From positions 1-44,495 of the IMG/VR virus record IMGVR_UViG_3300028025_000726: DNA of 44,495 nt. The stretch is one strand, 5' to 3'. Of the stretch, positions 1 through 44,495 are shown piece after piece (position 1 is the stretch's first letter; every line of letters starts with the position of its first letter). The notes under the pieces are model-generated. The model saw only the letters and a program-made list of their open reading frames with translations. It searched no databases and was not told the origin of the DNA. A program made the position numbers and the translations under genes. Origin of the DNA: a virus.

Positions 1-1
1 C

Positions 2-37
2 ATAGAAGTTGGTACAGTTACGGTTATAACGACATAA
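2..37 (+). CDS. C-terminal end of an upstream gene (partial)
   Basis: An open frame enters from the left edge and ends at a TAA at 35-37, giving a short beta-like tail ending in VTVITT. The stop is fused to the Shine-Dalgarno sequence of the next gene (TAAGGAG), a junction style repeated at several other gene boundaries here, which is why this frame was chosen. In phages with this gene order the preceding gene is often the major capsid protein, but too little is present to identify it. Confidence 0.5.
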   Translation: MEVGTVTVITT

Positions 38-47
38 GGAGTCGAAC

Positions 48-239
48 ATGGACAAGAAAGATTTAGCCCAAGACAAGAAGATGATTAAGTCTGCTGTTGG
101 CAAGCATGAGAAAAACATGCACCCCGGCAAGACCCCAACCAAACTTCGTGCTGGTGGTAAGACAAACAGCGACATGCTTAAGTATGGTCGCAACATGGCT
201 AAAGTGATGAACCAGCGTTCTGTTGGTCGTGGAGGCTAA
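48..239 (+). CDS. Small basic protein of unknown function (63 aa)
   Basis: This is a lysine-rich protein (DKKDLAQDKKMIKSAVGKHE at the start) with no membrane segment, signal peptide or enzyme motif. A strong AAGGAG lies 6 bases before the ATG. It sits directly upstream of another tiny protein and the head-tail adaptor, so it is probably made with the late virion proteins. A minor head or connector component is possible, but this is inferred only from position. Confidence 0.7.
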   Translation: MDKKDLAQDKKMIKSAVGKHEKNMHPGKTPTKLRAGGKTNSDMLKYGRNMAKVMNQRSVGRGG

Positions 240-241
240 TC

Positions 242-448
242 ATGGCTACTAAAATTTATCGTCAGCCTAAACCCGCTCCTATCCAAGAAGCTGGTGTAGA
301 AGACAACGCTAAATACCTGCGGGAAACACCTACTAACGTAGCTAACTCTCGTAGCCAAGGCTATAAGCCAACTAAGACCAGCGGCATCAAGATGCGCGGT
401 ACAGGTGCGGCTACTAAAGGTCTGATGTCTAGAGGCCCGATGGCATGA
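242..448 (+). CDS. Small hypothetical protein (68 aa)
   Basis: It starts two bases after the previous stop, so translation is probably coupled. The protein is polar and basic, low in complexity, with a Gly/Arg-rich C-terminus ending RGPMA and no recognised domain. Its last codons overlap the ATG of the adaptor gene (ATGGCATGA arrangement). The position between the presumed capsid gene and the adaptor suggests a virion-associated role. I do not recognise the family. Confidence 0.65.
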   Translation: MATKIYRQPKPAPIQEAGVEDNAKYLRETPTNVANSRSQGYKPTKTSGIKMRGTGAATKGLMSRGPMA

Positions 449-1380
449 ATTACACTGAACTCAGCAACGCTATTCAAGCGTATACGGAGAATACCGAAGC
501 GGATTTTATCGCTGAGATACCCGTGTTCGTCCAGCAAGCTGAGCAGCGTATTTACAATACCGTTCAGTTTCCGTCTATTCGCAAGAATGTATATGGCCAA
601 GTAACGGCGAGCAATAAGTATTTGCAGTGCCCTACAGATTTTCTGGCGGTGTACTCTCTGGCGATTGTTACAGGTGTAACTAGCGGTGACTTAAACACAG
701 GCACCTACGAGTATCTGCTAAATAAAGACGTTAACTTTATTCGCCAAGCGTACCCAACACCAAACGATACAGGCGTACCTAAGTACTACGCTTTGTTTGG
801 CCCTCGTTCTGACAATGCAGATGAGCTGACTTTTATACTTGGCCCAACACCTGCTTCAGCCTACTATACTGAACTGCATTATTATTTTTACCCGGATTCA
901 ATTGTGCAAAGCCCTGTTGCCACTCTTGGAGCAATTACTGGTGGTAGCGCTTACACAGCGGGCACGTATTACAACGTCCCTCTGACTGGTAGTACTGGAA
1001 GCGGAGCACTAGCCACAATCACTGTTTCCGGTGGCGCAGTAACGGCTGTGACCATTACAAACGGCGGTCTTCAGTACACGGCTGGTGGTTCTTTGTCCGC
1101 TGCCGCTGCAAACATTGGCGGCACAGGTTCTGGGTTTTCTGTGTTAATTAGCACGGTAACTAATTCAGACGGCAGATCATGGCTTGGTGACAACTTTGAC
1201 ACAGTGCTTTTATACGGTTCTTTGGTTGAAGCTTACACCTACATGAAGGGTGAGCAAGACATGATGGCGCTGTACAACGGTAAGTACCAAGAAGCACTTG
1301 CGTTAGCTAAACGTTTGGGCGATGGTATGGAGCGTCAGGATGCTTATCGTTCTGGTCAATATAGACAGGCGGTGACCTGA
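445..1380 (+). CDS. Head-tail adaptor protein (SU10-adaptor-like) with inserted beta module
   Basis: The N-terminus (MNYTELSNAIQAYTEN, then a segment with FVQQAEQRIYN and FPSIRKN) and the C-terminus (SWLGDNFDTVLLYGSLVEAY...MKGEQDMM) match what I know of the phage SU10-type adaptor family, helical proteins that form the ring between portal and tail. Between about residues 158 and 236 lies a Gly/Thr/Ser-rich stretch (ITGGSAYTAGTYYNVPLTGS, later GGTGSGFSVLIS) unlike the helical flanks, interpreted as an inserted beta-sandwich decoration module. It overlaps the previous gene by 4 bases and shares its stop with the next start (TGATG). The adaptor call is fairly secure; the role of the insert is inference. 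Confidence 0.8.
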   Translation: MNYTELSNAIQAYTENTEADFIAEIPVFVQQAEQRIYNTVQFPSIRKNVYGQVTASNKYLQCPTDFLAVYSLAIVTGVTSGDLNTGTYEYLLNKDVNFIRQAYPTPNDTGVPKYYALFGPRSDNADELTFILGPTPASAYYTELHYYFYPDSIVQSPVATLGAITGGSAYTAGTYYNVPLTGSTGSGALATITVSGGAVTAVTITNGGLQYTAGGSLSAAAANIGGTGSGFSVLISTVTNSDGRSWLGDNFDTVLLYGSLVEAYTYMKGEQDMMALYNGKYQEALALAKRLGDGMERQDAYRSGQYRQAVT

Positions 1381-1802
1381 TGGCTCTTGAACAAGGCGCT
1401 ACCAATGCGTTTGCCACCGGACTAATGAACGGTGTCTACAACTTTACGTCTGGCTCATTTAAAATGGCGCTGTACACAGGTGCAGCAACACTAGGCCCAG
1501 ATACCGCTGTTTATACCGCTGGCATAACAGGTGAAGTTGTAGCTACAGGTTACACCGCAGGTGGTATCGCGCTTCCAGTTTCTGTTGTACCAATATCGGC
1601 TAACAACGTTAGCTATATCTCGTTTTCTAATGTAACGTGGTACGGCCCACTTACTGCACGCGGCGCTTTAATTTACCAATCAGGTGGTTCTAATCCGACT
1701 GTTTGTGTATTAGACTTTGGCTCAGATAAAACATCTGTTGCTTCGTTTACTGTGCAATTTCCAACTGCCAATAGCACTAACGCGATCATTCGCATCACTT
1801 AA
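1380..1802 (+). CDS. Virion structural protein, beta-rich (140 aa)
   Basis: The product is a Gly/Ala/Thr/Val-rich protein with few charged residues, typical of beta-sheet phage surface proteins. Recognisable stretches include FTSGSFKMALYTGAATLGP and ALIYQSGGSNPTVCVLDFG. Similar proteins occur next to adaptor and fibre genes in many phages, usually annotated only as structural. Its start overlaps the adaptor stop by one base, so co-translation is expected. Exact location in the particle is unknown. Confidence 0.65.
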   Translation: MALEQGATNAFATGLMNGVYNFTSGSFKMALYTGAATLGPDTAVYTAGITGEVVATGYTAGGIALPVSVVPISANNVSYISFSNVTWYGPLTARGALIYQSGGSNPTVCVLDFGSDKTSVASFTVQFPTANSTNAIIRIT

Positions 1803-1811
1803 GGAGTCACT

Positions 1812-2390
1812 ATGACTATTGAAAAAATTAAAGCCACTGACCTTGTTTCTAGTGGTCTAACTTGTAACACCAAAGCCGGTGAAGCCGCACAAGCTACAGG
1901 CGTGTATCACGTCGAGTGCCGTGATAAAGATGGTAACTTGAAGTGGACTGCTGAGTCTAAGAACTTGGTGGTAAACGTCGGCCTTCAGTATATGGCGGGC
2001 ACTGCTTTGACTTCAGTAACCCAGATTACTACTTGGTACTTAGGTTTGTACGGCGCTGGCGCTTCTAATACACCTGCGGCTGGCGACACAATGTCTTCCC
2101 ACGCTGGTTGGACAGAGGTTACTACTTACAGCAACGCCAACCGTGTGACTGCCACGTTTGTAACAGCTACAACTGCCAACCCTTCTGTGGTGACTAACAC
2201 AGCTTCACCAGCAGTATTTAACATCAACGGCACAACAACAGTTGGCGGTGCGTTTTTGACAAGCGAAAACACTAAGGGTGGCACAACGGGGACATTGTTC
2301 TCTGCCGCTGATTTTGGCTCACCCGGTGACCGTTCCGTGGTTAGCGGTGATACTTTATCTGTAACGTACACATTCAGCTTGGCTGCATGA
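1812..2390 (+). CDS. Virion structural protein, beta-rich (192 aa)
   Basis: The protein has a short polar N-terminus, then YHVECRDKDGNLKWTAESKN followed by Thr/Ala/Gly-rich strands. The segment DKDGNLKWTAESKNLVVNVG resembles phage proteins found near neck and tail genes. An AAGGAG 7 bases before the ATG is fused to the stop of the previous gene. It sits in a run of beta-rich genes and probably forms a decoration, collar or fibre-associated protein. Specific function is not recognised. Confidence 0.62.
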   Translation: MTIEKIKATDLVSSGLTCNTKAGEAAQATGVYHVECRDKDGNLKWTAESKNLVVNVGLQYMAGTALTSVTQITTWYLGLYGAGASNTPAAGDTMSSHAGWTEVTTYSNANRVTATFVTATTANPSVVTNTASPAVFNINGTTTVGGAFLTSENTKGGTTGTLFSAADFGSPGDRSVVSGDTLSVTYTFSLAA

Positions 2391-2391
2391 T

Positions 2392-3135
2392 ATGTCAGCA
2401 TGGGGCGGTGGCACTTGGGGTGAAGGTGGCTGGGGCTTTACCGCTTTTACCAGCACTGTAGACGACTCCGCCACCGGTAGCGATGCTGTTGTAGCTAAAG
2501 TTGCTGTAAACGCCACAGTCAGTGAAACTGGTACTGGGTCTGATGCTTTAGCAACGATAGTACAAGGGAACGTAGTTGTTGCAGAAACAGCAACCGGATC
2601 GGACTCTATTCTTACAGGGCACGTAGTCCTGTCTCAGCTTAATGAGACGGCTACAGGTAGTGATGCAGTAAGTGCAACGCCAACGTACCCTGCAACGATA
2701 ACTGAGACCGGTACGGGGTCGGATGCAGTAGTTAGTACGCCTATTTATGCGGCGGTTGTGGATGAAAACGCAACGATTACTGACAGCACAACATCAAGTT
2801 TCTTATTCTTTGGTGACATACAGGAAACGGCAACGGGTTCAGATGCGGTAGCTGGGGCGCTTACCCTGAGTTCCTCAGTTACTGAAAGTGCGACAGGCAC
2901 AGAAGTAGTTACTTCAAAAGTAGGTTTTACTTCACGGGTAACAGAAAATGCAACGAGCACAGAGACTTTACGGGCGGCAGCGGCTTTTGTTTCTTCTATT
3001 GCTGAGTTGGCAACGGGCACAGACACAGTAACTGCACGACCTTTCTGGGAAGTAATTGATGACACGCAGACCGCAAACTGGCAAAATATCGGTAACACGC
3101 AAACGGCAGGTTGGACTGCTGTTGCAACGACTTAG
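2392..3135 (+). CDS. Tail-fibre-like protein with ten ETATGSDAV repeats
   Basis: After a Trp/Gly-rich start (WGGGTWGEGGWGF) the protein carries about ten copies of a ~22-residue unit with core (E/D)xATGSDAV; later copies drift to ESATGTEVV, ENATSTETL and ELATGTDTV. The C-terminus has two DTQTAxW / NTQTAGW motifs, as seen at the ends of several phage tail proteins. The periodic Thr/Ser/Val sequence suggests an extended beta fibre or stalk. No clear ribosome binding site precedes the ATG, which lies one base after the previous stop, so translational coupling is likely. Confidence 0.65.
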   Translation: MSAWGGGTWGEGGWGFTAFTSTVDDSATGSDAVVAKVAVNATVSETGTGSDALATIVQGNVVVAETATGSDSILTGHVVLSQLNETATGSDAVSATPTYPATITETGTGSDAVVSTPIYAAVVDENATITDSTTSSFLFFGDIQETATGSDAVAGALTLSSSVTESATGTEVVTSKVGFTSRVTENATSTETLRAAAAFVSSIAELATGTDTVTARPFWEVIDDTQTANWQNIGNTQTAGWTAVATT

Positions 3136-3144
3136 GGGCTTTAA

Positions 3145-4008
3145 ATGACAACAGCGTATTCAACCAACTTAGAACTTGCACTGCCGGTTCAGGGTGAGTT
3201 ATCTGGTACATGGGGCAACACCGTTAACAACGGGATTACGCAGTATCTTGACGCAGCTATTGCTGGTAGTCAGATCATCAGCGGTAGCCAGACTGCGGTC
3301 ACGCTTGCAAACACAAACGGCGATGATGTAGCTACCAATATTGCACAGGCTGGCAGTGGCGCTACGGGAACAGCGCAGTACCAGATCATTCGTTGCACAG
3401 GTAACCCTGCGGGTCTGTTGACAATCACAATAAGCGATACCCTCACTGCGGGGTACAGCAAGACCTTTATCATCATCAACGCCACATCTACAAGCCAGTC
3501 TGTAAAGATTGTTGGTAGCGGCCCCACTACAGGCATCACGGTTGTTTCTGGTGACAAAGCGCTGGTAGCTTGGAATGGTTCTGACTTCGTGCGCGTAGGT
3601 GCATCGGCTGGCGGGTCAAACACACAGGTTCAGTTTAACAGTTCGGGTAACTTGGCTGGCTCTGCAAACCTGACCTTTGACGGCACAACGCTAACAGCTA
3701 ATGACCTAATTGATTCTTCATTGACAGCAAGCAAGCCTGTATTTACAAACGGCACTAAAAACTTGGTGTCTACTGGAACTCTTGGTGTTGACCAAGGCGG
3801 TACAGGTCTTTCCACAACTACTGCGTATAGCGTGGTATTCTCAGGCACTACAAGTACGGGTAACTTCCAAGCTACGGCTGGCCCCGGTACAGCAACACAC
3901 GTTTTGACAAGTAATGGCGCTGGCGCATTACCTACATTCCAAGCACTGCCTGCTTCTGGTTTAACCAGAGCACAGGTCACATCAATCGCAATGTTATACA
4001 GCATCTAA
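3145..4008 (+). CDS. Tail fibre / virion surface protein (287 aa)
   Basis: The N-terminal segment (TAYSTNLELALPVQGELSGT, then WGNTVNNGITQYLDAAIAG) is a common start of phage tail-fibre and receptor-binding structural proteins. The rest is low in charge and rich in Gly, Ser, Thr and Val, including a stretch like NTQVQFNSSGNLAGSANLTF that is frequent in fibre shafts. It lies between a repeat protein and further surface proteins. No peptidase or intramolecular chaperone motif is seen at the C-terminus. Confidence 0.68.
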   Translation: MTTAYSTNLELALPVQGELSGTWGNTVNNGITQYLDAAIAGSQIISGSQTAVTLANTNGDDVATNIAQAGSGATGTAQYQIIRCTGNPAGLLTITISDTLTAGYSKTFIIINATSTSQSVKIVGSGPTTGITVVSGDKALVAWNGSDFVRVGASAGGSNTQVQFNSSGNLAGSANLTFDGTTLTANDLIDSSLTASKPVFTNGTKNLVSTGTLGVDQGGTGLSTTTAYSVVFSGTTSTGNFQATAGPGTATHVLTSNGAGALPTFQALPASGLTRAQVTSIAMLYSI

Positions 4009-4017
4009 GGAGCAATC

Positions 4018-4404
4018 ATGGCTGCACCAAATATCCTCGCTTGCACAACAGCAACGCCCCACACAGTTTCTATCACCCCTGCGGACACTTCACGTAACGC
4101 TTTGGTGACCGCGCCAGCCACAGGCTCTGCGCAAAAAATCAACCAGATCATGGTTGCCAACATTGACGGCGCTGCGGCGTATGACGCAACTGTTGAACTG
4201 CGCTTGGCTGATGGAACAACTTACCGCGCTCTTGGCTCTACGATCTCTGTGCCAGCCGACGCTACTCTGATCTTGCTTGATAAGACTACGATGCTTTATT
4301 TGCTTGATACCAGCGTGTCTGGTGAGCCAAGCACATTGTGGGCTACCAGCGGTACAGCAAGTAAGTTGACTTTCACAGTAAGCTACGAAACCATTACACC
4401 GTAA
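4018..4404 (+). CDS. Virion structural protein (128 aa)
   Basis: The protein is Ala/Thr-rich and probably beta (MVANIDGAAAYDATVELRLA; ISVPADATLILLDKTTMLYL). The pattern of a small domain acting on perturbed loops resembles decoration or fibre-attachment proteins. A stop-fused TAAGGAG lies upstream of its start. Position immediately before the kelch-repeat genes suggests it belongs to the same adsorption apparatus. I cannot name a family. Confidence 0.6.
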   Translation: MAAPNILACTTATPHTVSITPADTSRNALVTAPATGSAQKINQIMVANIDGAAAYDATVELRLADGTTYRALGSTISVPADATLILLDKTTMLYLLDTSVSGEPSTLWATSGTASKLTFTVSYETITP

Positions 4405-4416
4405 TAGGGGGGCATC

Positions 4417-5595
4417 ATGCCACTACGTCCTCCTGCTGGGTTTATCTCAGCTTTTTACGATCCGCTTAGAAACCCTAATGCGCCGACTATTGGTACGGCT
4501 ACGGCTGGTGATACTTCTGCGTCCGTTGCATTTACTGCCCCGTCCAACGTGGGCGGTTCGGCTATTTCTTTATACTCAGCCATCTCAACGCCCGGGGCGA
4601 TCATTGCGTCTGCGGCCTCTTCGCCTATCAGCGTCACGGGCTTGACCAACGGCACGGCATACACGTTTGCGGTGTGGGCTACCAATACTTACGGGCCAAG
4701 CGCGTATAGTGCGGCTAGTAATAGCGCAACTCCTGCCGCGCCAATTGCAGTGTTTGCAGGCGGTGTGTATAACGGCGTAGTCAGCAATGTCATACAGTAT
4801 GTAACTATTACCTCGTCTGGAAATTCTACAGATTTTGGTGATTTGTTAGCAAGTGTTAAAGAATTTGCGGGTTGCGGTTCATCGTCAAGGGGCGTTTTTG
4901 GCGGGGGGGACGCTCTTGGGACAAGCAATGTTTTGCAGTACATAACATTTGCAACTACAGGCAATGCCACTGACTTTGGTGATTTAGCGACTAAAAGTAC
5001 AGAATATTATGCCACCGCAAACAATACAACAGGTTTGTTTGTAACTAGGGGAGCTTCCAATGCTACAGTGCAACAAATTACAATTGCTTCTACTGGTAAC
5101 GCCACTACGTTTGGAAATTTAACTTCTAATCGGGGTGTTGGAGCCGCTTGCGCTTCACCAACAAGAGCTTTATTTGGCGGTGGATCTAGTACACAGGAAG
5201 ACAATGTAATTGACTACGTCACTATTGCGACTGCTGGCGCGGCTATTGATTTTGGTGATTTAATAATTCCACAAAGAAGTTTTACAAGCTGTTCTTCATC
5301 AACAAGAGGTTTGTTTATAGGTGGTAGAACGCCAACAGTAACAAACGTCATTGATTATGTAACTATTGCAACGCTTGGTAATGCTATTGATTTTGGTGAT
5401 TTGCAAACTGCAAATGAACAGTTGGCAAGCGGGTCTTCTAATATTACAGGAATAATTGCTGGCGGCTCAAATGCAACTAACGTAATTCGTAGTGTAACTA
5501 TTGCTACCACTGGCAATACAAGTGCTTTTGGCACACTAACTACGCGCTCAGAACAGTTGGCTGGTTGTTCAAATGTTTCTGGAGGAGTTCAATAA
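4417..5595 (+). CDS. Adhesin-like protein: fibronectin III domain plus six kelch-like repeats
   Basis: Residues ~20-108 form a fibronectin type III-like domain (PSNVGGSAISLYS, VTGLTNGTAYTFAVWATN). From ~nt 4744 six tandem units follow with the pattern RGVFGGG...NVIQYVTIATTGNATDFGDL...CSS, ~45-50 residues each, ending CSNVSGGVQ. The double-glycine strand followed by a conserved turn is typical of kelch-type blades, and six units suit a six-bladed beta-propeller. A strong AGGGGGG ribosome binding site precedes the ATG. The likely role is receptor recognition or glycan binding at the tail tip; the ligand is unknown. Confidence 0.72.
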   Translation: MPLRPPAGFISAFYDPLRNPNAPTIGTATAGDTSASVAFTAPSNVGGSAISLYSAISTPGAIIASAASSPISVTGLTNGTAYTFAVWATNTYGPSAYSAASNSATPAAPIAVFAGGVYNGVVSNVIQYVTITSSGNSTDFGDLLASVKEFAGCGSSSRGVFGGGDALGTSNVLQYITFATTGNATDFGDLATKSTEYYATANNTTGLFVTRGASNATVQQITIASTGNATTFGNLTSNRGVGAACASPTRALFGGGSSTQEDNVIDYVTIATAGAAIDFGDLIIPQRSFTSCSSSTRGLFIGGRTPTVTNVIDYVTIATLGNAIDFGDLQTANEQLASGSSNITGIIAGGSNATNVIRSVTIATTGNTSAFGTLTTRSEQLAGCSNVSGGVQ

Positions 5596-6521
5596 TGCCA
5601 AGTTATTCAGGTGTATGGACACTCACTGCTCAGTACCAAGCTAAAGGCGCGGGGTTATGGCCTGTCCAGTTATTAACGGGAGACATTGGCTTGTTTGGTG
5701 GTGGTACTAATTTACAATACATATCAATAGCTTCTACTGGAAACGCAAAAACTTTTGGTTCACTATATCAGTCTGCATCAGAATTAGGTGCTTGTGGATC
5801 GTCAACTCGGGGTATTTTTGGGGGTGGTGATAGCACCACCAATGTAATTCAATATGTTACTTTTTCAACTCAAAGTACGTCTTCTGATTTTGGTGATTTA
5901 ACGTTAGCCAGATTTGGTTTAGCCTCTTGCTCTAATAGTACACGAGGGCTTTTTGGAGGCGGTGAAAATGGTGGCACTCAACAAAATGTAATTGACTATA
6001 TTACTATTGCTACCGCAGGTAATGCTATTGACTTTGGTGATTTAACTTTTGCTGTGAAATCAACCCCCGGCTCTTTTGCCTCTACCACTCGTGGAGTGTG
6101 GGGAGGCGGCGATGGATCAGTACAAACTAACATTATTAGTTATGTAACTATTGCGTCTACTGGCAACGCTACAGATTTTGGTGATCTAACAACCACTTTG
6201 TATTATCTGTCTGGTTGTTCATCCGCAACCAGAGGTGTTTTTGGCGGGGGGCTAAATGGGCCTAGTAACGTAATTCAGTATATAACTATTGCTTCAACAG
6301 GAAACGCAACTGATTTTGGTGATTTAACTGTTGCTCGATCTGGTTTGGCTGCTTGTTCAAACGCAACCCGTGGTGTTTTTGCTGGTGGTAATTCCGGTAG
6401 CACTTCTAATGTTATGGATTACATTACTATTGCGACAACAGGAAATGCTACAGCTTTTGGGGATACCAGCCCTGCAAAAACGTCTTGGTCTGGCTGTTCC
6501 AACGCACACGGGGGTCTATAA
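5595..6521 (+). CDS. Adhesin-like protein with six kelch-like repeats
   Basis: The ATG at 5595 overlaps the previous stop (TAATG) and follows GGAGGAG at 5581-5587, so it is preferred over an in-frame upstream start at 5565. A short N-terminal segment (SGVWTLTAQYQAKGAGLWP) leads straight into six units of the same repeat as the neighbouring genes (for example TRGVFGGGLNGPSNVIQYIT), ending CSNAHGGL. There is no fibronectin domain here. It is a paralogue of the genes on either side, probably made by tandem duplication, and presumably an alternative or additional propeller of the adsorption apparatus. Confidence 0.72.
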   Translation: MPSYSGVWTLTAQYQAKGAGLWPVQLLTGDIGLFGGGTNLQYISIASTGNAKTFGSLYQSASELGACGSSTRGIFGGGDSTTNVIQYVTFSTQSTSSDFGDLTLARFGLASCSNSTRGLFGGGENGGTQQNVIDYITIATAGNAIDFGDLTFAVKSTPGSFASTTRGVWGGGDGSVQTNIISYVTIASTGNATDFGDLTTTLYYLSGCSSATRGVFGGGLNGPSNVIQYITIASTGNATDFGDLTVARSGLAACSNATRGVFAGGNSGSTSNVMDYITIATTGNATAFGDTSPAKTSWSGCSNAHGGL

Positions 6522-6523
6522 AA

Positions 6524-8443
6524 ATGGCAACATCTTCATGGAACGCAGGGATCATCAGACCCGTAGCCGTTGCTCCTGCTGGGCCGTATCAAGACGGAGC
6601 GGCTCCCGGGGTCTGGACGCTAGACCAAGCAACATTTTGGATTCAACAAGGGCTGTGGCCCACTGCTGGTAACGCCGCGCCTGTTGGATTGTTTGGGGGC
6701 GGAGGCACATTAGCCTCAAATATTATTGACAAAATTGTTATAACAACTGTTGGAAACGCCGTCGATTTTGGCGATTTACTAACTGCAACGGATCAACTTT
6801 CTTCTTGCTCTTCCTCGGTCAGAGGGATTTGGGCTGGCGGTGAAGATGCAAGCAGGTCAAACGTCATCCAGTACGTCACCATTGCTACGGCGGGAAACGC
6901 ATCTGATTTTGGTGATCTTAGTTCGGTCAAGGTCGCTCCAACAGCGTTGTCAAATAGCGTACGGGGAGTAATTGCCGGAGGTGAAACAGGGGTAAGCACG
7001 TTTACTAACGTTATTGACTACATCACAATTGCGTCAACTGGTAATGCCACGGATTTTGGTGATTTAAGTGCGCAACTTAACGCTTTGGCTGGATGCTCTT
7101 CTGATACGCGAGGGGTATTTGCTGGGGGTAGAACTAGTGGTGGTACTCGCCAAACCGGTATAACATACATAACAATAGCCAGCACGGGCAACACGACAAC
7201 GTTTGGCACGCTATCAACAGCGACAAGTTGGTTGGCTGGGTGTTCTTCAAGTACTCGGGGGCTATTTGGCGGAGGGGAAGCCCCATCAAATACCAATGTT
7301 ATTGAGTACATCACAATTGGCACAACTGGAAACGCTACCGATTTTGGAGATTTAACGCAAGCAAGGTCTCGGTTGGCTGCATGCGCTTCTTCAACTCGCG
7401 GTGTGTTTGGCGGAGGTTTTGTAACAGGCCCAGTTACAACCATAGACTACGTAACTATAGCCTCTACAGGAAACGCTACAGAATTTGGAAATTTAACTGG
7501 TGTTCAAAGAGCCGAGCTTGCCGCTTGCTCTAATGCCACTGCCGCTGTCCAACCCACACCAACAAGTTCTGCAATGGCTGTTTTTATGGGCGGTGCAGTC
7601 AGTTCTACTCAAGCATCTTCGCAGTACATCAATATTGCGACAACTGGTAATGCTTATATGTGGGGCGATCTTACTGGCGCAAGATACCAATGGTCTGGTT
7701 GTGGTTCATCAACTGTTGGTTTAGCGGGTGGAGGCTATGATGCCTCTTCTACTCGTTCCAGCAATATCCAATACATAACCTATGCGACTCAAGGAACGTC
7801 TGTTTCTTTTGGGAATTTAACTCAAGCTAGACAAGCTCTTGGCGCGTTATCCAATAGCACCCGTGGGGTTTGGGCTGGCGGCGGTATTACTGGAAATGCC
7901 TCAAATGTGATTGACTACGTTACCATTGCTTCAGCAGGGAATGCTACGGATTTTGGGGACTTGCTTAGTATTGTTTATCAGATTGTCGGCGGCTGTGCAT
8001 CCACTACTCGTGGCGTGTTTGGCGGCGGTAGCAATACATCAGTTGCCCTCAATGTTCTTCAATACATAACTATTGCCTCTGCTGGAAACGCTACTGACTT
8101 TGGCGACTTAACTGTTGCGCGTCAATGGCCTGCTGGATTATCTTCTTCTACAAGAGGGGTTTTTGGTGGCGGGACGGAAACGTCATCAAACGTAATTGAT
8201 TATTTCACAATTGCATCCACTGGAAATGCCTCTGATTTTGGTGATTTGACGGTTGCACGCACAGGTTTAGTGGGCGCATCTTCCGCAACTCGTGGTATTT
8301 TTGCTGGGGGTAACGGTAACGGTCAAAATGTTATTGATTACATTACGATTGACACTACGGGCAACGCAACTGACTTTGGCGATTTAGCAAGTGCATACCT
8401 TGGTAATGCGGCGGCTTGTTCCAACGCCCACGGTGGTTTATGA
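6524..8443 (+). CDS. Adhesin-like protein with two sets of six kelch-like repeats
   Basis: The start at 6524 lies just after the previous stop at 6521; the longer frame from 6485 would overlap that gene. The N-terminus (GVWTLDQATFWIQQGLWPT) echoes the preceding paralogue. Twelve repeat units follow. Units 1-6 end CSNATAAVQ, then a linker PTPTSSA at ~residues 344-350 and a methionine at 351 (nt 7574) begin units 7-12, which end CSNAHGGL. This reads as a fusion of two six-unit genes. The role is inferred to be tail-tip receptor or glycan binding. Confidence 0.72.
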   Translation: MATSSWNAGIIRPVAVAPAGPYQDGAAPGVWTLDQATFWIQQGLWPTAGNAAPVGLFGGGGTLASNIIDKIVITTVGNAVDFGDLLTATDQLSSCSSSVRGIWAGGEDASRSNVIQYVTIATAGNASDFGDLSSVKVAPTALSNSVRGVIAGGETGVSTFTNVIDYITIASTGNATDFGDLSAQLNALAGCSSDTRGVFAGGRTSGGTRQTGITYITIASTGNTTTFGTLSTATSWLAGCSSSTRGLFGGGEAPSNTNVIEYITIGTTGNATDFGDLTQARSRLAACASSTRGVFGGGFVTGPVTTIDYVTIASTGNATEFGNLTGVQRAELAACSNATAAVQPTPTSSAMAVFMGGAVSSTQASSQYINIATTGNAYMWGDLTGARYQWSGCGSSTVGLAGGGYDASSTRSSNIQYITYATQGTSVSFGNLTQARQALGALSNSTRGVWAGGGITGNASNVIDYVTIASAGNATDFGDLLSIVYQIVGGCASTTRGVFGGGSNTSVALNVLQYITIASAGNATDFGDLTVARQWPAGLSSSTRGVFGGGTETSSNVIDYFTIASTGNASDFGDLTVARTGLVGASSATRGIFAGGNGNGQNVIDYITIDTTGNATDFGDLASAYLGNAAACSNAHGGL

Positions 8444-8460
8444 TGTAACTCCCAGTTACA
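8444..8460. promoter_or_regulatory. Perfect inverted repeat between genes
   Basis: TGTAACT and AGTTACA form a perfect 7-base inverted repeat around CCC, starting directly after the stop of the kelch gene. There is no U-tract after it, so it is not a standard terminator. It may be an RNA hairpin that separates translation of the two genes, or a protein binding site. Confidence 0.4.
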
Positions 8461-8474
8461 ACCAAGGACAAAAA

Positions 8475-9293
8475 TTGAACGACCTAATCATCAGCAACAT
8501 CAACACGGCTTTAACCACTGTAAAGCCTGAGTACAACGTCATGTTGAGCAACATTGACGCTAAGATGCCAGCGGTGGTGCGTGACACCAGCAACTTCCAC
8601 AAGAGCCATTCGCAGTTCATGCAAGTGACCTTGGATGTTACTGCCATCACCCCAATCCGTAGCATAAAACATACACTTGCTGAAATTGATCGTACACGCG
8701 CCGCTTTGCAAGAAGCCTACATCAACATGCGTAAAAAGCAGGTTGAGATGAAGAAGAAAGAGCGCGACCTTGCTGCCTGCGAAGACCCGTTTGACCGCGA
8801 GATGCTTGAGATTGAGATTCTTGAACTAGGCTCACACCTTGACGGCACACAAAACGCAGTCAATGGCGCTATTCGTAAGATGAACTTCATGGTCAACCAA
8901 CACGCCCAGTTGCTGGAAGCTGTGGGCAAGAACGAGATCACCGAAGAAGACTACGAGAAAGAAGAAGCTCGTTATCACATCATGACCTGTATGAAGCAGG
9001 CTTTAAACGCTGCACGTTCACGCAATGGCATGATTGACGAAGGCAACCTGATCTATTTGTTTGACTTAGGTATCAACGCCGCTCAAGCGCAAGCCGAAGT
9101 GTTTGCCTACTTGAACATGGAGAACCAGCTTATCTCCAACGGCCAAGCCCCAACGCACGAGATGACCATGCGCTGGCTGGAAGCCTGTGCTGACAAGTGG
9201 GAAAAAGACCCTGAGACCTTTGCCGCTCGTCGTGGTTTTTCTGTGTTTGATCCTACGTCCCTGACTAACACACCGCAGTTGGAAAACAAATAA
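8475..9293 (+). CDS. Coiled-coil phage protein, probable TTG start (272 aa)
   Basis: The frame is open from 8391, but an ATG there would sit inside the last kelch repeat. The TTG at 8475 has AAGGA at 8464-8468 with 6-base spacing and gives a natural N-terminus (NDLIISNINTALTTVKPEYN); I prefer it, with GTG at 8433 as an alternative. The protein is mainly helical and charged (RKKQVEMKKKERDLAACED; EKEEARYHIMTCMKQALNAA), with a probable coiled coil around residues 80-170. No catalytic motif is seen. Its position after the adhesin genes suggests a virion-associated or assembly role. Confidence 0.7.
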   Translation: MNDLIISNINTALTTVKPEYNVMLSNIDAKMPAVVRDTSNFHKSHSQFMQVTLDVTAITPIRSIKHTLAEIDRTRAALQEAYINMRKKQVEMKKKERDLAACEDPFDREMLEIEILELGSHLDGTQNAVNGAIRKMNFMVNQHAQLLEAVGKNEITEEDYEKEEARYHIMTCMKQALNAARSRNGMIDEGNLIYLFDLGINAAQAQAEVFAYLNMENQLISNGQAPTHEMTMRWLEACADKWEKDPETFAARRGFSVFDPTSLTNTPQLENK

Positions 9294-10003
9294 TGCACCT
9301 AGTCGTCGGCACACCATGTTATGGGGGGATGATGTGTACCGAGTACACGGAATCCCTGCTGGCGCTCAAGGAAGCCTGTTTGATGAACAACATCAAGCTA
9401 ACGTGCATATTCCTTGGGAACGAAAGCTTGGTGCAGCGTGGCAGAAATACCATCGCGCACCACTTCATGCAGATGCAAGATGCAACCCACCTAATTTTTA
9501 TTGACGCTGACCAGAAGTTCGTGGCAAATGATATTGCCCGAATGATTAAAGCTGACAAAGGTATTGTGGGTGGCCCAGTCCCTATGAAGGGGATTAACTG
9601 GGATAGGGTTCGTCAAGGCGCTGTTCTGAACCATCCTGCCCTGCACAAGCTTACTGGCATCTTTAATTTAAACAAGCTGGACGGTCACGAGATGATTAGC
9701 CCAGACTTGCCGTTTCAAGTAAAGCATATTGGCACAGGGTTTATGTTGATCCGCCGCGATGTTTTTGAGAAACTACAACCTCATGTGGGCTGGTATGACA
9801 ACGAGGGTGTAACTATCCCCAAAGGCGAGAAGGTGTACGACTACTTCAAAGTACAGAACTATAACCATGAGCTTCTGTCTGAGGACTACAACTTTTGCCA
9901 CATGTACCGTGAACACGGTGGAACCGTCTGGGCCGCACCTTGGTGCGAACTCGGGCATTTTGGCGCATATTTATTTAGCGGGCAGTACGCCCAAGGAGCA
10001 TGA
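9293..10003 (+). CDS. Glycosyltransferase, GT-A fold (236 aa)
   Basis: The sequence opens with VGTPCYGG and has SLVQRGRNTIAHHF, then FIDAD at residues 69-73, the DxD-type metal and nucleotide-sugar site of GT-A enzymes. Further on come a conserved GTGFMLIRRDVF segment and SEDYNFCHMYREHGG with the acidic pair expected near the acceptor site. It probably transfers a sugar to virion protein, host envelope or DNA; the substrate cannot be read from sequence. Its start overlaps the preceding stop (TAATG). Lying between adhesin and lysis genes, it is expressed late, which favours virion or surface modification over early host takeover. Confidence 0.82.
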   Translation: MHLVVGTPCYGGMMCTEYTESLLALKEACLMNNIKLTCIFLGNESLVQRGRNTIAHHFMQMQDATHLIFIDADQKFVANDIARMIKADKGIVGGPVPMKGINWDRVRQGAVLNHPALHKLTGIFNLNKLDGHEMISPDLPFQVKHIGTGFMLIRRDVFEKLQPHVGWYDNEGVTIPKGEKVYDYFKVQNYNHELLSEDYNFCHMYREHGGTVWAAPWCELGHFGAYLFSGQYAQGA

Positions 10004-10005
10004 AA

Positions 10006-10347
10006 ATGGCACATCGCATGATGAAATATCGTTTAGCCGCTGACGGCACAGTCCCTACATTCCTCTGCCTACACGCTGAAGGCGTTGGTGGTGTGTTTGT
10101 GGTTGCTGACCCCAGCACCCCTAGCCCCCGTGACATGGTCATGGTTGGCATCTCTGAAACCGACGACATCGGTGACGCTGAAGCTATTCCAACTAAAGCT
10201 GACCTGTTGGCGTATTTGACAACAGTGGGTGCAAGCTGGACACTACCTGACCCAGCACAGCCAAACAATCCAGAAGCTACTATTCCCTTTGATCCATCTG
10301 CCGCCGCTGACTGGGCATGGGGTCGTTTGGATGCACTGAACGCATAA
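10006..10347 (+). CDS. Hypothetical phage protein (113 aa)
   Basis: The ATG at 10006 is chosen because AAGGAG at 9992-9997 is 8 bases away; the in-frame ATG at 10000 would be too close. The protein has an N-terminal beta-like half (RLAADGTVPTFLCLHA; GVFVVADP) and a C-terminal half containing a Trp-rich end (AADWAWGRLDALNA). I do not recognise a family. Its place between a glycosyltransferase and membrane proteins is compatible with a minor virion role. Confidence 0.62.
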   Translation: MAHRMMKYRLAADGTVPTFLCLHAEGVGGVFVVADPSTPSPRDMVMVGISETDDIGDAEAIPTKADLLAYLTTVGASWTLPDPAQPNNPEATIPFDPSAAADWAWGRLDALNA

Positions 10348-10349
10348 TC

Positions 10350-10442
10350 ATGTGGGACTGGGCTGAAGCATTCATTGCGGCGGCCTGTCTAGTGGCCTTC
10401 GTCATCTATGGCACGTACATAATTGCATGGAGTATGGTGTGA
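10350..10442 (+). CDS. 30-residue single-span membrane protein
   Basis: A short frame beginning two bases after the previous stop encodes MWDWAEAFIAAACLVAFVIY followed by GTYIIAWSMV. Nearly all of it could span the membrane once, with an amphipathic Trp-rich start. The tight fit between its neighbours (3-base gap to the next ATG) supports it as a real gene. It lies at the head of the lysis region and may be a small holin or holin modulator. Confidence 0.55.
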   Translation: MWDWAEAFIAAACLVAFVIYGTYIIAWSMV

Positions 10443-10445
10443 TAA

Positions 10446-10733
10446 ATGCGTTGGCTCATACTGTTACTGCTATTGGGGCTAGTTGGAGCCGTAGCCAAGA
10501 ATGGCTGCCATGTGCGCGAGTTCTACAGCATAGGTTACATAATTCACAACCCGTCCGAGCGCCATCAGCAAATGGTTGCGTGGCTAAAGAACAATGCACA
10601 GTATTGCAAATCCGAAGACTATGTGGTCATTTGGAACAATCTGCCTATGTGGGCGGGTACAGCAGACTCGGCAGAAGCCCGATCTTTAATTTTGCGTGGT
10701 TATGAAGAAGCGATTAAACGTGAAAAGAAATGA
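10446..10733 (+). CDS. Small exported protein in lysis region (95 aa)
   Basis: The first 18 residues (MRWLILLLLLGLVGAVAKN) are a typical signal peptide or membrane anchor with a possible signal peptidase I site after AVA. The rest is soluble, with cysteines in NGCHV and QYCKSED and a Trp-rich segment (VVIWNNLPMWAG). No canonical lipobox is present, so a spanin lipoprotein is not supported. It ends with an ATGA overlap onto the next gene. It is likely to act in the periplasm late in infection. Confidence 0.62.
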   Translation: MRWLILLLLLGLVGAVAKNGCHVREFYSIGYIIHNPSERHQQMVAWLKNNAQYCKSEDYVVIWNNLPMWAGTADSAEARSLILRGYEEAIKREKK

Positions 10734-10969
10734 TTCAGCTTCACAAATGGTTTCCGTTTGTGCATCCCAGTCCCTACGATGTACGAGCAATAGCCCAAGA
10801 GAAAAGAGCCGAGCGACTTGAGTATGAATACAAGCTGGCGCTAGAAGCTGCCAAGATAGAGAAAGCAGTTGACGCACTTGAGATTGAGTTGTACAACAAA
10901 CGGGCGCGGCAACGAACAATTGAGTTGGAAATATTTAACAGTACACGACATTTTGACAAACTTGTATGA
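10730..10969 (+). CDS. Small coiled-coil protein in lysis region (79 aa)
   Basis: It overlaps both neighbours by 4 bases (ATGA). From about residue 23 the sequence is a long charged helix (EKRAERLEYEYKLALEAAKI, then EKAVDALEIELYNKRARQRT) expected to form a coiled coil. The N-terminal 18 residues are hydrophobic and aromatic (WFPFVHPSP) but too short and proline-rich for a clear membrane anchor. Spanin-like or holin-partner roles are possible from context only. Confidence 0.58.
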   Translation: MIQLHKWFPFVHPSPYDVRAIAQEKRAERLEYEYKLALEAAKIEKAVDALEIELYNKRARQRTIELEIFNSTRHFDKLV

Positions 10970-11250
10970 CCAGAAAGCCGATACCCAAAACTCCCTCCAA
11001 GCCCACACCGGACACGAGGGACAAGCTGACGCTGTACGTCACGCTCATGGTAAGCACAACCCTATGTATCTCCGTGTTGGCAATGGTGGTCAGCTTTATG
11101 TTGGGTCTGTGGGCCAAGGAAGTGGACAACGCAGAAATTTTCAAAATGATTTCACCCGCTTTTTCTACTCTTATCGGCGGCATGATTGGGTTCCTGTCTG
11201 GTATCAAACTCATGCAAAATGACGACAAATCAAAAACTTGTAAGGACTAA
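10966..11250 (+). CDS. Two-span membrane protein, holin candidate (94 aa)
   Basis: After a basic, proline-rich N-terminus (MTRKPIPKTPSKPTP) there are two hydrophobic segments, about residues 21-50 (LTLYVTLMVSTTLCISVLAM...) and 62-83 (FSTLIGGMIGFLSGIKLM), and a charged C-terminal tail. The size, topology and place just before a 3-TM holin-family gene fit a holin or antiholin. It overlaps the preceding gene by 4 bases. A two-protein holin system is inferred, not shown. Confidence 0.6.
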   Translation: MTRKPIPKTPSKPTPDTRDKLTLYVTLMVSTTLCISVLAMVVSFMLGLWAKEVDNAEIFKMISPAFSTLIGGMIGFLSGIKLMQNDDKSKTCKD

Positions 11251-11252
11251 CG

Positions 11253-11756
11253 ATGCTTTCACTCATATCAACCCTTGGCGGTCTGCTCATATCAGGCTTA
11301 CCCAAGCTACTCGACTTCTTTCAGAACAAGGCTGACCAGAAGCATGAGTTAGCCCTTGCCCGTGTACAGATGGAGTTACAGCTTCAGATGCTGGCTCAAG
11401 GCTATGCCGCCCAAGCCCAGATAGAAGAGATTCGCACCGACCAGATTGCTATGGAAACAGACGCGCAGATGACTGTAGCGGCCTATGACCACGACAAGAA
11501 GATAATGGAAGAAGCCAGCCGCTGGGTGGTGAACTTTGTAGGCACTGTGCGCCCGATGGTTACTTACATCTTTGTGCTTGAACTGTGCGCTATCAATGCT
11601 TGGATTGCCTATTACGTCTACAGCAACCCACGACTTGTCTTGAGCATGGAAGATTTGATTCGTGTATCTGACATCATCTTTTCCACCGACGAGATGGCTA
11701 TGTTGGGCGGCATCATTGGTTTCTGGTTTGGCTCACGTAGCTGGAGCAAGAAATGA
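11253..11756 (+). CDS. Holin, GTA 3-TM family-like (167 aa)
   Basis: The layout is an N-terminal hydrophobic segment (ISTLGGLLISGLPKLLDFF), a charged helical middle rich in Gln/Glu/Asp (residues ~25-100), a membrane segment after TVRPMVTYIFVLELCAINAW, and a final hydrophobic GGIIGFWFGSRSWSKK. The RP-x-x-T-Y-x-F stretch and the FGSRS end are hallmarks I associate with the GTA_holin_3TM family, which form inner-membrane holes for endolysin release. The following gene overlaps its stop. Good match to family; regulation is not visible. Confidence 0.72.
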   Translation: MLSLISTLGGLLISGLPKLLDFFQNKADQKHELALARVQMELQLQMLAQGYAAQAQIEEIRTDQIAMETDAQMTVAAYDHDKKIMEEASRWVVNFVGTVRPMVTYIFVLELCAINAWIAYYVYSNPRLVLSMEDLIRVSDIIFSTDEMAMLGGIIGFWFGSRSWSKK

Positions 11757-11932
11757 AATTGGGCGAAGAACACATGACTAAAAACGAAGCATTACGCCTT
11801 GGGTTGGATGCGTTGTATGGATTTATTCCATACCTGCCAATTGAACATGACAAGCCACAATGTGATAGATACGACAAAGCTATCTCCGCAATTGAAGCAA
11901 CACTTAAGGAAAAAACACATGACGCACCTTAA
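11753..11932 (+). CDS. Small hypothetical protein (59 aa)
   Basis: The ATG overlaps the holin stop (ATGA) and has GGAG 6 bases upstream; an internal ATG at 11774 would give 52 residues. The sequence contains GLDALYGFIPYLPIEHDKPQ and CDRYDKAISAIEATL, a pattern of amphipathic helices resembling small phage proteins encoded near replication or lysis genes. No motif assigns a function. It ends with an overlap into the next small gene. Confidence 0.55.
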   Translation: MKLGEEHMTKNEALRLGLDALYGFIPYLPIEHDKPQCDRYDKAISAIEATLKEKTHDAP

Positions 11933-12101
11933 AACTTTGCAAGAGGAATTGCGTTTGCTTGTAGATCACAACGAAAACACCCTTGCATATATTAGATTGC
12001 TCAATGCACAAGTGGCGGGAAACACTCACCGCATTACAGAACTACAACACAAGATTGCAAAAGAATTAGGTGTAGGCCCGTACGAGGAGAAGAACACATG
12101 A
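11919..12101 (+). CDS. Small coiled-coil protein (60 aa)
   Basis: The start at 11919 is chosen because AAGGA lies just upstream in the end of the previous gene; a longer frame from 11799 would lie inside that gene. The protein is a charged helix (THLKTLQEELRLLVDHNENT; THRITELQHKIAKELGVG) and could form a coiled-coil oligomer. It overlaps the endolysin start by 4 bases, so the two are probably made in step. Function unknown. Confidence 0.58.
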   Translation: MTHLKTLQEELRLLVDHNENTLAYIRLLNAQVAGNTHRITELQHKIAKELGVGPYEEKNT

Positions 12102-12604
12102 AACTGGGCAAAGCTGGCGCTGATTTGATGCACCAATGGGAGGGGTATCGCACTAAGCCGTATCTCTGTCCAGCCCATATCTGGACGATTGGTTACGGGC
12201 ATGTGCTATACCAAGATCAAATCCGTCTGCCCGTGGTCAGAGTGGAAGGTAAAGAAACCCCCATGATCCGCAAAGAGATGCCACTGAAACCGGAGGACAA
12301 CCGTGTCTGGACTAAAGAAGAGATCGAGAAACTATTCACAGATGATGTCGTCCCTACTGAACGTGGTGTTCTACGACTTGCTCCCGCTTTATCTGGTCGT
12401 CAAGGCGCTTTTGACGCGTGTGTCAGTTTTGCCTTCAACGCCGGAGTGGGGGCTTTTCAGCGTTCTTCTATTCGGATGAAAATAAACCGTGGTGATTGGG
12501 AAGGCGCGGCAGATGCCCTCTTGCTGTACTGCATGGCAGGGGGTAAAATTCTCCTAGGGCTAAAAAAGCGCAGGGACGCTGAAAAAGCACTGTTTCTATC
12601 CTAG
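12098..12604 (+). CDS. Endolysin, GH24 lysozyme (168 aa)
   Basis: This muramidase cleaves the beta-1,4 bond between MurNAc and GlcNAc in peptidoglycan at the end of infection. The catalytic pattern is visible: E15 (HQWEGYRTKPYLCPAHIWTI), C24 and T30, with the spacing (9 and 6) of the T4/P1/P21 lysozyme triad; the cysteine replaces the usual aspartate, as in P1 Lyz. GYGH follows at 32-35. A long insertion (residues ~40-70) precedes the helical domain with the C-terminal end. There is no signal peptide, so release through a holin is expected, consistent with holin genes upstream. Confidence 0.9.
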   Translation: MKLGKAGADLMHQWEGYRTKPYLCPAHIWTIGYGHVLYQDQIRLPVVRVEGKETPMIRKEMPLKPEDNRVWTKEEIEKLFTDDVVPTERGVLRLAPALSGRQGAFDACVSFAFNAGVGAFQRSSIRMKINRGDWEGAADALLLYCMAGGKILLGLKKRRDAEKALFLS

Positions 12605-12612
12605 GACTGCCC

Positions 12613-14706
12613 ATGCCATTACAAAAAATTCTGTTCAAGCCGGGCGTCAATAAAGAGAACACCCGCTACACCACCGAGGGCGGCTGGTACGACTGCGACA
12701 AAATTCGTTTCCGTCAAGGCAACCCTGAGATTATTGGCGGCTGGCAACGCATTTCCTCAAACACATTTAATGGCACTTGCCGTTCGCTTTGGAACTGGAC
12801 AACGCTGGGCAACCTCAACCTAGTGGGTGTTGGCACTAATACAAAGTTTTACATCCAGAACGGCGGTGCGTACTACGACATTACGCCTATCCGCGTAACT
12901 ACTACGCTTGGAACAGACCCCTTTACGGGCAACGGAACAACCACAGTAACTGTAGCGGCTACATCTCACGGGGCTACAACAGGCTCGTTTGTAACTTTTA
13001 GTGGCGTTACAGGCACGTATGCTTCAACCCTGAATGCGCAGTTTCAAATCACGGTAGTTAACGCTAACTCGTACACAATTTCTACATCGCCAACTGTAGT
13101 TGCGGCGGGTACGTCAGGTGGCTCGGCTGTTTCTGCGGCTTACCAACTTAACGCTGGCCCTGCGTTTGCCGTGCCTTTGACGGGTTGGGGCGCAAGTTCA
13201 TGGGGCACACCTCCTACATTTGCGCCACCTTCAACAGTTGGCACTTGGGGTTTTGGCGCTACTTCTACTACAAACTTACAGCTTTGGAGCCAGATTAACT
13301 ATGGCGAAGACTTGGTCTTTGGCCCTCGTGGTGGTGGCTTGTATTACTGGGATGCAAATGCGGGTTTAACAACTCGCGGTGTACTGCTCAACTCCCTTGG
13401 TGGCACAGTATCGTTTACTAATGCTTCGCCGACTGTGGTGACATCCACCATACTTTATACCGAAGGCGCAGCGCTTAAATTCTCTGGCGGCTCTCTACCA
13501 ACAGGTGTTACTGCGGGTACTACGTACTATGTTTTTGAAGTAAATGGCTTAACGTTTAAGTTACTAGATGGCGCAGGTGCTGCTGTTAATACAGCTTCAT
13601 CAGGCACGGGCGCAGTGTCTACTATTGTTGACGTACCCACTGTGCAAAACAGCGTTACGGTGTCGGACATATCTAGATTTATTTTGGTGTTTGGCTGTAA
13701 CGACTACGGCAGTGCAGTGCTTGACCCCATGCTGATCCGTTGGTCAGCGCAAGATGACCCATACAACTGGACACCCGACCCAACTAATCAGGCAGGGTTT
13801 ACCCGACTATCCCACGGTTCAGAGATTGTAGCTACGGTGCAGACTCGTCAGGAGATTGTGGTATTTACTGACTCAAGCGTATATTCACTCCAGTACCTTG
13901 GCCCACCTTATGTATGGGCAGCGCAGTTGCTTGGTGACAACATCTCAATTCAAGGCCCCAACGCCGCTGTGATTGCTTCTGGTATTGTGTACTGGATGGG
14001 CGTAGACAAGTTCTACCAATACGATGGTCGTGTGCAAACACTTAATTCTGACTTGCGTCGCCATATATTTGGAGACTTTAACCAAGCTCAAGCCGCACAG
14101 GTGTTTGCCGGTACAAATGAAGGTTTTAACGAAGTCTGGTGGTTCTATTGCTCTTCTGGTAGCAACGAAATTAACCGTTACGTTATTTACAACTATGTTG
14201 AGAAAATCTGGTACTACGGCACAATGCAACGCACGGCGTGGTTAGATTCTGGTTTGCTTGACTACCCCTTGGCGGCTACGTACAGCAACAATTTGGTGTA
14301 TCACGAGAACGGGCTAAACAACAATGAAACAGGAACAACTACCGCTATTGATGCCTACATTTCATCCTCAGAGTTTGACATTGGCGACGGACATAATTTT
14401 GGTTTTGTGTGGCGCGTCCTTCCTGATTTGACCTTTGAGAACGCTGAGAACTCACCCACGGGTGCTACACCTTCGGTGGCTATGACGCTATATGGCTTGG
14501 CAAACTCAGGTTCTGGTGTAACAAGCTCGGCCAGCCAACCTGTGGCTAAGAGCAGTACGTATGTGATTACCGAAGAGTTTACTGGCATGATCTTCACGCG
14601 CATGCGCGGTCGCCAGATGATCTTTAAGATTAGCTCCAACCAGATCAACACAGTCTGGCAATTGGGCGCACCCCGTATTGACATTAGACCGGATGGCAGA
14701 CGCTAA
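12613..14706 (+). CDS. Large virion protein, P22 gp10-like hub/stabilisation candidate (697 aa)
   Basis: The N-terminus (KILFKPGVNKENTRYTTEGG, then WYDCDKIRFRQGNPEIIGGW) is common to a family of podophage tail hub / DNA stabilisation proteins. The body is beta-propeller-like, with Trp-rich strands such as IRWSAQDDPYNWTPDPTNQA and the C-terminal RPDGRR. Two Gly/Thr-rich modules (approximately residues 98-170 and 260-335, including FQITVVNANSYTIS and YYVFEVNGLTFKLLD) look inserted and resemble modules used for surface decoration. It probably closes the tail. The family assignment rests on the N-terminal pattern and gene context. Confidence 0.68.
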   Translation: MPLQKILFKPGVNKENTRYTTEGGWYDCDKIRFRQGNPEIIGGWQRISSNTFNGTCRSLWNWTTLGNLNLVGVGTNTKFYIQNGGAYYDITPIRVTTTLGTDPFTGNGTTTVTVAATSHGATTGSFVTFSGVTGTYASTLNAQFQITVVNANSYTISTSPTVVAAGTSGGSAVSAAYQLNAGPAFAVPLTGWGASSWGTPPTFAPPSTVGTWGFGATSTTNLQLWSQINYGEDLVFGPRGGGLYYWDANAGLTTRGVLLNSLGGTVSFTNASPTVVTSTILYTEGAALKFSGGSLPTGVTAGTTYYVFEVNGLTFKLLDGAGAAVNTASSGTGAVSTIVDVPTVQNSVTVSDISRFILVFGCNDYGSAVLDPMLIRWSAQDDPYNWTPDPTNQAGFTRLSHGSEIVATVQTRQEIVVFTDSSVYSLQYLGPPYVWAAQLLGDNISIQGPNAAVIASGIVYWMGVDKFYQYDGRVQTLNSDLRRHIFGDFNQAQAAQVFAGTNEGFNEVWWFYCSSGSNEINRYVIYNYVEKIWYYGTMQRTAWLDSGLLDYPLAATYSNNLVYHENGLNNNETGTTTAIDAYISSSEFDIGDGHNFGFVWRVLPDLTFENAENSPTGATPSVAMTLYGLANSGSGVTSSASQPVAKSSTYVITEEFTGMIFTRMRGRQMIFKISSNQINTVWQLGAPRIDIRPDGRR

Positions 14707-14978
14707 TGGCTGAACTAAACGCAACCCCACCAAGTTTGCCGCTGGCTCCACCGGAGTACGAGGTTCGCTACTTTGTCCAGCTAAATAACGTCTTGCGCCT
14801 GTACTTTAATCAGTTAAACAACCCCGGCGACATGGGCGGCTCAACACTAAATTTAAACCTTGCCACACTACCGACTGAAGCCGACTTGCCCAATCTGAGG
14901 CTTGGCGATGTTTACAGAGACACACAAGATGGTGTACAAGCAACAAGCCAAATGCTTCGCATAAAGACGTCAACATGA
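14706..14978 (+). CDS. Hypothetical phage protein (90 aa)
   Basis: The ATG overlaps the preceding stop (TAATG). The protein is short and Leu/Pro/Asn-rich (VRYFVQLNNVLRLYFNQLNN; LRLGDVYRDTQDGV) with no membrane segment or catalytic motif. It sits between the gp10-like protein and the internal virion candidates and may be a minor tail component. Not recognised. Confidence 0.6.
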   Translation: MAELNATPPSLPLAPPEYEVRYFVQLNNVLRLYFNQLNNPGDMGGSTLNLNLATLPTEADLPNLRLGDVYRDTQDGVQATSQMLRIKTST

Positions 14979-15012
14979 TATTATCTAGCAACCCCCATTT
15001 TGAGAGGCAACT

Positions 15013-17595
15013 ATGAGCCTTGCTGTACTAGCCGACCACATGGCATCCAAGGGTCGCGGCCCTGACTCGATGCTTATCCACATGTCCCCACGTGAAGTGC
15101 AGGGGCTACAAGCGTTGGCCGAGAACCACGGCGGCTCCCTTACTATTAACCCCGAGACGGGTCTACCTGAAGCTGGCTTCTTAGATAAGTTGTTACCGAC
15201 TATTATTGGCGCTGGCCTTTCTTTTATTCCCGGCGTTGGCCCTCTTATGGCTGCTGGTATTGTTGGTGGCATTCAAACAGCGCGTACAGGTGATATTGGC
15301 AAGGGTCTGGCTGCGGGTCTTGGTGCTTACGGCGGTGCTGGTTTAGCCCAAGGGTTAACAACTGCTGGAGCGTCGGCGCTTGGCAGTGAGGCTGCATTAG
15401 GGGCTGGTATCCCCGCTGATATGGCTTTTAACTTAACAGATGCTGGAGTAAGCACAGCTAATGCAGATATAGCAAATCAGGCTATTCAGCAAGCACAGCC
15501 ATCTATGTTTGACAAACTATCCGCTGGTGCAAGCCAAGCAGTATCTAGCCCCAAAGCTGCTGGTGCTTTCCTCAAAGACAACGCCAAGAACCTAATGTAT
15601 GCCGCTGGCCCAGCTATTCTTGCTGGCGCGAACGTACAGTCAAAAGGCCCACAGACCATAACAAAGCCCGGCATGATTCGCCCATATTCTTTTGACCCAT
15701 ACGGCGGTACGTACACTGCTGGAACTCCATACGAAGCTATGCCGACTAAGGCTGCTGAAGGTGGTCTGATGGGTATGAATGACGGCGGCTACGCCCCCGG
15801 CCAGTTAAATTTTGCTCAACGTAGTGAGCCTGTTGTTCGTATGGCTGAAGGTGGTGATGTTCAGCGTTTTGCTATTGGTGATCTTGTTAAAGCAGACATT
15901 GATAAAGCCTATGCCGCAGGTGATTACAGCAAAGTTAACGAACTTGCTCAAGCAAACAAAATTACTGCTGAAGACGTAGCTTCTACGTACAAAGGGTTTG
16001 ATACCTCTGGTTTAGCTGGGTTAGGTATTAATTTGTTTACACCCCCAGCAGCGCCTACGTACACGCAATACACCCCAGAACAAATTGGTAGTTATCTATC
16101 AAATCCCGCTAACCAAAACATTGACATTAACAAAGCAATCGTAGATACCAATGCCGATCCCGCTGCGGTCAATCGTTATATTGCTAGTTTGACCAGCCCG
16201 TTTGTTGGTGCCGCTGATACGTCTACAGGCGTACAAGGTTCCGGCACGTTTGGTATTTACAACGAGTTTAACAGGCTAGGTATCAGCCCTGACGAGTACT
16301 ATGCGGCTGCTATTGCAAACGACCCTAAGTATGCCGGTTGGAATAAGGGCATGATCCAAGAAGCCTACAACTTAAACAAAGGAATGTACGCGTTGTCTGA
16401 TGCAAAGAAAGGCGTTGTAACAGACACCGACTGGGCTAAGTTGATGGTTGGCAATGGTTCATGGGATAAACCGCAATACGACGTTAACGAAATGGCGCAA
16501 GCTACGGGATTGTCTAAGCAAGAAGTACAAGCGCGTTTTGATTTGGAAAAACTCAAAGCAAATCCAATTATTAAAACAGTAACAAACACAGTTACAGGTA
16601 CAGGTACAGGTACAGGCGGTACAACAACTACTCCAATTACTTACAACACAGCCGGTACAAATGCCCCCGGGGGTCTTGAAAGTATTCTTGGTTTACCACC
16701 CGGCGTAAGTGGTGCAGGTATAACTACTGTCAACCCTAACGGCACAATCACAACTCGCCCTGACTTAAGTTTGCAGATGAAAGACGTACGTGATACGTAC
16801 GAAAAGGGTGGCGGCAGTTTGGGCGTTAACAAAAACCTTTTTGTTCCTAAGACGCAGGATGAACTTTTTGCAAGGTACAAAAACACCGGTGGTTCTAAAG
16901 CCGCCCTTGACTACTTGATGGGCAAAACACCATACGACCCCGTGCCCTACACAAAAACCGGTGAAATACAAAAACCATACTGGGAGTCTGTTGGTCGGTT
17001 CCCAGAGAATCGTAGTACTAAAAAGTATGTATTTGTAGACGGAAAGTATCAGCTTAATCCTGACTACGTAAAACCTTCTTACGTACTTGCTGGTGAAAAA
17101 GCTGCGGCGCTAACAAATCAAGACAAAGAACCTACCGAAAGCCCCGGTGCTGGAAACAAATGGACATGGAACTCCACAGATAAAAAGTGGGAAGCTAAGC
17201 CTATTTCAGCAATAGCAGATACAAGTAATCAACTTGATTCTTCCAGTACAGGCGGCGAAGCTAATGGTGGTTTGATGGCTATGGCTGGCGGTGGTATGGC
17301 TGGCCAGTTTGACCTAGGTGGTTACTCTGACGGCGGCAGATTGCTTCGTGGCCCCGGTGATGGTGTATCTGATTCCATCCCTGCAACAATTGGTAACAAG
17401 CGCCCCGCACGACTCGCCGACGGTGAATTCGTAGTACCTGCACGCATTGTGTCTGAGTTGGGTAATGGCTCAACTGAAGCTGGTGCGCGTAAGTTATACG
17501 CAATGATGGATCGTGTACAAAAAGCCCGCCGAGGCACAGTCGGCAAAGGTAGGGTGGCAAAGAATAGCCGCTCCGACAAATATCTTCCCGCATAA
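15013..17595 (+). CDS. Internal/ejected virion protein candidate (860 aa)
   Basis: After a polar start, residues ~55-115 form a Gly/Ala-rich hydrophobic stretch (FLDKLLPTIIGAGLSFIPGV..GPLMAAGIVGGI), as seen in phage ejection proteins that insert in the envelope. Later there are AEGG-type motifs (AEGGLMGMNDGGYAPG), a Thr/Gly linker from ACAGGT repeats (nt 16594-16617), and a conserved end: GDGVSDSIPATIGNKRPARL, ADGEFVVPARIVSELGNGST. That ending occurs in many phage structural proteins. No peptidoglycan hydrolase site is evident. The order with the next two genes resembles a set of internal head proteins delivered with the DNA. Confidence 0.62.
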   Translation: MSLAVLADHMASKGRGPDSMLIHMSPREVQGLQALAENHGGSLTINPETGLPEAGFLDKLLPTIIGAGLSFIPGVGPLMAAGIVGGIQTARTGDIGKGLAAGLGAYGGAGLAQGLTTAGASALGSEAALGAGIPADMAFNLTDAGVSTANADIANQAIQQAQPSMFDKLSAGASQAVSSPKAAGAFLKDNAKNLMYAAGPAILAGANVQSKGPQTITKPGMIRPYSFDPYGGTYTAGTPYEAMPTKAAEGGLMGMNDGGYAPGQLNFAQRSEPVVRMAEGGDVQRFAIGDLVKADIDKAYAAGDYSKVNELAQANKITAEDVASTYKGFDTSGLAGLGINLFTPPAAPTYTQYTPEQIGSYLSNPANQNIDINKAIVDTNADPAAVNRYIASLTSPFVGAADTSTGVQGSGTFGIYNEFNRLGISPDEYYAAAIANDPKYAGWNKGMIQEAYNLNKGMYALSDAKKGVVTDTDWAKLMVGNGSWDKPQYDVNEMAQATGLSKQEVQARFDLEKLKANPIIKTVTNTVTGTGTGTGGTTTTPITYNTAGTNAPGGLESILGLPPGVSGAGITTVNPNGTITTRPDLSLQMKDVRDTYEKGGGSLGVNKNLFVPKTQDELFARYKNTGGSKAALDYLMGKTPYDPVPYTKTGEIQKPYWESVGRFPENRSTKKYVFVDGKYQLNPDYVKPSYVLAGEKAAALTNQDKEPTESPGAGNKWTWNSTDKKWEAKPISAIADTSNQLDSSSTGGEANGGLMAMAGGGMAGQFDLGGYSDGGRLLRGPGDGVSDSIPATIGNKRPARLADGEFVVPARIVSELGNGSTEAGARKLYAMMDRVQKARRGTVGKGRVAKNSRSDKYLPA
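16594..16617 (+). repeat. Short tandem repeat (ACAGGT)n in a virion gene
   Basis: Four perfect hexamers code for a Thr-Gly linker of the 860-residue virion protein. The unit length is a multiple of three, so gain or loss would keep the frame and only change linker length. Confidence 0.6.
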
Positions 17596-17604
17596 GGAAT
17601 AGAC

Positions 17605-18687
17605 ATGGCTTCTAGCTCAACCCCAACGCAAATTACGCAAACAAACTACGGCTTTGCGCCGGAAGTTGCACCCTACGCACAAGACCTGCTGGGTCAGGCA
17701 CAGGCGCTGACCGACGTTAACTACAACCCATACATGCAGTATCAGGGTGAGCGTGTTGCTCAGTTCTCTCCACTGCAACAAATGTCGTATGAAAATGCGG
17801 GTTTAATGCAGCCTCAAGGTCAACTGCAAGATGCAACTGCTATGGCAGGCACTGCAGGTTTGGGCGCACTTAACACTAGCTACACATACAACCCACTTAA
17901 TCCACAGTCATTTGTTGGCGGTACACAAGGGGCTTACGATAAAACTACTGGCGCATACACACCCGGTACTGGCATGGCTAGCCAATACATGTCTCCCTAT
18001 ATGGGTGAAGTTGTTGCTCGTCAACAAGCCGATGCTCAACGCCAAGCCGACATTGCCATGCAAACCCAAAATGCTCAAGCGGCTCGTGCCGGTGCGTTTG
18101 GTGGTAGTGGCAACTATCTAATGCGTAGCCAGATGGCGGGTAACTTAGCTCGTCAAAAAGGCGATATTGCTGCTACTGGGTTACAAAACGCTTATACACA
18201 AGCGCAACAACAATTCAACCAAGAACAAGGACAAAGATTAGCTGCGGGGCAACTAAACGCACAACAAGGCCAGTTTGGTGCGGGTCTTGGTTTGCAAGGT
18301 TTACAGACAGCGCTGACTGGTGCAAATACTTTAGGTCAGTTGGGGCAGCAGCAGTATCAGCAGGGTATGGGTATTAACGCACTGCAAAATCAATACGGCT
18401 TGCAGCAGCAAGCGCAGATGCAAAAAGAAATTGACACCAAGTACGGTGACTATATGGCTGCGCAGAACTACCCGTACAAGAATCTGTCGTTTATGTCGGA
18501 CATCATTCGTGGCGTGCCGTTGACTCAGACTGGCTCATCTATTTATCAAGCACCTCCTTCGACTGCGCAGAACATTACTGCTCTGGGCCTTGGCGCTGCT
18601 GGTATCAGTAAGCTTATGGCTAACGGCGGTGTGGCTATGTCTAATGGTGGCGGCCTTGGCGCACTTGCGTTAAATTCTTTGGTGTAA
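17605..18687 (+). CDS. Gln/Ala-rich internal virion protein candidate (360 aa)
   Basis: The N-terminus (PTQITQTNYGFAPEVAPYAQ, then DLLGQAQAL) and the long Gln/Ala-rich helical part (QQQFNQEQGQRLAAGQLNAQ) are typical of a family of phage proteins encoded beside ejection proteins. A tail with NGGVAMSNGGGLGAL resembles the AEGG motifs of its neighbours. A stop-fused TAAGGA lies upstream. It is probably a minor capsid interior or ejected protein; the evidence is composition and context. Confidence 0.6.
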   Translation: MASSSTPTQITQTNYGFAPEVAPYAQDLLGQAQALTDVNYNPYMQYQGERVAQFSPLQQMSYENAGLMQPQGQLQDATAMAGTAGLGALNTSYTYNPLNPQSFVGGTQGAYDKTTGAYTPGTGMASQYMSPYMGEVVARQQADAQRQADIAMQTQNAQAARAGAFGGSGNYLMRSQMAGNLARQKGDIAATGLQNAYTQAQQQFNQEQGQRLAAGQLNAQQGQFGAGLGLQGLQTALTGANTLGQLGQQQYQQGMGINALQNQYGLQQQAQMQKEIDTKYGDYMAAQNYPYKNLSFMSDIIRGVPLTQTGSSIYQAPPSTAQNITALGLGAAGISKLMANGGVAMSNGGGLGALALNSLV

Positions 18688-18696
18688 GGATAAAAA

Positions 18697-20298
18697 ATGA
18701 TTGACCAAGCATCAGTATTTGCCGAGCGGTATAGGGGTAATCCCCAAGTCTTACAAGCTACGGTTTTAGGTCAGGGCAACGTCCCCGGTCTAGACCCTTA
18801 CACTGCGTTAAATGCACTAAGGTTAATTAAAGAATCCAACATGATGGCGATGGCAGGGAGGGCGCAACAGCCAACTTCATCCCCCTCAATCGTTGCTGAA
18901 ACGTTAGCCCCGGCCCCTTCTCCGCAAGGTCTGGGTGCTATGGTACCAAATACAATGGGACAAATGCCCCCGGGAGCCCCGCAAGGGCTTGCTGCTATGG
19001 CACCACAACAAAGGGCTCCTGTTATGCAAAGATCAGGTGGTTTGGCCGGTATGCCGACCCCAGAAGAAAACTACGCCGAAGGCGGTATTGTTGCGTTCCA
19101 AAAGGGTGGTTTAAATGCCGTTGCTGTAACCGATGATCCTACTTTAAGAATGGGCGGCGAAGGCGCAGATGACGTCGAACGAGACGATTACTTAGCTATG
19201 CTTGACGAGTTAGAGGGTGGAGAAGGCAGCCCTGCTGGGTTGGCTGCGGCAAATAAACTTACTTTAGCTACCGCTCGCCGTATTGCAAGTCGCGATCTAA
19301 GGGACTTGACTCCTGAAGAAGCTAAGACAATGTATTCAACTAAATACAAAGAAATTACCGACGCTGCTGGCCCAAGCCCGTACGCTGGTATGCGTGCCGA
19401 CTTAGCTGAACAAGGCAAAGAGCGTGCTGGTAATTTAGAGTTTGCAAAGGGTGAGGCTTTACTACAAGCAGCCGCTGACGTATTAGAAGGCAGTAACGCA
19501 ATTCGCGGTATTGCAAAAGGCGGGGCTAGGTTTGCTAAAGTTTATGGTGATGCCCAACGCGCCGACAAACTTGCTAAACGCTCAATGGCGCAGATGGAGT
19601 TCCATATTAACGACGCTGAACGCAAAGAACGTATGGGTAATTCTCGCGCCGCTACTGCCGCTGTAGAAAGAGCAAGTAAAGACCGCAGGGACATGAACAA
19701 GGCAGAACTTGATCGCGATATAGCATTGGGTAGGTTAGCTTCTGAAATGGGGAAAATTAACAAGCCTCCTCGCGCTGCTGGTGCTGGTGGTGATAAAGCC
19801 TTAAAACTTAACGAGCAGTTAAGTGCGGCTGAAGTTGCATACGAAATGGATCCAAGCGAAAAGAATAGACAACAAGTTGTTGCTATCCGACGTGCAGTAG
19901 ATCGCGTAAAAACAACTGAAGCTGGCCCCGGTAAACTTGGTGTTCAAGAGTCTCAAATCTTTGTTACTGCGGCTAAAGATTCTAGTGCTAACGCACGTAA
20001 ACGGTTGTACTTAGACCCAGTAATGCGGTCTAATGACCCTGCGGCTATCAACAAGCGATACAGAGAGTTTTACGCTGAAGAAATTCAAGGTCGGTTCCCC
20101 AAAGCGTCTTTGTCTGAGTTGTTATCCGTAGCACCTGCAGAGGAGTTGGGTAGCGTAACTGCGCCAGCAGCGGGTAAACCCGCAGCGCAAAAAGCACTGC
20201 CAATGCCTGCATCGAAGGATGATTTAAAAACCAATCAACTCTATAATACAAGCCAAGGGCTAGCTATCTGGAACGGCAAAAGTTTCGTAGCGCAATAA
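18697..20298 (+). CDS. Virion-associated protein with AEGG motif and helical C-terminus (533 aa)
   Basis: The N-terminus (IDQASVFAERYRGNPQVLQA) is followed by a Pro/Met/Gln-rich linker and by YAEGGIVAFQKGGLN around residues 127-141, a motif also seen in the two upstream genes. From about residue 190 the protein is helical and charged (NDAERKERMGNSRAATAAVE; RRDMNKAELDRDIALGRLAS). The last 25 residues (NQLYNTSQGLAIWNGKSFVA) look like a small beta hairpin end motif found on other phage virion proteins. Function is inferred as internal virion or ejection-associated. Confidence 0.6.
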   Translation: MIDQASVFAERYRGNPQVLQATVLGQGNVPGLDPYTALNALRLIKESNMMAMAGRAQQPTSSPSIVAETLAPAPSPQGLGAMVPNTMGQMPPGAPQGLAAMAPQQRAPVMQRSGGLAGMPTPEENYAEGGIVAFQKGGLNAVAVTDDPTLRMGGEGADDVERDDYLAMLDELEGGEGSPAGLAAANKLTLATARRIASRDLRDLTPEEAKTMYSTKYKEITDAAGPSPYAGMRADLAEQGKERAGNLEFAKGEALLQAAADVLEGSNAIRGIAKGGARFAKVYGDAQRADKLAKRSMAQMEFHINDAERKERMGNSRAATAAVERASKDRRDMNKAELDRDIALGRLASEMGKINKPPRAAGAGGDKALKLNEQLSAAEVAYEMDPSEKNRQQVVAIRRAVDRVKTTEAGPGKLGVQESQIFVTAAKDSSANARKRLYLDPVMRSNDPAAINKRYREFYAEEIQGRFPKASLSELLSVAPAEELGSVTAPAAGKPAAQKALPMPASKDDLKTNQLYNTSQGLAIWNGKSFVAQ

Positions 20299-20312
20299 CT
20301 TAAAGGGGTTGT

Positions 20313-23300
20313 ATGGCTAGAGAGTTTTCCTTTGAAGAAGCTATAGCTCCTCCAGCTAAAGCACCTGCGCCTAGAGAGTTTTCTTTTGAAGAAGCCGTTG
20401 GCGCTAAACCCGCACCAAAAGCAAAAGCAAAACCCATTGCGGAAGAAGCAGGATACGACTTTGGTGCTGCTATGGCGGCGGACATTGCTCCTGTTGAACC
20501 ATCGGAGAAAAAAGTCTACACAGGTAGTGTGTTTGACACTCAGCCATTCGAGCCCGAATTTAATAAAGCAGAAGCCGATCGGCTATCACGCCGTGCGTAT
20601 GCAGAAGCTACTACAAAGCCAGCACGTCGCACACAGTACGTACAAGCTACGCCAAAAGAACAATTAGAAAGAACCGCTGGGCAAGCTGCGTTAGATACAA
20701 CAACAGGTCTATTGCAAGGTGCTGTTGGTATTCCTAAAGGCATTGCCGAGAACATTAACGCTGGGGACAACCCTCTTGCACGGTTCTATAAGTCTTCTAC
20801 CGAAGCAGGTGAAAGAGCAAAGTCTCCATACTTGCAAAGCCAAAAGGCTGAACGTGAAGCATTGCTTAAAAATGTCTTAGCAAATCAAGGCGAGCTTGCT
20901 GAGACTAGAGCCGCGTTTACTAGCATGTTTAGCCCTGCCGGTGCCGACATAGTTGCGCAAGGCGCTGGTTCTCTGGTTCCAACTCTTGGGTTGAGTCTTT
21001 TAGGGCTTGGTCAAAAGTCTATGGTAGCAATGAACGCTCTGTCTAACGCAGGCAGTTCCGCTCAGAACACCGCAGAAAAACTTAGTCAGATGAGTCCAGA
21101 GGACTGGAGCAAGAGCAGTGCGTATCAGGACTTACGTGCTACTGGCATGTCCCATCGTGATGCAGTCAACATGCTTACGCCTCTGTTTGCGCTTCCATCG
21201 CAATTTGTTGGTGGCCTTATTGGTATAGCATCTGGAACTACCGGCTTAGAAGCTCGTTTAGCTGGCAAAACTACCCAAGGTGTACGTGCTTCGCTAGGTC
21301 GTGCAGGTGCTGAATTTATTGGTGAAGAAGCTGAAAGCGTTGTGCCGTCTTTTGTAAGCAACGTTACACAAAGACTTATTGATGAAAAGAAATCTCTTAC
21401 CGAAGGCCTAGGGAGAGAAGCCGTTGAAACAGCCTTTGGTGCTGCCCCCGGCTCAGCTTTGGCGGCAATTCCGCCAGCACGTCGTCAGCGTATGGATCAA
21501 TACGTTCGTGATAGAGGGTATGAAGGCCTTTCGGAATACATTGCACGATCAAAAGGTTTCCTTGGTGGCCCTAAAAAGTCAGTCGATCAAGTTATTGCTG
21601 AGCTAGACGCACTGGTTCAGAAAGAGCAAGGAGAACAAGATGTTGGACAGACTATCGCCGAGCCAAGTGGAGAAGGCGTTTCAATGGCTGACGAGTCCGG
21701 TCGTCGAGAGCCCACCGGAGGACTTGATTTCCTTGAGCCAAGTGGAATGGTTCCTACTGGACAGGATGCTACAAGGGCTGTTGCAGGAGAAGGAAGAGAA
21801 CCCACTGCAGTAGAAAGAACAACGCCACTTACGTTTGAAGAACGACTTCAAGCAGCGGGCGAAACTGATAAACAACAAGGAGCCGATGTTGGCACTACGA
21901 CCACTGAAACCGAGCAAGCAGAAACGCAAGGACAAGAAGCAGCCCCTGCCGCAAATGTAGACCTGCTTGACAAATACTTTACGCCCAATTCGGCGTTGCA
22001 CAAGTTTTATAAGGCGTTGCCGCAAGAAGCTAAAAAAGGATCGGATGTTTATAAGGGTGCGGCGCAAGTTTATACCTTAACAAACAACGTATTGTCCGGC
22101 GTCAATGAAACCCTTGCAGAACTAACAAAAAGATTAAAAGCAACTGGACACCCAAGCATTACCGCTGAGTCTCCTTCAAAGCGTGCTTACGCCAAAGCTA
22201 CCGCAACGCCTGATATTAAATTTTTGCACAAATCAATTTCAGAAATGTCTGGACTTGGTGTTCGTATTGCTGGCCAAGCAATGGCGGTTGCTAAACAGTA
22301 CAAAGGCAAGAAGGCGGTATCGACTGATACATTAGGAAAGTCAATAGATGAGTACTATCAAGGAGGCAAAAATCTTATTCACGGCCTGTATCTATATGGG
22401 ATGCTTGACCCATCCGAGGCCGCTGAGTATGAACAAGATATGGGGCTAACCCCTAAGCCCGCCGAGACAGCCAAAGCTCCTGTTGAAACACCTACGCTAG
22501 AAGATACAACTCCATCCGTAGACGAACTATTTCCACCACCAAAAGGTGAGGTAGCTACTGAAGTAGAAGTACCTGATCTTAAGTTTGAAGCCCCCAAATC
22601 AACAACACCAGAGCCTCCGGCGGAATCAGTGCCTTACTTTGGCTCTGAAGAAATTAACGCGCTTGGCAAAAAAATTATTGACATGGTTGAGTCAATCACT
22701 AATGACTTTATGGTCGGTGATATGGTTAGGTTTGGAAATATTTCTGGCGTGGTTGTTGGAAAAGAAGGTGATTATGTTCGCATGCGCCCCGATGGTGCTA
22801 AATCGCCAAAAGCTTATCAACGCGTGCCAAGAAAATCGTTAACGCTTATTGCACGACCAGATACAACATCTACTTCAGCGGCTTCTAAATCTGCAGACCA
22901 AGAAAAGAAATTTGGTTCTGAACGAGGGGAACTTAATGCAGATAAAGCGGGCCTGCTTCAAGTTTTAGGTGCAAATATGTACGCTTCGGCTGTTGCCGAG
23001 GTTTCTGTTAAAGAGCTTTTGCAAAACGCGTTTGATGCTGTAAAGGGCGCGGTATCAAGCAAAAAAGCTAAGCCACTGTACGAAGTTGGTAAGATAAAAA
23101 TTGAAATCAACGGCGATGATCGCACGATCTCTATTACCGACAATGCTAGAGGCATGACGCCTGAAATTGTGCGTAACGCATTTTTTACCATTGCTGGTTC
23201 AGACAAATCTGATCTTGATCCTAGTGAACGAAGCGGTGGTTTAGGCCTTGCAAAAATGGGCTTCATGATGGGCGCTGATAAGCTCATCTTAGATACCGTA

Positions 23301-26300
23301 CGTGATGGCGTACGCGTACGTGTTGAAACTACTGGCAAAAATATAGCAAATGACGACTTTAAAATTGTTAAATCACCCGCACCAAAAAATGAACACGGTA
23401 CAACCGTCACGGTACAAATCCCTGAGTATTACGTAGACCCAAAAACTGGTGATAAAAAGTCCATTTACTTCTCGAGCAACGCTGATTACTATGATCCGCT
23501 TCAGAAGCCACTGATTGGCCCAGTAGAAGTTGAAGTTAAATCTACTAGCTATGGAAGCTCGGAATCACAAGTACTTCCAGTTGGCGTTAATTTTCCAGCG
23601 GATAAGTTTCAGCAGTTTAAAGTTAATTTTAGTTGGGGTACTGCAGACGTTTATTTTGCAAAAGACCGTAACCCCGGAAAAGTGTATGAGATAGGCCATC
23701 AAGTGCTATCTAGTGGTGTGTACCAATTTGATACTACGTTTAAGATTGGCGACGAAAAAATACCTTACGACATTATTGTTAACGTTAAGTCTAATGTAGA
23801 AGCAAAGCACCCAGATTACCCATTTGAGAATAGCCGCGAACGCTTTAAAGGACGGTTGGAAAAAGACGTTAACGCTCTTAACGCATACCTTGCACAGATT
23901 GCACGGGGTAATGAAGCACAAGACCTGCAAGACAACTTTAAAAATATTGTGTCGATGCCACGAATGGATGTTGGCCAAGATATAGCCGACGTCAGTAACA
24001 AACTGCATAAAGCATTTGATAATCGTGGTACTACCGCAAAACGCATGGAATTACCTCCCATGCCCGCAGAAGTTAGCGTTGTCGGTACTACAGTTGTTAT
24101 TACAAAAACAGGTAAGGTGCTTGCAGACGCCGCTAAGAAAACGGAAAAACAAAAAGAAGCTTCGTTTAAAGCAGAAAAAGAAGCGCCGGAAATGAAAGAT
24201 TTCTTGTTGCAAATGGCGCAAAATCCTAAACAGCCTATCTTTCACAACAATACTAACGTTAACTATCTAGAGGTTGGTAAGCAATACGGCAATCCAGAGG
24301 TATTCTTTGCTGAGCTTGGCACAATAATGGTTGAGATGAAGGAAGCGCTTGCTGAAAGTGGCTTCTCTGGCTACGATAAACTTAAAGCCGAAAACTTATT
24401 CTTTGGTGGTATTTCCGTCGATAAGGGCTACGGCGGTGTCCATATTAAAGTGCCGTATAAAGCAGTACTGTTAAACCCCTTCTACGACTTTGGTGCTAAA
24501 ACACTGTTTGGTGCACGCGAGTACATGTGGGAGACGATGACCCATGAAGTTGCGCACACTGGTGACATGAGCCACGGTGTCGGGCACAACACTCAAATGT
24601 TAAAGGTACGTCAATATCTTGCAGACGAGGGTTTAGCCGACTACTATCGCGACGCTATCATGGATATACTGCGTCGCCACGAAGCAACATTCACCGCAAT
24701 GAGGGAAGCATATGGACGATCAACAACGGCAAACACTGGAAAGTCTCTTGAAGACTACGGAAAAGGTGCCGCCTCAACACAGGCTGGAGGCATTGGAAGT
24801 AGCAGCGAGGACGAACTGGGAACTGTACCGACAGGAGAGCGACGAGGAGGGTATGGCGATATACGCGCCGCTTCTGAGATTGATTCAACAGTCGGACTCC
24901 GTAGAGACGATGCTCCAGAATCTGTAAAAGGTCTTAACCAAGATGTTGTTAACGCAATTAACAACAACGATATCAATGGTGCGTTAAAGGCTCTTGCCCG
25001 TAACACATCAGGGCTTTACTCAGAACTTGCTAGTCGGTTAGCAGAATTAGACCTGCCAACAAACATCACGTTCGGCCAGACTGCGGACTTACTGCATCGC
25101 TCAATGAACGTCACCGTCGGCCAGCAACAGATTCGGTTGTTTGCGTATTTGAGCAGGCAGTACCCTGATTTGTACGACAAGTACTTTAAAAATTATGACC
25201 GTTCCGAGAATCTGGAAAAGGTTTATGCTGGACTGCAAACTTTGCAAAAAGGCAAGTACAACTTAGACCCAGTCATTGTTGAGTTTAAAGATGTAGCTGA
25301 CGCATACAATCGCAACATTAAAGGCTTGAAAGCGCCGGGCATGTACGTGCCTGCTGTTGATACTATCTCTATATCACCGAGCAAAGCATTTGGTTCTAAC
25401 AACCGTGTGTTGTTGCATGAGATTGTGCATGCGGCTACTGAGTATGTGTTGCGTGGTGGCGTGCCTAACCTGACTACCCGTCAGCTTCAAGCAGTTGCAA
25501 ATCTGTACGAGATGTATGAGTACGCTCAAACTAAACTGCCTCCCGGAGACTACGGGTTCACAGATATATTTGAGTTTGTGGCAGAGGTAATGACTAACCC
25601 TAACTTCCAAAAGAAGTTATCGGGCGTCTACTATCGCACTGAGAAGACCACACTGCTCAACTCCCTGCAACGTTTCATTGGTCGCATTTTTGGCTTGGAG
25701 AATCTAGCTGGCGCGGCAATGAAAGAGATCAATCAAATCTTCTCTGCTTACCGTCCAACAGGTGCGGTGGTATCGCCACTTCGTTTTGCTAAGAGGATAC
25801 GTGGGCCGATCAGCACTCCCGATACTTGGCGCACTGCCGAGTCGGTACAAAAAGGCATCCAAGATAGGATTGCCGAGGCAACTGCTGGTCGCATGACAAT
25901 CGGTGAAGCAATTGGTGATTTAAAAGATGCTTTGTGGGATGCAAGCGGGTATGCAGTTAGGGCTACTGTTTTGCCATTCCTACAATTACGTCAGCTATCT
26001 GAGCTAACACGCAGTCGCTTTCCACAGATTACTGGTGCTATCCGAATTGTTTCGGAGATGGTTTCCTACCGTGGTAAAAAGTTAAAGCTTGCAGAGGATA
26101 TCGTTCAAGATTGGACTAAAGCTCAAGGTGCAAGTCCAGCGCAGTCTAAGCTAATGAGCCGCATAATGATTGAGGCTACCATCCGTGGCCTTGACCCCGA
26201 TACTGCACAAGCAACTGCTTTGAACAAACCATTAGCTGATGCTTGGAACGCGCTCGACCCAGAGTTCAAGACTATTTACCGCAAGGTTCGTGACTTCTAC

Positions 26301-28868
26301 GCCGACTCTGTTAAAGAGATGGTCAATGAGATGAAGTCTAAGGCACGTGCTATTACTGACCCCATTCAGCGTAAGAAGGTGCTTGACAAAATTGACGAGC
26401 AATTTGGCCCGGGTAAACTTGCTCAGCCTTACTTCCCACTACGTCGTTTTGGAAACTTCTTTTTCCAGATTGGAAGCGGCCCGTACAAAGAGTTCTATAC
26501 GTTTGAAAACCCAATAAGTCGTGAGCTTGCTTTCAGAGCACGCAAACGTGAGCTCTCAAAAGGCAATGCGCAGCAGAGAAAACTTGCTGAAACTATGTAC
26601 AAGGGCAACGGTATTTCTGAGCTGTATAGCCGCAACGTTGCAACGACGCAGATTCTGCGTGATGTACAAGACTTAATAGATGGTGTTTCTGCTACCGACG
26701 TAGCCGGATTGAAGTCGGAACTTAACGATAGCCTTAACCAGTTGATTTATCTGATGCTGCCGCAACAAAGCATGCGTAAGATGTTCATTAACCGCAAGGC
26801 AATCCAAGGTGCAAGCGCGGATATGCTGCGCGTGTTTGCGCATACCGCTGTACATAGTGCGTATCAACAGGCTCGGTTTAAATATTCTGAGCCATTTATT
26901 AACAACATTAACAACGCACGTAGCTACATTCGTGAGCTTGCCAACCCTGACAAACAGGCCGTGTACATGGATTACGTGCAAGAACTTGAGAACCGCACAA
27001 AGAACGTGCTTGGTATTGAGGACAAGAGCGTAGCCGCACAGATAGCGGGAAGCGTAACTAATACGGTATTCTTCTTCGTGCTATCTGCACCTGCTAGTGC
27101 ATTAGTTAACATTCTTGGTGCTTCTGCAGTAACTATGCCCTATATTGGTAGTCGCTACGGCTACGCCAAAACAAATGCGTCGATGCTGAAGAACCTTGGC
27201 CGTTACATGGCAAGCATCCCATCTCGTACTCTCAAGCCTGTTGCTACGGGCCACGTTATGCAAACGTCGTTTCCTTCTATCGTAGAAGGTGGCAAGCTTA
27301 GTCCGCTGCTACAAGAAGCGGCTAATAAGTTTATTGAAGATGGAGATATCAATATCTCCATGACAAATGACATTTACGATTTGGGTGAGCGTCCATCATC
27401 TACGTACACTGGCACGGCTAACGTATTTAAGAAAATTTTAGCTGGCCCTTTCCACCAAGCTGAGCGCATGGTGCGTGAGGTGTCTTTGCTTACTACGTTT
27501 GAATTGGCGCACGAAAAGTTTTCAAAAGAGCCAAAGCGTGATCTGCGTGGTGTTATTGAACGTGATGCAAACGGCGATCCTATTATGCGCACGCCGGAAG
27601 AAGCGTTTGATGATGCTATTGAAGAAGCGCGGGATATTGCTGGTATGACGCTTGGTGACTATGTGCGTCAGATGAAGGGTCGCGTATTCACGTACCCCGG
27701 CGTTAATATAGTTATGCAGTTCAAGCAGTACGCTATTCAGTCAGCGTTTATCTTGCTACGTAACCACTACCTTGCATTTGCCAGACCATTTAGTTCTTCT
27801 GAGATAAAAGACTTCCGTGAACAGCTAGAGTCGAGCGGTATGCCGCCGGACATTATTGAGCAACGTACTAGAGAAGCAGATAAGTATCGTAAAGAGTTGG
27901 GCAACGAGGCGTATAGACGTTTGGCCGGTATCCTTGGTATGACGTTCTTGTACGGAGGAGTTGTAGCGCTGCCGTATTTCTCTCTCGGTCTTGGTACTCT
28001 AATAAAGATGTTTGCCCCAGATGATGACGACGAATTCTTTGATTGGGAAAACTGGTTTGCCAACTTCATGAACACTGAAGTCGGCGGAGCGGCTGGTGCT
28101 ATCTTTGCAAAGATGGGTATGGAGACAGAGAAATCTAAGGTTGCTGGTAAGAAGCTAGCAGAAGCCGTTGCTTATGGGCCCGCATCTGCGGTAACTGGAA
28201 GCGCCTTGTCCGATCGCGTCAGTTTAGATTTAAAAAACTTGTGGTATCGCGAAGGTCGTTACGACAACGACGCACGTCAAGCCGTTACAAACGAAATCAT
28301 TTCTAACTTGGGCCCAGCAGTTGGATTGGGTTTGAATTGGGTAGATGCGTATCAGTTAGTTGAAGACGGTCAGTTTGGGCGTGCATACGAGAAAGCAGTT
28401 CCTGCTATCTTTGCTAAACCTGTTACTTCATATCGCATTGGCGAAGAGGGTGCAACTACTCGCGGTGGTGACATTATCGGTGGCTTGTACCCCGATGAAT
28501 TTACGCTGTGGGATTTGAGTATGCAAGCAATTGGCTTGCAACCACTCAAGTTATACAAAGGTCAGAAGGCGGCTATCCAAGCTAAAACATATCAGCAGAA
28601 AGTAATTGATAAGCACAACTCAATTCTTAACCGCTTATGGATGGAGCGCGGAACACCAGCTTACGCCGATGCTCAAGAGAAAGCTCGTAAGTTTTCTTTA
28701 CAGTTTCCAGATATGGCTATCGATGCAGACGCTATTGATAATGCGTTTGACGCACGGGCTGAAGCTCAAGCCCAAGCTAACGCAATCGGCGCAAGGTTGG
28801 ATGAAAAGCTATTCTCTAAGACACTGCCAATGCTGAACTACGGGGTTCAACAGTCAAAACCCAAATAA
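20313..28868 (+). CDS. Giant polyvalent protein: GHKL ATPase, two HExxH metallopeptidase-like sites, PLxRFG motif (2851 aa)
   Basis: The N-terminus has two copies of REFSFEEA (residues 3-10 and 21-28). A small barrel-like segment lies at ~797-846 (VGDMVRFGNISGVVVGKEGD). A GHKL ATPase module follows: ELLQNAFDA at 901-909 (N905, D908), DNARGM at 943-948 and GGLGLAKMG at 975-983. HEVAH at 1411-1415 with H1421/H1425, and HEIVH at 1702-1706, are two zinc-peptidase-type sites. PLRRFG is at 2042-2047; hydrophobic segments lie near 2250-2280 and 2535-2567. Polyvalent proteins of this kind are known from phages and conjugative elements and are thought to be delivered with DNA. It is the last + strand gene, after the internal virion genes, which fits ejection into the host. 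Targets are unknown. Confidence 0.85.
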   Translation: MAREFSFEEAIAPPAKAPAPREFSFEEAVGAKPAPKAKAKPIAEEAGYDFGAAMAADIAPVEPSEKKVYTGSVFDTQPFEPEFNKAEADRLSRRAYAEATTKPARRTQYVQATPKEQLERTAGQAALDTTTGLLQGAVGIPKGIAENINAGDNPLARFYKSSTEAGERAKSPYLQSQKAEREALLKNVLANQGELAETRAAFTSMFSPAGADIVAQGAGSLVPTLGLSLLGLGQKSMVAMNALSNAGSSAQNTAEKLSQMSPEDWSKSSAYQDLRATGMSHRDAVNMLTPLFALPSQFVGGLIGIASGTTGLEARLAGKTTQGVRASLGRAGAEFIGEEAESVVPSFVSNVTQRLIDEKKSLTEGLGREAVETAFGAAPGSALAAIPPARRQRMDQYVRDRGYEGLSEYIARSKGFLGGPKKSVDQVIAELDALVQKEQGEQDVGQTIAEPSGEGVSMADESGRREPTGGLDFLEPSGMVPTGQDATRAVAGEGREPTAVERTTPLTFEERLQAAGETDKQQGADVGTTTTETEQAETQGQEAAPAANVDLLDKYFTPNSALHKFYKALPQEAKKGSDVYKGAAQVYTLTNNVLSGVNETLAELTKRLKATGHPSITAESPSKRAYAKATATPDIKFLHKSISEMSGLGVRIAGQAMAVAKQYKGKKAVSTDTLGKSIDEYYQGGKNLIHGLYLYGMLDPSEAAEYEQDMGLTPKPAETAKAPVETPTLEDTTPSVDELFPPPKGEVATEVEVPDLKFEAPKSTTPEPPAESVPYFGSEEINALGKKIIDMVESITNDFMVGDMVRFGNISGVVVGKEGDYVRMRPDGAKSPKAYQRVPRKSLTLIARPDTTSTSAASKSADQEKKFGSERGELNADKAGLLQVLGANMYASAVAEVSVKELLQNAFDAVKGAVSSKKAKPLYEVGKIKIEINGDDRTISITDNARGMTPEIVRNAFFTIAGSDKSDLDPSERSGGLGLAKMGFMMGADKLILDTVRDGVRVRVETTGKNIANDDFKIVKSPAPKNEHGTTVTVQIPEYYVDPKTGDKKSIYFSSNADYYDPLQKPLIGPVEVEVKSTSYGSSESQVLPVGVNFPADKFQQFKVNFSWGTADVYFAKDRNPGKVYEIGHQVLSSGVYQFDTTFKIGDEKIPYDIIVNVKSNVEAKHPDYPFENSRERFKGRLEKDVNALNAYLAQIARGNEAQDLQDNFKNIVSMPRMDVGQDIADVSNKLHKAFDNRGTTAKRMELPPMPAEVSVVGTTVVITKTGKVLADAAKKTEKQKEASFKAEKEAPEMKDFLLQMAQNPKQPIFHNNTNVNYLEVGKQYGNPEVFFAELGTIMVEMKEALAESGFSGYDKLKAENLFFGGISVDKGYGGVHIKVPYKAVLLNPFYDFGAKTLFGAREYMWETMTHEVAHTGDMSHGVGHNTQMLKVRQYLADEGLADYYRDAIMDILRRHEATFTAMREAYGRSTTANTGKSLEDYGKGAASTQAGGIGSSSEDELGTVPTGERRGGYGDIRAASEIDSTVGLRRDDAPESVKGLNQDVVNAINNNDINGALKALARNTSGLYSELASRLAELDLPTNITFGQTADLLHRSMNVTVGQQQIRLFAYLSRQYPDLYDKYFKNYDRSENLEKVYAGLQTLQKGKYNLDPVIVEFKDVADAYNRNIKGLKAPGMYVPAVDTISISPSKAFGSNNRVLLHEIVHAATEYVLRGGVPNLTTRQLQAVANLYEMYEYAQTKLPPGDYGFTDIFEFVAEVMTNPNFQKKLSGVYYRTEKTTLLNSLQRFIGRIFGLENLAGAAMKEINQIFSAYRPTGAVVSPLRFAKRIRGPISTPDTWRTAESVQKGIQDRIAEATAGRMTIGEAIGDLKDALWDASGYAVRATVLPFLQLRQLSELTRSRFPQITGAIRIVSEMVSYRGKKLKLAEDIVQDWTKAQGASPAQSKLMSRIMIEATIRGLDPDTAQATALNKPLADAWNALDPEFKTIYRKVRDFYADSVKEMVNEMKSKARAITDPIQRKKVLDKIDEQFGPGKLAQPYFPLRRFGNFFFQIGSGPYKEFYTFENPISRELAFRARKRELSKGNAQQRKLAETMYKGNGISELYSRNVATTQILRDVQDLIDGVSATDVAGLKSELNDSLNQLIYLMLPQQSMRKMFINRKAIQGASADMLRVFAHTAVHSAYQQARFKYSEPFINNINNARSYIRELANPDKQAVYMDYVQELENRTKNVLGIEDKSVAAQIAGSVTNTVFFFVLSAPASALVNILGASAVTMPYIGSRYGYAKTNASMLKNLGRYMASIPSRTLKPVATGHVMQTSFPSIVEGGKLSPLLQEAANKFIEDGDINISMTNDIYDLGERPSSTYTGTANVFKKILAGPFHQAERMVREVSLLTTFELAHEKFSKEPKRDLRGVIERDANGDPIMRTPEEAFDDAIEEARDIAGMTLGDYVRQMKGRVFTYPGVNIVMQFKQYAIQSAFILLRNHYLAFARPFSSSEIKDFREQLESSGMPPDIIEQRTREADKYRKELGNEAYRRLAGILGMTFLYGGVVALPYFSLGLGTLIKMFAPDDDDEFFDWENWFANFMNTEVGGAAGAIFAKMGMETEKSKVAGKKLAEAVAYGPASAVTGSALSDRVSLDLKNLWYREGRYDNDARQAVTNEIISNLGPAVGLGLNWVDAYQLVEDGQFGRAYEKAVPAIFAKPVTSYRIGEEGATTRGGDIIGGLYPDEFTLWDLSMQAIGLQPLKLYKGQKAAIQAKTYQQKVIDKHNSILNRLWMERGTPAYADAQEKARKFSLQFPDMAIDADAIDNAFDARAEAQAQANAIGARLDEKLFSKTLPMLNYGVQQSKPK

Positions 28869-28893
28869 AAAAATCCCCCGCACTAGGCGGGGG
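28867..28893 (-). terminator. Rho-independent terminator for the leftward transcripts
   Basis: A 7-base-pair perfect stem (CCCCCGC / GCGGGGG) with a 5-base loop at 28875-28893 is followed, read on the - strand, by seven U (A-run 28867-28873). It lies just past the last - strand gene and right after the stop of the last + strand gene. On the + strand there is no good U-tract, so it ends mainly the - strand unit; partial bidirectional use is possible. Confidence 0.85.
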
Positions 28894-28946
28894 TAAGGAG
28901 GGTTGTTTTCAAGGAGAGTAGCAACTGACAACCTGCGTGGAGTGTA

Positions 28947-29144
28947 CTACTTAATTCGCCACACACGCAAGCCTTTTATGCCATCTTCGATTACGGGCTT
29001 CATCAAAACCCTAAATCCAAAGCGTTTTGTGGTCACCAAAATCGCTAGTTCACTTTCTTCTAGCCGTAGACATGGAATAAAGAACGACCAGCCCACTCGG
29101 AACTTACGCCAATTAATACTATAGTTAACTCCATTAATTCTCAT
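28947..29144 (-). CDS. Small conserved-looking phage protein (65 aa)
   Basis: The ATG at 29144 overlaps the end of the primase-helicase gene; longer in-frame starts lie deeper inside that gene. The sequence (MRINGVNYSINWRKFRVGWS, FFIPCL...) contains a WxKF/WRKF followed by SFFIPC and ends GLRVWRIK, a pattern seen in small phage proteins encoded beside replication genes. Basic, probably alpha/beta, no enzyme motif. It is the terminal gene of the leftward unit, directly before the terminator. Confidence 0.65.
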   Translation of the reverse strand: MRINGVNYSINWRKFRVGWSFFIPCLRLEESELAILVTTKRFGFRVLMKPVIEDGIKGLRVWRIK

Positions 29145-31956
29145 CTGCTTCTGCAACAGCCACATCAGCATCTGAAGTACCTACGAAGGCATCAGTGTCA
29201 AGGAAGCCACCCTTAGAGCAATCAAATACAAACGCATCCACTGCCGGAACACTGCCGAGCTTAGTGCCTTTTGCCATGCGCTTCTTTACCATACCAGCGT
29301 ACACACCTTCGGCGGTTAGCGAGTTGAGCACATCCTTCAAAGTAATCTGGTGCTGAGAACACCAGTTCCGTAGCTTCTTAGCAATGATGAAAAGCTTTTG
29401 GGTATCTGGTTCCATGCGAATAATTAGCTCACCCGAAGGTTCTAATATGGGTAGCATCTCCACCCCCGTTCGCATATCCACTTTGTCATTGATAACCAAA
29501 GAGTTGCGGCGGTGTTCGTTCCAGTACTCACCAATCACGCTTGCATGAGTTGTAGATGGTGGCTTGATTTCTAACCGCATCTGCGAGAACTGCTTGAGCA
29601 TCCACTTAAAGATACGACCGACGTCAATGTCAATCAGCCCAAGGCGTTTAGCGAATAAGGCACCTGCTATGTTGCAAGCCGCAACACCAGACCAAAAGCG
29701 CTCACGATTTGTAAACCCAATTTTCTTATCGATTAAAAGTTGAATCTGTTTGACTTCTTGGATGCGCTCTTCCAAATTCTCAACCAAGTCCCGCAGATAG
29801 ATACGACCCGCATGCCCGTAGTTTGTGTACAGTTTTGGGTAGATATCGTCGGCTTCTTGCTTTGACAGGAGCTTAGTCTCGGGGATTTCATACTCTATTA
29901 GTCGCATGAGCTCACCGTCGGGCGTAGATTTTAGGGATCTAAGTTTGTCAACAGCAGAAGCGTTGGAAGAACACAACAAAATAGTCTGCCATTTAGCTAA
30001 ATTTATGCGCTCTGCATTTTCATTAGACTTCATCCGACCACGACCTCGACCTTGCGACACGGCATAGGCAAAGTCACTAAACTCGTCCGACGACATTTTT
30101 GTCAGCTCATCACAACCCAGACCCAAGTTGTTCATAACACCTAGTCGGTGCAAGCGCACATTCATAGTGTCTCGCTGAATAAGCATCAACTCTTCGGGGT
30201 GCCCGTAAACACTGTGCATTGCTTTGATAGTAGTAGTCTTGCCCGTGCCTGACTCGTTGTTAATCATGTTGATGATTGCACCTTTAAGGTTTAGATGCTT
30301 CATCAGCGGTGCGCCAAAAGCAGTGAAGAAACCAAACGCATGGGGCTCAAAGCCTTCACGATCGTAAACGTTAATCACTGACTTCCACTCGTCTAACGAA
30401 CCAACAGGCGTAAACCAATCAGCTAATTGAGCGGTGTAACTAGATGGTGGACTGTACTTGTCACCCTCGGCACTAATCTCGGTATCCCCCACAACAAACG
30501 ATTTATTCTTTTCTGTCCACCCAAACTGTGAACGCATAATTTCTGCCCCTTCTTTGTATTGCATTTCTTTAACCGACCGCACGATGTAACCCATGATGGA
30601 ATCCATCTGTTTCTTTAGCGCAATCACACCAAACCACGCCAACTTTTCACGTAACTTATCAGCAGTAAGTAAGTCAACTGCCGGTAGCGCAAACTCTTTC
30701 ACTCCGTCTTTTGGAGTATGCAAACGCATCCAAATAACTTCCCCGCTCTGTGGGTCTTTAAGTCGCTTGACCACATACAGGTCATGCTCATAAATCAGTA
30801 CTGCATCTTCGTCGCTCTCATCCTCAGACTTGCGATACACGCCGCCGTTCTTGCCGCGAAAGTATGGAAACGGATACTCAGGTATCTTGTATGTAACAGG
30901 CTTAGCCGCTTCTGCCACGTACTGAACTGTGTTGTCGGCCTCGGTTGCTTGCGCTACTTCTGCACCAAGAACGATAGGCGAACTAATCTTGCCCTTATGG
31001 ACACAGCCATCACAACCGCTAGGATGAACGCCTTCAAATTTTTCACAGGTATACGGCCCTCTAATCTTTATAACTTTTTCTATCGTGCCATCAGGAGTGT
31101 AGTCAGGGTGCTTACGTGATATGTCATGGATAGCCGTATCTTTATCTACGCAAAACGCAGGTATTGAAAGCGCGGCTCTCCAACGCGGTTCTTCTAAAGT
31201 TTCTTGTTCTTCTATGGCTCTTGCCAACTGCATACAGCCCGTGCCGTTTACGTTCTTGTCAACGATGATGCTAAAACGAAACTGCTTGTTACCCATCAAG
31301 GCACGTGTCATTTCGTTAGCGTACGTCGGCAAGTGATCGGGTACATCTTCAATAGCACCAAGCTTTGCTTTGAAATCTTCAAAGTCGATTGGCATGCCCA
31401 CGTGCTTCAACGTCACTGCAAGCGGTGGGTTTTCTTTGTGGTTCAGCGTATCAGGGACACGCAGAATTGACGCCGCATCTGCCGTTCTAGCAGGGTCGGC
31501 TTCTAAACCTTTCTCATGGCATAACGCTTTGAGGCGCATAGCCACCGGCCTCCACTGTGACCTTGATACGTCAGCAGTAAGACCCCAATACACATGAAGG
31601 CCCCGGCCAGAGTCGACAATCGTCGGCCTTGGCAATCCAACTTCCATGCAAAACTTCTTAAGCGCGGCTAAACCATCGCCCTGAGTAGCGTATGGTTTGT
31701 TAGCCCCACAATCTATATCAAGCCAAAATGCTCGTATAGCCTTTACGTTATCTGTCGTTCTTGTCTTGTCTGTCTCGTACTTAGCACAACCAAAATACGC
31801 ATCGTATCCCTTGGCTAGTAAGTCTTCTATTTCTACGTCAGCTTCACTCAACCCCTGCACAAACGTTTGTCTTGGAAGTCCAGTCTTTTTAAGACCGACA
31901 ATACAATACCATCCTTCTGTGGAGAGCACCGCCGACAACAACTTTGCTCTTGTCAT
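29134..31956 (-). CDS. Primase-helicase: AEP-type primase plus DUF927-like helicase (940 aa)
   Basis: The N-terminal part has archaeo-eukaryotic primase features: WLDID with D80 and D82, SGRGLHVYW at 116-124 with H121, then RTADAASILRVPDTLNHK. The C-terminal part is an ATPase with Walker A ESGTGKT at 568-574 (K573) and Walker B LGCDEL with D616-E617, then SQGRGRGRMKSN, as in phage DUF927-type helicases. It should prime and unwind DNA at the phage fork with the family A polymerase encoded upstream. AGAGG precedes the ATG. A terminator lies between this gene and the upstream regulator, so it depends on readthrough or an unseen promoter. Confidence 0.82.
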   Translation of the reverse strand: MTRAKLLSAVLSTEGWYCIVGLKKTGLPRQTFVQGLSEADVEIEDLLAKGYDAYFGCAKYETDKTRTTDNVKAIRAFWLDIDCGANKPYATQGDGLAALKKFCMEVGLPRPTIVDSGRGLHVYWGLTADVSRSQWRPVAMRLKALCHEKGLEADPARTADAASILRVPDTLNHKENPPLAVTLKHVGMPIDFEDFKAKLGAIEDVPDHLPTYANEMTRALMGNKQFRFSIIVDKNVNGTGCMQLARAIEEQETLEEPRWRAALSIPAFCVDKDTAIHDISRKHPDYTPDGTIEKVIKIRGPYTCEKFEGVHPSGCDGCVHKGKISSPIVLGAEVAQATEADNTVQYVAEAAKPVTYKIPEYPFPYFRGKNGGVYRKSEDESDEDAVLIYEHDLYVVKRLKDPQSGEVIWMRLHTPKDGVKEFALPAVDLLTADKLREKLAWFGVIALKKQMDSIMGYIVRSVKEMQYKEGAEIMRSQFGWTEKNKSFVVGDTEISAEGDKYSPPSSYTAQLADWFTPVGSLDEWKSVINVYDREGFEPHAFGFFTAFGAPLMKHLNLKGAIINMINNESGTGKTTTIKAMHSVYGHPEELMLIQRDTMNVRLHRLGVMNNLGLGCDELTKMSSDEFSDFAYAVSQGRGRGRMKSNENAERINLAKWQTILLCSSNASAVDKLRSLKSTPDGELMRLIEYEIPETKLLSKQEADDIYPKLYTNYGHAGRIYLRDLVENLEERIQEVKQIQLLIDKKIGFTNRERFWSGVAACNIAGALFAKRLGLIDIDVGRIFKWMLKQFSQMRLEIKPPSTTHASVIGEYWNEHRRNSLVINDKVDMRTGVEMLPILEPSGELIIRMEPDTQKLFIIAKKLRNWCSQHQITLKDVLNSLTAEGVYAGMVKKRMAKGTKLGSVPAVDAFVFDCSKGGFLDTDAFVGTSDADVAVAEADEN

Positions 31957-31975
31957 AGCCGCCTCTGCACCGCGA

Positions 31976-32017
31976 TAAAAATAGCGTCTGAGGAGCGCGG
32001 CATGCTCCGACAGACGC
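31976..32017 (-). terminator. Rho-independent terminator between HTH gene and primase-helicase
   Basis: GCGTCTG (31984-31990) pairs with CAGACGC (32011-32017), and GGAGC (31992-31996) with GCTCC (32004-32008), giving a 12-pair stem with a small bulge and 7-base loop. Read on the - strand it is followed by UAUUUUUAUC. It would stop or reduce transcription coming from the promoter at 33.6 kb before it reaches the primase-helicase. Confidence 0.78.
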
Positions 32018-32023
32018 CTTAAA

Positions 32024-32266
32024 CTACATGCCTACTTTGGCTTGGACAATATCTGATATCTTTTCGGTGTGAATCTTTCTTGGTATCCATTCGCCAATAA
32101 ACCACTTGTATATGGTCATGCGGCTTACCCCGAAGTATTCAGCAACCTCACGTACAGGAATGTCCTTCTCAATGCAGAAGCGACCCAGTTTGACACCGGG
32201 GCTCCTAGCATTGGCTACCTTGTTAGCACGAACGATTCGTAATGTGTAACCACGTGTGTCCATCAT
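32024..32266 (-). CDS. HTH DNA-binding protein, probable regulator (80 aa)
   Basis: Residues ~35-63 form a helix-turn-helix (VREVAEYFGVSRMTIYKWFI) of the kind found in small phage regulators. The rest is basic (GYTLRIVRANKVANARSPGV). Two adjacent ATG codons exist (32266 and 32263); both overlap the preceding stop region, so translation is probably coupled. It is the last gene of a three-gene unit between a palindromic promoter and a terminator, which makes autoregulation at that promoter a reasonable inference. Repressor or activator cannot be decided from sequence. Confidence 0.75.
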   Translation of the reverse strand: MMDTRGYTLRIVRANKVANARSPGVKLGRFCIEKDIPVREVAEYFGVSRMTIYKWFIGEWIPRKIHTEKISDIVQAKVGM

Positions 32267-33132
32267 TACTCATCGTCTGTCCAAGTGTTCAGCACATCCA
32301 CAAAGTCTTTCTTTGCGGCTGGCTCAGCGGCTTTCTTGGATACTCGTTTAGTAGGCTCGGCAACTTCTTCAGCTACCTCGGCTTTAGCAACAGGTGCAGA
32401 CTGTGCTTTTGGTTTTGCACCGTCAGTAGCGGCAGGGGTCTGCGTTACTGCTGAACGTGCGGCAGGGCTATCGCCCTTCTCTTTGGCGGTGAGCCATTCT
32501 TGCTCTGACAAATAACGTACTGGCTTGAACGTCAGCTTGGGGGTGTCACTGTCGCTGTCCATACGCATCTCTGTTACCAAGGTGTTGATGCTCTTGCCTT
32601 GAGCGCCAACGTATTTGGCGTATTGTTGGAACGGCATCTTGTCCAAGTCACCGCGACCAAAGATAGACTTCGCAGGTAACACCAACTGAAACACTTCGCC
32701 GTCTACATCGTCGGCCAACAACACTGCCAAGCGTTGCTGATAACGGCATGCGCGTGAGTCGCCTTGACCGGAACCCTTGATGTTCTGTGAACAACCTTCG
32801 CATGACTTGTTCTGTGGGAACTCAATACTTGCGTCAGGCTTGTCGCCGTCGTTACTCCAACAGTCAGGTGAAGTTGTCTCGCCGGGTACGTACTTACCCG
32901 CATAGAACGAACGTGATACTTTAGCGGCACCGTTAATAATAACGATGTTCATTGCACGGCTTTCGTTCTTAGAGATTTCTTCTCCGTTGACCATCATGCG
33001 GAACACACTGCCACGAATGGAAATGCGCTTAAGGCCAGTGTTACCCGCCAATGCTTTGGTGAGGTCATCCTGTCCCGCTTTTTTCAAGTATGCGGGTACG
33101 TCTTGCTGAAACAAAGCAATGTCATTGCTCAT
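32266..33132 (-). CDS. Candidate single-stranded DNA-binding protein with Cys4 cluster (288 aa)
   Basis: The N-terminal ~190 residues look like a compact beta domain and contain four cysteines spaced C91-x19-C111-x2-C114-x14-C129, a probable zinc site. A flexible Ala/Lys/Pro-rich linker follows, then a short acidic end (VLNTWTDDE), the layout typical of phage SSB proteins such as T7 gp2.5 or T4 gp32. It lies among replication genes, one gene away from the primase-helicase. SSB is a reasoned guess; another replication accessory role is possible. AGGAGAA lies before the ATG. Confidence 0.55.
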   Translation of the reverse strand: MSNDIALFQQDVPAYLKKAGQDDLTKALAGNTGLKRISIRGSVFRMMVNGEEISKNESRAMNIVIINGAAKVSRSFYAGKYVPGETTSPDCWSNDGDKPDASIEFPQNKSCEGCSQNIKGSGQGDSRACRYQQRLAVLLADDVDGEVFQLVLPAKSIFGRGDLDKMPFQQYAKYVGAQGKSINTLVTEMRMDSDSDTPKLTFKPVRYLSEQEWLTAKEKGDSPAARSAVTQTPAATDGAKPKAQSAPVAKAEVAEEVAEPTKRVSKKAAEPAAKKDFVDVLNTWTDDE

Positions 33133-33153
33133 AATTTTCTCCTAGTTAAAAAT

Positions 33154-33546
33154 TTACTTACGACGAATGGTGATTTCATATTCACTATCAATATTGAGTC
33201 CGGGTGGATGCACATCGGGGTTGGCATCAATGAACTCTTTAATGTTAGTTTGATGAATACGCTTCTCAAGCAATTCCATACTGCCTTGCTCTCGCATGAA
33301 AGAATAGAAACTTTCCCAGTCATTAGTCCAGTAACGGTTCTTGACTGTGCGATAGGCAATGCCTGTCGGTGTTGAGAAGCTGGTAACGCCCGTCAGCTTT
33401 GATAGCTCGACGATCTTGTGCTTGAGAATCTGCATGTCCTCATCTAGCTTGGCGGTGTTTTCTTTGAACTCTTGGTAGAGTCTGTCACGTTTGTCGCGTA
33501 TTTTTATGTACGTAGTGACGATCTGTTCTATCGGTACGTCTTCCAT
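33154..33546 (-). CDS. Conserved early phage protein of unknown function (130 aa)
   Basis: The start at 33546 is preferred because AAGGA lies 7 bases upstream and because the longer frame would begin within the promoter region. The N-terminal half is a charged helix, probably a coiled coil (IKIRDKRDRLYQEFKENTAK), followed by YRTVKNRYWTNDWESFYSFM and the end PPGLNIDSEYEITIRRK. I recall similar proteins near phage replication genes but no function. It is the first gene after the consensus promoter at 33.58-33.61 kb. Confidence 0.7.
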   Translation of the reverse strand: MEDVPIEQIVTTYIKIRDKRDRLYQEFKENTAKLDEDMQILKHKIVELSKLTGVTSFSTPTGIAYRTVKNRYWTNDWESFYSFMREQGSMELLEKRIHQTNIKEFIDANPDVHPPGLNIDSEYEITIRRK

Positions 33547-33579
33547 ATGTTTCCTTAGTTTTATGAATCGGGAGCGCTT

Positions 33580-33607
33580 ATTATACATCCTTTCTTGACT
33601 GTGTCAA
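33580..33607 (-). promoter_or_regulatory. Consensus sigma70-type promoter (TTGACA-16-TATAAT)
   Basis: On the - strand a perfect TTGACA (33602-33607) and perfect TATAAT (33580-33585) are separated by 16 bases. The -35 overlaps the stop codon of the SNF2-like gene. It would drive the three genes down to the terminator near 32.0 kb and is the strongest promoter-like sequence I noticed in the window. Confidence 0.85.
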
Positions 33608-33610
33608 GAA
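33592..33610. promoter_or_regulatory. 19-bp palindrome over the -35, operator candidate
   Basis: TTCTTGACACAGTCAAGAA (read on the - strand) has two perfect 8-base arms around ACA and covers the whole -35 hexamer. No U-tract follows in either direction, so it is not a terminator. A bound dimer here would block RNA polymerase; the HTH protein encoded in the same unit is an obvious candidate ligand. Confidence 0.6.
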
Positions 33611-35157
33611 TTTATTTCGCCGTTGTATAGATCAATGATCTGAGAGTGCAAGTCCAACTTTTGCTGAAGCATCTTGTACAGGCTTGCTTCTACTGGACTA
33701 CCTTCAATGTGTACCACAGTGACGGGGTTCTTTTGACCTTGTCGGTGTACACGTGCATTGGCTTGCAAGTACGTTTCACTCGACGTGACGGGAGCGTACC
33801 ATATCACAACGTTAGCCGCAGTTAGGGTAACTCCGTGGGCGGCGGCTTGTGGCTGAATCAATAGCACACGTGGTTCGGCGTCTTCTTGAAACCTTTTGAA
33901 TATATCTGTGCGCTTTGTAACACTTACGTTGCCGTTAATGATCTCAGCAGTGACGCCTTGCTTTGTCAAATATTCTTTGAGCATCTCAAGCGCATGCGTA
34001 AACGGCACAAACACTAGCACCTTGTGCGATGCTTCATTGATAACCTCAGTAACTGCATTAAGTCGATCCGAGACATCAAATTCAATCACGTTCTTGGTGT
34101 CGGTGTATACAGCACCGCATGCAATCTGCAGTAGCTTATTAAGGTTAGCCGCCGCATTGACTGCCGAGACTTCTTCCCCTGCGGCCTCAATCAACATTTC
34201 TTTTTTAAGCTGTTGATAGTATTTCAGTTGTTGTGCTGACAAAGGGGCAAAGCGCGATGTATGGGTGACGTCTGGAAGGTCTAAGCAATCCTTTTTCTCA
34301 AACCTAATAGCAGGTTGCAGTAGCTCATGCACAGCGGCAACGGCGTTCGGTTTTGGAATCCATTTGAAGCGAGTCAACTGATACATCACCATATCCCTGT
34401 AAGTACTATATAGAGTCGGCGCTCTTGCAGGTATGCAAAGTTTAGCCAAACCATACGCATCTAGCGGAGACTGCGCGGCAGGTGTGCCTGTCATCATCCA
34501 CAACCATTTGTCATGGGACACAATCTTACGCATGACTTTAAATCGTTCGGTGCGGGAGTTTTTGTATGCGTTGGCTTCGTCAATAATAATTAGATCAAAG
34601 CCACCATTGATGATCTCGTCCTCGACAATCTTTACGCCATCGAAGTTGATGATTACGAAGTCAGCCAGTCCGTTAATGATTGCCTTGCGTTTGCTACGCT
34701 CTCCGTAAGCTACGTCAACAGTTCGGTGAACCGCAAACTTAAACAAGTCAGCTTGCCATGCGGCTTGCATAATAGACAGAGGGCAGACAACAAGGACGCG
34801 CTTAACTGCACCTTGTGTCAAAAGATAATCCGCCGCCCAAATTGCTGATGCTGTCTTACCAGTACCCTGCTCATTAAAACAAAACGATCGGGTATTAAGC
34901 GTGAGGAATGATGCTGTTTCCTTTTGGTGAGCCATTGGCTTAAAGATGCCGGGCCAGTTGTAGTCTCTGCTGATGGGTGATGGTACGTTCTTAACACCAA
35001 GCCTTCGCAGAGCTTGTGCTTCTCGCAACCCCCAAAACACAGCAACTTCAGTGACGCCATCTTCGTGGCTTAGCTCAGTGCTTTTCTTTATCGTAGTAGT
35101 TATACGGCCCGGGTCACGTGTACGTAACACCAGTACTTTGTTATCGATAATTTGCAT
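33604..35157 (-). CDS. SNF2-like SF2 helicase / ATPase (517 aa)
   Basis: Motifs in order: AHQKE (~76-80), Walker A NEQGTGKT at 95-102 (K101), DEAN at 193-196, TGTP at 223-226, and motif VI NARVHRQGQ with HRQGQ at 471-475. This is the set of a SNF2/Rad54-type translocase, common in phage replication clusters, where it may remodel DNA-protein complexes or aid recombination. The ATG follows the HNH stop by one base with a weak ribosome binding site, so translation is likely coupled. Its last codons include the -35 of the next promoter. Confidence 0.85.
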   Translation of the reverse strand: MQIIDNKVLVLRTRDPGRITTTIKKSTELSHEDGVTEVAVFWGLREAQALRRLGVKNVPSPISRDYNWPGIFKPMAHQKETASFLTLNTRSFCFNEQGTGKTASAIWAADYLLTQGAVKRVLVVCPLSIMQAAWQADLFKFAVHRTVDVAYGERSKRKAIINGLADFVIINFDGVKIVEDEIINGGFDLIIIDEANAYKNSRTERFKVMRKIVSHDKWLWMMTGTPAAQSPLDAYGLAKLCIPARAPTLYSTYRDMVMYQLTRFKWIPKPNAVAAVHELLQPAIRFEKKDCLDLPDVTHTSRFAPLSAQQLKYYQQLKKEMLIEAAGEEVSAVNAAANLNKLLQIACGAVYTDTKNVIEFDVSDRLNAVTEVINEASHKVLVFVPFTHALEMLKEYLTKQGVTAEIINGNVSVTKRTDIFKRFQEDAEPRVLLIQPQAAAHGVTLTAANVVIWYAPVTSSETYLQANARVHRQGQKNPVTVVHIEGSPVEASLYKMLQQKLDLHSQIIDLYNGEINS

Positions 35158-35158
35158 G

Positions 35159-35434
35159 CTATACGTTACGCTTCACTGAATGGTCTGAGTTACGTGGAAA
35201 TCCTCTGTTGTCGTTGTCGTCCACAACCCTGAGGTTGCTTCGTACTGTCTTACCACCTTTGCTCAATGGCTTCTTGTGGTCAACCTCTTTGCCGTCGCCT
35301 TTATGCACAAGCCCTGCTTTCTCCATCATGGCTCGGGCTTTGTTTCGTGCGGCACGTTTTTTCTTAACGGCAGGTGTGCCGTCGTACATCTCGTATTCTT
35401 TTTTATAGGGTCGTGGTTTATTTACATACGGCAT
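35159..35434 (-). CDS. HNH endonuclease-like protein (91 aa)
   Basis: The start at 35434 has GGAGG 8 bases upstream; a longer frame from 35476 would overlap the preceding nuclease gene. The protein is strongly basic, with the HNH core EVDHKKPLSKGG (D52-H53) and RSNLRVVDDNDN (N67), and no flanking zinc cysteines. Such small HNH proteins nick DNA and often act in packaging or as free-standing homing enzymes. Being inside the replication operon, neatly spaced between two genes, it looks domesticated and not like a recent intruder. Confidence 0.75.
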   Translation of the reverse strand: MPYVNKPRPYKKEYEMYDGTPAVKKKRAARNKARAMMEKAGLVHKGDGKEVDHKKPLSKGGKTVRSNLRVVDDNDNRGFPRNSDHSVKRNV

Positions 35435-35438
35435 GGCA

Positions 35439-36113
35439 TTAGCCTCCAAAAAAGTTTCGTTTAGTATTGTGCTCACAATCTTCTACCGAACACCAACCTC
35501 GGCACGTAAAGTTGGGCTTGGGATTCCATACATCGTTTGCGTAAGCGGCATCGAGTCGGTTAGTCTCAGCCAACCACTTCTGCCATGCTTCGCCTTGGTC
35601 TTCAGTCTTATAAGAAGCTGGCACTAGGTCTTGGGCTACCAAGAAAACTAATCCGGCTTTGACCGATTGAATTGCAGGAAAATGTTTGAACGTCAGCAAA
35701 GACAAAAGCTCAAGTTGTTTCTTGTCAGCGTACTTGCTAGACTTGCTTGTCTTCCAATCTATGATCCGTGCTTTGTCGCCATTGATTACAAGTACGTCAG
35801 CAATACCTCTGAACCAAACGTCTTTATCTCTGAACCCGCAGGGCTCTAAGTTCCGTGTCAGCCCCATCTCATGCTCGCATAGCTTCTCGCCGGGGAGCGC
35901 CTTAATAGGATCGATCTGAGGTTTAATGTATGCGTATTTCTCAGGGATAGGGGTGTCGTCTCTGATGTATTCTTCAGCGACTTTGTGTACGGCAGTACCA
36001 TACATGAGGTGTTCCTGTGGCGGCTCAACAACATCCTTGACCACGCGCATGCGGTGGTACTTGCGGGGGCATTGTTGAAACAATGAAATACTTGAATACG
36101 ACCACGTGTACAT
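35439..36113 (-). CDS. Cas4/RecB-like PD-(D/E)XK exonuclease with Fe-S cysteines (224 aa)
   Basis: Motifs visible: WSYSSISLFQQCPRKYH at the N-terminus (C15), GTAVH at 39-43, GIAD with D106, IIDWKTSK with D119 and K121, QLELLSLL with Q133, and a C-terminal C204-x3-C208-x4-C213. Together with C15 this gives the four cysteines of a 4Fe-4S site, as in Cas4 and AddB. It probably trims DNA ends in recombination or degrades host DNA. It follows the polymerase by two bases and no CRISPR is present, so a link to adaptation is not suggested. Confidence 0.82.
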   Translation of the reverse strand: MYTWSYSSISLFQQCPRKYHRMRVVKDVVEPPQEHLMYGTAVHKVAEEYIRDDTPIPEKYAYIKPQIDPIKALPGEKLCEHEMGLTRNLEPCGFRDKDVWFRGIADVLVINGDKARIIDWKTSKSSKYADKKQLELLSLLTFKHFPAIQSVKAGLVFLVAQDLVPASYKTEDQGEAWQKWLAETNRLDAAYANDVWNPKPNFTCRGWCSVEDCEHNTKRNFFGG

Positions 36114-36115
36114 GC

Positions 36116-37954
36116 TTACCCTTTAAATTTTGTTGTAGTGCCGTAGCTATCACCGTACTTAACTTCGCAGTTCAATGGAAGAGTCGAAGCCCACTCGGGA
36201 CGCCAACGCATGCACTCTTGCACGTAAGCTGCTGCCACTTCTTTTTCTTCTACTGGTACTACGCAAGCAACAGCGTCATGTACAGTCAACACAACTTTGT
36301 AACGCTTGGCAATCCGTAGCATCTGCTCACCGATTACACATCTAGCAAGAGCTTGGCAGAGGTTCTCAACAACCTTACCGCCATAGATACGAACAGGGCC
36401 TTTGCGTGTCGAATAAATATACTGCGGACGGCCTCGTTCGTCAACGTCTGTAGCACGTAAATCCATGTATTTCAGAGGCAAACCGCTAGGCAAATCGTAG
36501 CCAATTCCGGGGAGGATACTCACTGCTTGTGGTTGGACACCAAACGTAGTAGTGACCAGCTTTTCTGATGACAAAGCTTCAAGTGATTTATGCCCCTCAT
36601 CCCACAATGCAGTTATATGGGAAAACTTCATGCGGTACGCTTTAAGGACTTGTTTGCAAAAGTTCTCATCCATATCGACGTTAAAGTTTTTTAACTGAAG
36701 CTGAAACTTAGCCGCGCCCATGCCGTACCCTGCGCCAAGAATCGTAGTCTTTCCAACAAAGCGCTCTTCATCGGTAATCTGATCTTGCGTCTTGCCGTAT
36801 ATGGAAGCCGCCATCAACTTGTAAACATCGTCGCCTACCTCAAACGCTTTGACCAAATCTTTCTGTCCTGATAGCCATGCCAATATCCGCGCCTCAATCT
36901 GTGAGGAGTCGGAGTCAATTAGCACGTAACCTTTGGGCGGGATGATCGATAGCTTTAGTGGGGACTTGCGGGGTATGTTCTGAAGGTTTAGTTTGTCGTC
37001 TCCGCCCCATCTGCCTGTGTGAGCCGCATAGTAGCGTAGTGGGACGGGCAAGTTGCCGCGCTTAGAGATATCAATGAACCTCTGAGTCCTTGTTTCTTCT
37101 AGCGTACTCTTAGTACCTAGTCGTGCCGCCACCAGTGCTTGCACTCGCTCGTCAGGGTGGTCAGCTAATTCTTTAAACCCTACATCGCTCTTAGCCATAG
37201 CAAGTGCAAGTTTGCCTGTCGTCAGGCTAATCTTCATAGGGGGCTCAACACCAAACTCACGTAGCCTGTTAGCAAACTTCTCGTTCGACATAAGTACTTC
37301 GCGATCGGCGCTGGCGTCGGCTATGAGCTGTTCCTTCTTGGATACCACATCAATTAAATGTTGCTCAAGCAGTGGCAGGTTTAGCTCGAGGGCTGGTTGT
37401 GTGAACATACGCAGAGTTAAGTCAATCAGCTTCAGTTCTTTCTTTTTGAAGTTCGCAAGAAGAATGTTAAACAGTTGATAGGTTATCTCGACGTCGTTCT
37501 TACAGTAGTCACCATAGCGGTGTAGTTCGTCAGGGGAAAAGCCACGTCGGTTCTTGCCCAACGCATTAAGCACCTCTGTACCTTTTGCCCCTAACCCATA
37601 GCGTAGCGCTAGCTTTGCAAGACTGTTGCCAACCTCCGTGCCATCGACTGCACGTGCCATTGCTAGCGTATCACCAAGCGCTTTCGGATGGATGTCGAAT
37701 TGCCACGCTAAGATAGCTCCATCAAACATCATGTTATGGGCTACCACGAAACTCTCCGGCATATTAAATGTATCTAGCCACGCTTTCGTTTGTTCGCGTG
37801 TCCCGCTAAACCATTCGGTCGGCTTGTCGTTTACCTTGACACAAACACCGATCGTCTCGAAACGCTCGTCACGAATGTATTCCTCTGTTGTTAATTTGGT
37901 CAGACTGAATTGCTGATCGTAGTACGTCTCGAAATCGATGGTGATTATGTTCAT
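36116..37954 (-). CDS. DNA polymerase, family A, with 3'-5' exonuclease (612 aa)
   Basis: The start MNIITIDFET puts the exonuclease I motif (D7, E9) at the N-terminus; GGAAA lies upstream. Exo II (AHNMMFDG) and exo III (GDYCKNDVEI) are present, so proofreading should be active. Polymerase motif A is DSDSSQIEAR (D349, E354). Motif B is RFVGKTTILGAGYG with R398, K402, L406 and Y410; L406 aligns with E. coli Phe762. Motif C is VHDAVACV with H559-D560 followed by Ala561 instead of the usual Glu. It is the replicative polymerase, with the primase-helicase and SNF2 protein as likely partners. Confidence 0.92.
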   Translation of the reverse strand: MNIITIDFETYYDQQFSLTKLTTEEYIRDERFETIGVCVKVNDKPTEWFSGTREQTKAWLDTFNMPESFVVAHNMMFDGAILAWQFDIHPKALGDTLAMARAVDGTEVGNSLAKLALRYGLGAKGTEVLNALGKNRRGFSPDELHRYGDYCKNDVEITYQLFNILLANFKKKELKLIDLTLRMFTQPALELNLPLLEQHLIDVVSKKEQLIADASADREVLMSNEKFANRLREFGVEPPMKISLTTGKLALAMAKSDVGFKELADHPDERVQALVAARLGTKSTLEETRTQRFIDISKRGNLPVPLRYYAAHTGRWGGDDKLNLQNIPRKSPLKLSIIPPKGYVLIDSDSSQIEARILAWLSGQKDLVKAFEVGDDVYKLMAASIYGKTQDQITDEERFVGKTTILGAGYGMGAAKFQLQLKNFNVDMDENFCKQVLKAYRMKFSHITALWDEGHKSLEALSSEKLVTTTFGVQPQAVSILPGIGYDLPSGLPLKYMDLRATDVDERGRPQYIYSTRKGPVRIYGGKVVENLCQALARCVIGEQMLRIAKRYKVVLTVHDAVACVVPVEEKEVAAAYVQECMRWRPEWASTLPLNCEVKYGDSYGTTTKFKG

Positions 37955-37970
37955 TTGGTTTCCAATTAGA

Positions 37971-38450
37971 TTACTTGGCGGTCTCAATGGCGCGGGTCAA
38001 ATACCATTGTGCCTTACGCAAGTCTTCCAACTTGTTGCCTTTGTGGTCGGCACGTGTGATGTACTTAACCACGTTACCAAGGTTATAGCCAAGGTTCTTA
38101 GCTTCAATAAAGTCAATCGTTTCGATGCCACCTACCTTGTAATGGGCAGGGTGATTGACTGGGTCGGCTTTGGGCTCAAACATTTCAATCTGCATGGGCG
38201 CGTTTGTTGAAGTAATGGACAAAGTTTTCCAGTCTTCTTTCTCCGCTTGCGCTCTACCCTGCAAAAACTTAAGCGCGGGGGTCAGATCAATTTGTGTCTT
38301 CGCTACCTTTGCTGTCTCCATCTTGCGACGAACTGCGTAGACGTTTTGGTATCGTGTATCAAACAACTTCGCGATTGCCGCAGTTTTAGCGGTTGGGTTG
38401 TCGATAATAAACTTACGAATCTTACTAGCACGTGTTTGCTTCTTAGCCAT
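37971..38450 (-). CDS. DUF3310 protein with N-terminal HTH-like segment (159 aa)
   Basis: The start at 38450 has AAGGA 7 bases upstream; a longer frame from 38480 lacks one. The N-terminal ~50 residues (RASKIRKFIIDNPTAKTAAI, AKLFDTRYQNVYAVRRKM) look like a helix-turn-helix. The C-terminal part (residues ~96-159: DPVNHPAHYKVGGIETIDFI, VVKYITRADHKG...LRKAQWYL) matches the DUF3310 family, found in many phages and sometimes annotated as nucleotide kinase-like. It lies directly before the polymerase. The fusion with an HTH suggests DNA or nucleotide-related regulation; the reaction is not established. Confidence 0.82.
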   Translation of the reverse strand: MAKKQTRASKIRKFIIDNPTAKTAAIAKLFDTRYQNVYAVRRKMETAKVAKTQIDLTPALKFLQGRAQAEKEDWKTLSITSTNAPMQIEMFEPKADPVNHPAHYKVGGIETIDFIEAKNLGYNLGNVVKYITRADHKGNKLEDLRKAQWYLTRAIETAK

Positions 38451-38528
38451 TTGATTTTCCTTGAGTTTAAAAAGTTGCATCTTCGTATTCTGTTGATGCT
38501 ATTGGTTTTGGTTGGCGTTTATTAAGGG

Positions 38529-38735
38529 CTACCAACCATCGGCCCGTTGCTCTTTCGAAAGGCCACCACTCTGACCACTCGACCTGTCCCTTGGAATTAC
38601 CCCTTCGAACAGTGTCTCCACTGACTTGTAGTTGTTTCCGCACCCGAGGCAGATTCGGTATCGGTATACTGCTTCGTCTACCTTCCGAGTCTCTCGCACT
38701 GTTGACTTGGTCACATTGCACTTCGGGCATTTCAT
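38529..38735 (-). CDS. NrdR-like zinc-ribbon protein without ATP-cone (68 aa)
   Basis: The start at 38735 follows a GGGGG run that can act as ribosome binding site. MKCPKC (C3, C6), then VRETRKVDEAVYRYRICLGC (C29, C32) and YKSVET reproduce the zinc-ribbon and Arg-rich layout of the N-terminus of the repressor NrdR. The ATP-cone that senses dATP is missing, so it may be a stand-alone DNA-binding ribbon. The C-terminus after FEGVIPRD is of low quality, and another frame continues to 38467 with better protein-like sequence, so a frameshift is possible. It is followed by an unusual 78-base gap. Confidence 0.62.
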   Translation of the reverse strand: MKCPKCNVTKSTVRETRKVDEAVYRYRICLGCGNNYKSVETLFEGVIPRDRSSGQSGGLSKEQRADGW

Positions 38736-38914
38736 TTTGCACCCCCTTTCTCCTTTAATAATTCGTCGTAATATTTCTTGGGCATCGGGGTTTTCTTGAC
38801 AATCATTTGTCGCAACCATTCTGCCCCACCTAGCTGATTAAAAATAATCCACTGTCTATCTGACATACGTACCTGTCTCCCTATCAGGGGCTCAGGCGGT
38901 TTCGGCCTTGGCAT
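38732..38914 (-). CDS. Small hypothetical protein (60 aa)
   Basis: AAGGAGG lies about 10 bases before the ATG. The sequence has a proline/arginine-rich start (PRPKPPEPLIGRQVRMSDRQ) and then a helical part (WIIFNQLGGAEWLRQMIVKK). The short conserved-looking SDRQWxxFxxLGGxxWLR pattern resembles small DNA-associated or regulatory proteins, but I do not recognise a family. It overlaps the next gene by four bases (ATGA style), so the two are probably made together. Confidence 0.6.
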   Translation of the reverse strand: MPRPKPPEPLIGRQVRMSDRQWIIFNQLGGAEWLRQMIVKKTPMPKKYYDELLKEKGGAK

Positions 38915-39092
38915 TTTTTAGGTTCCTCCTTGTTATTCTGTTTGCCCAACACACTACGCAGTGCCATTTGGTATGGCTCATTTGGATACCACCTTCGGGC
39001 GGTTTCATTTCATTGCACTGCGAGCACTCTTTGTATCTATGGAATGGTTGCTTGCTACCAATATCCAACTGTCGTTTAACAAAACCGTTCAC
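38892..39092 (-). CDS. Small zinc-binding protein, CxxC...CxxC (66 aa)
   Basis: Two CxxC pairs (C23-C26 and C45-C48) separated by 18 residues indicate a zinc ribbon, with HTKWHCVVCWANRITRRN in the second half. The C-terminus is basic. It overlaps the next gene by 23 bases and the preceding one by 4, typical for this packed early region. Nucleic-acid binding is likely, target unknown. Confidence 0.62.
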   Translation of the reverse strand: MNGFVKRQLDIGSKQPFHRYKECSQCNEMKPPEGGIQMSHTKWHCVVCWANRITRRNLKNAKAETA

Positions 39093-39298
39093 CGCTTTAA
39101 CCCCCTGATGTATGCCGCAAAGCTATCCATAGTATCTTTCTCAAAAGCTTTAAAGCCATGCACCGCCTTCGCTACTTCTTCTAAGGTTCGGTTACGCATC
39201 TCGCGTTCGTAGTTGTAATCAGGGTCAAGGTTTGCCTGCACCATCTGCCGCTTTCGCCAACTCATTGCCCTTTCCCACACGCTTAGTTGGTTTAACAT
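39089..39298 (-). CDS. Small charged hypothetical protein (69 aa)
   Basis: The start at 39298 has AAAGGA 6-7 bases upstream and is preferred over 39328. The protein is charged and helical, with SVWERAMSWRKRQMVQANLD and NRTLEEVAKAVHGFKAFEKD. It overlaps the preceding gene by 74 bases, which is long for this genome. No domain recognised. Confidence 0.55.
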   Translation of the reverse strand: MLNQLSVWERAMSWRKRQMVQANLDPDYNYEREMRNRTLEEVAKAVHGFKAFEKDTMDSFAAYIRGLKR

Positions 39299-39449
39299 TT
39301 TTTTCCTTTCTGTATTCCAATACCTCATTTAATAAACTTTCCATCTCATCTGCCGCCATTAAATGAAATGGACTAATTGGTACGTGATTAGCAATTGAAC
39401 GCATCATGCCGATGGTTGTTCGTGCAGTTGTTTCACTCAGTTTTGCCAT
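39225..39449 (-). CDS. Small hypothetical protein (74 aa)
   Basis: AAGGA lies 9 bases before the ATG, within the end of the previous gene. The sequence (AKLSETTARTTIGMMRSIAN; FHLMAADEMESLLNEVLEYR) is helical with a basic C-terminus. The ribosome binding site is good, yet the last 74 bases double as the start of the next gene. Function unknown. Confidence 0.55.
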   Translation of the reverse strand: MAKLSETTARTTIGMMRSIANHVPISPFHLMAADEMESLLNEVLEYRKEKNVKPTKRVGKGNELAKAADGAGKP

Positions 39450-39687
39450 TTTCTTTTTCCTTCATCCGCAGTTTTAATATGCGGTTCTCATGCATGGCCG
39501 TATCCAACATTCTTAAATGCTCTTTATGTCGTGACTCCATTACACCGACAAGCTTTTCAAAGTCAGTGTTCCACTGGCTCATCTTTGCAGACAAAAGCTT
39601 AGCGTGATACCAAACGTATTCGTCAGTAATGCCTTCGACTGTGATGCTATCTTCAACAATAAATTTATTCAGTTCTTCGGGTGTCAT
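39433..39687 (-). CDS. Small helical hypothetical protein (84 aa)
   Basis: The start at 39687 has AAGGAG 6 bases upstream; the six extra residues of a longer frame are less likely. The sequence is charged (TPEELNKFIVEDSITVEGIT; VWYHAKLLSAKMSQWNTDFE) and its second half could be a coiled coil (ESRHKEHLRMLDTAMHENRI). It overlaps the next gene by 17 bases. Not recognised. Confidence 0.6.
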   Translation of the reverse strand: MTPEELNKFIVEDSITVEGITDEYVWYHAKLLSAKMSQWNTDFEKLVGVMESRHKEHLRMLDTAMHENRILKLRMKEKENGKTE

Positions 39688-39706
39688 GTGGTTCTCCTTT
39701 GGCAAA

Positions 39707-39946
39707 TCATTCCGGGTCTGTTTCTTCTCGTACTTTTAGCATAGCATCTGCGAACGCATATGCCAGTAACGCTATGTGACGAGCATCTTCAACGTCCCAC
39801 TCCCACTTGTCGCCTAAAGCTTTTTCTGTAGTTTCTTTCTCCATCTGCAAAGCAAGAGGCATAGCTCTTGCCGCAAAATAATCGCGTATGCTAATGCCGT
39901 AGTTGTTTGCGTCTGGAAACGCTTGGATTTCAGTACTATCTTTCAT
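39707..39946 (-). CDS. Small phage/prophage protein with RDYFAARAM motif (79 aa)
   Basis: It contains GISIRDYFAARAMPLALQ followed by an acidic middle and LLAYAFADAMLKVREE. The RDYFAA-A-M segment is common in small proteins of phages and prophages, without known function. It has a 4-base overlap with the preceding gene. Probably an early accessory protein. Confidence 0.66.
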   Translation of the reverse strand: MKDSTEIQAFPDANNYGISIRDYFAARAMPLALQMEKETTEKALGDKWEWDVEDARHIALLAYAFADAMLKVREETDPE

Positions 39947-40128
39947 GCTTGTCCCCTTGCTCGAATTAAGTCAGCACACGTGTACGGCTCTGCTATCTCT
40001 GCAATCTTTGCACACGCCTCACGCTCATGTTCTGCTACCAGTTTGGCAAAGTCATCTAATTCAACACAAATATCAAATGACTCCATGCCCACTTCTTTTG
40101 CCATGCGAACAATATCTTCTCTGTTCAT
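39943..40128 (-). CDS. Small phage protein with EREACAK motif (61 aa)
   Basis: The pattern ELDDFAKLVAEHEREACAKI is widespread among small phage and prophage proteins of unknown role. It overlaps both neighbours by 4 bases. The protein is acidic and helical with two cysteines. No enzyme motif can be seen. Confidence 0.66.
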   Translation of the reverse strand: MNREDIVRMAKEVGMESFDICVELDDFAKLVAEHEREACAKIAEIAEPYTCADLIRARGQA

Positions 40129-40352
40129 GCTTGCACCTTAACCTGTGCTTTCGGCTTAGCTTTGGTTTTCATGAAGTCAATGTCCGGTTGCTCTTTGCGT
40201 AGCTCTGCATACTCTAGCTGTACACGCTGTGCATTTATGATCTTTCCTGCTGTGTTGTTCATCTCTGTGGCAATCTTTACATCCACCGCGCCTGTCTTGA
40301 GTCCTTCGTACAATGCAGATAGTTCTGTTGTCAGTTCACTGATGTGCTTCAT
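40125..40352 (-). CDS. Small hypothetical protein (75 aa)
   Basis: The sequence is helical (HISELTTELSALYEGLKTGA) with AGKIINAQRVQLEYAELRK in the middle and a Lys/Ala/Val-rich end. The AGKIIxxQxxQLEY pattern recurs in small phage proteins. It overlaps the repeat protein gene upstream by 17 bases. A role in replication or host takeover is guessed from the cluster only. Confidence 0.6.
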   Translation of the reverse strand: MKHISELTTELSALYEGLKTGAVDVKIATEMNNTAGKIINAQRVQLEYAELRKEQPDIDFMKTKAKPKAQVKVQA

Positions 40353-41130
40353 CTTTTTTCTCCAGTAGTTTGCGTTTAATAAATAATCTAATGCGTGCCG
40401 CTTCGATCAACTCGGGCGACATTGTGGATTTATACAATCCTCTGATATAAGAATCAGAAGCTTTGACGGCCTGTTTATGGGCTTTTGCCCTAGCTATCTC
40501 AGGGTGAGCTTTCATATACGCCCTGCGTCGCTCTTTAATTTCTTCTTTATTAGCTTGATGGTATGCCCTCCTTTGTTCAGCTATTCTTTCCTTGTTGGCT
40601 TCTTCGTATGCTTTCACTTTGTCTTTGTTAGCCGCATACCAAGCCCTGTTTCTTGCTATTTCGCGTTCTAAATTAGCTTCGCGGTTAGCCTTTCGCCTTG
40701 CGTTAATTTTTTCCCTGTTGGCTTCGTGGTACTTCTTGGCACGTGCAAGCACATATTCTTTATTAGCTTCTTCCCATTTCTTTCGCTTTGCGTACACATG
40801 CTCTTTGTTATTTTCAAAATACTCTTTGGCTTTGGCGGCTATGTGTTCCTTGCGAGTAGCACGATACGCTTTCCGTTTTGGTGCTTGTATTTCTTTGGTT
40901 GCTAAGTAGTACGCCTTTCTGCGTTCTCTCTCAGCTTCAAGTTCAGCTTCGGTCTTAGAGGCTTTTACTTTTCTTGCGTAAACTTTTGCGTACTCTCGTT
41001 GTCTTTCCCTAATCTTTTCCCTGTTGGCTTCCAAGTAAGCCCGACGCTTTTCTTTTAGCGCCTCTTTATTAGCTTCCCTGTACGCTTTATTCTTAGCGGC
41101 GGCGATTGCTTTCTTTTCCGCATCCGTCAT
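40336..41130 (-). CDS. Charged EANKE-repeat helical protein (264 aa)
   Basis: The first ~215 residues repeat a 17-20-residue unit of type YxEANKExIxERRRAY at least ten times (AYLEANREKIRERQREYAKV; YHEANREKINARRKANREAN). The composition is Lys/Arg/Glu/Ala, so it should form one long charged helix or coiled coil. The C-terminal part (SDSYIRGLYKSTMSPELIEA, RIRLFIKRKLLEKK) is non-repetitive and looks like a small domain also found behind similar repeats in phage HNH-type proteins, though no HNH core is present here. DNA binding or scaffold roles are possible. Confidence 0.66.
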   Translation of the reverse strand: MTDAEKKAIAAAKNKAYREANKEALKEKRRAYLEANREKIRERQREYAKVYARKVKASKTEAELEAERERRKAYYLATKEIQAPKRKAYRATRKEHIAAKAKEYFENNKEHVYAKRKKWEEANKEYVLARAKKYHEANREKINARRKANREANLEREIARNRAWYAANKDKVKAYEEANKERIAEQRRAYHQANKEEIKERRRAYMKAHPEIARAKAHKQAVKASDSYIRGLYKSTMSPELIEAARIRLFIKRKLLEKKDEAHQ

Positions 41131-41315
41131 TCCTCTAGCACTCCCTCAAGAATGAATTTAATTCGGTCAAGCATGTCAGCCCGATCGCCATACTGTTGTG
41201 GATATGCAAGTACTCTATCAATCTCAAGCAAGGCTAAATGGTACGCATCACCATTCAAAGCATGCTTAAGTTTGTCCTCGTCGTGTGGATAAGTAAACTC
41301 AAGTACGGCTTTCAT
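41127..41315 (-). CDS. Small hypothetical phage protein (62 aa)
   Basis: The sequence (MKAVLEFTYPHDEDKLKHAL, then LALLEIDRVLAYPQQ) is of a type common in phage early regions, with a hydrophobic start strand, a DEDKL turn and a helix. It overlaps the next gene by 4 bases and the preceding one by 17. Function unknown. Confidence 0.66.
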   Translation of the reverse strand: MKAVLEFTYPHDEDKLKHALNGDAYHLALLEIDRVLAYPQQYGDRADMLDRIKFILEGVLEE

Positions 41316-41463
41316 ACGCCATTCCCTTGGTCAGCAATATAAGCAGTCTTGCTTTGCGCCATGTTATTCGCACATCAGTATTAGCCGAATTGCGGTACTT
41401 GAACTTAGGGTCTGTGCAAGGGCGTAAGGGAATCGCCTTTGAATAATATTTAAGTTGTTCCAT
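41299..41463 (-). CDS. Short basic protein with a good ribosome binding site (54 aa)
   Basis: AGGAG at 41471-41475 is 7 bases before the ATG at 41463. The product starts MEQLKYYSKAIPLRPCTDPK, continues with a basic segment (NTDVRITWRKARLLILLTKG) and ends ESRT. Length, ribosome binding site and 17-base overlap with the next gene support it as real. No family recognised. The 72 bases before it hold no convincing gene, only an eight-codon frame overlapping the previous stop. Confidence 0.62.
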   Translation of the reverse strand: MEQLKYYSKAIPLRPCTDPKFKYRNSANTDVRITWRKARLLILLTKGMAYESRT

Positions 41464-41535
41464 TTATTTTCTCCTGTTAAAACAATTTGTAATTTTGGCC
41501 TACCGCGAAACTCTATGGTTTCTTCTTGGGAACGG

Positions 41536-41829
41536 TCATTGTTTGCGTAGCAACAATGTCTTTAGGTCTTCCACGTTGGACTCGTTGATAACTAAAGCCA
41601 ACCCGCCAGCAACGCAAATTCTCGCAAGCTCTCTATTCTGCAATGCAGTTGTAGTGCCGCCTTTACCTTTACATTCAATCGCAAAGAATAAACCATTTAG
41701 GCATCCCACGATATCGGGGATTCCACTACGCCCATACCCACCAGTAGTAGGCATAAAGTAATACGCCCCCATCATGTCTAAAGTCTTTTTAACTTTAGCT
41801 TTTACTTTGCCTTCGGGTGTCATCGCCAT
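41536..41829 (-). CDS. VRR-NUC domain nuclease (97 aa)
   Basis: The start at 41829 has GGAGAAG 7 bases upstream; longer frames run into the promoter and terminators. The VRR-NUC core is complete: E6 in MAMTPEGKVK, GIPDIVG with D39, AIECKGKGG with E52 and K54, and Q64. Stand-alone phage VRR-NUC proteins act as structure-specific nucleases (Holliday-junction-type resolvases). It is the first gene after a promoter and leads the large leftward replication cluster. Confidence 0.88.
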   Translation of the reverse strand: MAMTPEGKVKAKVKKTLDMMGAYYFMPTTGGYGRSGIPDIVGCLNGLFFAIECKGKGGTTTALQNRELARICVAGGLALVINESNVEDLKTLLLRKQ

Positions 41830-41851
41830 AATTCTTCTCCAATGTTGACTC

Positions 41852-41880
41852 AGTATAGCACATAAAAAAGCCCAACACAA
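41852..41880 (-). promoter_or_regulatory. Promoter with extended -10 upstream of VRR-NUC
   Basis: On the - strand TTGTGT (41875-41880) and TATACT (41852-41857) are 17 bases apart, with TGC directly before the -10 (extended -10). The -35 overlaps the hairpin of the second terminator. A start near 41845 would give a very short leader carrying the ribosome binding site of the nuclease gene. Confidence 0.6.
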
Positions 41881-41889
41881 TGGTCGGGC
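41864..41889 (-). terminator. Rho-independent terminator 2 (tandem)
   Basis: Read on the - strand, GCCCGA pairs with TTGGGC (one G-U pair) around an 8-base loop, followed by six U (A-run 41864-41869). It lies directly behind the first terminator and would catch readthrough. Part of it is reused as the -35 of the next promoter. Confidence 0.65.
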
Positions 41890-41891
41890 GT

Positions 41892-41926
41892 AAAAAAAGA
41901 CACAATGACCATTAGTCATTGTGTCT
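41892..41926 (-). terminator. Rho-independent terminator 1 (tandem)
   Basis: A perfect 12-base-pair stem (AGACACAATGAC / GTCATTGTGTCT, 41898-41926) with a 5-base loop is followed on the - strand by seven U (A-run 41892-41898). It lies 20 bases after the stop of the 288-residue gene and should end the rightmost - strand unit efficiently. Confidence 0.9.
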
Positions 41927-41945
41927 CGGTAGTTAAGTAATTAAC

Positions 41946-42812
41946 TTAGCAGTCGGTGAACGTATCGCCCCCCACTAGATAGAAGTAAGCTCTCTCGGGG
42001 TGATCTTGAGAAGCATCGTCAAACCTTACGCCAATATGTTCTACTGGTTGTCTATGCTCGAGAATCTTAGCAATAGTAATCTTCTCTTGATAGTTATCCG
42101 GCAACTCATAAGTTGACTTCACCTCGTATAGCATACTAACTGTGGCGATATCTACTACATTGATAGTGCCATCAATTTCTATGCGGATAGCAACACCATC
42201 CTTGTACTTATCAAACTTATTCAGTAACGAATTGGCAATGCGATAGTTGTCGGCTCTATCCATCCACTCTTTGTTAAACTTAGGTTCAATCTCAGTCGGG
42301 AAAGGTTGTGGGCCATCTTGCTTCACTTTGTGTAAGTACATACCAATTTCGGCTAGAGGGTTGTAGAAGCTATGCTCGAACTGATTCTCGGCAGATTGTG
42401 CCATGCTACGCACAAAGCTCTCTACTCTCTCATGTATCTGCTTGGCTAGTACATCGGCAGGGGATTTCTCAAACAACTCAGTCGCAAGCTTCAACGCTTT
42501 CTTGTAATGCTTTGTTGCTCTAGTATCCTGACTACCGCGAGACTTTACAATCTTCGGTGACGATACCTCGTAGATATCGTTAACCTCGCTACTACCTCTA
42601 CTGTAGTCTTGCTCTAAGCAAATAGCACCAACCTTCTCGTATCCGTCGTAGACCTCAACGCTTCGCACTCTACGCTCGCCATTATTATTGCGTGTCCCGC
42701 TGACAACAAACTTCACGTTTGGTTTGCGGATAGCAAGATCGTTCAAGAACATTTCCAGCTTGGGCAACAACTCGCACTTGTCGTACTTCTTAAAATCTAA
42801 ACTCAAAGCCAT
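41946..42812 (-). CDS. Unknown phage protein (288 aa), part of the VWA-containing unit
   Basis: The start at 42812 has AAGGA 7 bases upstream; upstream extension runs into the preceding gene. It is a soluble mixed alpha/beta protein with segments such as VKFVVSGTRNNNGERRVRSV, SRGSQDTRATKHYKKALKLA and PDNYQEKITIAKILEHRQPV. I see no Walker, nuclease or metal motif. It ends in a region with two acidic aromatic stretches (DHPERAYFYLVGG). It follows a DUF3150-like protein by 13 bases and is the last gene before the tandem terminators, so it may work with the VWA module. Confidence 0.6.
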   Translation of the reverse strand: MALSLDFKKYDKCELLPKLEMFLNDLAIRKPNVKFVVSGTRNNNGERRVRSVEVYDGYEKVGAICLEQDYSRGSSEVNDIYEVSSPKIVKSRGSQDTRATKHYKKALKLATELFEKSPADVLAKQIHERVESFVRSMAQSAENQFEHSFYNPLAEIGMYLHKVKQDGPQPFPTEIEPKFNKEWMDRADNYRIANSLLNKFDKYKDGVAIRIEIDGTINVVDIATVSMLYEVKSTYELPDNYQEKITIAKILEHRQPVEHIGVRFDDASQDHPERAYFYLVGGDTFTDC

Positions 42813-42825
42813 GATGATTTCCTTA

Positions 42826-43710
42826 TTACCAGTTGAATTTGTTAATGATGGCATCGACCTTCTGCTTGACGTTCTCACGCACATAGTCGCTGTCTTTCAA
42901 AGCATCTATATCGGTATTCAAAAGTGCTGCCGATAAATCTCGTCTTGCCTGTTCAAGTTGTGGGTCTTGCGTGACGTTGAGTCGGCTGAGTAAATCCACA
43001 AGCTCACGCGCATTGGTTAGCAAAGTACCATGAAACTTCTTGCGAGTCCCGTCTTCTTCGCTCGTTAAGCGTTCGCTCATATGTGATAAGCAAGTATGCA
43101 GTCTATCCCAAACATCACGCATCGCGCTATTGAGTCGCTCTTGGAATTGTTCCTCGTAGTGCTGAATGATTTCATTCCGCGCCTGTTCGCCTATGTCGAT
43201 ACGAAAGTCACCCGATGTAGCCAAGGGCGAAAGCGTGTAGTTGAATTTAAACTTCTTAACAATTTCCTCGGCCTCAGGGTACTCATTACGATCGAAGAGA
43301 TCCCCGAGTTGAAATGCCGATGCTGATATTAGCGTAGGGTAGATGTTAATAAAGTTCGTGGCCAATCGCTCGAATTCAAGTTTGTGGTTGTCGAGTTGGC
43401 TCTTGTATCCACCAGTGAATAAGTTCTCCATAGTCACGATACGACCACCTGCATCCGACCAAGGAATAGTCTGCTTGGTATTCCACAGTCTTACATTAGC
43501 CGCATACTTAACCACCGCATCCAAGTGTGGGTTGCCTGCTAACAAATGCTTGTGGTAGTTACCTGCTTTGACATTGGTGTTCTTAGCAGTATCGATTTCC
43601 TCAGATACTTTCTTGTCGAGCTTGCGTGCAGTCCAACAAGAGATGTTGAGTTCCACTAGCATGCTAGAAGTTGCGATACCTACTGAGTCGATTTGATTTA
43701 CTGTTGTCAT
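42826..43710 (-). CDS. DUF3150-like protein (294 aa)
   Basis: AAGGAG lies 8 bases before the ATG at 43710. The N-terminus (SSMLVELNISCWTARKLDKK VSEEI region) and the overall helical layout resemble the DUF3150 family, which is found next to MoxR-type AAA ATPases and VWA proteins in phages and plasmids. Later parts are charged and helical (EEQFQERLNSAMRDVWDRLH; DPQLEQARRDLSAALLNTDI). It is encoded one gene after the VWA protein. The family link is by pattern and neighbourhood, not by alignment. Confidence 0.55.
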   Translation of the reverse strand: MTTVNQIDSVGIATSSMLVELNISCWTARKLDKKVSEEIDTAKNTNVKAGNYHKHLLAGNPHLDAVVKYAANVRLWNTKQTIPWSDAGGRIVTMENLFTGGYKSQLDNHKLEFERLATNFINIYPTLISASAFQLGDLFDRNEYPEAEEIVKKFKFNYTLSPLATSGDFRIDIGEQARNEIIQHYEEQFQERLNSAMRDVWDRLHTCLSHMSERLTSEEDGTRKKFHGTLLTNARELVDLLSRLNVTQDPQLEQARRDLSAALLNTDIDALKDSDYVRENVKQKVDAIINKFNW

Positions 43711-43726
43711 GTTGCTATCTCCTTGA

Positions 43727-43915
43727 TTAGACATTCTTACTATTAGTCACTTTGTCCCCACCAACCGAGTCTTGGTACTCTCGGCTAATGAGATACTCCA
43801 CCACTTGAGCAAGCGATGGCTCAAAGCCCACCTTACGCTCAAAGATTTTCTGCAACTCTTTAAGTTGCTCACCTGCCTGCGCAGATACAGTAACGCCATA
43901 CCTATTAGCTTTCAT
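43727..43915 (-). CDS. Small RHH-like protein (62 aa)
   Basis: MKANRYGVTVSAQAGEQLKE followed by helices containing PSLAQVVEYLISREYQ suggests a ribbon-helix-helix fold: a short basic strand, then two helices. It overlaps the VWA gene by 4 bases. A DNA-binding regulator of this unit is plausible, but the strand is not clearly RHH-typical, so confidence is moderate. Confidence 0.55.
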   Translation of the reverse strand: MKANRYGVTVSAQAGEQLKELQKIFERKVGFEPSLAQVVEYLISREYQDSVGGDKVTNSKNV

Positions 43916-44495
43916 AAGCCCTCCACTAAAACGGCCTGACCATGCGTAGGCACAAACTCTTTGTTACCTTTGACGCACCACAATACTGGCGAATTAACGC
44001 CACCCCAATCACCGCAACCTCCTCCAAAGAAATAACCATCCGTCAACATGATCGTGCATTGTGGTTCTATCCTATGCTCGATGATGTATTTAGGGACACA
44101 CCCGGGGGTCGTACCTCCACCACCTTTTGGTTTCGTACTATCGACAAGTGTTTCCATCTCAGCGCCCACATAGGTTTCGCGCCCTGCTACATGGGTATCC
44201 CAATACAGCAGTTCGAGCTTCTGCGGAGTTACCTCCTCGCATATCGATTTAACCTCGGAGAGAAATGCGGTTAGCTCAGCACCACCAATCGAGCCTGATG
44301 TATCAACACCGAGAACGAAAGTCTCAGCCCGATACGATTCGGTCGATGGCATGATGATGCCGTTAGCCAAGAACCTACGATTAGGTCTACGCCATGTCGA
44401 CTGATCGCCACCTCGCGTTGCTACTTTAATAAAGTCACGCAGGGCTTCCTTCCAATCAACCTTGGGGTGTAGCAGATCGTTGATCTCACGCGGGA
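43912..44495 (-). CDS. VWA-domain protein, DUF2201-like (partial, cut by right edge)
   Basis: The frame stays open to the right edge, with protein-like sequence upstream (PREINDLLHPKVDWKEALRD, FIKVATRGGDQSTWRRPNRR), so the true start lies outside. The VWA metal site (MIDAS) is visible: DTSGSIG at 44284-44304, GGGGTTPG further on and LTDGYF near 44027-44046. The WKEALRDFI...RRPNRR lead-in is typical of DUF2201 metallopeptidase-like/VWA proteins that work with MoxR AAA ATPases. No ATPase is in the window; it may be just beyond the edge. Likely a co-chaperone or protein-remodelling component. Confidence 0.8.
   Translation of the reverse strand, partial: PREINDLLHPKVDWKEALRDFIKVATRGGDQSTWRRPNRRFLANGIIMPSTESYRAETFVLGVDTSGSIGGAELTAFLSEVKSICEEVTPQKLELLYWDTHVAGRETYVGAEMETLVDSTKPKGGGGTTPGCVPKYIIEHRIEPQCTIMLTDGYFFGGGCGDWGGVNSPVLWCVKGNKEFVPTHGQAVLVEGL

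Follow-up and report, generated by a model that had tools for sequence, protein, structure and literature searches.

A GHKL ATPase and a zincin form a single exchangeable cassette in a giant polyvalent ejection-type phage protein

The DNA analysed here, hereafter the window, is a virus record of 44,495 bases, from a bacterial virus known from environmental sequence alone. The final and largest gene of its rightward structural block is an ORF at 20313..28868, which starts with ATG, contains no internal stop and encodes a protein of 2851 aa, P0001 (this ORF, its features and the upstream genes given below are all on the + strand). Upstream of it lie genes for a virion structural protein of 697 aa (12613..14706, phrog_3287, E 1e-62), kept beside the giant ORF in relatives, for an 860-aa probable ejection-module partner (15013..17595), a conserved neighbour in relatives for which a family search gave no match, for a 360-aa DNA ejection protein homologue (17605..18687, PHROG phrog_4287 ‘DNA ejection protein’, E 6e-10), and for a 533-aa protein (18697..20298) that occurs in six relatives as a fusion with the 360-aa one. 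Downstream, the opposite strand encodes a primase/helicase (DUF927), a helicase, an exonuclease and a family A DNA polymerase. An initial annotation, made from the letters of the window, had described the giant protein as encoded with ejected virion proteins. As a matter of gene order this is correct, both for the PHROG 4287 match and for the upstream neighbours, which are conserved alongside the giant ORF in relatives. Nearer the left end, three consecutive overlapping ORFs at 4417-8443 (392, 318 and 652 aa) each match phrog_19111 and phrog_26444, which suggests tandem duplicated tail or fibre genes.

Direct reading of P0001 places the GHKL motifs ELLQNAFDA (with E901, N905 and D908), DNARGM (from residue 943) and SGGLGLAKMG (974-983), followed by HEVAH at 1411, HEIVH at 1702 and PLRRFG at 2042. 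The three GHKL boxes reported initially are intact, and two HExxH sites and PLRRFG are indeed found with them in one uninterrupted 2851-residue chain. When this chain, which contains 26 His, was shuffled 20,000 times, two HExxH arose in 2 shuffles and more than two in none; conservation is a stronger test of the motifs than such statistics. A first scan of viral contigs yielded 34 loci with relatives of the giant ORF, from which 18 long ORFs were aligned. Several distinct domains, namely a GHKL ATPase, two zincins and LPD39 (E 9e-18 at 1880-2031), share a single polypeptide, and the proposal that P0001 is a polyvalent protein agrees, at the level of sequence, with every feature that could be tested. 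No match to P0001 was found by PADLOC. It resembles the LPD39-type polyvalent proteins of Iyer et al. 2017 (PMC5512222) in its giant multi-domain chain, its LPD39, its zincins and the company of virion genes, and differs from them in that a GHKL ATPase and a zincin are joined in a single cassette.

The protein can be divided into two ends (residues ~80-520 and ~1540-2851), which appear to form a virion/ejection chassis carrying the second HExxH, LPD39 and PLRRFG, and a cassette (residues ~870-1480) consisting of the GHKL ATPase and a transducer-like domain, then the first zincin. The extreme N-terminus, at residues ~3-30 (20313..20405), carries a tandem short motif, REFSFEEAI / REFSFEEAV. Analogous tandem motifs of different sequence were found in 12 of the 18 relatives (L010, L006, L028, L031, L030, L021, L011, L029, L020, L019, L033 and L032). 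They consist of 2-3 tandem copies of 9-18 aa that vary between relatives (REFSFEEA, WTPPSDAVVV, NPKTGEVLFLVGDQW, NFFDRFDAP, VDYRKLAEEFGG, NPFAKYA and others), even among relatives still ~50% identical at their C-termini. The 6-mers of these motifs were absent from all other ORFs of at least 60 aa in the loci fetched. The motif is possibly a fast-changing, multivalent docking tag.

The N-terminal chassis covers residues ~81-520 (20553..21872). On the other side of the cassette, zincin 2 (residues 1560-1860, 24990..25892) contains HEIVH at 1702-1706 (25416..25430). H1702, E1703 and H1706, together with the downstream glutamates E1754/E1758, are invariant in all 18 relatives, and fit the MPTase pattern of polyvalent proteins. 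Searched against solved structures, a profile of the region 1490-1860 matched three chains at E <= 0.01, over ~130 residues apiece: PhiM1 gp48 (8vb2, E 1.5e-8 to 5.8e-8) and two further virion entries (9sfn, E 1.7e-7 to 7e-6, and 23sg, E 1e-3). PhiM1 gp48 (PDB 8VB2), of the same large type as T7 gp16, is a tetrameric ejection protein solved by cryo-EM (PMC11440229), and this homology supports the ejection context proposed initially. Both are large proteins of ejection modules, and the HExxH is retained in the homologous domain; however, gp48 has only 1263 aa, and P0001 is far longer on its N-terminal side, which includes the cassette.

Next come LPD39 (residues 1880-2031, 25950..26405), which matches Pfam PF18858 at E 8.8e-18 with 65 bits for a cut-off of 27, the PLRRFG motif (2042-2047, 26436..26453) and the C-terminal chassis (2060-2851, 26490..28865), which is 46-65% identical among more distant relatives and includes two conserved hydrophobic stretches, at 2253-2273 and 2540-2560. 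Outside zincin 2, the C-terminal chassis had no match among solved ejection proteins. Structure prediction by segment, recommended initially, was informative for the cassette, which matches HSP90 and GyrB folds, and not for residues 1556-2751, where the model (mean pLDDT 64) was too poor for comparison and Foldseek gave no significant match.

LPD39, PLRRFG and the C-terminal part are common to phages such as Ochrobactrum POI1126 (gp30, E 3e-68), and the same LPD39/PLxRFG chassis occurs in Skulduggery gp28 (6e-63). These giants belong to those labelled ‘DarB-like antirestriction’ (phrog_10089). They lack the GHKL-zincin cassette, the cargo of POI1126 being a cell-wall hydrolase and a methylase-helicase. 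Conversely, Pfam found neither methylase nor helicase in P0001, so that the LPD36-methylase-SF2 helicase dyad of DarB is missing. The best stretch of the phrog_10089 match is residues 2016-2402 (window 26358-27518), in the shared C-terminus, and because only the C-terminal half matches, we rejected DarB as a functional assignment. Such labels can stem from the shared LPD39/PLxRFG C-terminus, without the DarB methylase-helicase, and can therefore mirror the chassis of a giant protein instead of its cargo.

Homology and gene order support the packaging and ejection of P0001, which is probably injected along with the phage DNA. In Burkholderia phage JC1, 51 peptides of gp69 were found in virions (PMC9144972); gp69 gave no match with the chassis profile, which leaves this as an analogy only.

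The cassette begins with a GHKL ATPase domain of HSP90/rIIA-like type (residues 870-1050, 22920..23462). Pfam HATPase_c_3 covers residues 896-1027 (E 5e-8), above cut-off like HATPase_c, and the N, G1, G2 and G3 boxes and the Bergerat fold are all found when Pfam, the structure model and Foldseek are combined. The cassette model (mean pLDDT 76) aligned over ~400 columns with the N-M domains of HSP90 and the 43K fragments of GyrB/ParE. The length of this alignment points to a transducer-like domain after the ATPase, at residues ~1051-1200 (23463..23912). The 50 matches listed were all GHKL proteins, so that this comparison bears on the GHKL part of the cassette and not on zincin 1. The transducer-like domain has the invariant motifs WG, SG..QF and YPF...R. 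Its R1175, in YPF...R, lies beyond the end of the profile alignment, and may presumably be the equivalent of the ATP-contacting arginine of the HSP90 transducer.

In sequence, the GHKL domain is nearest to HSP90 N-domains. Among solved structures its profile matched best TRAP1 (E 1.9e-10) and HtpG (E 3.7e-10), and in hhalign it matched HtpG and T4 rIIA with probabilities of 98.4% and 98.1%. The profile match to HSP90/HtpG stops within the N-domain, whereas Foldseek runs on into the middle domain. No HSP90 C-terminal dimerisation domain was recognised in the cassette, where the putative protease comes next. Among viral predicted structures, A0A516L4L2_1 matched the whole cassette (E 1e-42), and most of the others, many of them rIIA, aligned with the GHKL/transducer part. 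Matches obtained by tblastn among isolated phages and plasmids were limited to this part. The prominence of rIIA among named phage proteins, in structural and in weak sequence matches, raises the question of an rIIA-like exclusion or counter-exclusion function, with GHKL acting as in T4 rIIA and the zincin standing in place of the variable C-terminal domain. The 98% hhalign match and the short lid with its GG-G-K motif fit such a module, but HtpG scores equally well. Moreover, rIIA and rIIA-like proteins stand on their own as chains of 666-887 aa, most of them annotated beside rIIB; no rIIB was found in PHROG scans of the larger ORFs of the window. None of the seven rIIA or rIIA-like proteins examined contains HExxH, on which ground we rejected an identification of the module with rIIA. 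An rIIA-like function is in our view quite improbable.

Zincin 1 (residues 1310-1480, 24240..24752) contains HEVAH at 1411-1415 (24543..24557) and a third ligand at H1421. Its pattern is HExxHxxxxxH; in 95 of 101 cassettes the third ligand is a His ten positions beyond the first, and in the other 6, such as L085, L091, L092 and L093, Glu takes its place. The model has the order helix, three strands, HExxH helix, helix. No Pfam WLM or YgjP match was obtained for the module of P0001 itself, and other cassette members gave weak WLM, YgjP or SprT matches (best WLM E 2e-4, YgjP 8e-4), the WLM scores of 18-19 bits being under the cut-off of 26. A profile of 48 zincin-1 sequences, compared with solved structures, had Wss1p at the top, with E 0.006. 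Individually these scores are weak, and together they suggest a zinc protease of Wss1/WLM/YgjP-like type. It shares with Wss1/WLM, YgjP and SprT zincins the HExxHxxxxxH pattern and the helix-sheet-helix order, and differs from them in falling below the Pfam cut-offs, in its fusion to a GHKL ATPase and in its occasional Glu ligand. When 399 genomes of one bacterial order were searched with the zincin-1 model, only short matches around the HExxH stretch were found, and those inspected were mostly YgjP-type proteins of ~240 aa (HELAHLK.MNHS..FW), whereas four viral records that contain the cassette were matched by the same model at E 1e-51 to 1e-69.

The initial annotation had spoken of two peptidase sites in one protein. 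Both are of zincin type, but they are not equivalent, since the second is part of the chassis and the first alone accompanies the GHKL domain. An internal duplication was also considered as the origin of the two zincins. It is unsupported, as profile comparison gave a probability of 4% and aligned them just around HExxH.

Comparison of relatives reveals the cassette as a unit of exchange. Over residues 1560-2851, L030 and L020 share 82% identity, against 30% over the cassette. L019 keeps both parts of the chassis, 57-97% identical to that of L030 over residues 81-520 and 75-100% identical from 1561 on, apart from one block at 55%, and has no cassette. Across relatives, the identities of GHKL and zincin 1 are strongly correlated (r 0.91), whereas those of zincin 1 and the C-terminal chassis are not (r 0.28). 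By these comparisons, the GHKL ATPase and zincin 1 are swapped together.

Three more scans of viral contigs were made, one with the complete cassette, one with just zincin 1 and one with just GHKL, and the best 80 loci were kept for each. With the zincin-1 pattern, GHKL was found in 78 of 79 ORFs, the remaining one being truncated where its contig ends. With the GHKL pattern, HExxH lay 250-560 residues downstream in 78 of 80 ORFs; one of the others is cut by its contig end and in one it lies farther away. Within these sets of best 80 loci, the two were not seen apart save at contig ends, and more distant relatives may differ. In the best 80 bacterial loci of a GHKL-pattern scan, which are HtpG-like or other GHKL ORFs, none was listed with HExxH, and no whole-cassette relative of cellular origin was found there.

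We assembled 100 distinct phage cassettes in addition to that of P0001, so that at least 100 versions exist in other uncultivated viral contigs. E901, Q904, N905 and D908 are kept in all 99 cassettes with letters at these sites; D943, G947, G975, G978, K981 and G1029, as well as H1411, E1412 and H1415, are kept in 101 of 101. The catalytic residues remain invariant even among cassettes with as little as ~25% identity, in which most other positions vary, and in comparisons with the two closest relatives the cassette segments have a dN/dS of 0.06-0.16. These figures show strong purifying selection on the cassette, both active sites included. They also bear on a purely structural interpretation, whereby the cassette would be a folded spacer or a DNA-binding piece of the ejection core and its catalytic motifs merely structural. 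Its position inside a virion-type chassis and its loss from some relatives would suit such a part, but invariant catalytic residues in a sequence where most other positions change make it highly improbable.

The cassette is found on other chassis as well. In L045, L059, L066 and others, complete ORFs contain cassettes 60-69% identical to that of P0001, and their C-termini have no match to its chassis. LPD38 replaces the P0001-type chassis in L045 and L059, where a DNA methyltransferase or ART-PolyVal lies close by. The cassette also occurs near the C-terminus of proteins of ~1600-1700 aa; in two of these (L095:3010-8142 and L245:2888-7657), the chain has a virion structural phrog_6958 region at the N-terminus and Sigma70_r1_1 in the middle, and L095 has in addition a weak virion RNA polymerase match (phrog_2206). 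A separate observation concerns L003. Its synonymous divergence from the window at 22920-24302 (GHKL and middle part) is 1.65-1.75, compared with 0.37-0.68 elsewhere in this gene, which suggests recombination within the cassette.

P0001 itself belongs to the known polyvalent proteins, while the GHKL-zincin cassette is undescribed in the literature that we searched. In the main text of the survey by Iyer et al. 2017 (PMC5512222), GHKL, HSP90, histidine kinase and rIIA go unmentioned, and a search for GHKL-metallopeptidase fusions in phage proteins, whose scope was the main text of articles mostly outside subscription journals, found none. The suggestion that the exact domain combination may be new stands in this sense, but not as a rarity, given at least 100 distinct cassettes in uncultivated viral contigs.

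Our preferred reading, held with modest confidence, is that P0001 is a large ejection protein which delivers an ATP-gated clamp-protease into the host. It would be an ejection protein of podophage type, with chassis on both sides and a cargo slot (~530-1540) filled by a single GHKL-zincin cassette. Packaged in the head, it would be ejected with the DNA; in the host cytoplasm, ATP would close the GHKL clamp, and a tetrameric chassis like that of PhiM1, if P0001 forms one, may favour closure. The clamp would then grip a protein, or DNA with bound proteins, and offer it to the attached zincin, and cleavage would remove or inactivate host factors early in infection. In this scheme ATP-gated proteolysis and a host target are inferred, as is the takeover or anti-defence role suggested initially.

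Alternatively, the enzyme could act on its own chain. The GHKL domain would then be an HSP90-like chaperone, and the zincin would cut the giant protein or its partners at assembly or after ejection. Such self-processing or self-folding would suit proteins that have to unfold and refold for ejection, the proximity of the GHKL domain to HSP90 N-domains is in keeping with it, and polyprotein processing has been argued to be a frequent role of zincins in polyvalent proteins, as in P1 DdrB (Iyer et al. 2017, PMC5512222), although the same authors allow for host-directed roles as well. However, in L019 the same chassis lacks the cassette, which is thus unnecessary for packaging and ejection in general. 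In addition, the chassis carries a zincin of its own, and the presence of the same cassette on unrelated chassis is a poor fit for a dedicated processing enzyme. We thus favour a host target, because chassis are found without cassette and cassettes on unrelated chassis, and consider self-processing rather unlikely.

A more specific form of the clamp-protease reading would make the cassette a new class of injected counter-defence enzyme. Gated by ATP, the HSP90/rIIA-like clamp would close on the incoming phage DNA or on a host complex and feed the host proteins bound there to the Wss1-like protease, so as to strip the genome, early in infection, of DNA-bound defence proteins, whether of restriction, CRISPR or other systems. 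Put so precisely, the proposal is distinctly unlikely.

Few elements of phage infection are as poorly understood as polyvalent proteins, and the cassette offers a discrete, widespread and directly testable unit in one of them. Natural pairs with and without it separate cargo from delivery chassis and define a clean experimental unit, residues ~862-1490, for which catalytic mutants can be defined in advance. A GHKL clamp acting with a protease would link counter-defence of the rIIA type, the zincins of injected proteins and the acquisition of enzymes by ejection proteins. As for the cargo slot, the cassette-less relatives L023, L032 and L033 have a different HExxH there (HELMHSLEQMM, HEILHHMERMLP and HEIMHHMERMLP), so that this slot may often hold a peptidase.
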